64,000 bases of DNA, taken from the NCBI RefSeq assembly GCF_000378045.1, contig NZ_KB899091.1, positions 1 through 64,000 on the forward strand, read 5' to 3'. The notes under the pieces were generated by a model. It made no database searches, was not told the origin of the DNA, and worked only from the letters and a program-made list of their open reading frames with translations. The stretch comes from Marinobacterium rhizophilum DSM 18822 (GTDB lineage Bacteria; Pseudomonadota; Gammaproteobacteria; Pseudomonadales; Balneatricaceae). Shown piece by piece: positions 1 through 64,000 of the stretch. A program made the translations under genes and the position numbers. Every line of letters starts with the position of its first letter. Position 1 is the stretch's first letter.

Positions 1-7
1 CGAGGAT

Positions 8-83
<76 letters not shown>

Positions 84-133
84 TGAACGCTTGCGCGCTT
101 ACCGCATTTTCAAAGGCCAGGCCTTGTAGAAAG

Positions 134-209
134 TGGCGTCCCATAGGGGGTTCGAACCCCTGTTACCGCCGTGAAAGGGCGGTGTCCTGGACCACTAGAC
201 GAATGGGAC
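134..209 (-). tRNA. tRNA-Glu (anticodon TTC)
   Basis: A complete minus-strand tRNA with acceptor GTCCCAT/ATGGGAC, anticodon stem-loop CCGCCCTTTCACGGCGG containing TTC, T-loop GTTCGAACC, and encoded CCA at 134-136. It is the first gene of a Glu-Gly tRNA operon. A truncated paralogue is at 59293-59346. Confidence 0.97.
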
Positions 210-239
210 GCTGCGGCCTCTTCACCAGAAGAGGCGCGT

Positions 240-268
240 ATTCTATGCGCAGGATTACGGACTGTAAA
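240..268 (-). promoter_or_regulatory. Sigma70-type promoter of the tRNA-Glu/Gly operon
   Basis: On the minus strand TTTACA (263-268) and TAGAAT (240-245) are separated by exactly 17 bp. They are followed by a GC-rich discriminator (ACGCGCC), as is common for stable-RNA promoters under stringent control. Between promoter and tRNA lies a perfect 8-bp hairpin GCCTCTTC-acca-GAAGAGGC (216-235), probably a leader processing stem. The call rests on box match and spacing only. Confidence 0.7.
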
Positions 269-284
269 CCCCTGATTTGAATTT

Positions 285-530
285 TTATTTGCGTAGCGCG
301 ATCGGGACGCCGTTTGGCAAATCTGCATGGCGCTCAGCCCAATGCAGCGCCGCACTCGCACCGATAACCCGCACCAACCGGCGTGTCTCATGACCTGGAT
401 CCGACAATCCGAAAACACCGGCAGACCCGACAATGCGGTGCAGGCCCTGTGTCCCCAGGCCTGAGCACACTCAGCAAAATTTTCCACCGTCGCAGGCTGA
501 CGCTCGAGATAACGCTGTCGCCGTAGCTTT
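285..530 (-). pseudogene. Frameshifted Hpt (histidine phosphotransfer) domain protein
   Basis: Just downstream of the response regulator, two reading frames join into an Hpt-like domain. One frame reads RQRYLERQPATVENFAECAQAW. The other reads GLHRIVGSAGVFGLSDPG and runs to a stop at 285-287. The second piece carries the H-R-I-V-G-S-A-G block typical of the phospho-accepting helix of Hpt domains. The frames would join if the CCCC run at 453-456 (plus strand) had one more base. No convincing start codon is visible in the first frame. It is either a decayed gene or a sequencing indel. An intact version would complete the phosphorelay of the neighbouring hybrid kinase and regulator. Confidence 0.45.
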
Positions 531-547
531 CACGTTTCCAGCGCGCT

Positions 548-937
548 TTAACTGGTCTCCAGCCCACGCCAGATCAACTTCAACTGATCGGCCAGGCACA
601 TGGGATCGAATGGCTTGCTCAAAACGTCTACCGCACCAAGGGACTTATAGTGCGCGACTTCGGCGGGCTGCACCTTGGCCGTCATAAAGAGCACCGGCGT
701 GTCGACCAGTGCGGGTATCTGGCGCAAACCCGCCAGAGTCATCGGTCCATCCAGCCCCGGCATCATGACATCAAGCAGAATAAGGTGAGGTGCAAACGCC
801 TGCGCCTCGTCCAGCGCCTGTGCACCGCTGGCGCACACCTTCACCTCGAGTCCACCCACCATCTCCAGCGCCACCTCGGCGACGACCCTGATATCCTCGT
901 CGTCCTCGACATACAGTACACGTTGCAACTCAGTCAT
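548..937 (-). CDS. Single-domain response regulator (CheY-like receiver)
   Basis: The 129-aa protein is one receiver domain. It has the acidic pair in YVEDDED, the phospho-acceptor Asp in LILLDVMMPG, the conserved Thr in LFMTAK and the Lys in LSKPFD. There is no output domain, so it should act by protein contact or as a phosphate shuttle. I chose the ATG at 937, where the receiver begins (MTELQRVLYVEDD); an in-frame TTG at 973 is possible but has no better ribosome site. It lies 121 bp after the hybrid kinase gene on the same strand and is probably the last intact gene of this signalling operon. Confidence 0.85.
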   Translation of the reverse strand: MTELQRVLYVEDDEDIRVVAEVALEMVGGLEVKVCASGAQALDEAQAFAPHLILLDVMMPGLDGPMTLAGLRQIPALVDTPVLFMTAKVQPAEVAHYKSLGAVDVLSKPFDPMCLADQLKLIWRGLETS

Positions 938-1058
938 TGCGTTATTCCCATTGGCGATTGATCTGACAGCCAAAACGACGTTCCTGTCTTTTAGCTGATG
1001 TGTACAGGACAGACTGTTCTGCGCATTCCATGAATGCCTGTTAGCGACCGAGATGGGA

Positions 1059-4000
1059 CTAAGCCCCGCTCTGGGTTACTGCAAATGCCACACGCTGGCG
1101 GCGAGACTGCTCCAGCAGAGTACGCAACTGTTCCAGCAGGTCCTGTTGCGATACACGTGACTTGAGCAGAACCGCATCGACCTGCTGTGCTTCGGCAAAA
1201 CTGACTTCGGTCGCGGACAATATCAGGATCTGCGGGCGCCAGGACAAACCCTTCAATTCCGGCAGCAAAGACCAGCCCGATCCATCGGGCAGCCCCAAAT
1301 CCAGAATCACCAGGTCATAGGCGTCCTGCGCCAGCTTGCGTCTTGCGCTGGCCAAGGAGCCTACCCGATCGAGCCTGGCAAGCTCACTGACCATGACATT
1401 GACCACTTCACACAGATCCTTGTCGTCCTCGACATGCAGGATTCGCGGCACGGATACGGGCAGCCCCCTGGGTAACAGATGCCTGAGGCTCGCCAGCAAC
1501 CGCGGCTCATCTATCGGCTTGGACATCCAGTCGACCACCGGGAAATTGCCGCCAATCTCCAGCCGCCCCTCGTCTGCAATCACCGAGACCACCAGAATGG
1601 GCAGCGGCAAGCGTCCTTCTTCCTGTTCCCATTCACGTACGTTGCGAATTATCTTGCTACCGGCAATATCCGGCAGGATAAGATCCAGCGTCATGGCGTC
1701 GTAGGTCATTGCGCGCAGCTGCGCCAGTGCCTGCTGGCCATTGAAAACAACATCACTGGCCACGCCTCCCCGTTTCAACATCATGCTGATCAGGCGCGCA
1801 ATATCAGGCTCATCCTCTACCACCAGTACACGCGGCGCACCGGCAGGCAGCGGCGCATCTCGATCCGGCTCACTGCGCTGCGCCTTGAGATCGTCGAATT
1901 CAACAAAAAAACAACTGCCCTGCCCCTCGACCGAATCGAAACCTACCGAGCCGCCCATACACTCAGTCAGCTCCTTGCAGATAGAAAGTCCAAGCCCCGT
2001 CCCATCAGCCGACTTGGTATCAGATCCGTCCGCCTGGGCGAACTTTTGAAAGATACGCGCATGGAAGGACGCAGGAATACCGCGCCCCTGATCCCGTACC
2101 TCGATGCGCGCGCGCCCCTTATGGTCCCGCACCGACAGCTCGACCGTGCCGCCATGCGGTGAGAACTTGATGGCGTTGGAAATGAGATTGGCCAGAATCT
2201 GCTGAAGCCGCTTCTCGTCCGCCCTGATGAGCGGAAGCCCCCGGTAGGCATCGGACATTTTCAGCTCCACCGCATGGGTTTGGGCGTACCCCTGATTAAT
2301 TTCACACGCCCGCTGCAACTGGAACGACACATCGAGCGCCTGGTAATTAAATGTCATCTTGCCGGCGGTGATTTTTTCAATATCCAGCAGGTCGTTGATC
2401 AGGTGTATAAGCCGCTGGCTATTCTTCTGGGCAATGTCCAGCAACGACGTTGCCTTGGGCGGCATCTCTCCCAGCACGCCGCCGGCCAGCAAGCCCAACG
2501 AGCCCGAAATCGACGTCAGCGGTGTGCGCAGCTCGTGACTTACCGTCGAGATAAACTCGTTTTTCATCTGCTCACTGTGCTTGGTGGCCGAAATGTCCCA
2601 GTTAGTGCCGGTCATGCGCAGTGGATGACCGGACGGGTCCCGACTCAGGATCGCAAAGGCCTTCAGCCAGCGAACCTCACCGTTTGGCAGCACAATGCGC
2701 AATTCACAATTAACCGGCTCATTCTTGTGCAGCAGCCCGTCCAGTATCTGCTGAACCCGCTGCTGATCATCCGGGTGTACCCGCTTGAGCCAGCTTTGGT
2801 AACGCCCATCGAATTCGCCGTCGGCATAGCCGTAAAGGTCATGCATAGTGGCATCCCAGACCAGGCTTCTGGTCTCAAAGGCATAATCCCAGATGCCGAT
2901 TCTGGCCGCCTGGGTGGCCAGCTCCAGGCGCGCATGCAGCTGTTGCAGTCGCCGCCGTGCCCGTTTGTGCTCGCTGATATCATGCATGACAATCGCGGCC
3001 CCGAGCGGCTGACCCTGCGGACCCAGGATGGGCTGACCGCTGCACACCACGATACGCCGCGGCCGACCGACGGGGGCTATGACAACCTCGGTATCACGCA
3101 CGATCTCACCCTGCTTCGCCCGCTGCAGCGGAATATCATCCTGAGTCAGAGGGCTATGTCCGTCTGCGGCATACAGACGGTAGCGCTCTACCCAATGCAG
3201 CGGATCCGGCGAGCCAGGTGCCAGACCGTGCAACTCGAACGCAGCATTGTTAAACACCGTCAGGGCACCACTTTCGTCACAGGCGACGACACCGTCGCTC
3301 AGATTGTCCAGCACGGTCTTGAGAAACTCCCGTTCCTTGACCAGCGCCTGCTCGGCGGATGCACTCGCGCTGATGTCCTGCACAATCGACCAGACCACTT
3401 CATGCCCACTGCGGTCCATCAGTTTTACGCCACTGAGAAGAACCGCAAAACGGCTGCCATCCTTGCGGGCGAATACGGATTCAACGGGGCCGAAACGCCC
3501 CGTTTCATCAAGACCGAAAGATATCTCCCGCTCAACCTGCTCGTCTGCCCCAACAGCCACCGCCGCGTAATCCAGCTTGAGAAAAGCCTCGCGACTGTAG
3601 CCGGCTGCCATCAGCAGGGCATCGTTAACGCCCAGAAAGCGCCGACGGGCCACATCCGTCAGGACAATTCCCACCGGGGTCAGGTCAAACAGCGCCTGCA
3701 AACGGGACTCGGTTACGCCCAGCTGAGTTTCAACCTGGCGCCACCTCGATACGTCCGCTTCTTGCTGGCGAAATGCCTGGTATAGGCTGCAGAGCACGCC
3801 CGCCAGCAAGGCGAGGTAACTGAGTATCTTGACAACATGAGCACTGACAAAAGTGGCATCAAACAGCGTTTCGGAAAACGGCATAATCAACAGCTGTGAA
3901 AAACTGCTCAGCAGTATCGTAATCACCAGCCAGTACTCGAAACGGTCGTGCGGCCAACACCGGTCACGCCAGAGTCCCCATAACGCCAGCAGAAAAAAGG

Positions 4001-4577
4001 CCCCGGGAATGAATTCTTCCGGCCGGTATACCGGTGCGAATTCCCACAGGCTCCCCGGCACCGGCAGCAGCGAAAAAATCACGAAGAAGCCGAAAGTCAC
4101 CACTGCTGTCATGATATAAACCGGCGCTGCCAGCCGTTTGGGATCGAGCTGCAGCCCCCGGGATGCGGCGCGCAATCGCCACCACACCAACAACAGAACA
4201 GATAAATAAAACCGTGAGGCCGACTCGCTCCAGCGCGCCAGTTGCTCCAGTGATGACGGGGCACCGGATTCGACGCCGGACGCGCTTAACAAACAATGGG
4301 AAGCATCAAGCAGGCCGGCGCCCACAAGACCTGCGCCCAGCACCAGAAAACCGATCTCGGGACGGCTGTAGAAACGCACCAGTGCAATGCCGCCAGTCAC
4401 CAGCGCCAGGACTGTCGCCGCCAGCTCAATCAGCGTATGTGCCAGCGCACTGCCGCCACTGGAGCCCGCCAACAGTACGCCCGAATAGCCGCCAAGCACT
4501 CCTAAAGACAGCAGCACAAACCAGACAGAACTCCAGCGCGCTCCAGCCTCTGTATCATCCCTGTATGGCCCACTCAT
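1059..4577 (-). CDS. Hybrid sensor histidine kinase (7TM MASE3-type, three PAS, HisKA/HATPase, two REC)
   Basis: About 1172 aa. The N-terminal ~285 residues form a bundle of hydrophobic helices that looks like a MASE3 integral-membrane sensor. Three PAS-like domains follow (roughly 290-405, 415-540, 545-670). The HisKA H-box HELRTPLTSISGS comes next, then an HATPase with N-box NLISNAIKFSP and G-boxes DQGRGIP and GTGLGLSICKEL. Two receivers follow at about 925-1040 (VVEDEPDIA, phospho-Asp in MTLDLILPD) and 1050-1165 (HVEDDKDL, LVILDLGLPD). An in-frame GTG at 4613 directly abuts the upstream stop, but the ATG at 4577 has a good GAGGTG ribosome site and is preferred. It should be a membrane kinase at the top of a phosphorelay. 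The ligand is unknown. Confidence 0.88.
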   Translation of the reverse strand: MSGPYRDDTEAGARWSSVWFVLLSLGVLGGYSGVLLAGSSGGSALAHTLIELAATVLALVTGGIALVRFYSRPEIGFLVLGAGLVGAGLLDASHCLLSASGVESGAPSSLEQLARWSESASRFYLSVLLLVWWRLRAASRGLQLDPKRLAAPVYIMTAVVTFGFFVIFSLLPVPGSLWEFAPVYRPEEFIPGAFFLLALWGLWRDRCWPHDRFEYWLVITILLSSFSQLLIMPFSETLFDATFVSAHVVKILSYLALLAGVLCSLYQAFRQQEADVSRWRQVETQLGVTESRLQALFDLTPVGIVLTDVARRRFLGVNDALLMAAGYSREAFLKLDYAAVAVGADEQVEREISFGLDETGRFGPVESVFARKDGSRFAVLLSGVKLMDRSGHEVVWSIVQDISASASAEQALVKEREFLKTVLDNLSDGVVACDESGALTVFNNAAFELHGLAPGSPDPLHWVERYRLYAADGHSPLTQDDIPLQRAKQGEIVRDTEVVIAPVGRPRRIVVCSGQPILGPQGQPLGAAIVMHDISEHKRARRRLQQLHARLELATQAARIGIWDYAFETRSLVWDATMHDLYGYADGEFDGRYQSWLKRVHPDDQQRVQQILDGLLHKNEPVNCELRIVLPNGEVRWLKAFAILSRDPSGHPLRMTGTNWDISATKHSEQMKNEFISTVSHELRTPLTSISGSLGLLAGGVLGEMPPKATSLLDIAQKNSQRLIHLINDLLDIEKITAGKMTFNYQALDVSFQLQRACEINQGYAQTHAVELKMSDAYRGLPLIRADEKRLQQILANLISNAIKFSPHGGTVELSVRDHKGRARIEVRDQGRGIPASFHARIFQKFAQADGSDTKSADGTGLGLSICKELTECMGGSVGFDSVEGQGSCFFVEFDDLKAQRSEPDRDAPLPAGAPRVLVVEDEPDIARLISMMLKRGGVASDVVFNGQQALAQLRAMTYDAMTLDLILPDIAGSKIIRNVREWEQEEGRLPLPILVVSVIADEGRLEIGGNFPVVDWMSKPIDEPRLLASLRHLLPRGLPVSVPRILHVEDDKDLCEVVNVMVSELARLDRVGSLASARRKLAQDAYDLVILDLGLPDGSGWSLLPELKGLSWRPQILILSATEVSFAEAQQVDAVLLKSRVSQQDLLEQLRTLLEQSRRQRVAFAVTQSGA

Positions 4578-4613
4578 TCCATTGCACCTCAAATCCCGCT
4601 GGACAGACGCCAC

Positions 4614-6140
4614 TCACTTCGGCTGAACGATCACAAGTGCCTGACAGGGTTTCCCGCTCGCATCCGAAAACGGCGTAATCGTGCTTGCTACTGCAATGTT
4701 CCGCCCATCGCGATGGGGCAGCAGCACCTCGCCGTGCCAGGTTTCGTCCACCGCGAGACACATCGTTATCGGATCGTGCAGCCGCTGGGAGAGCTCCGAC
4801 ATGCCCGTGAAATGCTGGTCGTTCGCGTCATCGTAGCCGAGCAGCGCACGCAGCCTGGCGTTCACCGACGTTAGTTTGCCCTTGCCATCAGCACACGCCA
4901 GCGCGACACCACGGGCCATACCATCCAGCAGCCGTTCATGTTCATACGCCAGCGCCTGGTAGTGCGCACCGAGCAAACGCATCCGCCGGGCTCGCCATGC
5001 CCTCGCGCGCACCGCAGCCAGCAACGCCACCGCACGGATTGGCTTGTGCAGAAAGTCGTCTCCCCCCATGCTCAGCGCCATCAGTTGTTCTGCTTCACTC
5101 TTTTCTGCAGACATGAACAGGATTGGCAGAAAGGCAAACTGATCTTCTTCTCGCAGAATGGCCGCGATCTCAGGTCCGCTGGCCTGCTTCATGGACATAT
5201 TCAGCAGCAACAGATCCGGGCTGAAGCTGCGCAACGTATCCAGCGTATCCAGTGGCTGATTAACGATCTCTACACTCATGCCTGCCCCGCGCAGAGGTCG
5301 TGCCGTCAATGCTGCCTGCTTCTCGTCATCGTCCACCACCATGACACGGTAAGGCTCCGCTGGCCTGCGCAAGGAAAGCTCGTCCACCAGCTCAAACAGC
5401 CGGGACGGCTGGACCGGTTTGGTGAGATAACGGGAGGCGCCGGCACGAAACGCCGCCAGGCGCGCAGCAATATCGTCGCGGGCGGACAAAAAGACCACCG
5501 GCGGCGAACATTCCACCGTCGCCAGCAATTCAACCACCGCCTCCGCGCCGGCCTGCAGCCGTTCGGCGAACACCATGTCGGCCAATACCAGGTCAGCCCG
5601 CTGCCCTGCCAGCCAGGCATCCCGGAACGCTGCGGTTTCCTCAAATACGCTGACGTCATATCCATGGGTTTCGAGCAACGCCCGCAGCATGGCTGCCTGC
5701 TCCACATCATCCTCAAGCACGTGAATACAGGGTTTGGCAATGTCAAATGCGTCCAGCGGACATGAGGCTGTCCGTTCCAGGCCAAGGTCGGCAAGGGTAC
5801 CTCCATACCCATAGCGCTGATGAGGGCTGTTCAGGGGCACGTCTTTCAATGCTCCCAACATGCCAACCCAAACCGCCCATTCGGCCTGGGTGGGTCCTGC
5901 GGAACTCCAGCCCTCGACAAAGTCGAGCAGACAACGGGCCTTCTTGCCCAGCGCCGGCTGTCCAAAGGTACCCGCAGCTCCCACGAGACTATGCAGCAAC
6001 CGGCAAAGCTCCTGAACCGGGCCCGCTTGCCAGGATGCGGGCCCCAAGCGCGCGGACTGTGCACAAATAGCCCGAATACGCGCGGGTAACCGCTCAAGAA
6101 AACCCAGGGCGAGAACATCCAGTGTCTTTTCACTCTCCAT
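4614..6140 (-). CDS. Hpt-REC-REC-PAS signalling protein
   Basis: The 508-aa soluble protein starts with an Hpt-like helical domain (LCRLLHSLVGAAGTFG, about residues 45-65). The first receiver (about 135-260) has VLEDDVEQ, phospho-Asp in LVLADMVFA and Lys in LTKPVQ. The second receiver (about 270-385) has VVDDDEKQ and LHKPIR, but Asn replaces the phospho-acceptor Asp (LLLLNMSM). A C-terminal PAS domain follows. In related Hpt-REC-REC proteins the C-terminal module is often GGDEF; here it is PAS, and the GGDEF is on the neighbouring gene. It ends 1 nt before the alternative GTG start of the hybrid kinase and starts 12 nt after the GGDEF/EAL gene, so the operon is tight. Confidence 0.78.
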   Translation of the reverse strand: MESEKTLDVLALGFLERLPARIRAICAQSARLGPASWQAGPVQELCRLLHSLVGAAGTFGQPALGKKARCLLDFVEGWSSAGPTQAEWAVWVGMLGALKDVPLNSPHQRYGYGGTLADLGLERTASCPLDAFDIAKPCIHVLEDDVEQAAMLRALLETHGYDVSVFEETAAFRDAWLAGQRADLVLADMVFAERLQAGAEAVVELLATVECSPPVVFLSARDDIAARLAAFRAGASRYLTKPVQPSRLFELVDELSLRRPAEPYRVMVVDDDEKQAALTARPLRGAGMSVEIVNQPLDTLDTLRSFSPDLLLLNMSMKQASGPEIAAILREEDQFAFLPILFMSAEKSEAEQLMALSMGGDDFLHKPIRAVALLAAVRARAWRARRMRLLGAHYQALAYEHERLLDGMARGVALACADGKGKLTSVNARLRALLGYDDANDQHFTGMSELSQRLHDPITMCLAVDETWHGEVLLPHRDGRNIAVASTITPFSDASGKPCQALVIVQPK

Positions 6141-6152
6141 AAGCGCACCCGG

Positions 6153-8747
6153 TTAATTAACCTTGGTCTCAAAACGCATGACGCCGCCGCTCACAGCAGC
6201 GATATCAAGCCACTCCCTCAACACCACTTCGGCAGGCTCTGGCTTTGCGTAAAAATATCCCTGCAGGCGATCGCAGCCTCGTTGACGCAGAAAATCGGCC
6301 TGCACCTGGGTCTCGACACCCTCGGCAACAACCCGCAGATTGAGGCTCCTGGCAATACCAAGAATGGCCTCAACGATGGCGGCATCATTATTTCCTTCCG
6401 CCAGATCCCGCACGAAACTTCGATCGATTTTAAGTTCACTCAGCGGCATCTGCTTGAGTCGGACCAGGTTGGAATAGCCCGTGCCAAAATCATCAATGGA
6501 AAACTGCAGCCCCAGCCGCGCCAGTTCCGCCATGACACCCACGACGTCGCCCATATCGTCACCCAGCAGGCTCTCGGTTATCTCCAGCACAAGGTGTGCA
6601 GGGTTTGCCCCCGTTTGCTGCAAAGTGTCACTGATAGTCTGCACAAAACCCGCCTGACGGAACTCTCGCAGGCTGATATTGATCGAAACCGGCAGTGCAT
6701 GACCCGATCCACTGAGTCGAACACTGAGCTTGCACACTTCATTGAATATCCAGGCGCCGAGCTCCACGATAAGCCCGGATTCTTCCGCCACCGGTATAAA
6801 ATGCGCCGGCGGGATAAAGCCCCGCACCGGATGGCACCACCTTGTCAGCGCCTCCGCCGCGACCACCTGGCCATCCCGGTTAACCTGGGGCTGCAGAAAG
6901 ACGAACAATTCACCGTGGCGCAGCGCCTGTCGCAGATCGCGTTCCAGGTCCGCAAACTCCTGCACCTGCAACTGCATGCCCGCTTCGAAAAATGTGATTT
7001 CCCCCAGTCCCTTCACCTTGCTGCGATAGAGCGCTATGTCGGCCTGGCGTAACAGGTCTTCCGCCGTTTCAAGCCCCTTGGGCAGGAGCGTGATTCCCAT
7101 CGACGCCTGCAAGTGATGCTGGTAACCATCAATATCAAAAGGCTCGCGTAACGCCAGTGACAATTTGTCCGCCAGGCGGCGCACGCTACGCGACACATTG
7201 GGAGAAAGGCTTGTGCCGACATCGGGCAGCAACACCACAAACTCGTCACCGCCAAGCCTGGCCACGGTGTCCTGCTTTCGAACGAGCTGCTGCAGACGCT
7301 GCGACAATACTTTAAGCGCCGCATCACCCACTCTGTGGCCAAAGACATCATTCACCCGCTTGAAGTGATCCAGGTCGACAAAAATCATAGCCGACACCCG
7401 CCGATGCCGACGCCCGGAGGCCAGTACCATATCCAGGCGATCGAGCAGCAGGCGGCGATTTGGCAACCCGGTCATCGGGTCAAAAAAGGCCATCTGATGG
7501 AGCATCGCCTCGCTGTCCCTGCGCTCGGTGACATCCTTCAATACGGTCACATACTGCGTAATTTCGCCCCGCGTATCCCGTAGCGCCGAAGACGTTATTT
7601 CCGCCACGAAGCTGCTGCCATTCTTGCGCCGCAGTACAGACTCCCCTTCAAAGCTACCGCACGACAGCAGCTCCCGACACCACTGCCCCCAGCCGCCCTC
7701 AGCATCCTCAATACAATGCAGTTCAGAGACATGCCGGCCCACTATATCGCTGCGGCCAAACCCGGTCTGAGATTCAAAGCACTCATTAATATCCGCCACC
7801 TGACCCTGGGCACCCATTATTGCCATGGCCAGGTTGGCCTGAGTCAAGCCGAGGTTCAATGCCCGCAGGCGCTCCCTGTCGTGGCGCAACTGCACAGCCT
7901 GTGCCGCGGCACTGGCCGCAACCGCCACCACTTCGTCAACAGCAACAGGCTCTAATGGAACCGAGCGAAGATAGATATCAATGCACCCCAGCACCTTTCC
8001 GACACGGGCAACCGGATACGACAGGCTGGTTACAAAGCCCAGCGACAGCAGCACCTGAGGGCACGCCCCCCAGTTCGACACCGTGGCAATATTGTCCACC
8101 CGCATGGGTGCCGCCCGCTGAACCGCAAGGGCTGCGGGTCCTGATATTCCCTGCGGGGCCATAGCATCAATCGCATCAAGGTAACCCCCTGACAACCCGG
8201 CCTGTGCGACACGGCGCAACCGACGGCCATCCTCGCTCAACAGCTGAACACAGACGCCCGTTCCCGGCAGCACAGACACCAGTTCATCTGCCAAAGACGC
8301 CAGCTGGTCCGACAGTGGCTTGACCTGAATGACCGGGTCCAGAATGAAAGCGCGCAACCGCAACAGTGCACGATGGCGCCGCTCATCCGTTATATCGGTA
8401 AAAAACCAGGCAAAGCCTGCCGGCGGCGCATCATGCTCTTGCAGCGGTTGGCTTTGCAGCCGCACCCAGCGCGCAGCACCTGCTGGTGGGTAAAACGGAA
8501 TTTCGATATCGAAGGAGACGCCACGGGATTGCGCGGTTTTCAATTGAATGAACGGATTCAGCTCCGTCGCAGAAGCATCAAAAAAGGACTCAGCCGCACG
8601 GCTCAGTGCATCCTGCTCTGCGCAGCCGGACAGTGCGCAAAAAGCCTCATTGACCCACAGGAGCTTTCCTTCAGGCGAAATAACCATCACTGCATAAGGG
8701 GCCAGCGTCAGCGCTCGATAAAAGGAATCCGCCTGAGCATGCAGCAA
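6153..8747 (-). CDS. PAS-GAF-PAS-GGDEF-EAL c-di-GMP turnover protein
   Basis: 864 aa. An N-terminal PAS (about 10-125) is followed by a GAF domain (about 130-295), a second PAS (about 300-415), then GGDEF and EAL domains. The cyclase site RLGGDEFVVLL is intact, with an RKQD inhibitory-site motif five residues upstream. The EAL domain keeps AEALTRW and DDFGTGYSNL, so both synthesis and hydrolysis of c-di-GMP look possible. No membrane segment is seen. The start is TTG at 8747, supported by a GGGAGAG ribosome site 7 nt upstream; the next in-frame ATG lies inside the first PAS. It is the first gene of the operon. Confidence 0.88.
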   Translation of the reverse strand: MLHAQADSFYRALTLAPYAVMVISPEGKLLWVNEAFCALSGCAEQDALSRAAESFFDASATELNPFIQLKTAQSRGVSFDIEIPFYPPAGAARWVRLQSQPLQEHDAPPAGFAWFFTDITDERRHRALLRLRAFILDPVIQVKPLSDQLASLADELVSVLPGTGVCVQLLSEDGRRLRRVAQAGLSGGYLDAIDAMAPQGISGPAALAVQRAAPMRVDNIATVSNWGACPQVLLSLGFVTSLSYPVARVGKVLGCIDIYLRSVPLEPVAVDEVVAVAASAAAQAVQLRHDRERLRALNLGLTQANLAMAIMGAQGQVADINECFESQTGFGRSDIVGRHVSELHCIEDAEGGWGQWCRELLSCGSFEGESVLRRKNGSSFVAEITSSALRDTRGEITQYVTVLKDVTERRDSEAMLHQMAFFDPMTGLPNRRLLLDRLDMVLASGRRHRRVSAMIFVDLDHFKRVNDVFGHRVGDAALKVLSQRLQQLVRKQDTVARLGGDEFVVLLPDVGTSLSPNVSRSVRRLADKLSLALREPFDIDGYQHHLQASMGITLLPKGLETAEDLLRQADIALYRSKVKGLGEITFFEAGMQLQVQEFADLERDLRQALRHGELFVFLQPQVNRDGQVVAAEALTRWCHPVRGFIPPAHFIPVAEESGLIVELGAWIFNEVCKLSVRLSGSGHALPVSINISLREFRQAGFVQTISDTLQQTGANPAHLVLEITESLLGDDMGDVVGVMAELARLGLQFSIDDFGTGYSNLVRLKQMPLSELKIDRSFVRDLAEGNNDAAIVEAILGIARSLNLRVVAEGVETQVQADFLRQRGCDRLQGYFYAKPEPAEVVLREWLDIAAVSGGVMRFETKVN

Positions 8748-9667
8748 TGTAAACTCTCCCTGTTACCTCATCCCAGACGCAGAATGAAGAACTCAATCCC
8801 CTTCATTGACGCTCGTAACCCGTCAGGCAGGCTCAGAAGCATCACGCCTTGAGATGCTGATCTGAAGGATAGTCCGCTATCCTTACGGGGCTATCCTTCC
8901 CCCACAAAAGTTGGCACGAATGCACCAACAGACTGCGTTTGCAGGCTCATACCGATGCGCAGCCAATGATGACACCCTCCTGCGTCATCCGCTTGACCGC
9001 CGGATTTATACCAGCAATATAGCGCCCATTGTGCGCACAGTCCCGCACCCGAACGACGCCGCCTGGCTAATCGGCCCGCTACCCCATGCCAGCGACTCGC
9101 CTGGCGCACCGGGGTCCAGGACATTCGCACACAAACTCCGGTTATCGCCCTGCTTATGGGTGCGCGCTCAAACATTTAACAGCACTGCTGTGCCAGCCGA
9201 GCATACAAAAAGCTTACGCACGATGCGGATGAATCATGGAGCTCACGATAGCCCGCATCATCTAGCAGCATAGGCGTTAAAGTGTAGACAAAAACGCAAG
9301 CAAGGCGACTGCGGACGCGCCGTACTGAAAACAGGAATTCATTTGGGTTTCGTCGCAGGTCCCCCAGCACCAAAGCCCAGCGTTACTCCATTCAACAAGA
9401 GCGATTGCGATTCCAGGTCACGCACAACGACCCTGTAAAACGGCCAAAACCCCACATAAACCACGCAATGCGGCACTACGGATGCTCGAATACCGTATTA
9501 CCGAATACAGCTCACAAGCCCTTGCTGATTCCACCGTCTAATCCCGTACCGTTGCTACAGGTAGAGTGGTGACTCTTCGAGTGGTGCTACCCAGACACGG
9601 ATGACCCCCGCTCCGTGATCCGCCGGTGCTGCAGAGGGTATCTGCCGGGCGAGAGAGTTGACCCTCG
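8748..9667. other. Gene-poor spacer with AAGGATAG repeats
   Basis: I see no credible gene in this 920-bp stretch. At 8865-8898 the minus strand carries two direct copies of AAGGATAG plus one inverted copy (the inverted pair forms an 8-bp stem at 8865-8884). They sit about 120 bp upstream of the GGDEF/EAL gene, a plausible operator position. The rest shows no recognised element. Confidence 0.4.
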
Positions 9668-10564
9668 TTAATTCTGCGTCGTAGCCACACGTTTAATGAA
9701 GGTTTCCAGCAGTTGGGCGGCCGGCGTCAGCGGTACGCCGCGCACCCGGATAATGCCCAGCGTGGACGCCGGTGGTAACGGCGCTATCCTGAACGGGACG
9801 ATACCGGTGCTGCTCAGAGGGTCTTCCAGTAACCGGGCCGGACCATAGCCGACAAGGTCCGTGCGGCGCATCATCTCGAGCATGAGCATCGGCGACGTGC
9901 ATTGCACGATTTTTTTCGGATGCGGCCATCCCTGATCATCGAGCCAGTGCAGCAGGTGGTTGGAGCTGCTGCCGATTGTCAGATTCAGTACCCACCTGGC
10001 CTCGAGCAGTTCGGACCATTGCGTCGCTTCCGCCAGCGGATGCCCGCTGCGTCCAGCGATGCAGGACAGCACATTGCATAGCGGGGTGAAGGAGAGTTCG
10101 CTCGGCAACTCGTATTGCGTGGCAATCGCCACGCCAAAGTCCAGCCGGCCTTCGATCAAATCAGGCACGATACCGGTCAGTAGGCCCTCCGTCAGCGTCA
10201 GTGTTGCATCAGGCAGCGCACGTACGAACTGTTGATATACTGCGGGGAAAACCGTCGTTGCCAGCACCGGTGTAATCCCGATCGTGATATTGGCGCCGCT
10301 GCCGCCGCTGATCTGCCGTACTTCATCCCGGGCGCGATCAATCGTTTCAAGTATCAGGCGCGCCCTTTTCAGCAGCGCAGTGCCTGCGGGCGTGAACGCG
10401 ACCCCTCGATAACTGCGCACCAGCAGTTCAGCGCCGACGTCCTCTTCCAGTTCTCGCATGGCCCGGGTCAGTGCGCTCTGGCTGATATTCATCTCACGCG
10501 CGGCAGCCCGGATCGAGCCGCTGTCCGCGACCCGGACGAATGCCGTGATGTGCTGATGCTTCAT
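9668..10564 (-). CDS. LysR-family transcriptional regulator
   Basis: 298 aa. The N-terminal winged helix-turn-helix is typical of LysR proteins (ITAFVRVADSGSIRAAAREMN, ISQSALTRAMRELE, then FTPAG). The C-terminal ~200 residues fit a periplasmic-binding-like effector domain. The gene is divergent from the M20 amidohydrolase/TRAP operon with a 111-bp spacer. LysR proteins commonly control the divergent operon, so it is the likely activator of 10676-14796. The inducer is unknown but may be the transported substrate or its hydrolysis product. Confidence 0.9.
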   Translation of the reverse strand: MKHQHITAFVRVADSGSIRAAAREMNISQSALTRAMRELEEDVGAELLVRSYRGVAFTPAGTALLKRARLILETIDRARDEVRQISGGSGANITIGITPVLATTVFPAVYQQFVRALPDATLTLTEGLLTGIVPDLIEGRLDFGVAIATQYELPSELSFTPLCNVLSCIAGRSGHPLAEATQWSELLEARWVLNLTIGSSSNHLLHWLDDQGWPHPKKIVQCTSPMLMLEMMRRTDLVGYGPARLLEDPLSSTGIVPFRIAPLPPASTLGIIRVRGVPLTPAAQLLETFIKRVATTQN

Positions 10565-10675
10565 GACTTGGTGATCTCAAATTGTGTTCACCTAGTCGAT
10601 ATTAGTGTCTTTTAGGAATCACATAAAGGCGTATAACTATTCCAATCCTGATTCAAAACGTAGGTATAGCCGCCA

Positions 10676-11881
10676 ATGTCATTCGCCAATCTTGACTTGA
10701 AAGCCATGAAAGAATGGCGTCGGGCCATCCACCAGAACCCTGAACTGGGTTTTGAGGAATTTAATACCAGCCGTCTGGTCACCGATTGTCTGCGCAGCTG
10801 GGGATATGAAGTGCATACGGGCCTCGCGGTCACAGGGGTCGTGGGACAGCTGGTGTTCGGTGACGGTAGCGGTCCTCGCCTAGGCCTGCGAGCCGACATG
10901 GATGCACTGCCTCTGCAGGAGCAGACGAGCCTGCCCTGGCAGAGCCGCACGCCCGGCAAGATGCATGCCTGCGGCCACGATGGCCACACCGCCATTCTGC
11001 TCGGCGCCGCAAAGGCGTTGGCCGGGTCGCATGCCACCGGCACCGGAATGGGCAACGGCACGCTTAACCTGATCTTCCAGCCCGCCGAAGAAGTCGGCGG
11101 CGGCGGTGGTGCACAGCGCATGATGGAAGAGGGACTCTTCGACCGCTTCCCCTGTGATGCGGTGTTTGGCCTGCACAACATGCCCGGTACGCCGGTGGGT
11201 CAGTGCTTCTTCCGCAGCGGGCCGTTCATGTGCTCTTCGGATAAAGTGAACATCCGCTTCACCGGCAAGGGCGGTCATGGTGCGATGCCGCAACTGGCGC
11301 TGGACCCGACCCAGCCGCTGGCGGCCACGGTACAGGGTCTGCAGTCCCTGATCGGCCGCAATATTGATCCTCTGCACTGCGGTGTGATCAGTGTCGGCCG
11401 AATAGCCGCCGGCGAAAGCTACAACATCATTCCGGAGCAGGCGGAGCTGGATCTCAGCGTGCGGGCACTCCAGCCACAGGTGCGGGACATCCTGTGCCAA
11501 CGCATCAAGGCGCTTGCCGAACATCAGGCCCAGGCATACGACTGTACCGTACAGATCCGCTATGAGGCTGGGTATCCGGTGCTCATCAATAGCGAAGCGG
11601 AAACACGGCTGGTCGAGGCCGTGGCGATCGAAGTATTCGGCGTCGATAACGTCGACGCGAATGGCGCGCCGCTGACCGCCAGTGAAGACTTCGCCTACAT
11701 GCTGGAGCAGGTGCCGGGTTGCTATCTGATGATCGGCAACGGCGACAACGGATATACCGATGGAGCACGCCTGGGCCCCTGCAGTGTCCATAACCCTCAT
11801 TACGATTTCAACGATGAATGTCTCAGCGGCGGCGGTCAACTATGGGTAAAACTGGCTGAGCGCTACTTTTCCCGTCGATAA
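10676..11881 (+). CDS. M20-family metallo-amidohydrolase (hippurate hydrolase/aminoacylase-like)
   Basis: 401 aa. Metal-binding motifs are MDALPLQEQ, HACGHDGHTAILLG and FQPAEEVGGGGGAQ, as in the M20D group of zinc or manganese amidohydrolases. These enzymes split N-acyl or N-benzoyl amino acids, or related amides, into an acid and an amino acid. The dimerisation insert follows at about residues 185-295. There is no signal peptide, so it acts in the cytoplasm. It is cotranscribed with dctPQM, which suggests that the TRAP system imports an N-acylated or amide-containing organic acid that this enzyme hydrolyses. The exact substrate cannot be read from sequence. Confidence 0.88.
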   Translation: MSFANLDLKAMKEWRRAIHQNPELGFEEFNTSRLVTDCLRSWGYEVHTGLAVTGVVGQLVFGDGSGPRLGLRADMDALPLQEQTSLPWQSRTPGKMHACGHDGHTAILLGAAKALAGSHATGTGMGNGTLNLIFQPAEEVGGGGGAQRMMEEGLFDRFPCDAVFGLHNMPGTPVGQCFFRSGPFMCSSDKVNIRFTGKGGHGAMPQLALDPTQPLAATVQGLQSLIGRNIDPLHCGVISVGRIAAGESYNIIPEQAELDLSVRALQPQVRDILCQRIKALAEHQAQAYDCTVQIRYEAGYPVLINSEAETRLVEAVAIEVFGVDNVDANGAPLTASEDFAYMLEQVPGCYLMIGNGDNGYTDGARLGPCSVHNPHYDFNDECLSGGGQLWVKLAERYFSRR

Positions 11882-11917
11882 CCAACGGGTCCTCTCAAAA
11901 GTCAAAAGGTGGTCACA

Positions 11918-12952
11918 ATGAACGCAAAAACAAAAAAAATCATCCGCAACCTGTGCGCGGCTACCTTAACCTCAGCGCTGGCGCTGACGGCTCAGGCAAC
12001 GACCCTGACGATGTCGAACTGGGTTCCTCCAACCCATTTCATCACGACGAATATCCTTCAGGTGTGGGCGGACCGGGTCGAGGAAGCGACCGAGGGCCGT
12101 GTTAAGGTACGCACACTGCCCAAGCCGGTCGGAAGTCCCCCGCAGCACTGGGAACTGGCGCGTAAAGGAATCGCCGACATCACCTGGGGCAACTTCACCT
12201 ATGAGCCGGATCGCTTCAAGGCGGTCTGGTTCGCTGAAATGCCGTTCAATGGCGACAATGCCGAGGCAGCGTCCGTTGCGCTCTGGGATACCTATGAGAA
12301 GTACCTCAGCGCTAACCCGACGTTTGCCGGCGTTCAGGTGCTGGGGGTCGGCTCGCTGGGCGCGGGCGTGATCAACCACAGCAGCAAGGATATTGTCACG
12401 CCGCAGGATCTGGAAAACCAGAAAATCCGCATGGGCGGTCCGATTCAGAAGCGACTGATCGAAGAGCTGGGTGCTGTACCGATTGCGGCGCCTGCCACCA
12501 AGGCCTATGAACTGCTCGAGAGTGGCGTTCTGGACGGTTCACTGCACACACTGGAGTCGGTGGTCAATTTCCGACTGAGCGAGCAGCTGCCACATCAAAC
12601 CCTGATTCCAGGCGGTTTCTATGATGCCACCTTCTTTCTGGCGATGAACGAGCGAAAGTGGAAGAAACTGTCGGAAGATGATCGTCAGGCGATCATGAAG
12701 GTGTCCGGCGAAGTGTTCGCTAAGCTCTGGGGGCACGAATTCCAGCGCGAGATTGACGACGCCGCGGTTACCCTGCAAGAAGCCGGTCATCACTTTTCTG
12801 CGCCCTCCCCCGAACTACTCGAGAAGATCCGTTCAGCACGAGACAAAATGATGCAGGAATGGGCTGCACAAGGTGCCGAATTTGGTGTCGACCAGCCGAT
12901 GGAGATGGTCGACTTCCATCGCAAGCGTTATCTCGAGTTGACCGGTGAATAA
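11918..12952 (+). CDS. dctP: TRAP transporter substrate-binding protein DctP
   Basis: 344 aa. The N-terminus is a Sec signal peptide (positive MNAKTKKIIRN, hydrophobic core, likely cleavage after AQA), so the mature protein is periplasmic. The body fits the DctP family: TPQDLENQKIRMGG with the Arg that usually contacts the substrate carboxylate, and SGVLDGSLHTLESV. The ATG at 11918 has an AAGGTGG ribosome site 8 nt upstream; a GTG at 11909 is less likely. It follows the amidohydrolase by 36 bp and is followed by dctQ and dctM. Confidence 0.9.
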   Translation: MNAKTKKIIRNLCAATLTSALALTAQATTLTMSNWVPPTHFITTNILQVWADRVEEATEGRVKVRTLPKPVGSPPQHWELARKGIADITWGNFTYEPDRFKAVWFAEMPFNGDNAEAASVALWDTYEKYLSANPTFAGVQVLGVGSLGAGVINHSSKDIVTPQDLENQKIRMGGPIQKRLIEELGAVPIAAPATKAYELLESGVLDGSLHTLESVVNFRLSEQLPHQTLIPGGFYDATFFLAMNERKWKKLSEDDRQAIMKVSGEVFAKLWGHEFQREIDDAAVTLQEAGHHFSAPSPELLEKIRSARDKMMQEWAAQGAEFGVDQPMEMVDFHRKRYLELTGE

Positions 12953-12959
12953 ACCGGAC

Positions 12960-12986
12960 GGGCTGCCCGCGCGGCAGCCCTTGTTT
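12960..12986 (+). terminator. Hairpin between dctP and dctQ (attenuator-like)
   Basis: A perfect 8-bp stem GGGCTGCC/GGCAGCCC (12960-12967 and 12973-12980) with a 5-nt loop, followed by TTGTTT. It probably lets part of the transcripts stop after dctP or protects their 3' end, giving more binding protein than permease. Confidence 0.6.
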
Positions 12987-13021
12987 CAGCGCTGCTGATC
13001 CTGGCTAATATCGAGAAAATC

Positions 13022-13507
13022 ATGCATTCACTTATTCACCGCATCCGCCGCAGCATAGAGACATTACTGATTCTGTCGCTGCTGTCCATGGTGCTGCTGA
13101 CCTTTGCGGATGTCATCGGACGCCGCTTTTTCAATCTGCCGATCTACGGCGCACACGACATTACCGAGCACATGATGGCGGTGATCATATTCTGCGGCCT
13201 GCCGCTGCTGACATCCGCTCGCGGACATCTGGCGGTGGACCTGTTCGACCGCTTCCTCATGGCCGATGCGATGCGCTGGTGGAGGGGGCTGATCAGTGTG
13301 CTGATCTCGCTGACGCTGCTGCTGGTCGGCTATCAGTTCGCACTGGCGACATTGGAAGCCAGCCAGATCCAGGAGGTCAGCCAGGAACTGCTGATACCGC
13401 GCAGCTACATGTATGCACTGATCAGCCTGAGCTGCCTGATCAGTGCGCTGGCCAGCGTTCTGCCCCCCTACCGCAGCAGCGATATTCACCCGGAGGACGC
13501 GCTATGA
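13022..13507 (+). CDS. dctQ: TRAP transporter small permease DctQ
   Basis: 161 aa with four hydrophobic segments (about 14-36, 48-68, 88-108, 128-148), the usual topology of the DctQ subunit. Family-like residues include FADVIGRRFFNLPIYGAHDITEHMM. It partners DctM in the inner membrane. Its stop overlaps the dctM start (ATGA), indicating translational coupling. Confidence 0.9.
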   Translation: MHSLIHRIRRSIETLLILSLLSMVLLTFADVIGRRFFNLPIYGAHDITEHMMAVIIFCGLPLLTSARGHLAVDLFDRFLMADAMRWWRGLISVLISLTLLLVGYQFALATLEASQIQEVSQELLIPRSYMYALISLSCLISALASVLPPYRSSDIHPEDAL

Positions 13508-14796
13508 TGACCGGAATGGTAGCCCTCGCGGCGGTATTGATACTTGCGTTCCTGCGCGTACCGCTGGCATTTTCGTTACTTGTCGTTTCGATTACCGGTA
13601 TCGGTCTGGAGCTGGGATTCGATGCGTCCCTGACGCTGATCTCGATGACCATCTCCGAGGCGGTCTTCTCCTATGAGCTTGCGGTGGTGCCGCTGTTCAT
13701 TCTGATGGGGAATATCCTGTCGCGAACCGGGATTGCCGCTGATCTGTTCCGTGCGGCCAATGCGTACCTCGGTCATGTTCGAGGCGGCCTGGCCCTTTCG
13801 ACCATGGTGACCTGCGCGGGATTCAGCGCGGTCTGCGGTTCCAGCCTGGCGACGGCGGCGACCATGTCGAAGGTGGCCTATCCGAGCATGAAGCAGTACG
13901 GCTATTCGGACTCGCTGGCATCGGCATCGATTGCTGCCGGCGGAACCCTCGGTATCCTGATACCGCCGTCGATCATATTGATGATCTACGGCATCCTCAC
14001 CCAGACCAACATAGGGCATCTGTTCATTGCGGGCGTGGTTCCCGGCATTCTGGGACTGACGTTCTATATGCTGGCGATCTACGCCGTGGCCATTTTACGC
14101 CCGGGCGATGCACCGCGAGGCGCAAAGTCGAGCGCGCACGAGAGACTCAGCACGCTCAAAGGCGTCTGGCCCTTTTTTCTGCTCTTCGTGCTCATTATCG
14201 GCGGCATCTACGCCAAGGTGTTCACCGCCACGGAGGCCGCCGGCATGGGCGCAGGATTTGCCCTGCTGATCTCGCTGGTGCAGCGGCGCATGACCTGGAC
14301 GGACTTCAGGCACATCTTCCTGGAATCCGCATTCACGTCGGTGATGCTCTACAGCGTGCTGTTCGGCGCCATGATGTTCGCCAAACTGATCGCATTTTCA
14401 GGGCTCGGCGAGGGACTGCTGGAGATGGTCGAAAGCTCAGGACTCAGCTCCTACCAGCTGATTTTCGCCATCCTTGCCGTCTTTCTTGTGCTCGGCTGCG
14501 TCATGGACTCACTGGCAATTATCTTGATCTGCGTGCCGCTGTTCATGCCAATCGTCGTCGCCAACGGCTTCGACCTGATCTGGTTTGGCATCGTTGTGGT
14601 AGTGGTCACCGAAATCGCATTGATCACACCACCCATCGGCATGAACGTCTTCGTGCTGAAAGCGACGCTGCCTGAGGTGGCTTTCAAGGACATCTTCAAA
14701 GGTCTGGTGCCCTTTATCGGCGTCGACCTGGTGCGTCTGCTGCTGCTGGTCTTCTTCCCGAGCATCACACTGCTGCTGGTTGAATGGATGAAATAA
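13504..14796 (+). CDS. dctM: TRAP transporter large permease DctM
   Basis: 430 aa, the normal size for DctM, with about 12 hydrophobic helices. Recognisable blocks include SAVCGSSLATAATMSKVAYPSM, SIAAGGTLGILIPPSIILMIYG and ITPPIGMNVFVL. It is the sodium-coupled transport channel of the TRAP system and works with the DctP and DctQ proteins of this operon. The start is the ATG at 13504 that overlaps the dctQ stop; an upstream reading-frame extension would overlap dctQ and is rejected. Confidence 0.93.
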   Translation: MMTGMVALAAVLILAFLRVPLAFSLLVVSITGIGLELGFDASLTLISMTISEAVFSYELAVVPLFILMGNILSRTGIAADLFRAANAYLGHVRGGLALSTMVTCAGFSAVCGSSLATAATMSKVAYPSMKQYGYSDSLASASIAAGGTLGILIPPSIILMIYGILTQTNIGHLFIAGVVPGILGLTFYMLAIYAVAILRPGDAPRGAKSSAHERLSTLKGVWPFFLLFVLIIGGIYAKVFTATEAAGMGAGFALLISLVQRRMTWTDFRHIFLESAFTSVMLYSVLFGAMMFAKLIAFSGLGEGLLEMVESSGLSSYQLIFAILAVFLVLGCVMDSLAIILICVPLFMPIVVANGFDLIWFGIVVVVVTEIALITPPIGMNVFVLKATLPEVAFKDIFKGLVPFIGVDLVRLLLLVFFPSITLLLVEWMK

Positions 14797-14818
14797 CCAC
14801 GCCGCAGCTATTGGTGGA

Positions 14819-14872
14819 TGTGCAAGCAGGCTTGTCTCAAGCCTGCTTGCACATTGCTGCTTTTCGCTCGGA
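14819..14872 (+). terminator. Rho-independent terminator after dctM
   Basis: A 16-bp perfect stem (14819-14834 with 14838-14853) closes on a 3-nt loop and is followed by a weak T-run (TTGCTGCTTTT). It lies 22 bp after the dctM stop, so it should end the amidohydrolase-dctPQM transcript. Confidence 0.8.
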
Positions 14873-15090
14873 AACCTTTCGCCGTGAGCCTGCCTTGCTA
14901 AACAGAACGACCGGATGAACTCTAATAATAGCTGGCACTAAAACAGGGAGGTTTACAGCGCACCTTCAGGGAATACTTCCGGGTCGGGTTCATGGCTCCA
15001 TCCTCTGAATGCCTGGAGTCTTCGGTAACGCCGGGGCGGGTCAGAACCAGGTGTCACGCGCGATTAAGACTATTTGTCACTTTCTCGCCT

Positions 15091-16026
15091 TCACGCATCA
15101 GGTACGCTGATTTCTTCCAACAGCCACTCGCGAAACTCTCTGGCGATGGGGCGTTCAATGTTTAAACCGGCACTGACAACATAATACGCTTGGGCGCATC
15201 TGAGCGGATGATCAATCACCACTTCTAACTTGCCCGAATCCAGCTCCGTATGCAGCAGTTCTTTAGAACCCAAAAGGAGCCCCTGACCGGAGACGGCAGT
15301 TTCCAACGCCAGCAGGCCATTACCAAACTGCAGCACCTTAAAGGACTCCAGATCCTCACCGCCCTGCTGTCGAAACCATTCTCGCCACCCGCAAAGATCC
15401 TCAAAGCGAGCCAAGGTGCGATCGCATAATAGCGGGGGGGCATTCGACGATGCCATGATCTCATTAGCTGAGACCATGCCCGGCTTGCACATGGGAAAAA
15501 GATCAAGATTCATCAAGCACTGTGGTTCCAGATCTTCATAGTCTCCATAACCCAATCGCACCGAAACATCGATTCCCGCCCGTTTCAGTTGCGACACGCC
15601 AAATCCGCTTCCCCGAGCCTGATCGACCGAATGCAAGCTTGCCTGCAGTCGCACCTCAGCTTCGGGGCAGCGGGCATAAAAGCGATGCAGGCGCGGCACG
15701 ATCCATTTCGTGGCGAACAGAGGCTCAGCACAGACCGTGATGACTCTGCGCTCTTCGCCGTACAAGCGAATTTTATCAACGGCATCAGCCAGGACCTGGA
15801 AGCCTTCATGCAACTCTGGCAATGACGCGCGGGCGGCTGGCGTAAGGCTGACGCGACGATGATGTCGAACGAACAGCTCAACCCCCAGATACTCCTCCAG
15901 CGCTTTGACTTGGTGACTGATGGCGGCCGGGGTGACGTGCAGCTCCTTCGCGGCTTTGGCAAAGCTTTTGGTTCGGGCGGCAACCTCAAAATAAGAGAGT
16001 GCAATCAGAGGGGGAAGTCGTGACAT
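15091..16026 (-). CDS. LysR-family regulator, GcvA-like subgroup
   Basis: 311 aa from the ATG at 16026 (MSRLPPLIALSYFEVAART); a TTG further upstream is less likely. The sequence has the GcvA-subgroup pattern: PPLIALSYFEVAAR, FAKAAKELHVTPAAISHQVKALEEYLGVELFVRHHRRVSLT, and a LysR substrate-binding domain with CAEPLFATKWIVPRL. GcvA-type regulators often control amino-acid or one-carbon genes. Here it lies between the TRAP operon and the acyl-CoA ligase operon and points toward the TRAP end, so its target cannot be assigned from position. Confidence 0.88.
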   Translation of the reverse strand: MSRLPPLIALSYFEVAARTKSFAKAAKELHVTPAAISHQVKALEEYLGVELFVRHHRRVSLTPAARASLPELHEGFQVLADAVDKIRLYGEERRVITVCAEPLFATKWIVPRLHRFYARCPEAEVRLQASLHSVDQARGSGFGVSQLKRAGIDVSVRLGYGDYEDLEPQCLMNLDLFPMCKPGMVSANEIMASSNAPPLLCDRTLARFEDLCGWREWFRQQGGEDLESFKVLQFGNGLLALETAVSGQGLLLGSKELLHTELDSGKLEVVIDHPLRCAQAYYVVSAGLNIERPIAREFREWLLEEISVPDA

Positions 16027-16148
16027 AACAAGTACTCTCAAGAGCAACTGCGCACTTTTGAAAGCGCGCAGTTGCTACCATATGACTCGCCACATACTAG
16101 CATAGAACCTGAATGGCCCTGCCCTTCCCGCGCGGCTATTTACCTGAT

Positions 16149-16350
16149 GTGCAAATAGGTTTCCTACCTATTTGCACGTTATGTACAGGGAGTATGGTAT
16201 GCGCGTACGCCAAGAGGCGCAGGAGCGGCCACACCCCGGAAAAGGGCGCAGGTGCGCGGAGATGCAGGTTTTCGTGGTGTTCGCATTGGCCTGCGGCCAA
16301 TGATGAAGCATCCCTGCTTCATTATATGAACCCGCCGGGTTATTATTCAA
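16149..16350 (+). repeat. Composite palindromic repeat, copy 1
   Basis: About 200 bp built from successive hairpins: GCAAATAGG/CCTATTTGC, CATTGGCC-tgc-GGCCAATG, TGAAGCA-tccc-TGCTTCA and a decayed AACCCGCCGGGTTA. The same module order is found at 51490-51690; shorter copies are at 21356-21470 and, inverted, at 23500-23618. It sits between the LysR gene and the 3' end of the acyl-CoA ligase. No coding potential is seen. Confidence 0.8.
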
Positions 16351-16371
16351 CGACTCCGCTCTTGGGTTGAT

Positions 16372-18012
16372 TTAGCTCGATTGTGCTGCAGCGAGTTGCT
16401 GACGCAGTACGAACTTCTGGATTTTTCCTGTTGAGGTCGTTGGTATACGCTCAAAGATAATTTTCTTCGGCGCCTTGAAGCGGCTCATGTTTTCCCGACA
16501 GAAATCGATCAGCGCCTGCTCCGTCAGTTCGCTACCGTGGCGCAGCTGCACGAACGCTGCAGGGACTTCGCCCCACTTTTCATCCGCCAAAGGTACGACC
16601 GCAGCGAGCTCTACATCCGGGTGGCGCTGGATAACATCCTCAACCTCCAGGGACGAAATATTCTCTCCGCCCGAAATGATGACATCTTTCGAACGGTCGG
16701 AAATCTTGATGTAGCCATCTGCATGCACGACCGCCAAGTCTCCGGTATGAAACCAGCCTCCGGCAAATGCTTCTTCGGTTGCCGACTCGTTACGCAGGTA
16801 CCCCTTCATGACAATGTTGCCCCGGAACATGATTTCACCCACCGTCTTGCCATCGGCGGGAACCGGCTCCAGCGTTTTTGGATCAAGCACCACGACCTCC
16901 TCCTGCAGCGGGTAGGTCACACCCTGCCGTCCGTTGAGCTGGATCCGTTCTTCCAGGGTGCGATCAGCCCAGTCATCCTGCTTGACGCATACGGTGGCAG
17001 GACCATAGGTTTCAGTCAGACCGTAGACATGGGTAAGCTCGACCCCAATTCGCTCCATCTTCTCCAGCACCGCCGCCGGTGGCGCCGCTCCGGCAATCAG
17101 ACCGGAAACTTTGTGCTCGATGGGTGAGGACTGGACTGATGCTGCCTCGGCGATCATCGAATGTACAATCGGAGCACCACAATAGTGAGTGACACGATGC
17201 TGCTTGATCAGTTGCAGAATCAGCTCCGGATCGACCTTGCGCAAACAGATGCTCGTTCCGCCAATCGCGGCCAGAGTCCAGGGGAAGCACCAGCCATTGC
17301 AATGAAACATTGGCAAGGTCCACAGGTAGACGACATTAGAGGCCAACCCCCAGGAAAGGACATTACTCACCGCATTCAGATAGGCACCACGATGGTGTGT
17401 TACCACGCCCTTTGGATTGCCTGTTGTCCCCGAGGTGTACCCTAATGCAATTGCATCCCACTCATCGAGCGGTGGCTGACACTCAGACAAGTCCGATTGC
17501 TCGGCAAGCAATCCTTCATATTCAAGATCGCCGATAGGTGAGCCTTTTCCGTAGCTCGGATCGGAAACGTTAATTACGATAGGCGCCGCACGCTCTAGCA
17601 TCGACAGTGCTTTTTCTACGACACTTGCATACTCCGGATCCACCAGCAAAAGCCGAGTACGACTGTGATCGAGAATAAAGGCAACCGCTTCGGCATCCAG
17701 GCGAGTATTGATCGAATTCAGGACAGCCCCTGTCATGGGCACACCGAAATGCGCCTCGTACATTGCGGGTACATTTGGCAGCATAACTGAGACAGTATCG
17801 CCCCTTGAAATATCATACTCCTTTAGAACAGAGGCTAACTGACGGCAACGTCGATAGGTTTGGCCCCAGGTATATGTTGTGTCGCCATATACTACAGCCG
17901 CTCTGTCAGGGTAAACTGCCGCAGCCCGCTTGATAAAGCTAAGCGGAGAGAGCGCCACATGATTAGCTGGTGTTTTTTCGAGTGCCTGATTAAATTCGCA
18001 TAACCCGTTCAT
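16372..18012 (-). CDS. Acyl-CoA synthetase (AMP-forming), DmdB-like medium-chain ligase
   Basis: 546 aa, an ANL-superfamily adenylate-forming ligase. The P-loop is YTSGTTGNPKGV; further motifs are MFHCNGWCFPWTL, GLTETYGPA, WFHTGDLAV and the C-terminal Lys block STGKIQKFVLR. Such enzymes activate a carboxylic acid with ATP and transfer it to CoA. The FHCNGW block and length fit the group that includes DmdB, the methylmercaptopropionate-CoA ligase of DMSP demethylation, but also other short and medium-chain ligases. It is the last gene of an operon with an enoyl-CoA hydratase and an OsmC-like protein. A DMSP role is inferred from this context and the dmdA-like genes about 12-17 kb away. Confidence 0.85.
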   Translation of the reverse strand: MNGLCEFNQALEKTPANHVALSPLSFIKRAAAVYPDRAAVVYGDTTYTWGQTYRRCRQLASVLKEYDISRGDTVSVMLPNVPAMYEAHFGVPMTGAVLNSINTRLDAEAVAFILDHSRTRLLLVDPEYASVVEKALSMLERAAPIVINVSDPSYGKGSPIGDLEYEGLLAEQSDLSECQPPLDEWDAIALGYTSGTTGNPKGVVTHHRGAYLNAVSNVLSWGLASNVVYLWTLPMFHCNGWCFPWTLAAIGGTSICLRKVDPELILQLIKQHRVTHYCGAPIVHSMIAEAASVQSSPIEHKVSGLIAGAAPPAAVLEKMERIGVELTHVYGLTETYGPATVCVKQDDWADRTLEERIQLNGRQGVTYPLQEEVVVLDPKTLEPVPADGKTVGEIMFRGNIVMKGYLRNESATEEAFAGGWFHTGDLAVVHADGYIKISDRSKDVIISGGENISSLEVEDVIQRHPDVELAAVVPLADEKWGEVPAAFVQLRHGSELTEQALIDFCRENMSRFKAPKKIIFERIPTTSTGKIQKFVLRQQLAAAQSS

Positions 18013-18124
18013 AGTATTTTTACTCTTATTTTCTAACGATAAAATAGACCAGAATTAATTCAGGCTACGTCTTTTTACCCAATAGCGGACAGATAAGCTT
18101 TCCGAAAGCGAGCACGACTGGCTT

Positions 18125-18925
18125 TTAACGAGTCGGCTGCTCCCAGGTCGGCTTCCGCTTTTCCAGGAAAGCATCAATACCTTCTCCCGCATCGGGGCTC
18201 ATCATGTTCTCGGCCATCACATTGCCTGCAAAATCATAGGCCTCGGACAACGACATCTGCCTTTGCGGGTTGAACATGGATTTACCATATCGAACGGCAG
18301 ACGGGCTTTTGCTCAGAATCTTCTCCACTTTCGCAGCAACAGCATCGTCCAGCTCAGCGTCGTCCACTACACTGCTAATCAGCCCCCAATCCAGCGCCGT
18401 TTCTGCATCAATAACATCACCGGTCACCAGCATATCAAAGGCTCGTTTGGCCGAGACACTTCTTGAAAGCGCAACAGCAGGCGTTGAACAGAACAATCCA
18501 ACGTTGATTCCCGGCACGGCGAAGCGAGCTGATCTGGCCGCGATAACCAGATCACAGCTGGCGACCAGCTGACAGCCGGCGGCAGCGGCTATACCGCCAA
18601 CTTTTGCGATAACCGGAACGGGCAGCTCTACGATACTCTGCATCATTTTGCCGCAACGCTTGAACAATGCCTGATAATATTCCCGTTCAGGATGTGAGCG
18701 CATTTCCTGCAGATCATGGCCCGCGCAGAAGCCGCGACCTTCAGCGCTAATAACCACACACCGAACACTGGGATCCTCTGCAATATCATCCAGCTGATCT
18801 TGCAAGGCAGCCAACATCGCCTCAGACAGCGTATTTAATTTATCCGGCCGATTAAGAGAAAGAAAGACCGCACCATTACTGTCGGTTCTAAGCAGAATGT
18901 CGTCTTTTGGTGAATTCATAGTCAT
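18125..18925 (-). CDS. Enoyl-CoA hydratase/isomerase (crotonase) family protein
   Basis: 266 aa, the usual crotonase length. The CoA-binding/oxyanion-hole segments are GRGFCAGHDLQEM and GGIAAAAGCQLVASCDLVIAA, followed by FAVPGINVGLFCSTPAVALSR. Crotonases hydrate or otherwise rework enoyl-CoA thioesters. In the DMSP pathway, DmdD or AcuH do this with methylthioacryloyl-CoA, so this gene is a candidate for that step. I chose the ATG at 18925, which has a GGAGAG ribosome site; a GTG at 18973 would overlap the OsmC gene. Spacing to OsmC is 25 bp and to the ligase 112 bp. Confidence 0.85.
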   Translation of the reverse strand: MTMNSPKDDILLRTDSNGAVFLSLNRPDKLNTLSEAMLAALQDQLDDIAEDPSVRCVVISAEGRGFCAGHDLQEMRSHPEREYYQALFKRCGKMMQSIVELPVPVIAKVGGIAAAAGCQLVASCDLVIAARSARFAVPGINVGLFCSTPAVALSRSVSAKRAFDMLVTGDVIDAETALDWGLISSVVDDAELDDAVAAKVEKILSKSPSAVRYGKSMFNPQRQMSLSEAYDFAGNVMAENMMSPDAGEGIDAFLEKRKPTWEQPTR

Positions 18926-18950
18926 ACTTTCTCTCCTCGAAACATCAAGT

Positions 18951-19400
18951 TTATGAATGATTGATTTCGACACTGGCCGTTATTGAGTTTCTGATAAAAC
19001 AGTTTTTGTGCGCACCGTTATGAATTTTGGCAATTGTGGCCTGATCCGGACGCTTGTCACCACTAAAAACGACCTTTGGCGTCAGAATTACACGAGTAAT
19101 TTCCATTCCGCCTTTTGAACCTTTCTCCAGAAAACCCTGTGGATTGTCCTCATAGGTCTCTACGCAAAAACCCTGAAATTCTGCGATCGCCAAAAAAAAC
19201 AACATATGGCAGCTGGAGACGGCGCTCACGAGCATCTGCTCTGGATCAGCGCAATTGGGATCGCCTTTAAATTCTACAGACGCAGAAACATCAAGCTGCT
19301 GGTTGCCACTCAAAGTAACAACGTGATTACGAGAGTATGTCGTTGAATCTGAGCTGTGTGGATACCGGCGCCAGTTTATTGCTGCTTCATGTATAGACAT
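18951..19400 (-). CDS. OsmC-family protein
   Basis: 149 aa. It fits the OsmC/Ohr fold family: N-terminal beta region MSIHEAAINWRRY, central helix with ADPEQMLVSAVSSCHM carrying the first Cys, and a second Cys in HKNCFIRN. Such proteins are thiol peroxidases that reduce organic hydroperoxides, usually with lipoyl proteins as electron donors. The lipoamide-dehydrogenase-like gene divergently placed at 19961 may be relevant to that. I chose the ATG at 19400 because it gives the family's usual start and has AAGGT upstream; in-frame ATGs at 19424 and 19454 are alternatives. Confidence 0.82.
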   Translation of the reverse strand: MSIHEAAINWRRYPHSSDSTTYSRNHVVTLSGNQQLDVSASVEFKGDPNCADPEQMLVSAVSSCHMLFFLAIAEFQGFCVETYEDNPQGFLEKGSKGGMEITRVILTPKVVFSGDKRPDQATIAKIHNGAHKNCFIRNSITASVEINHS

Positions 19401-19454
19401 TTCATAGAACCTTTTTATATCCATTTCCGACAGTGATAATCCTAACAAAGCCAT

Positions 19455-19960
19455 CTCTTTTCTGTAAACTGACGCTTCCTAAGCACATAGTTAACGAAAG
19501 CTAATCCAAGGCACTGCTCGAGATGATTAGCCCACATGAAAACCCACGCAGCAAACACAGCAAGAAACCTGCTTTCGATCTAACTCATGCTGTTCAATAT
19601 AGCAGTAGATTGGACCCAGGCGCGCAGTGACGGGCCCCGTAGCCAGGATTGGTGGTCACGCTCCGCTTTGCCCACCCTGCAGCGGGGTACCGATTTGTGA
19701 GACATCAAACAGTAGCATTACAAATGCTAAGCATTGCGATTAGGAAGCATCGTTTTACAGGTAGCGTCTGACACGATAGTTTTACTCTTATGTTGGTGAA
19801 TTGAAGACCCTCCCATGATCGTTTCGGTTTGGGCGTAATGGAGATTAAACCACTGACACGAACGCTTTAGATAAAAGCGTTGTTAGATACCCAAAACCGA
19901 GCTAATGCCTTCATTTTACACCACCTTGGTGATAACGAGAGCCAACGGAGCAAGCCAAAG
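19455..19960. other. Intergenic region between divergent OsmC and flavoprotein genes
   Basis: No gene is seen in these 506 bp. The region must hold the promoters of both flanking transcription units; no box pair stood out enough to call. Confidence 0.4.
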
Positions 19961-21337
19961 ATGAAAACTATCGACGTCGAGTATGCAATTATTGGGGCTG
20001 GGACAGCAGGATTAGGCGCATACTCCAAAATACGTCGCGAGACGGATAGCCTCGTTATGATCCAAGATGGTCCCTACGGTACCACCTGTGCGCGAGTAGG
20101 TTGCATGCCCAGCAAACTACTGATTACAGCGGCCGATTATGCGCACCATATCGATACCAGCGAGTTCTTTGGCGTAAAAAGCGAGGGCAGCGTAGATGGA
20201 AGTAAAGTGCTGGAACGACTACGCAGGGAACGGGACCAACGATTTGTAGGGCGCAATCTTCAGTATATAGAAAAGATACCAGCGCACCATAAAATTGACG
20301 GGCGCGCCCGTTTTATCGCACCAGGTCACCTGCTTGTTGGGGAAGATGTCGAAGTCAGGGCAAAAAAAATCATTCTTGCTTGTGGCTCAAGGCCCGAAGT
20401 CAGTGAAGTGTTCGAGCCCGTGATGTCACGCGTCCTTACCAGCGATACGATATTCGAAATAACTGACCTGCCTCGCTCCGTTGCTGTAATTGGTCTGGGG
20501 GTTATCGCGCTGGAACTAGGGCAAGCGCTGCATCGCCTGGGTGTTGATACGACGCTGTATGGTCGCTCTGGCAGAATTGGCGGCCTTACAAGTCCTGACC
20601 TGCAGCAGGAAACCCTCAAAATACTCAGCAACCAGCTGGAGATCTATCCCAGCGGAACCCTGGAGAAAACATGGGAGGATGATGGCGCCTGGATCCAATA
20701 CCAACAATCAAATGGCGAGACGGTGACCAAGGTATTCGACCGAGTACTGGTTGCGACAGGCAGGGTGTCCAATGTCGATCGCTTGAATCTCAAGGCTGCA
20801 GGTGTCGGCAGTGTTGAGTACGGCGACGTTTCTTTCGATCCCAAAACGTTGTCCTACCCCGGCCACCCCATTTTCATCGCAGGCGATGCAACCGACATTT
20901 TACCGGTATGGCACGAAGCCTTCGATGAGGGCCGTATCGTAGCGGACAATGCACTGAACTACCCGAATACAGTGGACGCCAAACGTCGAACGCCCCTGAT
21001 GATCTACTTTACCGACCCGCAAATGGCGATCGTTGGCAAAACTTACCGGGAACTGCAGGACCAGGAAATTGTCATTGGCGACCTGCCATTCGATAGCCCC
21101 CGGCATGTTGTTTGGAACAAGGTCGATGGGCGCATTCAAGTGTATCTGGAGGCCAGCACCGGAAAGATCCTGGGGGCAGAGCTGCTCGGCTACCAAGCCG
21201 AACACCTTGCTCACATACTGGCACTGGCCATCACGCACAAGATGACAGCCGAGCAGGTACTGGAGATGCCCATTTACCATCCGAGTGCCGAAGAGCTCTT
21301 ACGGGACGTCTTGGAAAACGCCCAGCGTAAAAGATAG
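19961..21337 (+). CDS. Dihydrolipoamide-dehydrogenase-like flavoprotein (class I disulfide oxidoreductase)
   Basis: 458 aa. The FAD-binding GAGTAGLGA is followed by the redox pair CARVGCMPSK, an NAD-binding segment VIGLGVIALELGQ, the second FAD contact FIAGDATDILP, and a C-terminal dimerisation domain. The terminal His-Glu catalytic dyad common to lipoamide dehydrogenases appears in YHPSAEEL. It reoxidises a dithiol (dihydrolipoyl group or similar) with NAD+. It does not lie with E1/E2 dehydrogenase subunits, so its partner may be the OsmC-like protein or another lipoyl protein. The ATG at 19961 is preferred over an upstream TTG at 19880 because the flavoprotein fold begins just after it. Confidence 0.85.
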   Translation: MKTIDVEYAIIGAGTAGLGAYSKIRRETDSLVMIQDGPYGTTCARVGCMPSKLLITAADYAHHIDTSEFFGVKSEGSVDGSKVLERLRRERDQRFVGRNLQYIEKIPAHHKIDGRARFIAPGHLLVGEDVEVRAKKIILACGSRPEVSEVFEPVMSRVLTSDTIFEITDLPRSVAVIGLGVIALELGQALHRLGVDTTLYGRSGRIGGLTSPDLQQETLKILSNQLEIYPSGTLEKTWEDDGAWIQYQQSNGETVTKVFDRVLVATGRVSNVDRLNLKAAGVGSVEYGDVSFDPKTLSYPGHPIFIAGDATDILPVWHEAFDEGRIVADNALNYPNTVDAKRRTPLMIYFTDPQMAIVGKTYRELQDQEIVIGDLPFDSPRHVVWNKVDGRIQVYLEASTGKILGAELLGYQAEHLAHILALAITHKMTAEQVLEMPIYHPSAEELLRDVLENAQRKR

Positions 21338-21355
21338 AATTCCGCCCTATCGAGT

Positions 21356-21470
21356 TGTCCGTCACCCCACAAAAACAGGCGCAAGTGCGTGAACGTGCTG
21401 GTTTTCGTGGGGTTCGCATTGCCCTGCGGGCAATGATGAAGCAGGGATGCTTCATGTATTGACCCGCCAC
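21356..21470 (+). repeat. Composite palindromic repeat, copy 2 (partial)
   Basis: It contains CATTGCCC-tgc-GGGCAATG and TGAAGCA-gggA-TGCTTCA hairpins and a decayed CCCGCC end, in the same order as copy 1. The region before them (CACCCCACAAAAACAGGCGC onward) matches copy 3 almost base for base. It follows the flavoprotein gene and, with inverted copy 3, brackets pabB. Confidence 0.8.
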
Positions 21471-21871
21471 GTTGATACTTACCGAGCCCCGGGTCGTACA
21501 TTGCCCCTTTTTCGGTACGCGCAGCGCATTCAGGGCCTTGAGGCGACTGTGCCTGAAGGTCCTTCATGCGGACCGGTTTTTTGCCGATCCTCGTGAATTG
21601 AAGCAGCCTTTTGGCCGGCACTTTGCCGATAAGGCTTTCGAAGGGGCCGGCGTCGTGATCAAAGCACAGCATATAGGCTTGGTGATGCGCGGCGTTGAGC
21701 GGCGCTGAAAAGCAGAGCGGTTTCATTAAGACCTTGATGATGCTCGGCCAATTGCGCCAAAACGGCGCCGCGCGCCGAATGCCTCTCTTGCCAACTGAGC
21801 CACCACGGTAGCCTGTAGGACGCGGACTTCGATTCTGCAAATTCCACTAAACTAGAGTGCCACTTTGCCTG

Positions 21872-23290
21872 ATGACCACCTGCAAGCTGTCCGCACCAAG
21901 AATCTCCCTGCCCTACCCTGACGACAGCGCATTACTGTTCGAGCGGCTGCGCCATCTCCCTTACCCGGTGTTTCTCGACAGCGGGCAGCGGGGCCTTTCT
22001 CGGGGGAGATTCGACATCATCAGCGCGGCACCGAGGTTCCGCGTGGTCTCGCACAGGGGGCGCTGCTGGAAAGAGTCCACCGAAGGTGAACGCATTCCCC
22101 TTGGCGATGCCCCCTTCATGGCCCTAAAGCGGATCATCGACGCAGAAGCCCACGGGGACGGGGACCCCGACCTCCCCTTCATAGGAGGCGCAGTCGGGTA
22201 TTTCGCCTACGACCTGGCGAGAACGCTGGAATCATTGCCCGAACTGGCGCAACGGGATATCGACCTGCCAGAAATGCAGGTTGGCATCTATGACTGGGCG
22301 CTGGTAATCGACCATGAGAAACGCCTCGCTACCCTGGTCTGCCACCAGGCGGAATTTCTGCCCCAGCTACGGCAGTTACATGAGCTGTTGAGCGCAAGCC
22401 AATCTCATCCAACGGGATCATTTTCCCTGAACACGCCCTTTGCAGCGAACATGAATCGGCAACAATACGGTGAAAGGTTTCGACGGATAATCGACTATAT
22501 TGAGGCCGGTGACTGCTACCAGGTCAACCTGGCCCAACGCTTTAGCGCCGAGTTCACTGGCGACAGCTGGCGCGCATACCGGGCGTTGCGCGAAGTGGCC
22601 CCAACGCCCTTTGCAGCCTACCTGTCGACGCCTTCCGGTGACCTGCTGAGCCTGTCCCCGGAACGCTTTATTCAAAGCTGCGGGATCGAGGTGGAAACCA
22701 AACCGATAAAGGGCACCCGCCCACGCGGCCAGACTGCCAGCGAAGACATCCGCCTGGCCGAAGCCCTTCGCCACAGCCCCAAGGACCGCGCCGAGAATCT
22801 CATGATCGTGGATTTGCTGCGCAACGATCTGGGTAAAACTTGCTCTATCGGCTCAGTGCGTGTCCCCAAGCTGTTCGAAGTCGAAACCTACGCCAACGTC
22901 CATCACCTGGTATCCACCATTTGCGGCCGCCTGGACCATCCCGGCAAATCACTGGACCTGCTGCAGGGTTGCTTTCCGGGCGGATCAATTACCGGGGCAC
23001 CGAAAATCCGATCGATGGAAGTGATCGAGGAGCAAGAACCCCACCGACGCAGCGCCTATTGCGGCTCCATCGGTTACATCGGCTTCAACGGTCGCATGGA
23101 TACCAGTATCTGTATTCGTACACTGATTGCCACTCAGGGACAGCTGTATTGCTGGGCAGGTGGCGGCATCGTTGCCGATTCAAATTGCGATGCCGAGTAT
23201 CAGGAGACCTTCGACAAGGTGAACAACCTGTTGCAAACACTCGAGCACAGGTTCTTGCACACTGCGCTTGACAACCAGGCACAGATCTAG
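21872..23290 (+). CDS. pabB: Aminodeoxychorismate synthase component I
   Basis: 472 aa. It is a chorismate-utilising enzyme that makes 4-amino-4-deoxychorismate for folate. The diagnostic PIKGTRPRG motif contains the Lys that separates PabB from anthranilate synthase (PIAGT). Other family blocks are GDCYQVNLAQRF, LLSLSPERF, ENLMIVDLLRNDLGK, FPGGSITGAPK and YCGSIGYIGFNG. The glutamine amidotransferase partner PabA is not in the window. The start is uncertain: ATG at 21872 gives MTTCKL, and GTG at 21857 is possible; neither has a strong ribosome site. It is a single gene between inverted copies of the palindromic repeat. Confidence 0.93.
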   Translation: MTTCKLSAPRISLPYPDDSALLFERLRHLPYPVFLDSGQRGLSRGRFDIISAAPRFRVVSHRGRCWKESTEGERIPLGDAPFMALKRIIDAEAHGDGDPDLPFIGGAVGYFAYDLARTLESLPELAQRDIDLPEMQVGIYDWALVIDHEKRLATLVCHQAEFLPQLRQLHELLSASQSHPTGSFSLNTPFAANMNRQQYGERFRRIIDYIEAGDCYQVNLAQRFSAEFTGDSWRAYRALREVAPTPFAAYLSTPSGDLLSLSPERFIQSCGIEVETKPIKGTRPRGQTASEDIRLAEALRHSPKDRAENLMIVDLLRNDLGKTCSIGSVRVPKLFEVETYANVHHLVSTICGRLDHPGKSLDLLQGCFPGGSITGAPKIRSMEVIEEQEPHRRSAYCGSIGYIGFNGRMDTSICIRTLIATQGQLYCWAGGGIVADSNCDAEYQETFDKVNNLLQTLEHRFLHTALDNQAQI

Positions 23291-23499
23291 GGAAATGGGA
23301 TGGATTCCCCCTCCATCGGCAACTGTTTACCTGATGGGTAGTTGATACTATTTACCGGGTAATGAATGACCGGGCAATGAAACAGGCCGCCCTCGCCAAT
23401 TCCATCGTTGCCCTTGAAAATCGCGCGGAATTTTGCGAAATCCCTGAAATTTGACGATCAACGTCTCCCTTTGAATCTTTACCTCGCCAAAGATATTAA

Positions 23500-23618
23500 T
23501 CCGGCGGGTTAATACATGAAGCAGGGATGCTTCATCATTGCCCGCAGGGCAATGCGAACCCCACGAAAACCAGCACGTTCACGCACTTGCGCCTGTTTTG
23601 TGGGGTGACGGACAACTA
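23500..23618 (-). repeat. Composite palindromic repeat, copy 3 (inverted)
   Basis: The reverse complement matches copy 2 over about 110 bp, including the GGGCAATG and TGAAGCA hairpins and the CCCGCCGG end. It lies after pabB in the opposite orientation to copy 2. Confidence 0.8.
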
Positions 23619-23766
23619 GGATGTCTATTTGTCCACCAGGTTAATAGTATTCATAAATTGATAATCAAGCACTAGCAGAGCTAAACAACCTGCTTAGAAA
23701 ACGTCGTTTTACAGCGAAGCCCCCCCTTCTTAAGATGTATCAGAACACTAGCGTCAGCGCTTGTTT

Positions 23767-23789
23767 GTACTATGGAGTCACCATAGTGC
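23767..23789. promoter_or_regulatory. Palindrome upstream of the BCCT gene
   Basis: A perfect 7-bp inverted repeat ACTATGG-agtca-CCATAGT (23769-23787) about 130 bp before the transporter start. Two weaker inverted repeats follow (AATCCT-ttct-AGGATT and TTTCGC...GCGAAA). This could be an operator; the binding protein is unknown, with the downstream Lrp-type regulator one candidate. Confidence 0.4.
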
Positions 23790-23916
23790 CAGCTTAGTTC
23801 TGCAAAAGGCCTGTTTTAATCCTTTCTAGGATTGATGAATTTCGCAAAGATGATGTCGCGAAATATAACAATAACGAGAAAACCATATCGATCCCGATAC
23901 GGGTGAGGAGTGTTGA

Positions 23917-25500
23917 ATGAACGTGGGTTTAAACACCGACAGTGCTGTCGTAGCAAATGTGTACGATACGGATTATGAGGTCGGCCGGGACAACGTTAAG
24001 GTCATGGGGATGGATGTCCATAACCCCGTATTTGGCGTTAGTGCAGGCTTCATTCTACTGTTTATTATTGGCACTCTGCTGTTCCCCGCTGAAGCCAAGG
24101 TCGCATTGACCGGCGCACGGGGCTGGTCGATTGATAATTTCGACTGGCTATTCATGATTGGCGGTAATATTTTTGTGCTTTTCTGCCTGGCGCTGATTGT
24201 GCTGCCAGTGGGCAAGATCCGCCTGGGTGGGGCTGCTGCAAAACCCGAGTTTTCGACCATGTCCTGGTTCTCAATGCTGTTTGCCGCCGGTATGGGCATC
24301 GGCCTGATGTTCTGGAGTGTAGCGGAGCCTGTGGCTTACTACACAGACTGGTACGGCACGCCGCTGAACGTGGCCCCCAGAACCGCAGAAGGTGCGAACC
24401 TGGCGCTGGGTGCAACCATGTATCACTGGGGGCTTCACCCTTGGGCAATTTACGGCGTTGTTGCTCTGGCGCTGGCCTACTTCTGCTACAACAAAGGTCT
24501 GCCCATGACCATTCGCTCCGCCTTCTACCCGCTGCTGGGTGAGAAATGCTGGGGACCGATCGGTCATGTGATCGACATTCTGGCGGTGCTGGCAACCATC
24601 TTTGGTCTGGCGACATCCCTGGGCCTGGGTGCACAGCAGGCGTCCGGCGGCCTGAACTACCTGTTTGGTATCGAAAACAGCCTGACCACCCAGATCGTGG
24701 TAATCGTCTGTGTGACCGCCGTGGCGCTGCTGTCCGTTGCCCGAGGTCTGGATGGCGGCGTGAAGCTGCTGAGTAACGTCAACATGATTATTGCGGCCGG
24801 CCTGGTAGGGCTGGTGATTGTCATCGGCCCGACACTGCAAATCTTTGGTTCGATTGGCAGCATCGTGGGAAGTTATGTAGAAAACATTGTACCGCTGAGC
24901 AACTGGATCGGCCGTGAAGACGGCACCTGGTTCCACGGCTGGACGGTTTTCTACTGGGCCTGGTGGGTATCCTGGTCTCCGTTCGTGGGCATGTTTATCG
25001 CCCGTGTATCCCGTGGCCGCACCGTGCGCGAGTTTTTGACTGCGGTACTGCTGGTACCGACCCTGGTGACAGCGATCTGGATGGGGGCCTTTGGTGGCAC
25101 CGCTATTGAACAGGCCCAATCTGGTGTTGGTGCGCTGGCCAACGGCATCGGTGATGTCTCCCTGGCGATGTTCCAGATGTTCGAGAATATGCCGCTGAGC
25201 ATGCTGATGTCTTCTGTGGCCGTGTTGCTGGTGCTGGTATTCTTCGTCACCTCGGCGGACTCCGGCTCCCTGGTGATCGACAGCATCACTTCGGGTGGCA
25301 AGACAGACGCCCCCATGATCCAGCGGCTGTTCTGGGCGTCCCTGGTGGGCATCATTGCCGCAGTACTGCTGGTGGGTGGCGGTTCCGAAGCCCTGACGGC
25401 CTTGCAGGCGGCGGCGATTACCACCGGCCTTCCATTCACGCTGGTCTTGCTGCTGATGTGCCTGAGCCTCTATAAAGGTCTCAAATCAGAAGGACGCTAG
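23917..25500 (+). CDS. BCCT-family transporter (betaine/carnitine/choline/DMSP type)
   Basis: 527 aa with about 12 hydrophobic helices. Family signatures are GMGIGLMFWSVAEPV, MYHWGLHPWAIYG and WAWWVSWSPFVGMFIARVSRGRTVREF. BCCT carriers import quaternary ammonium compounds or the sulfonium analogue DMSP with Na+ or H+. No long cytoplasmic tail of the osmosensing BetP type is present, so a nutritional role is as likely as osmoprotection. The ATG has a GAGGAG ribosome site. Proximity to the DmdA-like/C1 module suggests it imports the substrate of that pathway; this is inference. A strong terminator follows. Confidence 0.92.
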   Translation: MNVGLNTDSAVVANVYDTDYEVGRDNVKVMGMDVHNPVFGVSAGFILLFIIGTLLFPAEAKVALTGARGWSIDNFDWLFMIGGNIFVLFCLALIVLPVGKIRLGGAAAKPEFSTMSWFSMLFAAGMGIGLMFWSVAEPVAYYTDWYGTPLNVAPRTAEGANLALGATMYHWGLHPWAIYGVVALALAYFCYNKGLPMTIRSAFYPLLGEKCWGPIGHVIDILAVLATIFGLATSLGLGAQQASGGLNYLFGIENSLTTQIVVIVCVTAVALLSVARGLDGGVKLLSNVNMIIAAGLVGLVIVIGPTLQIFGSIGSIVGSYVENIVPLSNWIGREDGTWFHGWTVFYWAWWVSWSPFVGMFIARVSRGRTVREFLTAVLLVPTLVTAIWMGAFGGTAIEQAQSGVGALANGIGDVSLAMFQMFENMPLSMLMSSVAVLLVLVFFVTSADSGSLVIDSITSGGKTDAPMIQRLFWASLVGIIAAVLLVGGGSEALTALQAAAITTGLPFTLVLLLMCLSLYKGLKSEGR

Positions 25501-25541
25501 GTTCCCTGGTGCTCCTTTAAAAAAAATCCGGCCTTATGCCG

Positions 25542-25580
25542 AATGCCAGTCAGTTAAACCAACTGACTGGCATTTTTGTT
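25542..25580 (+). terminator. Rho-independent terminator after the BCCT gene
   Basis: A 14-bp perfect stem AATGCCAGTCAGTT/AACTGACTGGCATT (25542-25555, 25561-25574) with loop AAACC and a TTTGTTT tail, 41 bp after the stop. Confidence 0.92.
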
Positions 25581-25689
25581 TCTGACAGGGTAACCGCAGC
25601 GGCAGCTGCTTCAATGTACGTGGATAAAGCCGCTTCGCAAGCGGCCGTGGGCCACGTCTTGTCGGCCAGCGCTCTTCAAGCGATAGACA

Positions 25690-26165
25690 TTAAATCATTG
25701 ATTTTAAAAGTTTTGGTATCTTAAGCCGGGCCAGCACATCTTTCAGATAGACGCAGGATTCATGCCCGCTCCGTTTGGCGGACTGTATCAGGCTCATGAT
25801 GGCCGCTGCGCAATGGTAATCCCCGCGAATAACCCGTTGCTGCGCCTGACGTATAGCCGAGCTTCTCACTGCTGTCCTCACCGTTGCGTTTCAACTGACA
25901 GCCACAGCAAGTCATCGCGTCCGCTTCGCGCCGGGATGTCAGCATCACCCACGTCGTCCAGCAAGCTGATCTGCAAACCGTTGAGTTGCTCACTGCGCTG
26001 GCCGTACTAGTGAACCTTGAGCAAGACCTGCTCTTGGCTCAGTTGCTGGTTACGCAGCTCACTTCGCTGTATCACCTGATCCTGCTGTTCAACCCACGCC
26101 CTCAGCGTTGTCGCCAGTTGACACAGCTGATCGGCAGAGAACTGTGTGAGGTCATGCGTTGTAAC
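25690..26165 (-). pseudogene. Decayed IS66-family transposase (TnpC) with internal deletion
   Basis: Minus-strand fragments in different frames match IS66 TnpC from both ends. MVTTHDLTQFSADQLCQLA through RNQQLSQEQVLLKVH is followed by an in-frame stop, then YGQRSEQLNGLQISLLDDV, the N-terminal leucine-rich part. CGCQLKRNGEDSSEKLGY is the Cys-rich segment. IMSLIQSAKRSGHESCVYL and KDVLARL is the C-terminal segment. The catalytic core between them is missing, so the element is dead. No clear terminal inverted repeats were identified. Confidence 0.7.
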
Positions 26166-26169
26166 CATG

Positions 26170-26780
26170 CCCGGCATGTGCGTCAAAGCCAGCAAGGTCT
26201 GGCGTTGGGCATAACGGCCAATTGCATCACGCCGAACGTTATAGCCTGGCGATCCAGGGCTACACCACTTGGCCGCTCGGACATGGGATCTCGATACGGA
26301 GGCTGTCGGTAAGACTCGAACAAACCTGTTACTTTGGTTGGGCCGGTAACGCCAGCGATACAAAAGCGGGCGATGTAACGGCACATTGCTGCGGGTCCTG
26401 CGGCTCCATTTAGGACCGGGTTGGCATTGAGGCCATGGTCCAACGCGATCCGGGCATCAGAGGCATTCACTGCCCGACCGAAATGCAGAAAAAAATCCGG
26501 AACCCTTGATGCGGATTCCGGATTTTCTCGTGTCTGATCCGCAAGCTAAAGCGCTTAACTGATCGGCATCAGGCCTGATGCCAGCTGTTTTCATAAGCCC
26601 AGCTACAGAATCGATGCAAGAGCGATAGGCTTAACTCATTCTTTCCAAAGGGTCACATCTTTCACGTTTAAAACTAGATTCTGTCGAGCCATGGAAGTAC
26701 TTTCTAGCTCAGGTACCCAGTGTATCCCGTAAAAAAAGCACTCATTCGGTTTTGAAAAAACGTCGGACAGTACGTGAAGT
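26170..26780. other. Gene-poor region with bidirectional terminator hairpin
   Basis: No credible gene. An 11-bp stem AAAATCCGGAA/TTCCGGATTTT (26492-26502, 26516-26526) has A-rich and T-rich flanks on opposite sides, so it can act as a terminator for either strand, including the Lrp-type gene reading in from the right. Confidence 0.55.
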
Positions 26781-27281
26781 CTATACGTTTGTACGACTCT
26801 TAATTTCCATGAGTTGCGACAAGGTGAGTGACGTTGATTTAACTTCCTTGGTTACAACATAAATATAATAGCGATCTATTCCGATCTCTTCGTCGAGCAA
26901 CTGTTCGATTAACGCTTGAAAATCAGACAAGCTGGTTGTAATGACTTTGAGTACATAGTCACAACCTCCGCCAGTCGCGCAGCATTCTACAATCTCGTCA
27001 ATACTCTGAATGCGTTTTTCAAACCGATCGAAATCTGACTTTTTATGTGCATTCAGTGAAATTGTCAGAAAAACCTTGGTGAGGTCGAGAACTCTATCGA
27101 TGGCGACCTGGCCCCGGTAACCCGTTATAAGACCAGAATTTTTGAGCTTGGTGAGTCGAAGCCAGCATGGAGTCGGCGATAAATTAACCAATTCCGCAAG
27201 CCGATTTTTACTTATTTGCCCGTGCTGCTGCACAGCGCTCAAAATACGGATATCGACAGCATCTAGTGCGACTTTTTTCAT
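26781..27281 (-). CDS. Lrp/AsnC-family transcriptional regulator
   Basis: 166 aa. The N-terminal AsnC-type helix-turn-helix (LDAVDIRILSAVQQHGQISKNRLAELVNLSPTPCWLRLTKL) is followed by an alpha/beta RAM-like ligand domain (about 70-150, including CCATGGGCDYVLKVIT). Lrp-type proteins sense amino acids or related small molecules and often control neighbouring catabolic genes. It lies between the BCCT transporter and the folD-metF-dmdA module, so both are candidate targets. Confidence 0.9.
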   Translation of the reverse strand: MKKVALDAVDIRILSAVQQHGQISKNRLAELVNLSPTPCWLRLTKLKNSGLITGYRGQVAIDRVLDLTKVFLTISLNAHKKSDFDRFEKRIQSIDEIVECCATGGGCDYVLKVITTSLSDFQALIEQLLDEEIGIDRYYIYVVTKEVKSTSLTLSQLMEIKSRTNV

Positions 27282-27299
27282 ATTATATTCTTAATGGCA

Positions 27300-27795
27300 C
27301 ATATAGCATCCTGTAGACAGGAGTGTAGTCGCCTAGATGAATATCTTCAATCGTTAAGCTGCGAGACGGGTGTGCAGGAAAATAGTCACCGGCATGGCGA
27401 TCAGCGCGGCCTCGGTCTCCACCGGACACGCCGACCGCAATTCAGTAACCGATCTCGGTGGTAGGCAGGCCCATGGCCTTGGGTAAACAACGACATCGTA
27501 GCGTACAAGACCGAGAATACGGCACCGGTACATACCGATCCTCAGACCCCGGGACAGCAAAAGCTCTAACTGCTGCCCGCCTGCGGTCTCTCCAACCGGA
27601 GCATCGGGCCGGGTTATCATCAGCGGTAGTGGCGGCAGGGGTCAGCTTTTGGCAAAACAGCATTTAAGGCAGCAGCAGGACGGCGAGTTATGACGCCTTC
27701 TCTCCATCACCTGCATTTAAATACCGAGAAGCGACCCGTGCCGTGAACAGGATATGGCGGTGAAGCAGTACCTGCTCATATCGTTTTTCTGTCTA
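27300..27795. other. Region without recognisable gene
   Basis: About 500 bp between the Lrp-type gene and folD. Short frames exist (for example minus strand 27354-27620, 88 aa), but none resembles a known family and none has a good ribosome site. Nothing further can be supported. Confidence 0.4.
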
Positions 27796-28689
27796 TTAGG
27801 CGGCCAGGCCTTTAGGTTCAGGAAGGGAATGCGCGCGGCAGCATGCCGTTACTGTATTAGCCAGTAGACAAGCAATGGTCATCGGACCGACACCGCCGGG
27901 CACCGGCGTAATCGCTCCTGCAACCTCTTTGGCGGCATCGTAATCGACGTCGCCAACCAGCCGCGTCGTACCGTCACCCTGGTCGATGCGATTGATACCC
28001 ACATCAATCACTATTGCACCCGTTTTGATCCAATCGCCCTGTACGAATAGAGGCCGACCAACAGCGGCGACGACGATATCTGCACCACGCAATATGTCCG
28101 GCAGATTCTTCGTACGCGAATGGGCCACAGTTACTGTGCAACTCTCTCTCAGCAGCAGCTGCGCCATGGGTTTGCCGACGATGTTCGAACGCCCGATCAC
28201 CACCGCATTTAACCCTGCCAGGCTACCGCAATACTCACGAAGCATCATGAGGCACCCCAAAGGGGTGCAAGGCACCATAGCCTTCTGCCCAGTGGCAAGC
28301 AGCCCCGCATTGGAAATATGAAACCCATCCACATCCTTGGCCGGATCAATCGCATTGATCACCAACGCTTCGTCAATATGCTGCGGCAAGGGAAGCTGGA
28401 CGAGGATACCATGTACCGATGGATCAAGATTGAGCTGCTTAATCAGCGCCAAAAGTTCGGCTTCGGGGGTATCTGCGGGCAACTTGTACTCGTAGGAGTG
28501 CATGCCAACCTCGACGGTCTGCTTTCCCTTCGAGCGGACATAGACCTGAGATGCAGGATCATCTCCGACTAGTACAACCGCAAGGCCCGGAGTTATCCCA
28601 TGTGTCTGTTTGAGGTGCGAAACATGTTCAGCCACACTTTCACGTAGTATCGCTGCGAATGCCTTACCGTCGATAATCCGAGCAGTCAT
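27796..28689 (-). CDS. folD: Methylenetetrahydrofolate dehydrogenase/cyclohydrolase FolD
   Basis: 297 aa. FolD oxidises 5,10-methylene-THF to methenyl-THF with NADP+ and hydrolyses it to 10-formyl-THF. Family motifs are [21 protein letters not shown] with the catalytic Lys, [38 protein letters not shown] and [11 protein letters not shown]. The ATG at 28689 has a perfect AAGGAGG ribosome site; an upstream TTG/ATG extension is rejected. It is the third gene of the minus-strand order dmdA1-metF-like-folD and supplies the middle step of C1 oxidation. It may be a second folD in addition to a housekeeping copy elsewhere. Confidence 0.95.
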
Positions 28690-28868
28690 GTCTGCCTCCT
28701 TCACAGTTTGCGCGCCGCCTGAATAGATTAACAACCTGTAAGATCGGCGCGTTTATATTTGTCATTTTTTATGCAGTTAAACTCCGCAAAACAACTGCGG
28801 TCGACCAGCCTCGAAAAACAAACAGGGGTCCCTTTACGAGGGGCAGTACCGTTTGCTATTTCCTGGCT

Positions 28869-29798
28869 TTAATTGGCCAGGGCGGGCCGGCCTGAAGCCC
28901 CACCATGTTCGCGAATCCAATCCGCATTGGTTTTAATACCGCCGAGCGGGAAGAAATGCACCTGCTCAACGCCAAAGCCTGGGTTACGCTCTTTGTAATT
29001 AGCTAGCTCAAGCAATACATCGGTAGGCTCGTAGGGCATAATTAACTTAGTTACATCCTTAGCCCGGCGTTGCAATACCCGCATACTGGGCCCCACGCCG
29101 CAAGACATGGCATATTTCATCAGGGTCTGGAGCTTGGCTGGGCCAGCCAGGCCCATATGGATTGGTAGATCAATCCCCTCGTCCGCCAGCCGGTTGGCCC
29201 AGGAGATCACCGGCGCGGCTTCGAAACAGAACTGTGTAGTGATCGCCAGCTTCGCATCGGTCCGCTCGGAAAAAGCACGCTTCCACCTCAAGGCCTGCAT
29301 TACCAGTCTGTCAGAACCATCCGGATCGATATCGCGGTTTCCCTCTGGGTGGCCTGCGACGTGCAGACGTTCGAAGTCATTAAAAAGTCCAGTCTCGATC
29401 AATTGAATGGAACTTTCGAATTCGCCAGCCGGAGTGTTGAGGCCGCCACCCAGTAGCAGTCCCTGTTTGACTCCCGCCTCGCCTTGGTATTGTGCGATCC
29501 AATTAGCCAGTTCAGCACGGTCCTTGATGACACGGGCAGGAAAATGCGGCATCACCGGAAATCCCTCATCGGCCAGGCGACGAGCGGTTCGGACCATATC
29601 CTCAATCGGTGTTCCGTCGATATGCGCGATATAGACGCGGGTACCTGCAGGCAGGATGTCGCGAAAACTCTCCACCTTCTCGGCAGTCCGCGGCATGACC
29701 TCGATCGAGTAGCTGCGAAGGATGTTCTCCAGTAGACGGGGGGCCTGCCCCTCTTTGCTGGCGTCCGTGGATTTACGAAGAAAAGAGAACAACCCCAT
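28869..29798 (-). CDS. Methylenetetrahydrofolate reductase-like protein (MetF family)
   Basis: 309 aa, a TIM-barrel flavoprotein of the MTHFR family. It has an early Glu (SIEVMPRTAEKVESF), RVYIAHIDGTP, GFPVMPHFPAR, LLLGGGLNTPAGEF, VAGHPEGN and KLAITTQFCFEA. It shows the short, divergent form often found beside THF-dependent demethylases rather than the usual MetF of methionine synthesis. In this context it would run in the oxidative direction, from 5-methyl-THF to 5,10-methylene-THF. The ATG has an AGGAGA ribosome site. It lies between dmdA1 (upstream) and folD. Confidence 0.85.
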   Translation of the reverse strand: MGLFSFLRKSTDASKEGQAPRLLENILRSYSIEVMPRTAEKVESFRDILPAGTRVYIAHIDGTPIEDMVRTARRLADEGFPVMPHFPARVIKDRAELANWIAQYQGEAGVKQGLLLGGGLNTPAGEFESSIQLIETGLFNDFERLHVAGHPEGNRDIDPDGSDRLVMQALRWKRAFSERTDAKLAITTQFCFEAAPVISWANRLADEGIDLPIHMGLAGPAKLQTLMKYAMSCGVGPSMRVLQRRAKDVTKLIMPYEPTDVLLELANYKERNPGFGVEQVHFFPLGGIKTNADWIREHGGASGRPALAN

Positions 29799-29964
29799 AA
29801 AATATCTCCTGTCTGCTGGCGGTCGGCCAAGCTCTGTTTTTTATAGTTTCAATGTGTGCGCAGGCACACGGGGTGTTGTCTAGCCCTTCGGCGCGATACC
29901 ACCCTTAGCTTTTTGCTAAAACTAACCCCTGCCAGCTTTATTGAAGGCTCTGACCGAAGCGCGT

Positions 29965-30012
29965 GCACAAAAAAAGAGCCCGCGGTGATAGCGTACTATC
30001 ACCGTGTTTTTT
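29965..30012 (-). terminator. Bidirectional terminator-like hairpin after dmdA1
   Basis: Stem CGGTGATAG/CTATCACCG (29983-29991, 29996-30004) with loop CGTA. On the minus strand it is followed by CGGGCTCTTTTTTT, on the plus strand by TGTTTTTT. It should end or reduce transcription from dmdA1 before the MTHFR-like gene. Confidence 0.8.
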
Positions 30013-30023
30013 GCTTGCTAGGA

Positions 30024-31172
30024 TTAAGTCGCCGCGATTTTCTTGTTAGGGTCAAAGAACGGCCTTTCGACCACAGTGGCAGTTCTTTTCCCGTTAGGCA
30101 TATCAACCTCGAAGGTGGCCCCCATCACCGCAGAATCCGCGCTAACCATGGCCAGCGCAATGTTCTGCTCCAGACGCGGAGAGAACACGGCAGAAGTCAC
30201 CCTGCCCACGCACTCGCCGGCGTTTTCCAGTGCCCAGAATCTGGTGTTTGGACCCGACAGTGCCGCACCGTCGATCACCAGGCCAACCTGCTTGCGAGAT
30301 ACACCTTCTTCACGGATACGCTTGAGGGCAGCCTTACCAATGAAGTCAGCCTCCATATCCAGCTCAACCAGCCGATCAAGCCCCAGTTCATAGGGATTGG
30401 TATTGATGTCCATATCCGCGTGGTAGGACAGCATTCCGCCCTCAATACGGCGAATTGACGACGTATGACCCGGCTTAAGACCAAACGGAGCACCTGCAGC
30501 CATGATCTTTTCCCACAGCTCGTCACCCTTTGAAGCATCCTGCAAATAGAGCTCATAGCCCAGTTCGCTAGACCAGCCGGTGCGAGAAATGATCAGAGGA
30601 ATACCGTCAAGGTCATACTCGCGCAGCCAGTAGTAGCGCAGATCGGTAATGCTCTCACCGAACAGCACCTTCATGATTTCTCCGGACTTCGGACCCTGCA
30701 GTTGAAGCGGAGATACATCCGGTTCGCGAATCTGCACATCCAGTCCGGAGTGGACAGCAACACCCTGCGCCCACAGCAAAATGTCGCTGTCAGCCAGAGA
30801 GATCCAGAAGCGGTTTTCTTCGAGACGGAGCAGGATCGGATCGTTCAGAATTCCGCCTTCAGCATTGGTGATCAGTACATATTTGCACTGACCGACCGCA
30901 CATTTTGACAGGTCCCGGGGAGTAAGCATCTGAACAAATTTGGCGGCATCAGGGCCGGTGATCTCAACCTGACGCTCGACCGCGACATCGCAGAGAATCG
31001 CGTCGTTGACCAGGTTCCAGAAATTCTGCTCCGGGCTACCGAAATCACGGGGGATATACATGTGGTTGTAGACGGAAAAACCGGTGGCGCCCCAGCGCAC
31101 GGTGGCATCGAAATACGGAGACTTACGGATCTGTGTGCCGAAGCCAAATTCTTTTTGTTCTTGCTTACTCAT
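30024..31172 (-). CDS. DmdA-like THF-dependent demethylase (GcvT family), copy 1
   Basis: 382 aa. It has the aminomethyltransferase (GcvT) fold with blocks that resemble dimethylsulfoniopropionate demethylase: GFSVYNHMYIP, CDVAVERQVEITGPDAAKF, MLTPRDLSK, GGILNDPI and WISLADSDILLW. DmdA moves a methyl group from DMSP to THF, giving methylmercaptopropionate and 5-methyl-THF. The downstream MTHFR-like and FolD genes would oxidise that methyl group. ATG with a GAGGAT ribosome site. It differs from copy 2 (33913-35061) at 13 of 382 residues by my count. Other methylated substrates such as betaines or aryl methyl ethers cannot be excluded by sequence alone. Confidence 0.72.
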   Translation of the reverse strand: MSKQEQKEFGFGTQIRKSPYFDATVRWGATGFSVYNHMYIPRDFGSPEQNFWNLVNDAILCDVAVERQVEITGPDAAKFVQMLTPRDLSKCAVGQCKYVLITNAEGGILNDPILLRLEENRFWISLADSDILLWAQGVAVHSGLDVQIREPDVSPLQLQGPKSGEIMKVLFGESITDLRYYWLREYDLDGIPLIISRTGWSSELGYELYLQDASKGDELWEKIMAAGAPFGLKPGHTSSIRRIEGGMLSYHADMDINTNPYELGLDRLVELDMEADFIGKAALKRIREEGVSRKQVGLVIDGAALSGPNTRFWALENAGECVGRVTSAVFSPRLEQNIALAMVSADSAVMGATFEVDMPNGKRTATVVERPFFDPNKKIAAT

Positions 31173-31189
31173 TTATTGATCCTCTGATT

Positions 31190-31345
31190 GTGCGGTTGCG
31201 TCCCTAGTCGTAACACTTCAGACAACTAAACACGCTTGAACAAGGTAATGATATGAGAAACACCCCGAAGCCGGGGCCTAAACGAAGGCAGCAAACATGG
31301 GAAACAGGACTATTTTTCTGTGCGCTTTGGACCGTTTGGACTAGT
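31190..31345 (-). promoter_or_regulatory. Conserved upstream region of dmdA copy 1
   Basis: This stretch is largely conserved with 35084-35238 before copy 2. On the plus strand the most conserved part ends CAGGACTATTTTTCTGTG followed by two direct TTTGGAC boxes (TTTGGACcgTTTGGAC) with 9-bp spacing. Conservation next to diverged bases suggests a promoter or regulator site, or an untranslated leader. No -35/-10 pair was called. Confidence 0.5.
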
Positions 31346-31544
31346 CGATCCTGGGCCACTCGCAACCCGTTGATTTGTAATGGACTATACAGTGCAGCGA
31401 ATAGCGCAGACCCTTCGTTTTCACGCCTTACAGCCCAAAACGTTGCAGAATCGTCGAATTGTGAAGCCCAGGAAGAAGCCGCTGGCACCATAAAGCGCCA
31501 TGTTCAAGCCACGCTTGGAGGACACCGTCAATCCGGCCCATCCG

Positions 31545-31785
31545 CTGGTGCACCTGACAGCGATCATGACACTAACAGATATCAGAAGCCGGAGACCTGC
31601 TTCGTTGACCTTGGCGATAAGGGCTCAGGCGTGGACGATGTCCAGGTGATCATCGCCGGTCAGAAGCGGGGCGTGCCGGAGTCGAAGAAGCGCTGGATAC
31701 GGCAGCAAAACAGTGTCGAGCCGGTCACTGTGCACCTGAAATCAGATGGCAAGATGCGACTGACATTTACTTCTTGAAAAGTCAT
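31545..31785 (+). pseudogene. IS5-family transposase remnant
   Basis: A plus-strand frame reads PETCFVDLGDKGSGVDD, AGQKRGVPESKKR and EPVTVHLKSDGKM, which parallels the C-terminal DDE part of IS5-type transposases and the better preserved remnant at 59600-60282. The start of the gene and the last part are missing. Confidence 0.65.
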
Positions 31786-31915
31786 GTTCAAGGGGACTTA
31801 TTTGATATCTCGCTAGAGAAATGCGAAGAAGGAGAAAGTGTAGGGAACAGCGCCATACACCCTGTAGCACCTGGAAAGTGAATAGCTCGCTACCTGAGCC
31901 TTGAAAAACTTCTAA

Positions 31916-32125
31916 CAGGTTGTTGAAAAGCGTTAGCGAGGCAGCTAGCGCAAGCGGTGCTCCGCCCGGGCAAAAACCGGCGAAATGAGGGAGTTTATGG
32001 CCTATAAATGACCGATTTATTCGCTTCGTTCACCTCTTCGGGGCCGCACTAAAGTGCGTTCAGGCAATGCCTGTGAGCCGATTTTTAACGCCGCGATAGC
32101 AACGCAGGTAGTTTTTCAACAGCCA
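31916..32125. mobile_element. MITE-like element with TGTTGAAAA inverted ends
   Basis: About 210 bp bounded by GGTTGTTGAAAA (31919-31930) and its inverted form TTTTTCAACAGCC (32112-32124). It has no coding capacity and many internal short inverted repeats (for example GCCGCAC...GTGCG). The ends resemble those of IS1182/IS5-type elements, so it is probably a non-autonomous derivative moved in trans. Confidence 0.65.
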
Positions 32126-32179
32126 GCTAAGTCTTTGGAAAAAGAATCACGATAGCAGGCCCTAGCTTTCGATGCCGGC

Positions 32180-32806
32180 TCATACTATCTGCTGGATGCT
32201 CATTGCCAGCCGGGTACGGTTATACACGTCTAGTTTGCGGTAGATACGGGATAGATGGTTCTTGATAGTGCTCTCCGTCAGGCACATCTGCAGTCCGATC
32301 TGTTTATTACTCAAACCATATTTGAGGTGGTTGAGCACGCACTTCTCCTTCTCGGACAACAGGGTTAACCTGGCCACCAGGAAGTCCCGGCCCGGAGTGT
32401 TAAGCCAGTAGCGTTTGTCTTTTTCAGGATACAAGAAGCTGCCCTTGAGTACCGAGGACAGGGCTTCACTCAGCTTCTCCAACGATGAAGACTTCAGTAT
32501 CACACCACTAGCGCCACAGAGATACGCTTTGCGTACAAAACTGGTGCTTACAAGATCGGTCATAATCAGTACAGGCAACTCAACGTGACTGGCCAGCAAC
32601 CTTTCCAGCTGTCGAAAATAGTCCAGCTCCGGTAAACAAGCATCCAGTATCAGCAGATCCGTGTTTTGGACGCGCGCCAAGGTTGCTTGCACCTCATGCC
32701 ATGCCTCGATCTCCCAACAGGCACAATCCAGACCGGCGTTTTTCAACCCGATCTGGACACCCAGGCGGTAGGCTGGTGAACGATCAGCTATCAGTACATT
32801 TAACAT
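32180..32806 (-). CDS. LuxR/NarL-type response regulator
   Basis: 208 aa. N-terminal receiver with VLIADRS, phospho-Asp in LLILDACLPELD and Lys in GVILKSSS. A C-terminal LuxR helix-turn-helix follows (LTLLSEKEKCVLNHLKYGLSNKQIGLQMCLTESTIKNHLSRIYRKLDV). The acidic pocket has a single Asp at the N-terminus rather than a pair, so it may respond weakly to phosphorylation. The ATG at 32806 gives a normal receiver start. It lies 96 bp after purU on the same strand with no kinase nearby, and could control the surrounding C1/demethylase genes. Confidence 0.85.
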   Translation of the reverse strand: MLNVLIADRSPAYRLGVQIGLKNAGLDCACWEIEAWHEVQATLARVQNTDLLILDACLPELDYFRQLERLLASHVELPVLIMTDLVSTSFVRKAYLCGASGVILKSSSLEKLSEALSSVLKGSFLYPEKDKRYWLNTPGRDFLVARLTLLSEKEKCVLNHLKYGLSNKQIGLQMCLTESTIKNHLSRIYRKLDVYNRTRLAMSIQQIV

Positions 32807-32902
32807 AGTCAAAATCGCCCCCCTCATTGAACAAAAGCGGATCACCCTATTACCAGAGCGATCCGCTTGCAGATTTAGAGGAACCCAGCATTGAAGCGAA
32901 GG

Positions 32903-33775
32903 TTAGTGTCCCGGGAAGACAACCGTTTTTTTGCCATTGACGAAACAGCGTCGTTCAACATGCAACTTAATCGCCTTTGCCAGTGCGAGGCGCTCGGTAT
33001 CACGTCCTTTTGCTACCAGGCGCTCCGGCGTATAGGTGTGATCCACCGGCTCCACTCCCTGGGTGATGATCGGACCTTCGTCCAGGTCTTTACTGACGTA
33101 ATGTGCGGTGGCCCCTACCAGCTTCACCCCTTTGTCATAGGCCTGATGATACGGCTTTGCGCCTTTGAATCCCGGCAGCAGCGAGTGGTGGATATTGATG
33201 GCACGTCCGTGCAGTTTTTTGCACATATCGTCGGACAGTACCTGCATGTAGCGAGCCAGTACAACCAAATCAGCATCGACTTTCTGGATGATCTCCCACA
33301 TCTCGGCTTCCTGCTGCGGTTTGGTGTCCGCAGTAATGGGCAGGTGGTAATACGGGATATGGTACCACTCAGCCAGCCTTTTCAGGTCAGGATGGTTGGA
33401 TATGATAGCCGGAATCTCGATATTAAGTGCACCGATACTGTGGCGATGCAAAATATCCTGCAGACAGTGGTCGTACTTTGATACAAGAATAACCAGTTTA
33501 TCCGGAGTCGAAGAATCCCGCAGATCCCATTCGGCGTCAAAGCCTGCAGCCCGGTCACCAAACTGGCTCCGCAGGCTTTCTTCAGCCAGCTCACCGGCAC
33601 CTATGTAGCGGAACTCTACACGGAAGAAAAACCGCTCAACATCATCGTCGTCAAAAGTATGTATCTCATACGCATAACACTCGTGCTTATACAAGCATCC
33701 GATGATCAGGTCGAGCACACCCAGTTTGCTAGCTGAGCTTCCGCTAAGGATATAGGTTTTTTCATTTGCGTTCAT
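32903..33775 (-). CDS. purU: Formyltetrahydrofolate deformylase PurU
   Basis: 290 aa. An N-terminal ACT-like regulatory region (about 5-85) is followed by a formyltransferase-fold hydrolase domain with VILVSKYDHCLQDIL, PAIISNHPDL, INIHHSLLPGFKGAKPYHQA and GATAHYVSKDLDEGPII. The Asn-His-Asp catalytic set sits in these blocks. It hydrolyses 10-formyl-THF to formate and THF. Beside a demethylase, a MetF-like enzyme and FolD, it completes a route that releases methyl carbon as formate and recycles THF. ATG at 33775 with AAGGA upstream. It is followed by the LuxR-type gene. Confidence 0.95.
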   Translation of the reverse strand: MNANEKTYILSGSSASKLGVLDLIIGCLYKHECYAYEIHTFDDDDVERFFFRVEFRYIGAGELAEESLRSQFGDRAAGFDAEWDLRDSSTPDKLVILVSKYDHCLQDILHRHSIGALNIEIPAIISNHPDLKRLAEWYHIPYYHLPITADTKPQQEAEMWEIIQKVDADLVVLARYMQVLSDDMCKKLHGRAINIHHSLLPGFKGAKPYHQAYDKGVKLVGATAHYVSKDLDEGPIITQGVEPVDHTYTPERLVAKGRDTERLALAKAIKLHVERRCFVNGKKTVVFPGH

Positions 33776-33816
33776 AACACTTGGTCCTTTAATCAATTCA
33801 TTCGCCAGCTTAGGCT

Positions 33817-33862
33817 TCAGTAGATATTGGTGTTGGACGACCCAACCTCAAATATCTACTGA
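33817..33862 (-). promoter_or_regulatory. Long hairpin between dmdA2 and purU
   Basis: A 12-bp stem TCAGTAGATATT/AATATCTACTGA (33817-33828, 33851-33862) with an inner GTTGG/CCAAC stem. There is no strong T-run, so it looks more like an mRNA processing or stability element than a terminator. Confidence 0.5.
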
Positions 33863-33912
33863 GACGCCTCGGACTGAAAACCTTTTAATAATTGTTCTTA
33901 TAGATACTAAGA

Positions 33913-35061
33913 TTAAGTCGCCGCGATTTTCTTGTTAGGGTCAAAGAACGGCCTTTCGACCACAGTGGCTGTTCTTTTCCCGTTAGGCATATCAACCTCG
34001 AAGGTCGTCCCAAGTACCGCAGAATCCGCGCTAACCATGGCCAGCGCAATGTTCTGCTCCAGACGCGGAGAGAACACGGCAGAAGTGACCTTGCCTACAC
34101 ACTCGCCGTCTTTTTCCAGTGCCCAGAATTTGGTGTTTGGACCCGACAGTGCCGCACCGTCGATCACCAGACCAACCTGCTTGCGAGATACACCTTCTTC
34201 ACGGATACGTTTGAGAGCAGCCTTACCAATGAAGTCAGCCTCCATATCCAGCTCAACCAGCCGATCAAGACCCAGTTCATAGGGATTGGTATTGATGTCC
34301 ATATCCGCGTGGTAGGACAGCATTCCGCCTTCAATACGGCGAATTGTCGACGTATGGCCCGGCTTAAGACCAAACGGAGCACCTGCAGCCATGATCTTTT
34401 CCCACAACTCGTCACCCTTTGAAGCATCCTGCAAATAGAGCTCATAGCCCAGTTCGCTAGACCAGCCGGTGCGAGAAATGATCAGAGGAATACCGTCAAG
34501 GTCATACTCGCGCAGCCAGTAGTAGCGCAGATCGGTAATGCTCTCACCGAATATCGCCTTCATGATCTCTCCGGACTTCGGACCCTGCAGTTGAAGCGGA
34601 GATACATCCGGTTCGCGGATCTGCACATCCAGCCCAGAGTGGATAGCGACACCCTGCGCCCACAGCAAAATGTCGCTGTCAGCCAGAGAGATCCAGAAGC
34701 GGTTTTCCTCGAGACGGAGCAGGATCGGATCGTTCAGAATTCCGCCTTCAGCATTGGTAATCAGCACATATTTGCACTGACCCACGGCACACTTTGAAAG
34801 ATCCCGGGGAGTAAGCATTTGAACAAATTTGGCGGCATCAGGACCCGTAATCTCGACCTGACGTTCTACCGCAACATCACAGAGAATTGCGTCGTTGACC
34901 AGGTTCCAGAAATTTTGTTCGGGATTCCCGAAATCGCGGGGAATATACATGTGGTTATACACAGAGAACCCGTTGGCACCCCAGCGCACGGTTGCGTCGA
35001 AATAAGGAGATTTGCGGATTTGTGTTCCAAAGCCAAATTCTTTTTGTTCTTGCTTACCCAT
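33913..35061 (-). CDS. DmdA-like THF-dependent demethylase (GcvT family), copy 2
   Basis: 382 aa, almost identical to copy 1. The differences I see are Gly2, Asn30, Asn46 and about ten mostly conservative changes later (for example KVL to KAI, SS to ST, ENAGECVGR to EKDGECVGK). All recognised GcvT/DmdA-like blocks are retained, so it should have the same reaction: methyl transfer from DMSP or a related donor to THF. ATG with a GAGGAA ribosome site. It leads the minus-strand order dmdA2-purU-LuxR. The pair probably arose by duplication of the gene together with about 160 bp of upstream DNA. Confidence 0.72.
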   Translation of the reverse strand: MGKQEQKEFGFGTQIRKSPYFDATVRWGANGFSVYNHMYIPRDFGNPEQNFWNLVNDAILCDVAVERQVEITGPDAAKFVQMLTPRDLSKCAVGQCKYVLITNAEGGILNDPILLRLEENRFWISLADSDILLWAQGVAIHSGLDVQIREPDVSPLQLQGPKSGEIMKAIFGESITDLRYYWLREYDLDGIPLIISRTGWSSELGYELYLQDASKGDELWEKIMAAGAPFGLKPGHTSTIRRIEGGMLSYHADMDINTNPYELGLDRLVELDMEADFIGKAALKRIREEGVSRKQVGLVIDGAALSGPNTKFWALEKDGECVGKVTSAVFSPRLEQNIALAMVSADSAVLGTTFEVDMPNGKRTATVVERPFFDPNKKIAAT

Positions 35062-35083
35062 TTCTTTTTCCTCTTATTGTGCG

Positions 35084-35238
35084 ATCGCGTCCCTAGTCGT
35101 GGCAGCGCGCAGAGCTAAAAACACGTGACAAGGGAATGATATGAGAAACTTGCCGAATTCGGGGCCTAAACAAAGGCGACAAAAATGGCTAACAGGACTA
35201 TTTTTCTGTGGACTTTGGACCGTTTGGACTAAAGCCAG
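35084..35238 (-). promoter_or_regulatory. Conserved upstream region of dmdA copy 2
   Basis: It matches the region before copy 1, including GCGTCCCTAGTCGT near the gene, AATGATATGAGAAAC, and the distal TTTGGACcgTTTGGAC double box. This is probably the promoter or regulatory region shared by both copies. Confidence 0.5.
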
Positions 35239-35239
35239 A

Positions 35240-35832
35240 TTTGGCACCAAATAGCGTCGAACAGACGTACGCTCGACCGCCCAGCGCCATGCTCTAAAAC
35301 CGGCTCTGTCGCAGAATTTTTCAAAGCCAAAGAAGGAGGGGTTACGACACACTTAGGGAACCGGGCTGGATTCCCACGTCAAGCTTGGCCTTACGGGTCA
35401 CGGCAACTGGGCATGAAGTTACGTGTGGCTTGAGCAGTTGTTAAAGACCCAAGCGATTCGTCATCTTAAGGACATGACGGCTGTCCCAGCTTTGGTGATG
35501 CGCGAACCGGGATAATCGCAAGCCTGCTTGAATCCGGCCGGTAGAACCCCTAGGCTGTGAGTGTCCTGTTTCCGGCATGCGGGAGGGGCCCGTAGACCGA
35601 AATCAACTATCACCCCAGGATGGAGCACCCGGCTCTGCATCTATTCCCGGTCGGTATACCGTTCCAAGAATTAGCAGGTATGCCTTCATCAAAACTCCCG
35701 GGCCCGTCCCCTTTTATGTGAGCGCCGCATGTTAATCAAAGCAAATACGGATTTCGAACATCAACGGGCGGTCATTGCGCAGCAGGGGCCGAAACGGGCC
35801 GGAATCCCCGACGCTTGTCTGGGGGCAGCAGC
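35240..35832. other. Region without recognisable gene
   Basis: Nearly 600 bp between dmdA2 and the MFS gene. I see no supported coding region or repeat. Base composition becomes more GC-rich toward the right, in keeping with the following block. Confidence 0.4.
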
Positions 35833-37104
35833 ATGAGGTCTCTTTCAAGCACAGGGTTTGCGCTGTTCGGTGCAGCGCTGGTCGCGATCAGTTACGGGCT
35901 CGCGCGCTTCGCCTTCGGGCTGTTCGTGCCCCCTATCCGCGCCGAGCTGGGCCTAACGCCCTCCGTGATCGGCATCATCGGCGCGCTGCCGCTCATCAGT
36001 TTCTTGCTGTCCACTCTGGTCGCACCGCTCGCCGCCGATCGCCTCGGTGCCCGCAACACGGCGGTGCTGTCCGGTAGTTTTGGCGTCGGCGGTCTGGCGC
36101 TGATCAGCCAGGCCTCTGATGCTCTATCACTCGGCGCGGGTGTGTTCGCTTGCGGCATTTGTACCGGCCTGATGATGCCGGCGCTCACGGCCGCCATGCA
36201 GGCGCTGGTGAAGCGCTCGCTGCATGGACGCGTAAGCTCGGTCATGAACGCGGGTACCAGCATTGGCGTGGCCGTTGCTGTGCCGTCGGTTCTGTTCCTG
36301 GCCGGCGCCTGGCGTTTTGCATACCTGTCCTTTGCCGTCCTGACGGGCATCGGGGTGCTCGCCGCGTGGTACTTTATCCCCTCGGTGTCCCGGATCACGC
36401 CGACGGACGCCGCGCCACCGCCTCCGATCAGCAACCTGCAGTGGTCGCGTCTCTTCAGGCTCTCGCTGTTTGCATTCGTGATGGGCTTCGTCGCCTCCGC
36501 ATACTGGATCTTCGCGCCCGACCTGATGACCACCCTCGGCGCCCTGCCGCCCAGCGCAACCGGGTGGCTGTGGCTGGCGGTTGGCGTCGCCGGCCTTGGA
36601 GGTGCCGTGGTGGCCGACCTGGCCGATCGCAACAACCCACCCATCACGCACGCACTGATGCTGACAATGCTGTCCGCGAGCCTGGCATTGCTCGCCGCCA
36701 GCCCCGGTCAGCTGGTGCTCGCGACATTTTCCGCGCTGGTCTTCGGACTGGCCTATATGAGTCTGACAGGGCTCTATCTGATGACCGGTATCCGTCTGTT
36801 GCCGGGCCGACTGTCGATGGGACCGGTACTGCCATTCATGGCTTGCGCGCTCGGGCAGGCGGCCGGCTCGCCCGTCGTCGGCATGCTGGTAAATGAATTC
36901 GGCTACGCCGATACGTTTACCATATTCTCCGCGATCGGCATTCTGGTGGCGATCTTGTCGCCACTGTACCCACGCCACCTTGAGCATGGGCACGAAGAGG
37001 AAATTGAGGACGATACCGGCCTCCAGGCGGCGTTCGATCACCAGCTCCTGGACGCGGATGGCGAGCCGCTAATGCCCGTCACGGAAAACGCTAAACACCT
37101 GTAG
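35833..37104 (+). CDS. Major facilitator superfamily transporter
   Basis: 423 aa with about 12 hydrophobic helices and the MFS A-loop-like segment VAPLAADRLGARNTAVLSG between helices 2 and 3. The first helix pair SYGLARFAFGLFVPPIRAELGLTPSVIG is typical of the YbfB/CynX-like MFS group. A charged cytoplasmic tail (HLEHGHEEEIEDD) closes it. The ATG at 35833 has a GGGGG ribosome-like site; a TTG at 35815 is less likely. It stands alone, ahead of the hpa cluster on the opposite strand, and could carry an aromatic or organic acid. The substrate is unknown. Confidence 0.85.
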   Translation: MRSLSSTGFALFGAALVAISYGLARFAFGLFVPPIRAELGLTPSVIGIIGALPLISFLLSTLVAPLAADRLGARNTAVLSGSFGVGGLALISQASDALSLGAGVFACGICTGLMMPALTAAMQALVKRSLHGRVSSVMNAGTSIGVAVAVPSVLFLAGAWRFAYLSFAVLTGIGVLAAWYFIPSVSRITPTDAAPPPPISNLQWSRLFRLSLFAFVMGFVASAYWIFAPDLMTTLGALPPSATGWLWLAVGVAGLGGAVVADLADRNNPPITHALMLTMLSASLALLAASPGQLVLATFSALVFGLAYMSLTGLYLMTGIRLLPGRLSMGPVLPFMACALGQAAGSPVVGMLVNEFGYADTFTIFSAIGILVAILSPLYPRHLEHGHEEEIEDDTGLQAAFDHQLLDADGEPLMPVTENAKHL

Positions 37105-37201
37105 CCGACACGCAAAGCCAGAGAAACCGGGACACCCACATTCTGATCGTTTAGGCCGTTCTATTTCGACCCGAAACGCGCACGGAATCCTGAAAGACGC
37201 C

Positions 37202-37227
37202 TTTTTTTTGGGGGGGGGGGGGGGGGG
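37202..37227. repeat. Adjacent homopolymers T8-G18
   Basis: Eight T followed by eighteen G, directly after the MFS gene. Such a run is prone to slippage and to assembly error. It lies at the left edge of the tRNA-derived repeat block. Confidence 0.9.
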
Positions 37228-37338
37228 AGCGTTTTGGCGGCGCCCCCGGGTCAACCTCACCCGACACCCACGGGTGATCTCTTCCAACAGCAAGCGGCGC
37301 TGATCGGTGGCGCCGGCGAAACCCGCGTGCGGGGGCGG

Positions 37339-37492
37339 CCCCGACGAATAAAAGGCAGGTCGCCTACTGGGTCGGCACTTTCTTTGACGTCACACGATAG
37401 GATGTACAGGAGCGGGAAACGAGACTGGACCGGCGGCCGGCGTCCCGGCGGCCGGCGTCCCGGCGGCCGGCGCCACGGTTACGGGCCCGACC
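37339..37492 (-). repeat. Isolated copy of the tRNA-Gly 3'-end repeat unit
   Basis: It contains the last part of tRNA-Gly (AGGAGCGGGAAACGAGACT, 37408-37426), preceded by about 67 bp that closely match 58893-58959 and followed by three direct copies of CGGCGGCCGGCGTCC-like 15-mers. The same order of modules occurs in the tandem units after tRNA-Gly at 59183, but here no tRNA gene is attached. Confidence 0.8.
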
Positions 37493-37695
37493 CAGTAAGC
37501 GGAGCCTGAGCAGCAGCGACCGGTACCAATGCGGACGCTGCTGTAGCACACAGAATTCATACTGATTGACAGCGAACAGGAGGCTTGGAGCAGAGATTAC
37601 AGTACACCGTTGTTAATCAACGGGTGGCAGGGACACTTCACCACAGCCCCTACCCGATGCCTTGTGCCAAGCCAAGGCATCAGGAGATGTCCAAA

Positions 37696-38622
37696 TCAGA
37701 GTCGGCCAGCGGACGCCTTGGCCTTGTCTACGACCGACGCCGTCGGGCCCGGCACGGCTGCGCCGGTCTGGGGCGTCACCGGGAAGATGGCGTTGATCTG
37801 GCCAGTACCGGAGCTGCCAAAGTACGGCGTGACAATGTCGACGCCCTGATCGTACTCCGACCAGCCCAACGCTCCTAGCAGCATGGCGGTATCGTGCATG
37901 AAGCCCTCGCCATGTCCCTTGACCGCGTACTCGGGCAGCATCTGGCAGAAGGCGTCCCAGTCGCCGCGCTTCCACATTTCCACGATCTCGTGATCCAGCA
38001 TTTCGAGGAAGGGGCTCCAGACGCGGTTGAGGTAGTCGGGCGCCTGGCCGTTCTGGGCGAAGCGGTGCGACAGCGAGCCGCTGGCGAGAATCGCGACCGT
38101 GCCGTCGTAGTGCTGTTCGATCGCCTCGCGCATGGCCCAGCCAAGCCGTGCGCTGTCATCCAGGTAGTGGGCCATGCACATGGCGGACACCGAGATCACC
38201 TTGAAGTGGCGGTCCTCATTCATGTAGCGCATTGGCACCAGGGTGCCGTATTCCGGGTCCAGCGAAGTGGCGTCGTGCGCCAGCGTCTCGACGCCGTGCT
38301 CGTTGCAGGCTTTGGCCAGAATGCGCCCGAGCTCCGGATTGCCGTCAAAGCCGAACTCCATATTGGAGATGAAGTGCGGCAGCTCGTTGCTGGTATAGGT
38401 GCCCTCGAAGTGCGGTGCGCAATTGATATGATAGGCGGAATTGACCAGCCAGTGGGTATCGAACACCACGATGGTATCCACGCCCAGCTCCCGGCAGCGA
38501 CGACCGATTTCATGATGGCCGTCAATGGCGGACTGGCGGCAGCCCTTCTGCGGCCCATCCAGTTCCGACAGATACATCGACGGAACATGCGTGATCTTGG
38601 CGGCTAACGCGAGTTTGCCCAT
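37696..38622 (-). CDS. hpaD: 3,4-dihydroxyphenylacetate 2,3-dioxygenase
   Basis: 308 aa, a LigB-type (type III) extradiol dioxygenase that closely resembles enterobacterial HpaD: MGKLALAAKITHVPSMYLSEL, GCRQSAIDGHHEIGRRCRELGVDTIVVFDTHWLVNSAYHI, LVPMRYMNED, ASGSLSHRFAQNG and HDTAMLLGALGW. It opens the ring of homoprotocatechuate to 5-carboxymethyl-2-hydroxymuconate semialdehyde with Fe(II) or Mn(II). The C-terminus is about 25 residues longer than the enterobacterial enzyme. ATG with an AGGGT site. It is the last gene of the minus-strand hpa operon, 97 bp after the ALDH. Confidence 0.96.
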   Translation of the reverse strand: MGKLALAAKITHVPSMYLSELDGPQKGCRQSAIDGHHEIGRRCRELGVDTIVVFDTHWLVNSAYHINCAPHFEGTYTSNELPHFISNMEFGFDGNPELGRILAKACNEHGVETLAHDATSLDPEYGTLVPMRYMNEDRHFKVISVSAMCMAHYLDDSARLGWAMREAIEQHYDGTVAILASGSLSHRFAQNGQAPDYLNRVWSPFLEMLDHEIVEMWKRGDWDAFCQMLPEYAVKGHGEGFMHDTAMLLGALGWSEYDQGVDIVTPYFGSSGTGQINAIFPVTPQTGAAVPGPTASVVDKAKASAGRL

Positions 38623-38719
38623 GTTATTACCCTTTTGTTGTTGGCTCCGGGTGCTGCCCTGCAGCGACCCGGCAATTTCAGTTTGGCGTAAAAGTCGTGA
38701 CGGTGGTTGCGATCTGGTA

Positions 38720-40150
38720 TCAGTTCGGGTCGCGCACCACCAGCAACCGCAGTTCGGTCATATCCTCAATGGCGTAGCGCACGCCTTCGCGGCCCAGGCC
38801 ACTGTCCTTCACACCACCGTAGGGCATGTGATCGACGCGCCAGGACGGCACATCGCCGATCACCACGCCACCGACTTCCAGCTCATTCCAGGCTTTCTGA
38901 ATCTTGTAGATATCGCGGGTGAAGATGCCGGCCTGCAGGCCGAAATCGGAGTTGTTCACCTCGGCCAGCGCCTCGTCGAAATCGCTGAAACGCGACAGGA
39001 TCGCCACAGGGCCGAACGCCTCCTGGGTGTTGACGTCGAGCTCTGGAGAGACGTTCTCCAGCAGCGTCGCCTGCAGCATGGCGCCGTCGCGCTCGCCGCC
39101 GGCCAGCAGGGTAGCGCCCTGCTCCAGCGCATCGGTGACCCAGCCGTGCAGACGCGCAGCTTCCTTCTCGGAGATCATCGGCCCGATGAACGTCGACTCG
39201 TCGTGCGGGTCGCCGGATTTCAGTGCCCTGACCGCGTCGGTCAGACGCTCGCGCACGGCGTCATAGAGGGACTCGTGCACCAGTATCCGCTGCACGCTGA
39301 TGCAGCTCTGGCCCGACTGATAGTAGGCGCCGAAGACGATTCGCTTGACGGCGTCTTCGATATCTGTGCCCTCATCCACGACGCAGGCGGCGTTGCCGCC
39401 CAGCTCCAACACCACCGGCTTTTTCCCGGCCCGGGCCTTGAGCTGCCAGCCCACTTCCGGGGAACCCGTGAAGCTCAGCAGCTTGAGGCGCTCATCGGTG
39501 GTGAAGAGATCGGCGCCGTCACGGTGACAGGGCAGAATCGAGAAAGCGCCTTTGGGCAGATCGGTCTCCGCCAGTATCTCACCGATGATCAGCGCACCGA
39601 TCGGCGTCAGGCTGGCGGGTTTGAGCACGAAGGGACAGCCCGCGGCCAGCGCCGGCGCGACCTTGTGCGCAGCCAGGTTGAGCGGAAAGTTGAACGGCGA
39701 AATAAAGGAACAGGGTCCGATCGGTACCCGCTTCCACATACCGGTGTAACCTTCCGCACGGGGGCTGATGTCCATCGGCACCACTTCACCGCCGATGCGC
39801 ACCGACTCTTCGGCGGCGATACGGAAGGTATCGATCAGCCGGGTCACCTCGCCCCTGGCATCCTTGATCGGCTTGCCCGCCTCGATACAGAGGGCTTCGG
39901 CCAGTTCATCGAAGCGCTCCTCGAAGCGCTTTACACAATGATTCAGGATCGCCTGGCGCTTGTAAGCCGGAAGCTTGCGCATCGGCTCCGTCGCCTCGAC
40001 TGCCGCCGCGATGGCCCGGTCGATCGCATCCACGTCGGCCAGGGCAACGCGGGTCGCGACCTCGCCGCTGTACTTGTCGACAACCGCCAGGTCCTGGTTG
40101 GGCGCTTCGGCAACGTTGGCCAGGAAGTAGGGATAGCTGGATTTAAGCAT
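38720..40150 (-). CDS. Aldehyde dehydrogenase, hpa-linked (possible succinate semialdehyde dehydrogenase)
   Basis: 476 aa. NAD(P)-dependent ALDH with PFNFPLNLAAHKVAPALAAG, the Glu region VVLELGGNAACVV and catalytic Cys in YYQSGQSCISVQR. It is distinct from HpaE, which is encoded at 44870. HpaI releases succinic semialdehyde and pyruvate, and no other enzyme for succinic semialdehyde is present, so oxidation to succinate is the likely role. The subgroup also resembles lactaldehyde, phosphonoacetaldehyde and sulfoacetaldehyde dehydrogenases. The ATG at 40150 is preferred over an upstream extension. A TTAATATATTAA operator lies in the 150-bp gap before it. Confidence 0.78.
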   Translation of the reverse strand: MLKSSYPYFLANVAEAPNQDLAVVDKYSGEVATRVALADVDAIDRAIAAAVEATEPMRKLPAYKRQAILNHCVKRFEERFDELAEALCIEAGKPIKDARGEVTRLIDTFRIAAEESVRIGGEVVPMDISPRAEGYTGMWKRVPIGPCSFISPFNFPLNLAAHKVAPALAAGCPFVLKPASLTPIGALIIGEILAETDLPKGAFSILPCHRDGADLFTTDERLKLLSFTGSPEVGWQLKARAGKKPVVLELGGNAACVVDEGTDIEDAVKRIVFGAYYQSGQSCISVQRILVHESLYDAVRERLTDAVRALKSGDPHDESTFIGPMISEKEAARLHGWVTDALEQGATLLAGGERDGAMLQATLLENVSPELDVNTQEAFGPVAILSRFSDFDEALAEVNNSDFGLQAGIFTRDIYKIQKAWNELEVGGVVIGDVPSWRVDHMPYGGVKDSGLGREGVRYAIEDMTELRLLVVRDPN

Positions 40151-40216
40151 TGAAGTCGGTCTCCGCCTGTGGGTCCCGGATGTACCAGGCGTCCGCTGCA
40201 CCTGATACCGATCACC

Positions 40217-40240
40217 ACTTAATTAATATATTAACTATAT
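40217..40240. promoter_or_regulatory. HpaR-type operator upstream of ALDH-hpaD
   Basis: The palindrome TTAATATATTAA (40223-40234) lies in the hpaR-ALDH gap. The same core occurs three more times near hpaF and hpaH. This suggests that ALDH-hpaD has its own regulated promoter. Confidence 0.6.
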
Positions 40241-40300
40241 GCCTGTAACGACACCGGCGGGATAACCTGTCCCCCGCCGGAGCGCTTCAGCGCCTCAATT

Positions 40301-40723
40301 TCAGAGCTTGATCTTGCAGAGCTTGCTCAGCAACCCTTTGAGCAGCTCCATCTCCTGCGGCGAGAACTGCCTGGCAAGCTCGCGGTAGCGGGCTTCCATG
40401 CCGGGACTGACGCGCTCGAACATCTCGCAGGCCTGAACGGTCAGACTGAGCAGCGTACGGCGCTGATCCTCCTCGGACTTGCGTCGCCGTATGTAACCCT
40501 GCTGCTCGAGCCGGTTGATGATCCCGGTCAGACTGGGGCTCAGAATACAGCACAGATCGGCGAGCTGCTTCGACTCCAGTTCCCCGTACTCGTTGAGGGC
40601 CCGTATCACCCGCCATTGCTGCTCGGTCATCGGGATCTCCTGCAGCAACGGCCGGAAGAACCCCATGGTCGCTTCACGGGCTTTCAGCAGCTGCAGCGGT
40701 ATGGAGTCGTCAAATTTTCGCAT
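40301..40723 (-). CDS. hpaR: MarR-family regulator of homoprotocatechuate degradation
   Basis: 140 aa from the ATG at 40723, the normal HpaR length; longer frames are rejected. Blocks resemble HpaR/HpcR of E. coli: LLKAREATMGFFRPLLQEIPMTEQQWRVIRAL, CILSPSLTGIINRLEQQGYI and RRRKSEEDQRRTLLSLT (winged helix wing). MarR regulators usually repress and are released by a pathway aromatic. It sits between hpaF and the ALDH in the minus operon; the palindromes at 40223, 41279, 41493 and 41558 are its likely targets. Confidence 0.93.
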   Translation of the reverse strand: MRKFDDSIPLQLLKAREATMGFFRPLLQEIPMTEQQWRVIRALNEYGELESKQLADLCCILSPSLTGIINRLEQQGYIRRRKSEEDQRRTLLSLTVQACEMFERVSPGMEARYRELARQFSPQEMELLKGLLSKLCKIKL

Positions 40724-40809
40724 GGGTACGGAAGTTCCTGTCTCATTACAAGCGGGTGTCGCCTGAATTATCGGACAACCGCCGCCGTCGACAAAGCCAT
40801 TCCTGTCAT

Positions 40810-41202
40810 TCATCGCTCACCGCCGGCAAAGAGCGGATGAATGTTGTTCTTGTTGAACTTGAGCACCGGATCGAGTTCCGTCATCTCGAAGGAGATCTGG
40901 CAGTAGCCGTTATCTGTAATCGGCTTCATCCAGTCACAGAGGATCTCGAATACCCTGCCGGCGACCCGCTGCTTGAGCTCCATATCGCGCCCGTGACCGA
41001 TTTTCAGGTTGAGATTCAGGAACGCGAACCCTTCGCGCCCGTCCGCAACCCGGAAGTCGTCACAGCGGATAGCGCGGCTGCGCACCCCGCCAATCGGGAA
41101 GGCGCCTGTAGACACCACGTACTCGTGCAGCGCCTTGAACAGCGACTGGAACTCCAGCTTCTGGTGCAGGTTACCCGAGTATTCAACAACAAAGTGCGGC
41201 AT
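40810..41202 (-). CDS. hpaF: 5-carboxymethyl-2-hydroxymuconate delta-isomerase
   Basis: 130 aa, a tautomerase-like CHMI family protein. Pro follows the initiator Met (MPHFVVEYSGNL), which is the catalytic base after Met removal. IRCDDFRVADG and FLNLNLKIGHGR are further family blocks. It isomerises the product of HpaE before decarboxylation by HpaG. It is the first gene of the minus-strand hpa operon and reads away from the shared control region at 41277-41572. Confidence 0.93.
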   Translation of the reverse strand: MPHFVVEYSGNLHQKLEFQSLFKALHEYVVSTGAFPIGGVRSRAIRCDDFRVADGREGFAFLNLNLKIGHGRDMELKQRVAGRVFEILCDWMKPITDNGYCQISFEMTELDPVLKFNKNNIHPLFAGGER

Positions 41203-41276
41203 AACACTGCCCTCTCTTTCGTTCAGGAGCGCTGCTCGTCGCGACGCCTGCGTTAACTTTCACTGGCAGTCAATTT

Positions 41277-41292
41277 AGTTAATATATTAAGT
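41277..41292. promoter_or_regulatory. HpaR-type operator upstream of hpaF
   Basis: AGTTAATATATTAAGT contains the palindrome TTAATATATTAA (41279-41290), 75 bp before the hpaF start. Confidence 0.65.
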
Positions 41293-41483
41293 TATGTCAA
41301 GAAACAACGTCGCTCGTCCTGCCCTTTTCTACCTGCAGCGCCCCGCCGGCGACTGCTTCGTCATCCAGCCGCGATAGGATTGAAGTCTGCAAGCAGGGGC
41401 TTTCAGACCAGAAGCTCCCGCTACCCCATCGTCCGGACGCCGACACCGAAGCGGCCTTGACGCTCTACGTCGACAGAAAAGAT

Positions 41484-41572
41484 TTGACAAACTTAACATA
41501 TTAACTATTATGGTTTCAGCATCACGATCACGCAGACAGCGACTCGTACAATTTTAGTTAACATATTAACTT
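41484..41572 (+). promoter_or_regulatory. Promoter and two HpaR-type operators for hpaH-I-G1-G2-E
   Basis: TTGACA (41484-41489) and TATTAT (41506-41511) are spaced by 16 bp and form a strong sigma70-type promoter. The palindrome TTAACATATTAA (41493-41504) lies between the two boxes, where bound repressor would block polymerase. A second copy, AGTTAACATATTAACTT (core 41558-41569), lies 65 bp downstream. Confidence 0.7.
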
Positions 41573-41673
41573 AAAGAGATACCGAAGCAGCCGAACGCCG
41601 ACCCGAAAGCTCCCCCGTACAGGCTATCGGCACCCGAGCAGCCGGACGTAACCCAACAACAGGGACAAGCCCC

Positions 41674-42477
41674 ATGCTAAATAAAGAACAAATCGCCATC
41701 GCGGCCGATCGTCTGTACGCGGCCGAAACCGGCCGCCAGCAGATCCCGGCCCTTACGCTCGACTACCCGCAGATGGACATGGCAGACGCCTACACCATCC
41801 AGAAGCAGTGGGTCGACCGCAAGGTCGACGAGGGCCGCACCGTCAAGGGCTACAAGATCGGTCTCACATCCCGTGCGATGCAGATGGCCGTCAATATCGA
41901 CGAGCCCGATTACGGCGTGCTGCTGGACGACATGTTCTTCGAGGACGGCGCCACCCTGAACGCCGCGGACTTTCTCGATCCGCGTATCGAGGTCGAACTG
42001 GCCTTCGTGCTGAAAAAGCCGCTGTTCGGCGAAAACGTCTCGGTCATCGACGTCCTCAACGCCACCGACTATGTGGTGCCCGCGCTCGAGCTGATCGCCG
42101 CGCGCTGCCAGCGCACCAATCCGGAGACCGGCTACACCCGCAAGGTGTTCGACACCATCGCCGATAACGCCGCCAACGCCGGCGTCATCCTGGGCGGACG
42201 CCCGATCCGGCCGACCGATATCGACCTGCGCTGGGCCGGCGCCCTGCTATACCTTAACGGCCAGATCGAGGAGACCGGCATCGCCGCCGGCGTGCTCGGC
42301 CATCCGGCCAAGGGAATCAGCTGGGTCTGCAAGCGCTTTGCACCGCACGGTATTGGCCTGGAGCCTGGCCAGGTAATCCTGGCGGGATCCTTCACCCGTC
42401 CCGTTCCGATCAAGGCCGGCGATACCGTGCACGCCGATTACGGCCCGCTCGGCGGCATCGCGATCAACTTCGCCTGA
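41674..42477 (+). CDS. hpaH: 2-oxo-hept-4-ene-1,7-dioate hydratase
   Basis: 267 aa, a member of the hydratase/decarboxylase branch of the FAH superfamily. Blocks are [54 protein letters not shown] (metal-binding Glu residues) and [14 protein letters not shown]. It adds water to the 2-oxo-heptenedioate made by HpaG, giving the substrate of HpaI. It is the first gene of the plus-strand hpa operon. Confidence 0.94.
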
Positions 42478-42506
42478 AACAGACACCGAATCCAGGAGAA
42501 ACCTTG

Positions 42507-43313
42507 ATGGAATTGCCGAAAAACCGCTTCAAGCAGGGTCAGGCCAGCGGCCATCCCCAGTACGGCCTCTGGCTCGGTCTGCCCGACAACAGCGCCGCCG
42601 AGATCGCTGCCGTCGCCGGCTTCGACTGGCTGCTGATCGATTCCGAGCACGCGCCTTTCGATCTGCGCAGCATCATGACCCATCTGCAGGCGATAGCGCC
42701 CTACGACGTCGCACCCATCGTGCGTCCGGTCGAGGGCGACACCGCGCTGATCAAGCAACTGCTCGATATCGGCGCCCAGACGCTGCTGGTACCGATGGTC
42801 GATACCGCGGAACAGGCCCGCCAGCTGGTGCAGGCGGTGCGCTATCCGCCGCAGGGCATCCGCGGCCTCGGCACCTCGTTGGCCCGTGCCGCACGCTGGA
42901 ACCAGGTGCCGGGATACCTGCACAAAGCCAACGATGAAATCTGCCTGCTGGTGCAGGTCGAGACCGCCACCGCACTGGAGAACCTCGACGAGATTCTCGC
43001 GGTCGAGGGCGTCGATGGCGTCTTCATCGGCCCCTCGGACCTCTCGGCTTCGATGGGCTACGTCGGCGATGCCGGCAATCCGGCGGTGGTCGCGGCGATC
43101 GAAGCGGGCCTCGGCAAGATCCGCGCCGCCGGCAAGTATGCAGGACTTCTGTGCCTCGATCCGGCGCTGGTCACGCAATACGTGCAGCAGGGCGCGAGTT
43201 TCGTCGGCGTCGGCGTCGACACCCTGATCCTGGCCCAGGGCGCCCGCAAACTGGCGCAGCAGTTCAAGAGCGATGAACCGGTTACGGACGACGAGCCCCA
43301 AGCCGGCTACTGA
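42507..43313 (+). CDS. hpaI: 4-hydroxy-2-oxo-heptane-1,7-dioate aldolase
   Basis: 268 aa, class II HpcH/HpaI aldolase. Family signatures are GLWLGLPDNSAAEIAAVAGFDWLLIDSEHAPFD, LVPMVDTAEQARQLVQAVRYPPQGIRG, LLVQVETATALENL with the metal-binding Glu, and GVFIGPSDLSASMGY with the metal-binding Asp. It splits the substrate into pyruvate and succinic semialdehyde. The ATG at 42507 has an AGGAG site at 9 nt. It follows hpaH by 29 bp. Confidence 0.95.
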   Translation: MELPKNRFKQGQASGHPQYGLWLGLPDNSAAEIAAVAGFDWLLIDSEHAPFDLRSIMTHLQAIAPYDVAPIVRPVEGDTALIKQLLDIGAQTLLVPMVDTAEQARQLVQAVRYPPQGIRGLGTSLARAARWNQVPGYLHKANDEICLLVQVETATALENLDEILAVEGVDGVFIGPSDLSASMGYVGDAGNPAVVAAIEAGLGKIRAAGKYAGLLCLDPALVTQYVQQGASFVGVGVDTLILAQGARKLAQQFKSDEPVTDDEPQAGY

Positions 43314-43348
43314 ATAATACGACAGGACTTACTTCAAGAGTGAATGAC

Positions 43349-44017
43349 ATGACTGCAGAAACTCTGGTCAACAGCAAACTGGTCTGCGTCGCACTGAACG
43401 ACAAAGACCAACTGGCCAAGCTGGAGGCGACCTTCAGCGAAGCGCCATACAAGCAGCCGCCGACCCAGCCGGTGCTCTACTACAAGCCGCGCAATACCTG
43501 GAGCCGGAACGGCGCCGAGATCGAATGGGCGAAGGATTTCGACGGCAACGATGTGGCCGAAATGGCGGTCGGCACCAGCCTCGGTGTGGTGATCGACAAG
43601 GAAACCTGCCGTGTCAGTGCTGAAGAAGCACTGGATTGCATCGGTGGCTACACCATCGTCAGCGATTTCTCGCTGCCGGAGCAGAACTACTACCGCCCGG
43701 ACATCAAGGGCAAGTGCCTGGACACGACAGCACCTGTCGGTCCTGAAATCGTAGCGGCCGACAAGATCGCCAACCCGGACGCTCTAAGCGTGACCATCAG
43801 CGTCAATGGCGAACGGAAAAGCGTCTTCGAACTGGCCAACATGGAGCGCAGCGTTGCCGAACTGATCAGCATCATCTCGCGCATCATGACGCTGCAACCG
43901 GGCGAGATCATCGCCGTCGGCTTCGCCGGTAACCGCGTGCCGGTCGCCAAGGGCGACAAGGTTGAATCAAGCATCGAGGGTATCGGTACCCTGAGCAACA
44001 CTCTGGGAGGCGCCTGA
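43349..44017 (+). CDS. hpaG1: HpaG N-terminal subunit (FAH-family isomerase/decarboxylase G1)
   Basis: 222 aa. It matches the N-terminal half of the fused enterobacterial HpaG: LVCVALNDKDQLAKLEATF, APYKQPPTQPVLYYKPRNTW, GGYTIVSDFSLPEQNYYRPDIKGKC and a closing GDKVESSIEGIG. Together with G2 it decarboxylates and isomerises 5-oxo-pent-3-ene-1,2,5-tricarboxylate. A GTG at 43340 is an alternative start. The two halves are separate genes here, with only 3 nt between them. Confidence 0.88.
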   Translation: MTAETLVNSKLVCVALNDKDQLAKLEATFSEAPYKQPPTQPVLYYKPRNTWSRNGAEIEWAKDFDGNDVAEMAVGTSLGVVIDKETCRVSAEEALDCIGGYTIVSDFSLPEQNYYRPDIKGKCLDTTAPVGPEIVAADKIANPDALSVTISVNGERKSVFELANMERSVAELISIISRIMTLQPGEIIAVGFAGNRVPVAKGDKVESSIEGIGTLSNTLGGA

Positions 44018-44020
44018 GCC

Positions 44021-44803
44021 ATGAGACACGCACGCATTATCCTCGACGGCCACGAGCTCGATATCCAGATCGACGCCAACGACCGCATCACCACCACTGA
44101 CGGCGAGGCACTCGACGTAGACCTGGATTCCGACCAGATTACCTGGCTGCCGCCGGTCAAAGAGCCAGGCACCATTTTCGCGCTGGGCATCAACTATGCC
44201 GATCACGCCTCCGAACTGGCGTTTGAGCCACCTAAAGAGCCGCTGGTCTTTATCAAGCACACAAACACGCTGACCGGTCACAAGCAGGTGAGCTACCGTC
44301 CTGACAACATCGACTATCAGCACTACGAGTGCGAACTTGTCGCTGTGATCGGCAAAACCGGTAAGAACATCAAGCGCGAAGACGCACTGGATTACGTGGC
44401 CGGCTACACCGTCTGCAACGACTTCGCGATCCGCGACTATCTGGAAAACTACTACCGCCCCAACCTGCGTGTGAAAAGCCGCGACTCGCTGCTGCCGATG
44501 GGCCCCTGGATCGTTGATACGGCGGACATCCCCGACGCCAACGCACTGAAACTGACCACTACCGTTAACGGCAAGGTGACTCAGGACGGTACCACCGGGG
44601 ACATGATCTTCGACGTGCCTTTCGTGATCGAATACCTCAGCAAGATCATGACCCTGAACCCGGGCGACATGATCTGCACCGGCACCCCCCACGGTATCGT
44701 TGACTGCCAGCCCGGCGATACCGTCGTTTGTACGATCGAGGATATCTGCTCACTCGAGACCCGTATGGTCAGCGAGCAGGAATACTACGGCGACAAATAC
44801 TGA
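44021..44803 (+). CDS. hpaG2: HpaG C-terminal subunit (FAH-family isomerase/decarboxylase G2)
   Basis: 260 aa. It matches the C-terminal half of fused HpaG: ALGINYADHASELAF, PKEPLVFIKHTNTLTG, YECELVAVIGKTG, GYTVCNDFAIRDYLENYYRPNLRVKSRD and TLNPGDMICTGTPHGI. The metal-binding acidic residues of the FAH fold lie in the ECELVAVIG and CNDFAIRD segments. It follows G1 by 3 nt and precedes hpaE by 66 bp. Confidence 0.93.
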   Translation: MRHARIILDGHELDIQIDANDRITTTDGEALDVDLDSDQITWLPPVKEPGTIFALGINYADHASELAFEPPKEPLVFIKHTNTLTGHKQVSYRPDNIDYQHYECELVAVIGKTGKNIKREDALDYVAGYTVCNDFAIRDYLENYYRPNLRVKSRDSLLPMGPWIVDTADIPDANALKLTTTVNGKVTQDGTTGDMIFDVPFVIEYLSKIMTLNPGDMICTGTPHGIVDCQPGDTVVCTIEDICSLETRMVSEQEYYGDKY

Positions 44804-44869
44804 GAACAAGACCCGTCCCGGGCACCGAGCCAAGGCCTTGCCGGGATCAGACAGAACGGGAGAGAAACA

Positions 44870-46405
44870 ATGAGCGATACACTGGATACCAACCTGGAAC
44901 GCGCACAGAAATACCTGGAGCGCTTCAAGAACAACACCACCGGCCACTACATCAACGGTGAATTCACCTTGGGCCAGGGCGGCAGCGAATACGACAACGT
45001 CACCCCGACCGATAACGGATCCATCGGCAAGGTGATGGCTGGCACCGTGGCCGACGTGGATGCCGCCTGCCAAGCCGCCGAAGATGCCTTCGCCGAGTGG
45101 TCTGCCATGCCGGGTGCCGAGCGCAAGCGTCTGCTGAACAAATTTGCCGACCGCCTGGTCGAGCGTGCGGACGAGATCGCCCTGGTCGAGTCCATGGACT
45201 GCGGTCAGGCGATCCGCTTCATGAAGCAGGCAGCCCTGCGCGGTGCTGCCAACTTCCGCTTCTTCGCCGACAAGGCGCCGGAAGCGCAGAACGGCCTGGC
45301 GCTGCATCAGGACGAGCACACCAACTACACCGTGCGCAAGGCAATCGGTCCGGTCGGCGTGATCACGCCGTGGAACACCCCGTTCATGCTCGCCACCTGG
45401 AAGCTCGCCCCGGCACTCGCCGCTGGCTGCACCGTGGTGCACAAGCCCGCCGAGCTGACGCCGCTGAGCGCTTATATCCTGGCAGAAATCGCTGATGAAG
45501 TGCTCCCCAAGGGCGTGTGGAACCTGGTAAACGGCTTCGGTGAAGTCGCCGGCAAACGCCTGACCGAACACCCGGCGATCAAGGCCGTGGCCTTGGTCGG
45601 CGAATCGGCCACCGGTTCACACATCATGCGACAGGGTGCCGACACCCTGAAGCGGATGCACTTCGAACTGGGCGGCAAGAACCCTGTCATCGTGTTCGAC
45701 GACGCCGACTTCGAGCGCGCGCTGGATGCTGTCGTGTTCATGATCTACAGCCTGAACGGCCAGCGCTGCACCTCGTCGAGCCGTCTGCTGATCCAGAGCG
45801 GTATCCGCGACCGCTTTCTGGCGGCGCTGGAACAGCGCGTGAGTAACCTGCGCGTCGGCCACCCGCTGGATCCGAATACTGAAGTCGGCCCGCTGGTGCA
45901 TAGCGGTCACTTCAACAAGGTGATGAGCTACATGGATATCGCCAAGCAGGACGGCGCGACCATCGCCGTTGGCGGCAACCGCATCCTTGACGGCCGTGAA
46001 GGCCTGGATCCGGCCGGCAACTACGTACAGCCGACCCTGTTCACCGGTGCCAACAACTCCATGCGCATCGCCCGGGAGGAGATCTTCGGCCCGGTGCTGA
46101 CCGCGATCAGTTTCGATACCGAAGAGGAAGCGATCACCATCGCCAACGACACCGAGTACGGCCTGGCCGGTTACATCTGGACCGAAAGCACCGGCCGCGC
46201 CATGCGCATGGCCAAACATGTCGAGGCAGGCATGCTGTGGGTGAACTCCGAGAACAACCGCAACCTGCCGTCGCCGTTTGGCGGTATCAAGATGTCCGGC
46301 ATCGGCCGTGACGGCGGTGACTGGAGTTTCGACTTCTACATGGAGACCAAGAACGTCTGCATCGCCCACGGTACCCACCGGGTACCACAGCTCGGCAAGG
46401 GCTGA
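44870..46405 (+). CDS. hpaE: 5-carboxymethyl-2-hydroxymuconate semialdehyde dehydrogenase
   Basis: 511 aa, an NAD-dependent ALDH that oxidises the HpaD product. [35 protein letters not shown] (general base Glu) and [12 protein letters not shown] (catalytic Cys) are intact; the C-terminus [23 protein letters not shown] is characteristic of the HpaE group. It is the last gene of the hpaH-I-G1-G2-E operon and is followed by an IclR-type gene on the same strand. Confidence 0.94.
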
Positions 46406-46536
46406 AGCACATACAGAAAAGCCACATCTGGCGGACAGCATGCTGTCCGCCGCACCTGTCCCGCCGCCATTCCTCTCCCCTGCCACGTCCCTCCCGACAC
46501 CCGGAAGGTCGGCTTGCTCGCCAGCCAGCGTTGATA

Positions 46537-46551
46537 TTTCACGGTGTGAAA
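46537..46551. promoter_or_regulatory. Palindrome before the IclR-type gene
   Basis: A perfect 6-3-6 inverted repeat TTTCAC-ggt-GTGAAA, 41 bp before the IclR-type start codon. It may be the autoregulatory operator. A TTTCAC half site also occurs in the ALDH-sulfatase intergenic palindrome at 56398-56403. Confidence 0.45.
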
Positions 46552-46592
46552 CTTAGAGTTATCGTACTCATTCGAAACACTGGGAATCCCCG

Positions 46593-47381
46593 ATGGTAAA
46601 GTCGATACGCGCGCTCTCCCGCGGGCTCGAGGTGGTCCAGGCGCTGCAGCTGCTGTCACCGGCATCGCTGGAAGACCTTCACCGCACCACAGGACTCGCC
46701 AAGGCCACGCTACTTAGAATCCTTCAGACGTTGCAGGAATCGAACTGGGTCTACCGCCGTCTCGGCGACGATCGCTACCGCCTGTCCTATAACCTGCAGC
46801 AGTTGTCCGACAGCATCATATCCCAGGACGCGCTGGCCCAGATCGCCGCGCCGGTGCTCGCTCGACTGCAGAAGGAGGTCCAGTGGCCTTCGGAGCTTTT
46901 CGTGCGCAAGGGCCTTAAGCTGGAAATCATCGAAACGACCCGTACCCAGTCCCCGTTCCTGATCAACCGGGTTGCTATCGGTCTCCAGACAAGCGTTATC
47001 TGGTCGGGGGTCGGACGCGCCTATCTCTCGTTCTGTTCCGACACCGAGCGAAACGAAATCCTCGAACGCCTAGCCCTGGCCGACACGGACGAAAGCCCCT
47101 ACGCCCGCGACCATACCTGGATCGACCGGCTGGTGCAGGAAACGCGTGCGCGGGGATATGGTGTGCGTGAGCCGCACTGGTGGGGACACAGCGTCGACTA
47201 CGGCGGCTACCTGAACGCCATAGCCGTACCGGTGTTCGCCGAGGAAAGGCTGCGGGCCTGTATCAGTATCGTCTGGCTGGAAAATGCGGTGGACGAGGAG
47301 ATCATCGGGCAGAAATTCTATCCGGCACTCTGTGCCGCTGCCACGGAACTCGGGGCGCGACTGGAACAGGAGCTGTATTGA
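46593..47381 (+). CDS. IclR-family transcriptional regulator
   Basis: 262 aa. N-terminal winged helix (RALSRGLEVVQALQLLSPASLEDLHRTTGLAKATLLRILQTLQESNWVYR) followed by the IclR effector domain (ETTRTQSPFLINRVAIGLQTSVIWSGVGRAYLSF, YGVREPHW, AIAVPVF). The pattern resembles MhpR-like IclR activators of aromatic catabolism. It lies between the hpa operon and the convergent kinase/phospholyase/TTT cluster, so it is the likely regulator of the latter. Confidence 0.9.
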   Translation: MVKSIRALSRGLEVVQALQLLSPASLEDLHRTTGLAKATLLRILQTLQESNWVYRRLGDDRYRLSYNLQQLSDSIISQDALAQIAAPVLARLQKEVQWPSELFVRKGLKLEIIETTRTQSPFLINRVAIGLQTSVIWSGVGRAYLSFCSDTERNEILERLALADTDESPYARDHTWIDRLVQETRARGYGVREPHWWGHSVDYGGYLNAIAVPVFAEERLRACISIVWLENAVDEEIIGQKFYPALCAAATELGARLEQELY

Positions 47382-47420
47382 ACGGGCTCCGCCAGCGGCC
47401 CGGAGGTTGCTCCCGACCGG

Positions 47421-48494
47421 TCAGAGCCCGAACGGCAGCCGCCTGGGATCCGTCAGCCAGGCCTCGGCCAACTCGCAGGCGACAGCCGTCAGCTGCCCAG
47501 AGCGTTCGCGGGCGGTATCGGTATCCGGGCGGTCACCGATCCAGCCGAGATAGCTGCATGCGCGTGCAACGATGAACATCGGCAGATGGCGAAGCTGCTC
47601 ATCGGCCAGCGGACGGTTCTGGCGATAACCATCGAGCAAGGCGTCGAATGCCGCGCACCGATAAGGCTGCTCGCGGATCGCGAACAACGCGGTCGCGATC
47701 TCAAACAGATGCCAGCCGAAGCCCGCATCGTCGAAGTCGATCAGACGCACGGCATCGCCGTCGACGATCAGGTTGTCCGGAACCAAGTCCGCATGGATCA
47801 GGCTGAACAGCTGGTTATTGGCCGAATCTGCGGCGTATTCCGACAACCGTAGCCAGAGTTGTTCCCGGACCCGTCGCAGCAACGCGGCCTGATCCGGCGT
47901 ATGCGTCTCCAGCGACCAGAAAGGTCCCCAGAACGGCCGCTCGCCAGCTAACCCCTCGGCATCCCAGCAGTGGCGCCGGAATTCACCCGGTGGCAGCCAG
48001 CCGGTGGCCTGATTGTGAATCCGGGCGGCCAGCCCGCCTAGGTTCCGGTACAGACGGACAGCCTGCGCAGTGTCTCGGGCCAGCCGAGGTTCCATAGCGC
48101 GTAACGGTTCTCCGTCGACCCACTCGAACAGATCGGCCGGCCAAATCCGACCTTCGGAGTTGGCAGTCCGGGCCATCAGGCCACCCGACCGGGTTGGTAT
48201 CACGGCCGGTATTCCAAGCCCCTGAGCGTTGAGTGCGGCAATCCACCGCAACTCCGAGCGCAACGCATCGTCTCCGTGATAGCCAGGCCGGTGCAGACGC
48301 AGCGCATACTTCCGGCCACCCGCACAGCCCACTCGGAACACCGCGTTTTCCCGGTACTTGACCAGCGTCAGCACATCGTACGTCAACGACCATTCGGTCA
48401 TCGCAGCCGCGGCGAGCTGGCAAAGTCTGGCTTCGTCGACCGGCATTTCCAGAGCGGCATCGTTCGCGGGCCACATCGGCTTTGCCCGGCTCAT
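47421..48494 (-). CDS. APH-family small-molecule kinase (amino-alcohol kinase candidate)
   Basis: 357 aa. Aminoglycoside-phosphotransferase/choline-kinase fold: YRENAVFRV and KYALRLHRPGYHG in the N-lobe, catalytic loop LIHADLVPDNLIVDG, and metal-binding DFDDAGFGWHLFEIA. Such kinases phosphorylate hydroxyl groups of small amines (choline, ethanolamine, hydroxylysine, homoserine). Its start overlaps the stop of the class III PLP enzyme by 4 nt (ATGA), which points to a shared pathway: phosphorylation of a beta-hydroxy amine followed by PLP-dependent loss of ammonia and phosphate. It is not a typical antibiotic-resistance gene in this setting. Confidence 0.8.
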   Translation of the reverse strand: MSRAKPMWPANDAALEMPVDEARLCQLAAAAMTEWSLTYDVLTLVKYRENAVFRVGCAGGRKYALRLHRPGYHGDDALRSELRWIAALNAQGLGIPAVIPTRSGGLMARTANSEGRIWPADLFEWVDGEPLRAMEPRLARDTAQAVRLYRNLGGLAARIHNQATGWLPPGEFRRHCWDAEGLAGERPFWGPFWSLETHTPDQAALLRRVREQLWLRLSEYAADSANNQLFSLIHADLVPDNLIVDGDAVRLIDFDDAGFGWHLFEIATALFAIREQPYRCAAFDALLDGYRQNRPLADEQLRHLPMFIVARACSYLGWIGDRPDTDTARERSGQLTAVACELAEAWLTDPRRLPFGL

Positions 48495-49780
48495 GCCTGC
48501 ACCGTCGCCAGTGCCTGGTCCAGTTTGTCCAGCAGCAGGTCGGCATGTCCGGTCGCAAACGGCAACGGCGGGCGGATCTTCAGCACAGTGCCGTGCGGAC
48601 CGGTTTTACTGATCAGGACCCCGTGCTCGCGCAGCCAGTTGATCACCTGCAGCGTCTTCTCCGGCGCCGGCGCCCTGCTCGCCCGGTCGCCGACCAGCTC
48701 GACCGCGAGGAAAAGCCCCTTCTGACGTACCTCGCCGATCAGTTCATGGTGCTGCTGCAATTCGCGCAACCCGGCCGCCAGGTACGCCCCGACCCGGGTC
48801 GCATTGTCCAGCAGCGCCTCCTCTTCCAGCACATCGAGCACGGACATACCCACCGCGCAAGAGACAGGATTGCCGCCGAAAGTGTTGAAGTAACGTGCCA
48901 CACGGCCAAACTCCTCAATCAGATCGGCGCGGGCGACGACGCCGGACACCGGATGGCCATTGCCCATCGGTTTGCCCATCGTCACGATGTCCGGCACCAG
49001 CCCGTCGTACCACTGATGACTCCACATATGGCGGCCGGTGCGCCCAAAACCACCCTGCACTTCGTCGGCGATAAAGAGCCCGCCGGTGGCGCGGACCTTT
49101 TCGACCGCCTTCGCCATGAAACCGGGTGGCGCATTGAGCAGCCCCTCGTTGGCGAACTCCGGACACAGCAGCATCCCCGCCAGCCGAATACCATCAGCCT
49201 CAAACGCCGCAATCGCGTCGGCGACCCTGTCGGCGTAGGCGTCGGCGAGCGCCTCGCCCTGGAGCCCTGATAGCGCCCGGTAGCTGTCCGGCGCCGGTAT
49301 CGAGCGCACGTGCCTTGTACGGGCCGCCTCCGGCATGAAGGCCGTGCCGAGTTCGGCCACCGCTGTGGTGTTGCCGTGATAGGCGCTGTCGGTAACAATC
49401 ATGCCCATCCCGCCGGTACAGTGGCGCGCCATGCGTAAAGCGATTTCATTGGCCTCACTGCCGGTACAGGCGAACATAGCCATCGACAGCGAAGGAGCGA
49501 AGGTGGCGGTCAGCCGCTCGGCATAGTCGAGTATATGGTTGTGCAGATAGCGGGTATGGGTGTTGAGTCGCGCCGCCTGTTCGCTCAGCGCCGCGACGAC
49601 CTTTGGATGACAGTGACCGACCACCGGAACGTTGTTGTATGCATCCAGGTAGCGGTTGCCATCGGCGTCGTACAGCCACACACCACTACCGCGCACCAGG
49701 TGCAACGGCTGCTGATAAAACAGCGGCGTCCCTCTGCCGAGCAGGCGGAAGCGACGCTGCAACAGGAATTCGGTATTCAC
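48491..49780 (-). CDS. Class III PLP enzyme, phospholyase-like (AGXT2L/ethanolamine-phosphate phospholyase type)
   Basis: 429 aa. Fold-type I class III aminotransferase family with GVWLYDADGNRYLDAYNNVPVVGHCHPKV, TGSEANEIALRMAR, ADEVQGGFGRTG and the PLP Lys in DIVTMGKPMGNGHPVSGV. The last block is close to the form found in phospholyases that act on phosphoethanolamine or 5-phosphohydroxylysine, where the enzyme releases ammonia and phosphate to give an aldehyde. The overlapping APH-type kinase gene supports that reading over a simple transaminase. The start codon is GTG at 49780. Confidence 0.75.
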   Translation of the reverse strand: MNTEFLLQRRFRLLGRGTPLFYQQPLHLVRGSGVWLYDADGNRYLDAYNNVPVVGHCHPKVVAALSEQAARLNTHTRYLHNHILDYAERLTATFAPSLSMAMFACTGSEANEIALRMARHCTGGMGMIVTDSAYHGNTTAVAELGTAFMPEAARTRHVRSIPAPDSYRALSGLQGEALADAYADRVADAIAAFEADGIRLAGMLLCPEFANEGLLNAPPGFMAKAVEKVRATGGLFIADEVQGGFGRTGRHMWSHQWYDGLVPDIVTMGKPMGNGHPVSGVVARADLIEEFGRVARYFNTFGGNPVSCAVGMSVLDVLEEEALLDNATRVGAYLAAGLRELQQHHELIGEVRQKGLFLAVELVGDRASRAPAPEKTLQVINWLREHGVLISKTGPHGTVLKIRPPLPFATGHADLLLDKLDQALATVQA

Positions 49781-49876
49781 AATGGGCTCACTCGCTGAAG
49801 GGGTTGCGGATCCGCGCCGTGCAGATCCGGCTTCAAACAGGATGACGACTGACGACGGGCGCTGCCGGCCGTGGCA

Positions 49877-51436
49877 TCAGGCCGAGACTTTGGACTCAGG
49901 TTGCGGCTTTTTTCGCGATAGCTTCCCGATCAACGCCGAGCCGATGATCCAGACTAGGATCAGGGCCAGGATCGAAAACACGGCCAGTGAAATCGGGCGC
50001 TCGAGGAAGATCAGCAGCGACCCATCACTGATGCTGAGGCTCTGGCGCAGACGATTTTCGATGATCGGACCGAGCACCATGCCCAGTATCAGCGGCACCA
50101 CGGGCAGTCCAAGACGACGGGCACTGTAACCGAACAGGCCGCAGGCCAGCGCTATCCAGACATCGGACATCGACAGGTTTAGCGAATAGGCACCGACGAA
50201 AGCCAGCGACAGGATGGTCACACCGAGCACCAGCGGGTTGATCCGCGTCATGACACCGGCCCAGCGCGACAGTGACAGCAGGAACACGAAGATGAAGGCG
50301 TTTATGACCAGCATCGAGGCATAGATGCCGTTGATAAGGTCCGGGCTCTGTTCGAACAGCCGAGGGCCCGGAAAGATGTTGTGGACCTGGAACACGCCTA
50401 TCATCATCGCCGTCAGGGCTTCGCCCGGAATCCCCAATGCCAGCAGCGGCACCAGGGCGGCTCCGGTCACGGCATTATTGGCGGTTTCGGAGGCGATCAG
50501 ACCCTCCGGGTTCCCCTTGCCGAAGGTCTCAGGATGACGCGACGCCCGTTTGGCGGCGATGTAGGAGAGGAACTGTGCCAGGAATTCGCCCACGCCCGGC
50601 AGCACGCCAATGCCGACCCCGAACGCGCTAGAGCGCAACAGGGTGCGGGGGTGACGGAAAACTTCCTTGACGCCATCCCAGTCGACGCCGGCCGATGCCT
50701 GACTGTCCGGGATTTCTTCCCGATTCGTTGCCTCGGCATCCCGCCGGGCCATCAGTGCCGACTCGATAAGAATCAGAGCCTGGGCGATGGCGAAGATACC
50801 GAGCACCACCGGCACCAGCTGGATGCCGTTGAGCAGCGCGCTGCTGCCGAAGGTGTAGCGTGGCATCCCGGTCGCACCGCCGAGGCCAACGGTGCTGAAG
50901 AACAGCCCGATGCCGAGCATCATGCCGGTCGCCAGCATCTGCCCGCGGTGCGCGATCACAACCAGTGCGAGCCCGAGCAGCGTCACCGCGGTGAATTCGA
51001 CCGCACCGAAATTCTTCGCCACGTTCGCCAGCATGCCGGCAGACACCACCAGCACCATGACGCTAACCATGCCACCTACCAGGGACGAGGTGAAAGCGAT
51101 ACTCAGTGCCCGCTTCGCCAGCCCCTGGCGTGCCATCGGGTAACCGTCGTAGGTGGTCAGCACCGCCACCGGCGTCCCGGGGGTATTGATCAGAATCGCC
51201 GGTATCGAGCCCGAATACCAGGCACCGCAATAGATACCGAGCAACAGCGACAGTCCCGCCAGAGGCTCCATGCTGAAGGTTGCCGGCAGCAGCACGGCGA
51301 TCGCGACCGCAGGCCCGAGGCCCGGAACGGCGCCGATAACAACGCCCAGAATACTGCCCGACAGCAGGCAGAGGATTACGGACAGATGCATTATCTCGCC
51401 GAATCCACTGGACAGGTTTGCCAGTAACAATTCCAC
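49877..51436 (-). CDS. tctA: Tripartite tricarboxylate transporter large permease TctA
   Basis: 519 aa with about 12 hydrophobic helices. TctA blocks are GVVIGAVPGLGPAVAIAVLLPATF, GIYCGAWYSGSIPAILINTPGTP, GIGVLPGVGEFLAQFLSY and IASETANNAVTGAALVPLLALGIPG. It is the transport channel of a TTT system for carboxylated substrates. GTG start at 51436 with a GGGGTGAG site. It is separated from tctB by 288 bp that hold palindromic repeat copy 4, which may lower its expression relative to tctC-tctB. Confidence 0.94.
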   Translation of the reverse strand: MELLLANLSSGFGEIMHLSVILCLLSGSILGVVIGAVPGLGPAVAIAVLLPATFSMEPLAGLSLLLGIYCGAWYSGSIPAILINTPGTPVAVLTTYDGYPMARQGLAKRALSIAFTSSLVGGMVSVMVLVVSAGMLANVAKNFGAVEFTAVTLLGLALVVIAHRGQMLATGMMLGIGLFFSTVGLGGATGMPRYTFGSSALLNGIQLVPVVLGIFAIAQALILIESALMARRDAEATNREEIPDSQASAGVDWDGVKEVFRHPRTLLRSSAFGVGIGVLPGVGEFLAQFLSYIAAKRASRHPETFGKGNPEGLIASETANNAVTGAALVPLLALGIPGEALTAMMIGVFQVHNIFPGPRLFEQSPDLINGIYASMLVINAFIFVFLLSLSRWAGVMTRINPLVLGVTILSLAFVGAYSLNLSMSDVWIALACGLFGYSARRLGLPVVPLILGMVLGPIIENRLRQSLSISDGSLLIFLERPISLAVFSILALILVWIIGSALIGKLSRKKPQPESKVSA

Positions 51437-51489
51437 AACTTCTCACCCCGCTAAAAAGATGCCTATTTATTCGTATTGTTATTAATCTC

Positions 51490-51690
51490 GCGCACAAATA
51501 GGTTCCCTGCCTTTTTGTACGTTATATACAGGAAGTACTGTATACCGCGTACGCATGGAAGCGTATGGGCGGCCACGCCACAACAGTGGGCGCAGGTGCG
51601 CGGACATGCCGATTTTGGTGGCGTTCGCATTGGCCTGCGGCCAATGATGAAACATCCCTGTTTCATGTATTAACCCGCCGGGTTAATACA
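51490..51690 (+). repeat. Composite palindromic repeat, copy 4
   Basis: It has the same module order as copy 1: ACAAATAGG region, GCGTACGC, GGGCGCAGGTGCGCGGA, CATTGGCC-tgc-GGCCAATG, TGAAACA-tccc-TGTTTCA and an extended perfect palindrome centred on TTAACCCGCCGGGTTAA. It sits between tctB and tctA, inside one transporter operon. Confidence 0.82.
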
Positions 51691-51724
51691 CACGCGAAGA
51701 CTGGCTATGGAAAATCGATCTATT

Positions 51725-52219
51725 TCAGTCATGCTGCCCGAAAACGGTCGAGATCCAGGGCTCGGGGAACCAGACGTCCATGCCCCAGACGAACAGCCCA
51801 TACAGGCACAGTGGAATCAGCAGCGCGACGATCACCAGTTTGAGTCCCCGGACGCCGACCAGCGCCAGCGCCGCCAGCACGAAGAGCTGGGTCGACAGGT
51901 AATAGCCAAGCCAGTCGATCGACAGCACATAGAGCCCGAACGCACCGAGCAAGCCGAATGCCAGCCCCAGGCGCGGCTTAGATTCGTCGCAATCCATGTC
52001 CAGACCGAATTTGACGTTGCGCAGGGCCTGCACCGCTACCAGCAGTCCACAGATCGCGATCACGCTCAGTGCGATGGTCGGAAAGAACAGCGGCGACTTG
52101 TAAACGGGCAGACCCGTCATGCGACTATCGACCAACCGGTCTCCGTTCCAGATAAAGACAATGGCAATCAGGCTGAAGGTCGCGGCGAATATCGCCCGGC
52201 ACGTCCGGATACTGATCAT
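51725..52219 (-). CDS. tctB: Tripartite tricarboxylate transporter small permease TctB
   Basis: 164 aa with four hydrophobic segments (about 7-25, 42-62, 82-105, 110-150), as expected for TctB. The ATG at 52219 has a GGGAGG ribosome site and is preferred to the GTG at 52225. It is 54 bp after tctC. It is the small membrane partner of TctA. Confidence 0.88.
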   Translation of the reverse strand: MISIRTCRAIFAATFSLIAIVFIWNGDRLVDSRMTGLPVYKSPLFFPTIALSVIAICGLLVAVQALRNVKFGLDMDCDESKPRLGLAFGLLGAFGLYVLSIDWLGYYLSTQLFVLAALALVGVRGLKLVIVALLIPLCLYGLFVWGMDVWFPEPWISTVFGQHD

Positions 52220-52273
52220 GGTCACCTCCCGCTAGAATGCGGACGCCCGCTCCGTAGGGCGGGCGCCCGTGCG

Positions 52274-53224
52274 TTACTGCAAGCCCAGTTTGTCGATGAG
52301 CTGCTTGAACTGATCCGCTTCCTGGTGCATCTGCTCCGTCGTCTCACCGGCGCCGAGGAAGTAGACATGCGCACCGCTGCTCTTGGCGTAGGCCTGGATA
52401 TCGTCCTGCTGCAAGGCATGCTGAAATGCCGCGCTGATTTTCTCAAGCGCCGCATCCGGGACGTTCTTCGGCCCGAACAGACCGGCCCAGATCGAGGCGT
52501 CCTGACCATAGACTTCCTTGAAGGTCGGCACCTGCGGCAGGATAGAGATACGCTGGTTGGTCATCGCCAGGATCGCCTTGGCATTCTCGTCCTGCACCAC
52601 ACCGTTCGCCTCGGGCAAGGTGATCACATCGGCATCGCCGGTGGACAGGGTCAGCGTATTGACCGGATCCAGCGAAATATCGCGGGAAAAGTCGAAGCCT
52701 TCTTTCTCGGCTGCCAGGCGCGCGACCAGTGACGGCACGGCCAGCCGGGCGAAGCCCCCCAGGGTCACGGTCTTGCCGCTCTTGACGTATTCGGCGAGTT
52801 CATGAACGCTGTTGTACGGCTCGTCGCTGCGGGTCGCCAGCACGAAGGGATAATCCAGGAACAGGCCGACCGGCTGGAAATCGTCGAGTCCATAGGTGGT
52901 ATTGTCCATGACGACCTGGGTGATCGCCGGCCCCTGGGTCAGGATTCCGAAGGTATAACCGTCCGGCCGCGAGCTGGCCAGTGCCGAGGCGCCCACCACG
53001 CCGCCGCCGCCGGTGCGGTTAATCACCTTGACCGGCACACCGAGCGCCTCCGACATGTGTTCGGCCGCCTTGCGCATGATGATGTCTTCCGAGTCGCCGG
53101 GCGCCCATGGATTGATGATCTGAATCCGCCGCTCCGGATATTCGGCCTGCGCCACCGACGACAGTCCAACGGTCGCCGCAACGGCCAACAGCATCACTTG
53201 CATTACAGTCTTGATAGTTTTCAT
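52274..53224 (-). CDS. tctC: Tripartite tricarboxylate transporter binding protein TctC
   Basis: 316 aa. Signal peptide MKTIKTVMQVMLLAVAATVG to a probable AQA cleavage site, so the mature protein is periplasmic. Family blocks are YPERRIQIINPWAPGDSEDIIMR, VKVINRTGGGGVVGASALASSRPDGYT and DNTTYGLDDFQPVGL. It delivers the substrate to TctAB. It is the first transporter gene of the minus-strand group, 93 bp after the transaminase gene. Confidence 0.93.
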   Translation of the reverse strand: MKTIKTVMQVMLLAVAATVGLSSVAQAEYPERRIQIINPWAPGDSEDIIMRKAAEHMSEALGVPVKVINRTGGGGVVGASALASSRPDGYTFGILTQGPAITQVVMDNTTYGLDDFQPVGLFLDYPFVLATRSDEPYNSVHELAEYVKSGKTVTLGGFARLAVPSLVARLAAEKEGFDFSRDISLDPVNTLTLSTGDADVITLPEANGVVQDENAKAILAMTNQRISILPQVPTFKEVYGQDASIWAGLFGPKNVPDAALEKISAAFQHALQQDDIQAYAKSSGAHVYFLGAGETTEQMHQEADQFKQLIDKLGLQ

Positions 53225-53317
53225 CTAACTCTCCAGGTCTTCTTATTGCTTTATTATCAGCCTGATTCGCCGGCTTGCCGGCGAATGGGTTGGGTTGGCG
53301 TCCGTGCCCTGATCACA

Positions 53318-54697
53318 TCACTGCCCTTCATCTACCCAGCGCTGCGTACGATCCAACGCCGTCGCCGTCATCTCGATCATCCGGTCGATCTCGTTACGGC
53401 TGATGATCAGCGGTGGCGCGAACGCCAGGGTCTCGCCGGCGATCGGCCGGATCATCAGCCCCTCATCCTGCGCGGCCTGCGCAGCGAAACCAGCAACTTT
53501 TTGCGGCACGTCGAACGGCGCACGCGTCGCCTTGTCCCGCACCAGTTCGAGGCCGGCCAGCATGCCGACGCCGCGCACGTCGCCGACCAGTGGATGGTCC
53601 GCGAATTCGTTCAGCCGCTGCAGCATGTAGGCACCGTTTTCCTGCACCTGTGCCAGGATATTGCGCTCCTCGTACAGCTTCAGGGTTTCCAGCGCCACGG
53701 CGGCGCAAACCGGATGGCCGCCGTAGGTATAACCATGGGCGAACATGCCTACCTTGTCGGTCTGGGCCTTCATTGACGCGTAAATCGTTTCGGAAATCAG
53801 CACCGCGGAGATCGGCAGATAGGAGGAAGACAGCGCCTTGGCACAGGTGATCAGGTCGGGCTGCATCTGCTGGCTTTGGGTGCCCCACATGGTACCGGTT
53901 CGACCGAAGCCGCAGATCACCTCGTCGGCGATCAGCAGGATATCGTGGCGCTTGAGCACACGCTGGATCTTGTCGAAATAGGTCGCCGGCGGAATCACCA
54001 CGCCACCCACACCCATCACCGGCTCGGCGAAGAACGCCGCGATGGTTTCGGGTCCTTCCCGCAGAATCATCTGCTCCAGGTTGTCAGCCAGCCGGGTCGC
54101 GAAATCTTCCTCGGTCTCGCCCGCCTCGGCGAAGCGGTAATAGTGCGGGCAGTCGGTATGGAGAACCCAGTCCAGGGGCAGGTTAAACTCCATATGGAAA
54201 TGGGGCAGCCCGGTGACACCTGCCGTTACTACACCGGTGCCGTGATAGCCGCGGGCCCGGCCGATGACCTTGACCTTGCGATCGTTGCCACGGGCGCGGT
54301 GGTGATACCAGGCCAGCTTGATGGCGGTATCGTTCGCTTCTGTGCCGGAGCACTGGAACAGCACCTTGGACATCGGCACCGGCGCAATTTCGATCAGCTT
54401 CTCGGCCAGTTCGATGGCCGGCTGGCTCGAGCGGTGGGCGAAATTCTGACAGAACGGCAGGGTATTAAGCTGGCGGGTCGCCGCCTCGACCAGGCGCGGC
54501 TCGCTGAACCCCAGCGAGGTGCACCAGAGCCCGGAAACGCCCTCGATATACCGCTTGCCGCTGTCGTCGACAATGTAGACCCCTTCCCCGCGCTCGATGA
54601 TCGACGGGCCCACCTGCTCGTGCAGACGGAAATTGGTATGCGGGTGGATCACGTACGCAATGTCTTTGTCTTTGTTCGATTCCGGCTTGTTGTTCAT
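53318..54697 (-). CDS. Class III omega-aminotransferase
   Basis: 459 aa. PLP-dependent class III aminotransferase with GVYIVDDSGKRYIEGVSGLWCTSLGF, CSGTEANDTAIKLAWY, FAEPVMGVGGVV, LLIADEVICGFGRTGTMWG and the PLP Lys in LITCAKALSSSYLPISAVLIS. It resembles pyruvate-dependent omega-transaminases that act on putrescine, taurine/beta-alanine or aryl-alkylamines. It converts a primary amine to an aldehyde. The following ALDH gene (toward higher coordinates, same strand, 35 bp) would oxidise that aldehyde. ATG with an AGAGGAA site. Confidence 0.88.
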   Translation of the reverse strand: MNNKPESNKDKDIAYVIHPHTNFRLHEQVGPSIIERGEGVYIVDDSGKRYIEGVSGLWCTSLGFSEPRLVEAATRQLNTLPFCQNFAHRSSQPAIELAEKLIEIAPVPMSKVLFQCSGTEANDTAIKLAWYHHRARGNDRKVKVIGRARGYHGTGVVTAGVTGLPHFHMEFNLPLDWVLHTDCPHYYRFAEAGETEEDFATRLADNLEQMILREGPETIAAFFAEPVMGVGGVVIPPATYFDKIQRVLKRHDILLIADEVICGFGRTGTMWGTQSQQMQPDLITCAKALSSSYLPISAVLISETIYASMKAQTDKVGMFAHGYTYGGHPVCAAVALETLKLYEERNILAQVQENGAYMLQRLNEFADHPLVGDVRGVGMLAGLELVRDKATRAPFDVPQKVAGFAAQAAQDEGLMIRPIAGETLAFAPPLIISRNEIDRMIEMTATALDRTQRWVDEGQ

Positions 54698-54732
54698 CTC
54701 AGTATTTCCTCTTATTGTTCAGGCGGGACCGC

Positions 54733-56259
54733 TCAGGCCAGTCGCATCATTACCGATTTAGTTTCCAGATAGGCGTCGATTGATGCCTTGCCGAGTTCGC
54801 GGCCGATACCGGAAGCCTTGACGCCGCCGAACGGCAGATTCGGATCGAGAACGTTGTGGCAGTTGATCCAGAAGATACCGGCCTCGACACGCTCGGCCAT
54901 GCGGTGGGCAACGGCGAGGTCGCGGGTCCAGACGCTGCCCGCCAGCCCATAGCGCGAATCGTTCGCCAGCGCGATCGCCTCCTCCTCGGTATCGAACGGC
55001 ATGGCCGTCAGCACCGGACCGAAGATTTCCTCGCATACCACACGCGAGCGGTTGTCGACGTCGACCAGCACCGCCGGGCTGACGTAATACCCCGGCCGGT
55101 CGAGCCGTTCGCCGCCGGTCAGCACCCGGGCACCTTCGCTGCGGCCGATCTCGACATAGCGGCAGACGCGCTGGGCCTGCTCTTCCGAGACCAGCGGACC
55201 GATCCGGGTCGCGCTATCATGGCCCGGCCCCACGGTGAGTTGCGCCGCGTGGTCGGCGATGCCGCGGGTGACCTCATCGAAGATGGAACGATGGATATAG
55301 AGCCGGGAGCCGGCGGTGCAGACCTGGCCCTGGTTGTAGAAAATGGCGTTGGCCGCGCCCTGAACGGCCTGCTCGACAGGCATGTCCGGCATCACGATCA
55401 TCGGCGACTTACCGCCGAGTTCGAGCGTGAATCGCTTCATACTCTCGACCGCGCTCTTACCAATCAGCTTGCCGGTCTCGACTGAACCGGTGAAGGTGAC
55501 CTTGTCGACAGCGGGATGTTCGACGAGCGCTGCACCGGCCTGAGCGCCCAGACCTGTCACTACATTGAGCACGCCGGCGGGATACCCCGCCTCGCGCACC
55601 AGCTCGCCCAGACGCAGAGCCGTCAGCGAGGTCTGTTCGGCGGGCTTGAGTACCACCGTGCAGCCCGTCGCCAGGGCCGGTGCCACTTTCCAGATCGCCA
55701 TCATGAGCGGGAAATTCCACGGCACAATCGCCGCAACGACACCGACCGGGCGCGGTTTGGTGTAGGCGAAGAACTTGCCGTCCGGCAGGCGCGGAACCGA
55801 AACATCCAGTGTCTCGCCACTGATCTTGGTGGCCCAGCCCGCCATGTAGCGCACGAATTCGATGGTGCCATTGAGATCCGCCATACGGGCAGCGGCGGCG
55901 ACTTTGCCGTTGTCTATTGACTCCAGTTCCGCCAGCTCATCGGCATGCCGCTCGATCAAATCGGCTAGTTGCAGCAACAGCTTCTGTCGCGCGGTGGGTT
56001 TCATGTCCGCCCAGGCCGGATCGCGAAACGCCTGCCGGGCAGCTTCCACCGCTCGATCGATATCGGTTTCGTCGGCCAAGGCGATGCGCGTGATTTCCTG
56101 GCCGGTCGACGGATCGAGCACCGCCAGCGTATGGCCTGCAGCCGCATCGACCCAGGAATCGCCGATTAGCATTTTCTGCTGGCGGGTCAGAAACGAACGG
56201 TGCTTTTCTACTAGAGGGTTATGTGAAACGGCCAAAGCCTCGACTCCTTCAGGACCCAT
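54733..56259 (-). CDS. Aldehyde dehydrogenase, phenylacetaldehyde dehydrogenase-like
   Basis: 508 aa. NAD-dependent ALDH with VVAAIVPWNFPLMMAIWKVAPALATG, TLELGGKSPMIV and FYNQGQVCTAGSRLYIH holding the catalytic Cys. The FNQGQVC block, the ISGETLDVSVP segment and the C-terminal NVLDPNLPFGGVKASGIGRE resemble FeaB/StyD-type phenylacetaldehyde dehydrogenases, though betaine-aldehyde-type enzymes are also close. The expected product is an aryl acetate, here possibly dihydroxyphenylacetate for HpaD. The ATG at 56259 has no clear ribosome site; a TTG at codon 9 follows AAGGAG and may be the real start. Confidence 0.82.
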   Translation of the reverse strand: MGPEGVEALAVSHNPLVEKHRSFLTRQQKMLIGDSWVDAAAGHTLAVLDPSTGQEITRIALADETDIDRAVEAARQAFRDPAWADMKPTARQKLLLQLADLIERHADELAELESIDNGKVAAAARMADLNGTIEFVRYMAGWATKISGETLDVSVPRLPDGKFFAYTKPRPVGVVAAIVPWNFPLMMAIWKVAPALATGCTVVLKPAEQTSLTALRLGELVREAGYPAGVLNVVTGLGAQAGAALVEHPAVDKVTFTGSVETGKLIGKSAVESMKRFTLELGGKSPMIVMPDMPVEQAVQGAANAIFYNQGQVCTAGSRLYIHRSIFDEVTRGIADHAAQLTVGPGHDSATRIGPLVSEEQAQRVCRYVEIGRSEGARVLTGGERLDRPGYYVSPAVLVDVDNRSRVVCEEIFGPVLTAMPFDTEEEAIALANDSRYGLAGSVWTRDLAVAHRMAERVEAGIFWINCHNVLDPNLPFGGVKASGIGRELGKASIDAYLETKSVMMRLA

Positions 56260-56385
56260 TGCATTTATTATCGAACCGGCTTTCCGGGGTCACTCGGACC
56301 GGTTCCTGCGTCAAATCGACAGGGTCACAACAATCAGACCCATCGCCTATCTCGTCGTTGCACTCTAGGCAGTTAAATCGAGGCA

Positions 56386-56424
56386 CACAATCCTGAGTTT
56401 CACCTAGTGCAACTCAGGATTGTG
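56386..56424. promoter_or_regulatory. 14-bp inverted repeat between ALDH and sulfatase genes
   Basis: CACAATCCTGAGTT and AACTCAGGATTGTG form a perfect inverted repeat with an 11-nt centre that contains a TTTCAC half site. There is no T-run, and the flanking genes diverge, so an operator is more likely than a terminator. Confidence 0.5.
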
Positions 56425-56561
56425 TTTACGGCTTCAGAATTTAAAGTATCGATAAGCATCGGACCGGTTGCCGCAGTAGGCTTGGCCCGAATTAGGAATC
56501 AATGATCGCTGTATCGAAGGTGTCCTGAAAAGCAGCGTTCTGTGGTCAGAGAGAGTGACTT

Positions 56562-58136
56562 ATGACGAAGCCCCGCAACATTCTGTTCATCATGGCGGAT
56601 CAGTTAAGAGCCGATTATCTGGGGTGCAACGGTCATCCGACGATTCGCACCCCCAATATCGATAACCTCGCCGCCCGAGGTGTCAATTTCACCCGCGCCT
56701 ACTGCCAGGCGCCGGTCTGCGGTCCGTCGCGTATGTCCTTCTATACCGGTCGTTACGCCTTTACCCATGGCGCCAGCTATAACAACGTGCCGTTGCGGAT
56801 CAGCGAACTGACCATTGGCGATTTCCTGCGTCCGCAGGGATATCGCGTCGCTGTCGTCGGCAAGACCCATATGAAAGAGGACACCGAAGGCATGCAGCGC
56901 CTGGGTATCGATCCGCAGTCCTCGCGGGGCGTCCTGCTCAGCCAGTGTGGCTTCGAACCCTTCGAACGGGATGACGGCCTGCACCCGGACCAGTCCGCCA
57001 ATCCGGACCTGCCCTACAACCTTTATCTGCGCGAGCAGGGATACGACAGTCCGAACCCCTGGCACGACTTCGCCAATTCGGTCGAAGGTCCGGACGGCGA
57101 GGTCCTCAGCGGCTGGAAGATGCGTCACTGCAACCGCCCGGCCCGGGTCCGGGAAGAGCACTCGGAAACCGCCTACACTACGGACCGGGCAATCGACTTC
57201 ATTCACGAGACCGGCGACCAGCCCTGGTGCCTGCATCTGAGCTACATCAAGCCGCACTGGCCCTACATCGCACCCTCGCCCTACCACGACATGTACAGCG
57301 AAGCGGATATCCTGCCGGCCAAACGCTCAGAGGCGGAACTGGACCAGCCGCACCCGGTCATTGAGGCCTTCATGCAGCACGATGAGTCCCGCAACTTCCG
57401 CCGCGACGAGGTACGTGAGCGGGTGATTCCGGCCTATATGGGTCTCATCAGCCAGCTGGATCATCATATCGGTCGGCTGATGGATTTCCTCGAGGCGCGG
57501 GGGCAACTGGACAATACTCTGATCGTGCTGACCGCTGACCACGGCGACTACCTGGGCGATCACTGGTTGGGCGAAAAGGAACTGTTTCACGAGCCGAGCG
57601 TGCGTATCCCGTTGATCGTCGTCGAGCCGGACCGATGCGCCGACGCAACCCGGGGCTCACGCAGTCACAGGCTGGTCGAATCTATCGACCTGGTACCGAC
57701 TTTCCTTGAGGTTGCCGGTGGCCAGCCCGCGCCTCACATCCTCGAAGGACGCTCCCTGATGCCACTCGTCACGGGTGAAACGATCAGCCACTGGCGCGAG
57801 TACGCCTTCAGCGAAGCTGACTATGCCTGGCGTCATGCACGCAAGCACCTGAATCTCGCGCCGGATGAAACACGGGTGTTCATGGTGACGAACGAACGCT
57901 GGAAATACGTGCACTACGAACACTTCCAGCCCCAGCTGTTCGATCTGCAGAACGACCCGAGCGAGCTGCACGACCTCGGCAGCGACCCAGCATTCCGGGA
58001 TACCCGCCGTCAGATGGCCGATGCCCTTGGCCGCTGGCTGCGTACCCGGCGCTTGCGGACCACGATCAGCGACGACGACGTCGCCACCCGCACCGGCACC
58101 GCCCATGACAGGGGGTATCTATTTGGGGTTTGGTAA
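56562..58136 (+). CDS. Sulfatase/phosphonate monoester hydrolase family enzyme
   Basis: 524 aa of the alkaline-phosphatase superfamily. FIMADQLRADYLGC supplies the first metal site. Cys53 in PVCGPSRMSFYTGR is the residue normally turned into formylglycine. HLSYIKPHWPYIAPSPYHDMY and VLTADHGDYLGDHWLGEKELFHEPSVRIPL are further metal and substrate blocks. The C-terminal tail resembles phosphonate monoester hydrolases, which also cleave sulfate esters. There is no signal peptide, so it acts in the cytoplasm. It needs a formylglycine-generating enzyme, not present in the window. It is divergent from the ALDH-transaminase-TTT group and may release the pathway substrate from a sulfate or phosphate ester. 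Confidence 0.88.
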   Translation: MTKPRNILFIMADQLRADYLGCNGHPTIRTPNIDNLAARGVNFTRAYCQAPVCGPSRMSFYTGRYAFTHGASYNNVPLRISELTIGDFLRPQGYRVAVVGKTHMKEDTEGMQRLGIDPQSSRGVLLSQCGFEPFERDDGLHPDQSANPDLPYNLYLREQGYDSPNPWHDFANSVEGPDGEVLSGWKMRHCNRPARVREEHSETAYTTDRAIDFIHETGDQPWCLHLSYIKPHWPYIAPSPYHDMYSEADILPAKRSEAELDQPHPVIEAFMQHDESRNFRRDEVRERVIPAYMGLISQLDHHIGRLMDFLEARGQLDNTLIVLTADHGDYLGDHWLGEKELFHEPSVRIPLIVVEPDRCADATRGSRSHRLVESIDLVPTFLEVAGGQPAPHILEGRSLMPLVTGETISHWREYAFSEADYAWRHARKHLNLAPDETRVFMVTNERWKYVHYEHFQPQLFDLQNDPSELHDLGSDPAFRDTRRQMADALGRWLRTRRLRTTISDDDVATRTGTAHDRGYLFGVW

Positions 58137-58506
58137 TGTTGGATCGCCAGGCGCCCCATAAAGGCACGACGCTGATACGGTATTTTATCGCCAGCAAAGT
58201 CATGACGGCGACGAAGTACTACAGGCCACGCGCCAGCATTGGCACGTTGAGAATAAGCTGCACTAGGTACTTGATGTTGCCTTTTCTGAGGATCATTCCC
58301 GAGCCCGCCAGGGGTATGCGGCGTAGAATCTGGCGGCGGCCCGCCAGATCGCCCTGAACCTGCTCACGCAAGATGATCTTGCCCAGTAGCAGTGGACACA
58401 TCGTTAAGGTAGTTAACTGACCGAGCTGGGCCTTAATCTGACTTACCGGTTCAAGACGATGCTCTACTAAACCCGCGGAAAACCGCCGATTCACACTTCA
58501 CTTACA
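58137..58506. other. Spacer after the sulfatase gene, no supported gene
   Basis: A 91-aa minus-strand frame (58219-58494) is present but resembles no family I know. It has no clear start context and may be a decayed insertion sequence. Nothing else is seen. Confidence 0.35.
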
Positions 58507-58552
58507 GGGCGCGGAGACTTCGCTTATTTGAGGTCCGCGCCCTTCTTTTTTT
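58507..58552 (+). terminator. Rho-independent terminator
   Basis: Stem GGGCGCGGA/TCCGCGCCC (58507-58515, 58534-58542), 18-nt loop, then TTCTTTTTTT. It lies 370 bp after the sulfatase stop and is the first strong terminator downstream of it. Confidence 0.85.
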
Positions 58553-58849
58553 CAGTCATATTCCGACCTCAAAAAGCTGGCCGCAGCTGGATTTCAGCAG
58601 CCCCGGTTGGAATAAAGAAAGAGGCTCGCGCTTCATTTCAACGACCTACAGACCCCAGTGGACGTCTGCAGACCAAATTTTGGAGCGGGCATGGAGCCGC
58701 CAGTGCAACGGCGCTGTCAGTGAGCCCCGCCGCCATCACTGTGCCAACCGACACCAATCGATCTGCAATACGATCGATTCGATGGGTTCCGTGATGCCCG
58801 CATAGCATGCAAAGCGTTCAGGATCGCCAGGATGCATCACTCCACCCAT

Positions 58850-59182
58850 CCTTCCCGGCCGGCGTTCCGGCGGCCGGCGCTCCGGTCGCGGGCCCGACAA
58901 ATAAAAGGCGGGTCGCCTACTGGGTCGGCACTGTCTTTGATGTAACACGATAGGATGTATTGGAGCGGGAAACGAGACTAACCGGCCGGCGTTCCGGTGG
59001 CCGGCATTCCGGCGGCCGGCGCTCCGGGCGCGGACCCGACGATCTGTTTTGAAACTTGGGTTCTGAAAACTTGGAGCGGGAAACGAGACTGAATCGGCCG
59101 GCGCTCCGGTCGTGACCCCGACAGATAAAAAGGGGGTCGCCAATCAGACTGGCACAGCATTAACATTTCGAAAGAAGATATT
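58850..59182 (-). repeat. 111-bp tandem repeats carrying the tRNA-Gly 3' end
   Basis: The 19-mer TGGAGCGGGAAACGAGACT, the 3' end of tRNA-Gly plus CCA, recurs at 59072-59090 and 58961-58979. Both steps from the real tRNA (59183) are exactly 111 bp. Each unit then carries GGCCGGCG-rich short repeats and a CCCGAC...GTCGCC-type stretch. A third unit (58850-58960) lacks the next 19-mer. The units lie directly downstream of tRNA-Gly in its own orientation. Confidence 0.88.
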
Positions 59183-59258
<76 letters not shown>

Positions 59259-59292
59259 TTAAGATCCCGTCAGCCGATCGGCTGTCAGGAAG

Positions 59293-59346
59293 TGGCGTCC
59301 CATAGGGGGTTCGACCCCCTGTTACCGCCGTGAAAGGGCGGTGTCC
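59293..59346 (-). pseudogene. Truncated tRNA-Glu
   Basis: 54 nt matching the 3' part of tRNA-Glu(TTC), including anticodon arm, T-arm and CCA. The D-arm and the 5' acceptor strand are absent. The match stops abruptly at 59346, where IS3-like sequence begins. The T-loop is TTCGACCCC in place of TTCGAACCC, consistent with a former functional paralogue. Confidence 0.9.
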
Positions 59347-59594
<248 letters not shown>

Positions 59595-59599
59595 CTAGT

Positions 59600-60282
59600 A
59601 CAAGCGAATGAGAAAGGGATCAAGAAAATGAAGGGCATTCTGGGGCGTGTGGTGCGACCTCGAGCGCCAGGTCAAAGCCCTGGGGCTGATATTGAGCGAC
59701 AAGCAACAGTCCTGTCTGCGCCAGGTCAGGCAGCTGTTGGCGCAAACCCGCAACAGCAAAAACAAGTTATACAGCCTGCATCAGCAAGGGCAAAGCCCAC
59801 AAGCGTTACGAGTTTGGCGTCAAAGCCAGTATTGCGGTCACCGCCAGGAAGTCCTCATCGTCGTAGCTCGCAGCTACCCAGGCAATCCGTACGACGGCCA
59901 CACGCTGGCGGATCTGTTGCAGTAGGTGGAAGCATTGACGGGCCGCAAGCCCGATACCTGCTTCGTTGACCGCGGCTATCGCGGTTCCGGTGTGGACGAC
60001 ATCCGGATCTTTATCGCGGGACAGAAGCGCAATGTGCCGGAATCGGAGAAGCGCCGAATGCGACGACGCAACAGTGGCGAGCCGGTCATCGGGCACCTGA
60101 AATCAGACGGCAAGATGAAACGGTGTTTCCTGAAAGGTGTTCTGGGCGATGCGCTCCACGTACTGCTGAGCGCCGGTGGCCGGAATCTGCGCAAGTTGCT
60201 GCGGTGGTTTATTTTGTGCCGAAAAAGTACCGCCATTGTTGCGGGATATGTTCACTCGTGTGCTGAAAACATTCAAAAGTGA
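59600..60282 (+). pseudogene. IS5-family transposase remnant
   Basis: Plus-strand pieces in changing frames match IS5-type transposases: CDLERQVKALGLIL, NKLYSLH, KGKAHKRYEFGVKASIAVT, YPGNPYDGHTLADLLQ (then a stop), DTCFVDRGYRGSGVDD and EPVIGHLKSDGKMKRC, ending LLSAGGRNLRKLLRW. At least two frameshifts and one stop make it inactive. A shorter relative is at 31545-31785. Confidence 0.78.
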
Positions 60283-60401
60283 CCCCGAACGAAAGGCGGC
60301 TGCTGCTTAAAACGCCATTTTTCAATGGTCGATTATTCTAGCTAATTGATTATTCGCTGGAATGGTATATCTATCATTCCTAAGCATTTTTATAAATAGT
60401 T

Positions 60402-62153
60402 TTAGCTATCGACCGTTTGCAAGCAGTGGGGAATATTTTCGAACAGTTCAGTTTCCTCGAAGTGCTCAAGATCAAGGCTTCGAACCTCATCCTGACGCGA
60501 AAACACCATGCTGGCAGCATCCTGCAGCAGTTCACCAAGGAACGTCCTGGTGTCAAGGTGCTCGTTTACTGCATGGCCGAGGACCTGCATTAGGTCGATC
60601 GTGACGGGCAGCACATACTCGCTGTGGTCCTGATAGCCAGTCATCAGTTCGTTGTCGAACCTGTGTTCATCCCAATGCGCGAAGGCCGTGCCGGGACCGC
60701 CGTCCAGCTCAACCTCCATCTGTTCGAGCGCATGCAGCCGGCATACTGCCTCAGGCTTGAACTTGCCCGTGCTTCGGTCAAACAACTCGTCCCACTCTTC
60801 CCAGCCGATTCCCAGTGTGTGGCCGATCTCGTGAATGATCGTTCCGGCGATTTCATTCTCCGTAAACTGACCAAGGTACTTGGTGTTGAACTCCACTCGG
60901 CCGTATCGGACTCCGTCATTCGCATAGGGCTTGTAGGCACGGGCGATGGTGTTGCTGCTCTGTGTGAATGTTCCAAGGCGAATCACGATCGAGTACTTCG
61001 GGTGTACGAATCGATTCCAGAAGTTGCAAGCCGTTCGCGCCCCTTTTTTGAGCTTGTCGTCCATGTCAGCGGTGATTTTGTAAGTGATGAAGTTCGTGGG
61101 CCGAACAGACTGTATCGGTGGGCTCGAAAGACCACGGGCTTGGAGCAGCCATGAAATTGTGTGCTGGATTGTCCGCAGGCGCGCGATTTCTTCGTCGGTC
61201 AGTGCACGCCCCTGAATCTGAATCTGGATCTGAGCCGCTTCGGTCTTCAGCACCTCGATGAGCCCATCGATCGTCTTGGCCTCGCGACGCGCCTTCTCGA
61301 TCCCCCCGCCCGCAGATTCCGACTCCCTTCTCCTCTGCTTGAGCACTTGCATCAGGCGACTCCCGTGACCCGACACCTCCTGCATCTCCAATTGGAGAGG
61401 CAGATCCCGACCCCAGGAAGCGAAGAACCTCAGGTTGGTGGCCGCCTCAACCTCTTCGAGGGTCGCCGGATAGTCGTCCGGGTTCGAATTGCGCGGTGCT
61501 TCTTGCGGAATGATGAAGCAATCGATTTGGACTTTCGACGGAGTATCATATGGATAGGTGTGTGGATCGACGATAACGCAGAAGTAGGCGTCGGGGATGA
61601 GCAGGTGTTTGCCGTGCCCGCGGTTGATCGACGCTGGCTCCTCGCCGAACACCGGCCCGACAATGGCCCACACGTGATCCTTTCCGGGCTCGTCCTTGAT
61701 CTCACGGATCGCAGTCTCGAGTTTCAGCCACACGCCGCTGTTGAGGGAAGCGTATTGGGGGCTCATATTCGACATCAGAAACGTTTCCATCTGCGCGAGA
61801 CGTCCGAACTGCCGATTGATGACCTCGTTGGGTGTCATGTGCCCAACGTTGAGCTGGATCCCGCCAATCTTTCCGAATGTCCGTCTGCCGATGCGATGCT
61901 CGTCGTCGAGCCGCAAGTCGTCGTAGTACATCAGCGGTCGGTCGTAGTCGACATCGTCATCGGCATGGGCAACCCGGTACGCAGACCATGCAGGCTGAAG
62001 GCGCTCTGGACAGAAGCCGACTACGTAGCCTTGATTCACGAGTATTTGGACGGGGCGGGTTTCGTCCAGGTTCTGGGGCGCACCGCGCCACAGATGCAGG
62101 TCGATGTGATGTGCTTGACTAGCGCACAATGGATGAATTGTAGTGCGATCCAT
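60402..62153 (-). CDS. Fusion of NUC-type endonuclease and HEXXH metalloprotease (toxin/effector candidate)
   Basis: 583 aa from the ATG at 62153, which has a GGAGG ribosome site. Residues about 35-255 resemble DNA/RNA non-specific endonucleases: NQGYVVGFCPERLQPAWSAYR, a core VGHMTPN with His105, and MSNMSPQYASLNSGVWLKLE with metal-site Asn residues. The usual DRGH is altered to NVGH. A helical linker (about 265-345) leads to a zincin-like part with HEIGHTLGIG (His441, His445); the third His of metzincins is not at its usual place. No signal peptide is seen. I do not know a named family with this architecture. Beside a Tle1-like lipase and a peptidoglycan amidase, an antibacterial effector role is plausible but inferred. 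Confidence 0.62.
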   Translation of the reverse strand: MDRTTIHPLCASQAHHIDLHLWRGAPQNLDETRPVQILVNQGYVVGFCPERLQPAWSAYRVAHADDDVDYDRPLMYYDDLRLDDEHRIGRRTFGKIGGIQLNVGHMTPNEVINRQFGRLAQMETFLMSNMSPQYASLNSGVWLKLETAIREIKDEPGKDHVWAIVGPVFGEEPASINRGHGKHLLIPDAYFCVIVDPHTYPYDTPSKVQIDCFIIPQEAPRNSNPDDYPATLEEVEAATNLRFFASWGRDLPLQLEMQEVSGHGSRLMQVLKQRRRESESAGGGIEKARREAKTIDGLIEVLKTEAAQIQIQIQGRALTDEEIARLRTIQHTISWLLQARGLSSPPIQSVRPTNFITYKITADMDDKLKKGARTACNFWNRFVHPKYSIVIRLGTFTQSSNTIARAYKPYANDGVRYGRVEFNTKYLGQFTENEIAGTIIHEIGHTLGIGWEEWDELFDRSTGKFKPEAVCRLHALEQMEVELDGGPGTAFAHWDEHRFDNELMTGYQDHSEYVLPVTIDLMQVLGHAVNEHLDTRTFLGELLQDAASMVFSRQDEVRSLDLEHFEETELFENIPHCLQTVDS

Positions 62154-62270
62154 TTCTCTATCCTCCGTTGCAGGACTAATGGTCAACAAAATGGTTTAAG
62201 TGTGCGCCTGACGGCCTCCATAAGACGCGCCGCTATTTTTTATAGCCGGGCTTGAAGGACGCGTTATAGA

Positions 62271-63290
62271 TTATTGTTCCACTTCATATTCGCGCTCTAA
62301 TATCCATGGTTTATAAACTGGATTAACCTCGTTATTAACACTTTTCTTACGTTGCAAGACACTACTATGAACAATAGGCTTGTCTGCTCTTTTTGAATCC
62401 CAAAAGCGCCTTTTCTTACGATAAAATTTCGTCCAGCCTTTGCCACGAGAATTGTGCATGCACCCGTTCACATCACCATGAATAGAAACAGTGTTTTGCG
62501 GATATATCACAAGCCCATGTTTAACAGCCATATCCTTCATCCACATCAACGGAATATCTGACAAGTCTTGTTCGCTATAACCACCCCCGACGTCGGTATG
62601 CATTCCACAGAACCATACTTGTTTAACAGTTTGATACGATAAAATTTCTGGATCCCATAGTATCGGATGAAAAATCTGTCGTTCGTCATCGATGGCTAAG
62701 GCCTGATAAGCGTTCTCAACAGTTTTGCTTAACTTAAAGTTATGAAATACATGTTTTAAACCGGGAATCAAGCTTATTAGCACATCGATAGTTTTAAATG
62801 GCATACCTAATGCCGCAACAGCATCATAGCAACCTAAAAACCTAATTTTTGTCCACATTGTGTGATGAGCCGATAGAAATACACTTGCTCTTCTTTCACG
62901 TTCAAATTCGTCTTCAATTCGGTAGGTTTTGTAAGCATTGTCTATCAACTCTGGACGAGCTTTCGGCATTATCCCAAAATAATGGATAAAGCTCGACAGG
63001 CTACGAACTGTCGCTGCACCACGACTAAATCCAAACAGATAGATCTGATCGCCTGCTTCAAAATTCTCAAAAATAAATGTGTAGCACTCTTTTATATTCT
63101 TTGAAATACCAGCACCGCCAATATTTCCAGACAGTTTTCGCCACCCTGTACCTAAGCCGCGATCATAGAATGATATTTGCTGTGAAGTACGATCTTCAAC
63201 CATGTTAAATAGCTTGTAAATGTTCGTATTTGAACCTTTACCACCCTCCTGACCGGTGCCATCAGAAAATATCACAATGTTTTTCGACAT
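62271..63290 (-). CDS. DUF2235/Tle1-like phospholipase (T6SS effector-type alpha/beta hydrolase)
   Basis: 339 aa. MSKNIVIFSDGTGQEGGKGSNTN at the start and the nucleophile motif LFGFSRGAATVRSL (Ser89) are typical of the DUF2235 domain found in Tle1 phospholipase effectors. FLGCYDAVAALGMP and VWFCGMHTDVGGGYSEQDLSDIPLMWM supply the Asp/His part of the triad. The codon use is strikingly AT-rich compared with both neighbours, a sign of recent transfer. No VgrG, PAAR or obvious immunity gene is in the window. ATG with AAGGAG ribosome site. Phospholipid hydrolysis in target-cell membranes is the expected activity. Confidence 0.85.
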   Translation of the reverse strand: MSKNIVIFSDGTGQEGGKGSNTNIYKLFNMVEDRTSQQISFYDRGLGTGWRKLSGNIGGAGISKNIKECYTFIFENFEAGDQIYLFGFSRGAATVRSLSSFIHYFGIMPKARPELIDNAYKTYRIEDEFERERRASVFLSAHHTMWTKIRFLGCYDAVAALGMPFKTIDVLISLIPGLKHVFHNFKLSKTVENAYQALAIDDERQIFHPILWDPEILSYQTVKQVWFCGMHTDVGGGYSEQDLSDIPLMWMKDMAVKHGLVIYPQNTVSIHGDVNGCMHNSRGKGWTKFYRKKRRFWDSKRADKPIVHSSVLQRKKSVNNEVNPVYKPWILEREYEVEQ

Positions 63291-63396
63291 AATATTCTCC
63301 TTTGGGTCGTAGTTAACAATAATGATGTAACCAATGGGAACGCATGAGGTTTGGATCAGCTGGGCCAGACCGCGCTCCTTTTGTTCAAGGGCACCT

Positions 63397-64000
63397 TCAT
63401 TCTTCGCGCCAGAAGTCGAGATACCCTAACAGGCTGGACATCTGGATCTTGCGACTGCGTACGAAGACACCATGCCCCTCACGCACACCGCCGCCATTGG
63501 TATTGCCTTCGATAGTCTTTATGCGGTCGCCCTCGACTGCGATAACCACGCCGGCGTGACCTTGTCCGTTTCCCTTATCGATAAAGAACATCATACCCGG
63601 GCGTACAGTGCCGGGATTCGCCTCGTCGTCATCCACCACGGTGAGTGCGGTACTCTGGCCCAACTGCCAGAGCCGGTGTACGCCAGCCGTTCTAGGCACA
63701 GGGTTGTCGACATTCTTCTGCTCGCAAAGCTTGACGGCGCACCAGTACATATAAGCAACACACCAGGCAAAGTTGCCTGCAAAGGGCTTGAGTCCCGTCG
63801 CGCGAATGTAAGAGTCGATGCGCGGTCCCCGGTTTTTGAAGGGACGGTCTTCTTTGACACCCTCCTGAGACAGGCAGATTTCCAGGAAAGCCTGGCCGAG
63901 GTCCGAAACGTCACTGACGTCAGGCACAGGGGCTTCAATGCCGTCGGTTGCAAACAAGGCCTCCCAGCTCAGTTGGCCCACCTTGCCGTCAACCTCCAGC
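63397..64000 (-). CDS. Peptidoglycan-binding/CHAP-type amidase, 5' end outside the window
   Basis: At least 200 aa are visible; the frame stays open to the window edge. The first residues, LEVDGKVGQLSWEALF, look like the end of a PG_binding_1 domain, so the GTG at 63981 is not the true start. The following domain has NRGPRIDSYIRATGLKPFAGNFAWCVAYMYWC with the likely catalytic Cys and GNGQGHAGVVIAVEGD with the His, as in CHAP/NlpC-type cell-wall amidases and phage endolysins. It probably cleaves peptidoglycan peptides. Beside a lipase and a nuclease fusion it may be a secreted effector; a prophage origin is possible. Confidence 0.75.
   Translation of the reverse strand, partial: LEVDGKVGQLSWEALFATDGIEAPVPDVSDVSDLGQAFLEICLSQEGVKEDRPFKNRGPRIDSYIRATGLKPFAGNFAWCVAYMYWCAVKLCEQKNVDNPVPRTAGVHRLWQLGQSTALTVVDDDEANPGTVRPGMMFFIDKGNGQGHAGVVIAVEGDRIKTIEGNTNGGGVREGHGVFVRSRKIQMSSLLGYLDFWREE

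What the first reader, a model, noticed from the sequence alone, without database searches (positions are those of the whole stretch)
46593..58136. Possible catecholamine/phenylethanolamine feeder pathway next to the hpa cluster
Seen: APH-type kinase overlapping a class III PLP enzyme by 4 nt, omega-transaminase, phenylacetaldehyde-dehydrogenase-like ALDH, sulfatase/PMH, TTT importer and IclR regulator, directly beside complete homoprotocatechuate meta-cleavage genes. Known: kinase plus AGXT2L-type phospholyase pairs turn beta-hydroxy amines into aldehydes via the phosphate ester; transaminases turn arylethylamines into arylacetaldehydes. Inference: noradrenaline/octopamine-type amines enter through kinase and lyase, dopamine/tyramine-type amines through the transaminase, sulfate esters through the sulfatase, and all meet at the ALDH to give (di)hydroxyphenylacetate.
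Basis: partly seen in the sequence, partly recalled or inferred. Interest (0 to 1): 0.78.

Follow-up and report, generated by a model that had tools for sequence, protein, structure and literature searches.

The report
Kinase-lyase entry route for aromatic neuroamines
Beside a bacterium's genes for breaking the ring of dihydroxyphenylacetate sits a kinase-lyase gene pair that probably turns octopamine- or noradrenaline-like amines into the aldehyde feeding that pathway; the same pairing recurs in distant bacteria, but no enzyme has been assayed.

Summary
The class III enzyme (48491-49780) belongs to the phospholyase branch (best solved relatives: phospholyase A1RDF1 and human ethanolamine-phosphate phospho-lyase). 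The kinase overlapping it by 4 nt has a microcompartment aminopropanol kinase as closest solved relative. In a tree of 116 lyases, 20 of 77 clade members, but 0 of 39 outside, have two or more homoprotocatechuate genes within about 10 kb, in alpha- and gammaproteobacteria and with two unrelated HpaD types. Some clade loci carry a tyrosine/DOPA-type decarboxylase, a TTQ amine dehydrogenase or FeaR. Best explanation: phosphorylation, then PLP elimination, converts beta-hydroxy-arylethylamines to arylacetaldehyde; a phenylacetaldehyde-dehydrogenase-like enzyme and hpa finish the job. The transaminase-TTT block looks like a separate module. The sulfatase is not a conserved part. No HpaB-2 or full C2-type hydroxylase was found in this genome, so catechol amines are likelier here unless another hydroxylase serves. 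Substrates are inferred only.

The parts
47421..48494 (-). APH-type small-molecule kinase (proposed: phosphorylates the beta-hydroxyl of aryl-ethanolamines)
   Evidence: PF01636 97.7 bits; closest solved sequence 6ef6, 137.5 bits, which Foldseek also ranks first for the model, titled microcompartment-associated aminopropanol kinase; H234, D236, N241, D253 invariant in 17 of 17 aligned kinases
48491..49780 (-). class III PLP lyase of the phospholyase branch (proposed: eliminates phosphate and ammonia, leaving arylacetaldehyde); K270 invariant
   Evidence: phmmer 5g4i 408.6 bits, 6tor 363.7, next 195; Foldseek ranks 1-4 are these two; invariant columns in 12 aligned sequences
49877..51436 (-). 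tctA, large membrane subunit of the tripartite tricarboxylate transporter
   Evidence: PF01970 453.6 bits
51725..52219 (-). presumed tctB, small membrane subunit (ATG start; a GTG start would extend it to 52225)
   Evidence: 164-aa frame between tctC and tctA; no family search made
52274..53224 (-). tctC, periplasmic receptor with P-G-D-x-E-D in place of the usual G-G-x-x-D loop
   Evidence: PF03401 128.5 bits; motif
53318..54697 (-). omega-transaminase (proposed: arylethylamines without the beta-hydroxyl)
   Evidence: PRK06105 690 bits over cut-off; best solved 5ghf, 6g4b
54733..56259 (-). phenylacetaldehyde-dehydrogenase-like ALDH (proposed meeting point)
   Evidence: StyD model 703 bits, below cut-off 850; 4o5h 637 bits
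46593..47381 (+). IclR-family regulator
   Evidence: PF01614 and PF09339; PRK09834 model 172 bits, below cut-off 269
37696..38622 (-). hpaD, homoprotocatechuate 2,3-dioxygenase (TIGR02298 type)
   Evidence: 460.9 bits over cut-off
38720..40201 (-). aldehyde dehydrogenase within the hpa cluster (perhaps for succinate semialdehyde, the pathway's end product; inference)
   Evidence: best NCBIfam model lactaldehyde DH 436 bits, the 25 models shown all below cut-off; SSADH 330 bits
40301..40813 (-). hpaR, regulator
   Evidence: TIGR02337 156.7 bits over cut-off
40810..41202 (-). hpaF, CHM isomerase
   Evidence: PRK15031 116 bits, below cut-off 215
41674..42477 (+). hpaH, hydratase
   Evidence: TIGR02312 436 bits
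42504..43313 (+). hpaI, aldolase
   Evidence: TIGR02311 385.7 bits
43340..44017 (+). hpaG N-terminal subunit
   Evidence: TIGR02305 240 bits
44021..44803 (+). hpaG C-terminal subunit
   Evidence: TIGR02303 374.6 bits
44870..46405 (+). hpaE, CHMS dehydrogenase
   Evidence: TIGR02299 801 bits
56562..58136 (+). sulfatase/phosphonate monoester hydrolase family protein, divergent from the operon; probably not a conserved part of the route
   Evidence: 4upi 613 bits; a homologue of at least 40% in only 2 of 77 clade loci, the window included

Best explanation
The kinase (47421-48494) phosphorylates the hydroxyl of a beta-hydroxy-arylethylamine (noradrenaline, octopamine or a close relative). The PLP lyase (48491-49780) forms an aldimine with the amine and eliminates phosphate; the enamine released hydrolyses to ammonia and a (di)hydroxyphenylacetaldehyde. 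The phenylacetaldehyde-dehydrogenase-like ALDH (54733-56259) oxidises this to (di)hydroxyphenylacetate, which the hpa genes cleave to pyruvate and succinate semialdehyde. The omega-transaminase and TTT importer form a second module that probably brings in and deaminates arylethylamines lacking the hydroxyl. Shown here by computation: family placement of each protein, recurrence of the pair with hpa genes, recurrence in fewer loci with other aromatic-amine genes. Inferred: the substrates, the phosphorylation step, what the transporter carries, the regulation by IclR.
For: Lyase lies on the phospholyase branch, 408.6 and 363.7 bits against 195 for the next solved relative. Kinase within 250 nt downstream on the same strand in 71 of 77 clade loci. 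hpaH (TIGR02312 over cut-off) in 17 of 18 genomes, own included, with a lyase of at least 59% identity, against 47 of 175 others, Fisher p 1.9e-8; with the four lower-identity members that the tree puts in the clade, 20 of 22 against 44 of 171, p 3.4e-9; neither corrected for shared ancestry. hpaH-lyase gap under 8 kb in 6 of the 18 and under 36 kb in 10; in the other 8 the two lie on different contigs (positions; sums). At least two hpa marker kinds within about 10 kb in 20 of 77 clade lyases and 0 of 39 others; 10 label changes on the tree, at least 8 forced, 0 of 500 shuffles as low. The hpa genes are not one inherited block: window-type hpaD in 3 of the 20, the unrelated TIGR02295 type in 12, none recognised on the stretch held in 5 (only L078's was run against the models). 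4-HPA hydroxylase homologues (HpaB-2 or C2 type) beside 11 of the 20. Decarboxylase in 5 of 77, whose representative has DOPA decarboxylase 7xin and a tyrosine decarboxylase as best solved relatives; TTQ amine dehydrogenase in 4 of 77, one locus also with FeaR (355.7 bits, cut-off 199), recalled as activator of tyramine/phenylethylamine oxidation. An ALDH at least 37% identical to the window's in 44 of 77 against 1 of 39. Position 211, aligned by eye with the substrate-switch Glu of GABA aminotransferase (recalled), is N in 96% of the clade and S in 39 of 39 others.
Against: No assay, expression or growth data. 57 of 77 clade loci have fewer than two hpa marker kinds within about 10 kb, and 46 of 77 have neither an hpa marker nor the decarboxylase nor a TTQ dehydrogenase there (31 of 77 have at least one), so other substrates in part of the clade are possible. 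None of the 6 congeners has the lyase at E <= 1e-60. TTT receptors with known ligands bind carboxylates (recalled), not amines. A UPF0261 protein is as common beside the pair (28 of 77) as hpa genes are, and this pathway gives it no role. The TTQ subunits match the methylamine dehydrogenase models below their cut-offs, so that they oxidise aromatic amines is itself inferred. The own genome has no HpaB-2 hit and only a 64-bit partial hit to the C2 oxygenase, so octopamine could not be finished by those hydroxylases.
Confidence: 0.68

Rival explanations
1. The pair is an ordinary ethanolamine, hydroxylysine or 1-amino-2-propanol kinase-phospholyase that merely lies beside hpa genes in this genome.
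For: [quoted passage not shown] PMC8233209, whose reference list also names hydroxylysine kinase and ammoniophospholyases acting on 5-phosphohydroxylysine); the kinase's nearest solved relative is the aminopropanol kinase.
Against: Recurrent linkage with hpa genes, 20 of 77 in the clade and 0 of 39 outside. In one Mycolicibacterium a microcompartment locus carries its own kinase (31% to this one) and a distant class III enzyme (27%), about 320 kb from a separate pair of this clade on what is, by its length, the same contig. The window's ALDH is nearest to phenylacetaldehyde dehydrogenase.
Confidence: 0.1
2. The pair does act on aromatic beta-hydroxy amines, but the physiological substrate is another one: phenylethanolamine without ring hydroxyls, N-methylated synephrine or adrenaline after demethylation, or a beta-hydroxylated aromatic amino-acid derivative.
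For: An FAD oxidoreductase related to sarcosine and N-methyltryptophan oxidases lies beside the pair in 6 of 77 loci; most clade loci have no hpa genes within reach.
Against: In the 20 linked loci the ring pathway is the homoprotocatechuate one; other ring pathways were not searched for.
Confidence: 0.15
3. The operon is two pathways side by side: transaminase plus TTT serve one amine, kinase plus lyase another, without a shared aldehyde dehydrogenase.
For: Congener G006 has transaminase (77%), tctC (62%), a tctB-like frame and tctA (77%) on another contig without kinase and lyase; nearby lie an ALDH (54% to one at L044) and a hydratase-like gene (24% to hpaH), and, judged by eye only, an FAD monooxygenase and an IclR regulator.
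Against: Same-strand order ALDH-transaminase-tctCBA-lyase-kinase in the window; a class III transaminase accompanies the pair in 31 of 77 clade loci against 5 of 39.
Confidence: 0.2
4. The lyase removes water and ammonia directly, like PbfA, and the kinase has another task.
For: PbfA, a class III enzyme, does this on a beta-hydroxy aminophosphonate (PMC8154272, passages).
Against: The lyase scores 199 bits on the PbfA model against a 525-bit cut-off and is nearest to the phospholyases; the kinase is next to it in 71 of 77 loci.
Confidence: 0.04

Closest known systems
Ethanolamine-phosphate phospho-lyase and 5-phosphohydroxylysine phospho-lyase with their kinases (ETNPPL/AGXT2L1, PHYKPL; bacterial A1RDF1, PDB 5g4i)
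   Same: Class III PLP fold, nearest relatives by sequence and fold (46-47% identity to A1RDF1, 43% to ETNPPL over the Foldseek alignments); a kinase partner
   Different: Proposed substrate carries an aryl group on the phosphate-bearing carbon; position 211 is N (A1RDF1 T, ETNPPL C) and 255 is H (Y, F); linked to aromatic ring cleavage
1-Amino-2-propanol kinase plus phospholyase of the RMM microcompartment (PDB 6ef6 title seen; the route is recalled)
   Same: Nearest solved kinase; secondary-alcohol amine activated by phosphate and split to an aldehyde
   Different: In the one microcompartment locus examined the class III enzyme is only 27% identical to this lyase
Octopamine and phenethanolamine catabolism of Pseudomonas aeruginosa (octopamine hydrolyase, EC 4.2.1.87; recalled, the 1987 paper is not held)
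   Same: Same overall conversion, beta-hydroxy arylethylamine to arylacetaldehyde, then acid
   Different: Described as a hydro-lyase without phosphate; I recall no gene assigned to it and did not test Pseudomonas aeruginosa here
hpa / homoprotocatechuate meta-cleavage cluster
   Same: Full set of ring-cleavage genes in the window
   Different: An amine entry module next to it instead of a recognised hpaBC
Tyramine and phenylethylamine oxidation (amine oxidase or TTQ dehydrogenase, feaB, feaR; recalled)
   Same: Same aldehyde level, PAD-type ALDH; related genes beside the pair in a few genomes
   Different: Oxidase or dehydrogenase entry; does not use the beta-hydroxyl chemistry proposed here

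Membership tests
PLP phospholyase branch of class III enzymes | Closest solved relatives are characterised phospholyases, not transaminases | tested here: met
   5g4i 408.6 and 6tor 363.7 bits, next 195; Foldseek ranks 1-4
PLP phospholyase branch of class III enzymes | Catalytic lysine and PLP motifs present | tested here: met
   K270, D239, Y134-H135-G136 invariant in 12 sequences; their roles are recalled
PLP phospholyase branch of class III enzymes | Releases phosphate and ammonia from a phospho amino alcohol | not testable with these tools
   needs an assay
APH-fold amino-alcohol kinase | APH domain with HxDxxxxN and DFD motifs | tested here: met
   PF01636 over cut-off; residues invariant in 17 of 17
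APH-fold amino-alcohol kinase | Partner of a phospholyase | tested here: met
   within 250 nt downstream of the lyase in 71 of 77 clade loci
RMM aminopropanol system | Encoded with BMC shell proteins | tested here: inconclusive
   the genes named around the pair in the window belong to other families, but neither window nor own genome was searched for PF00936; of four other genomes with a clade pair searched, one has it, about 320 kb from that pair
Homoprotocatechuate meta-cleavage cluster | hpaD, E, F, G, H, I present together | tested here: met
   hpaF below its cut-off
4-hydroxyphenylacetate degradation | 4-HPA 3-hydroxylase present in the genome | tested here: inconclusive
   HpaB-2 model no hit, C2 model 64 bits partial, HpaB-1 model not searched; a distant oxygenase-reductase pair exists on contig C16, 69% (oxygenase) to one near hpaD in a congener
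PbfA-type ammonia-lyase | Reaches the PbfA model cut-off | tested here: not met
   199 bits against 525

The most novel reading that the evidence does not exclude
This clade of kinase-lyase pairs is a general bacterial route for beta-hydroxylated aromatic neuroamines (octopamine, noradrenaline and kin): activation by phosphate, PLP elimination to the arylacetaldehyde, then homoprotocatechuate cleavage. It occurs beside hpa genes in alpha- and gammaproteobacteria and, without hpa genes on the stretches held, in actinobacteria; it would supply genes for a conversion that I recall from growth and extract studies only, and the G-D-x-E-D type of TTT receptor beside it would be an importer for aromatic amines.
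Probability: 0.45. Interest if true: 0.82.

Novelty: new variant of a known kind. Interest (0 to 1): 0.68.

Why it matters
If true, it adds an aromatic substrate class to the kinase-phospholyase route, gives candidate genes for bacterial use of octopamine and noradrenaline (signals of animals), and makes a decades-old growth phenotype (recalled) testable at gene level. The clade signature (N211, H255) offers a first handle for annotating phospholyases by substrate.

Tried and rejected
Sulfatase as a fixed part of the route: rejected, a homologue of at least 40% lies near the lyase in 2 of 77 clade loci including the window (a further 48% fragment at the end of L049 was too short to count). Chance neighbourhood: rejected, 0 of 39 outside the clade. 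Aminopropanol microcompartment: weakened for this clade from one genome only. DmdA-like genes left of hpaD as O-demethylases feeding homoprotocatechuate: considered, nothing beyond nearness speaks for it. TctC loop as proof of amine transport: kept as a hint only. Of 26 receptor hits near the lyase, 24 have G-D-x-E-D (22 genomes), one (L079, 28% identical) has the ordinary G-G-x-x-D, and one (L033) gave no alignment over the loop. Rows dropped before counting in the tree: L051, L054, L055 (same genomes as L031, L042, L045) and L150 (too short); L149 has no lyase. Paper searches (listings seen; two searches returned nothing) showed no listed title or abstract opening on a kinase-phospholyase route for aromatic amines; PMC8154272, PMC8233209, PMC10537072, PMC3390384 and PMC5897657 were seen as passages only.

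Full report
Observation. On the minus strand the order is ALDH (54733-56259), omega-transaminase (53318-54697), tctC (52274-53224), presumed tctB (51725-52219), tctA (49877-51436), PLP lyase (48491-49780), kinase (47421-48494), the last two overlapping by the 4 nt ATGA. The IclR gene 46593-47381 runs towards the kinase. hpaE-G2-G1-I-H lie at 41674-46405 and hpaF, hpaR, an ALDH and hpaD at 37696-41202; all hpa genes except hpaF pass their curated cut-offs. A divergent sulfatase follows at 56562-58136.

What the two key proteins are. The class III enzyme is about twice as similar in bits to two phospholyases (A1RDF1, 5g4i, 408.6; human ETNPPL, 6tor, 363.7) as to the next solved relative (195), and a 12-sequence AlphaFold model (mean pLDDT 84) ranks the same two first in the PDB. 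The kinase has an intact APH catalytic core; its nearest solved relative by sequence and by fold is a microcompartment-associated aminopropanol kinase. 1-Amino-2-propanol is a secondary-alcohol amine, so phosphorylation and elimination at the carbon that would carry the ring in octopamine has a direct chemical precedent (recalled).

Is the neighbourhood more than chance? Of 193 genomes, own included, 18 carry a lyase of at least 59% identity (17 full, one partial). hpaH passes its cut-off in 17 of these 18 (the other, G062, has a partial match of 305 bits) and in 47 of the 175 others (Fisher p 1.9e-8). Four more genomes have lyases of 52-54% that the tree puts in the same clade; with them the count is 20 of 22 against 44 of 171 (p 3.4e-9). 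Ancestry is not corrected for in either. The gap between hpaH and lyase is 6.0-7.6 kb in 6 of the 18 and 26-36 kb in 4 more; in the other 8 the two are on different contigs (positions). Paralogous lyases of 44-49% identity serve as control: in the two single-contig genomes among them that have hpaH over its cut-off (G011, G071), lyase and hpaH are more than 1.1 Mb apart, circle taken into account.

Wider survey. With the loci from relatives, 116 distinct lyases went into a tree. 'Linked' means at least two kinds of hpa marker within about 10 kb, called by BLAST thresholds that I set. The label needs 10 changes, at least 8 forced, against a shuffled mean of 18.8. The hpa genes themselves differ (window-type hpaD in 3, TIGR02295-type in 12, none recognised on the stretch held in 5), so this is not one block inherited whole. 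Eleven of the 20 also have a 4-hydroxyphenylacetate hydroxylase homologue; the two representatives scored 751 bits on HpaB-2 (cut-off 885) and 736 on the C2 model (cut-off 650).

Other aromatic-amine genes. Some clade loci carry a decarboxylase, whose representative (L103) has DOPA and tyrosine decarboxylases as best solved relatives (5 of 77 at 60% or more to it; a further partial one in L110; two others, L061 and L064, only 29-30%). A TTQ amine dehydrogenase lies in 4 of 77, in L060 only as part of the large subunit; its subunits match the methylamine dehydrogenase families but stay below the NCBIfam cut-offs. In Pseudomonas akapageensis (L076) it stands with FeaR and an ALDH 51% identical to the window's. 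An ALDH at least 37% identical to the window's is near the lyase in 44 of 77 against 1 of 39. On the other side of the ledger, 46 of 77 clade loci show none of hpa marker, decarboxylase or TTQ dehydrogenase within reach, so the clade may hold other specificities.

Sequence hints of specificity. Three positions separate the clade from its sisters: 211 (N in 96%; S in 39 of 39), 212 (E in all; D in 34 of 39) and 255 (H in 87%; F in 39 of 39). By motif alignment done by eye, 211 corresponds to Glu211 of E. coli GABA aminotransferase, a substrate-switch residue (recalled). Of 25 readable TctC receptors near the lyase, 24 have P-G-D-x-E-D where ordinary receptors have G-G-x-x-D; the exception is L079. 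Of 29 receptors elsewhere, 27 have G-G. An acidic loop would suit a cationic ligand; this is inference, and two receptors with such a loop (L182, L183) have no lyase beside them.

Modules. Among 57 genomes searched with the transaminase at E <= 1e-150, only the congener G006 besides the own genome matches (77%); there it stands with tctC, a tctB-like frame and tctA on another contig, without kinase and lyase, near an ALDH and a hydratase-like gene and, judged by eye, an FAD monooxygenase and an IclR gene. G006's hpa cluster is 92-98% identical to the window's but is followed by what looks like a TRAP receptor. The window's cluster thus looks assembled from hpa, transaminase-TTT and kinase-lyase modules.

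Which substrate in this strain? The HpaB-2 model has no match in the genome and the C2 oxygenase model only a 64-bit partial one; HpaB-1 was not searched. A distant oxygenase-reductase pair on contig C16 is related (oxygenase 69%, reductase 56%) to a pair near hpaD in G006 and could be an unrecognised hydroxylase. Unless it is, catechol amines such as noradrenaline and dopamine fit this strain better than octopamine and tyramine.

Mechanism and rivals. The favoured mechanism is phosphorylation of the beta-hydroxyl, PLP-dependent elimination of phosphate with loss of ammonia, oxidation of the arylacetaldehyde and ring cleavage. Family placements and linkage are computed; substrates are inferred. 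The aliphatic-substrate rival is weakened by a Mycolicibacterium that keeps a clade pair about 320 kb from its own microcompartment locus, whose kinase is 31% and class III enzyme 27% identical to ours. The PbfA-like rival is weakened by the model score (199 against 525) and by the constant company of the kinase (71 of 77).

Organism.

Verdict. Observation confirmed; interpretation partly supported and, for the kinase-lyase-hpa core, considerably strengthened. It is a new variant of the known kinase-phospholyase kind. No paper describing it was seen in the listings of the ten searches made, which cover open-licence PMC only.

Noticed in passing
window 51440-51720: The gap between tctB and tctA is a dispersed repeat: 65 matches in the own genome at E <= 0.01, the query itself included (best others 82% over about 200 bases), with a perfect 12-nt hairpin at 51666-51690; in a congener the gap is about 66 bases.
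   Followed up: partly
L090:6704-7960 and homologues: A UPF0261 protein of unknown role lies beside the kinase-lyase pair in 28 of 77 clade loci and 0 of 39 others.
   Followed up: no
window 23917-35061: Two DmdA-like demethylases (30024-31172, 33913-35061; 386 and 388 bits against a cut-off of 410) with formyl-THF deformylase, FolD and a BCCT transporter, left of hpaD.
   Followed up: no
L189 (G006:C9:52001-72000): Congener cluster: transaminase plus TTT near an ALDH, a hydratase-like gene and, by eye, an FAD monooxygenase and an IclR gene; perhaps another aromatic amine route.
   Followed up: partly
G000:C16:128097-129227 (L151, L158): Acyl-CoA-dehydrogenase-like oxygenase with a flavin reductase and, by eye, an HxlR-like regulator; its 69% homologue lies about 4 kb from hpaD in congener G006; possible unrecognised aromatic hydroxylase.
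   Followed up: partly
L031, L032-L035, L052: An FAD oxidoreductase of the sarcosine/N-methyltryptophan oxidase kind beside the pair in 6 of 77 loci; could demethylate N-methyl amines.
   Followed up: no
L040:10723-11424 and homologues: A LuxR-family regulator lies close to the lyase in 15 of 77 clade loci and 0 of 39 others.
   Followed up: no
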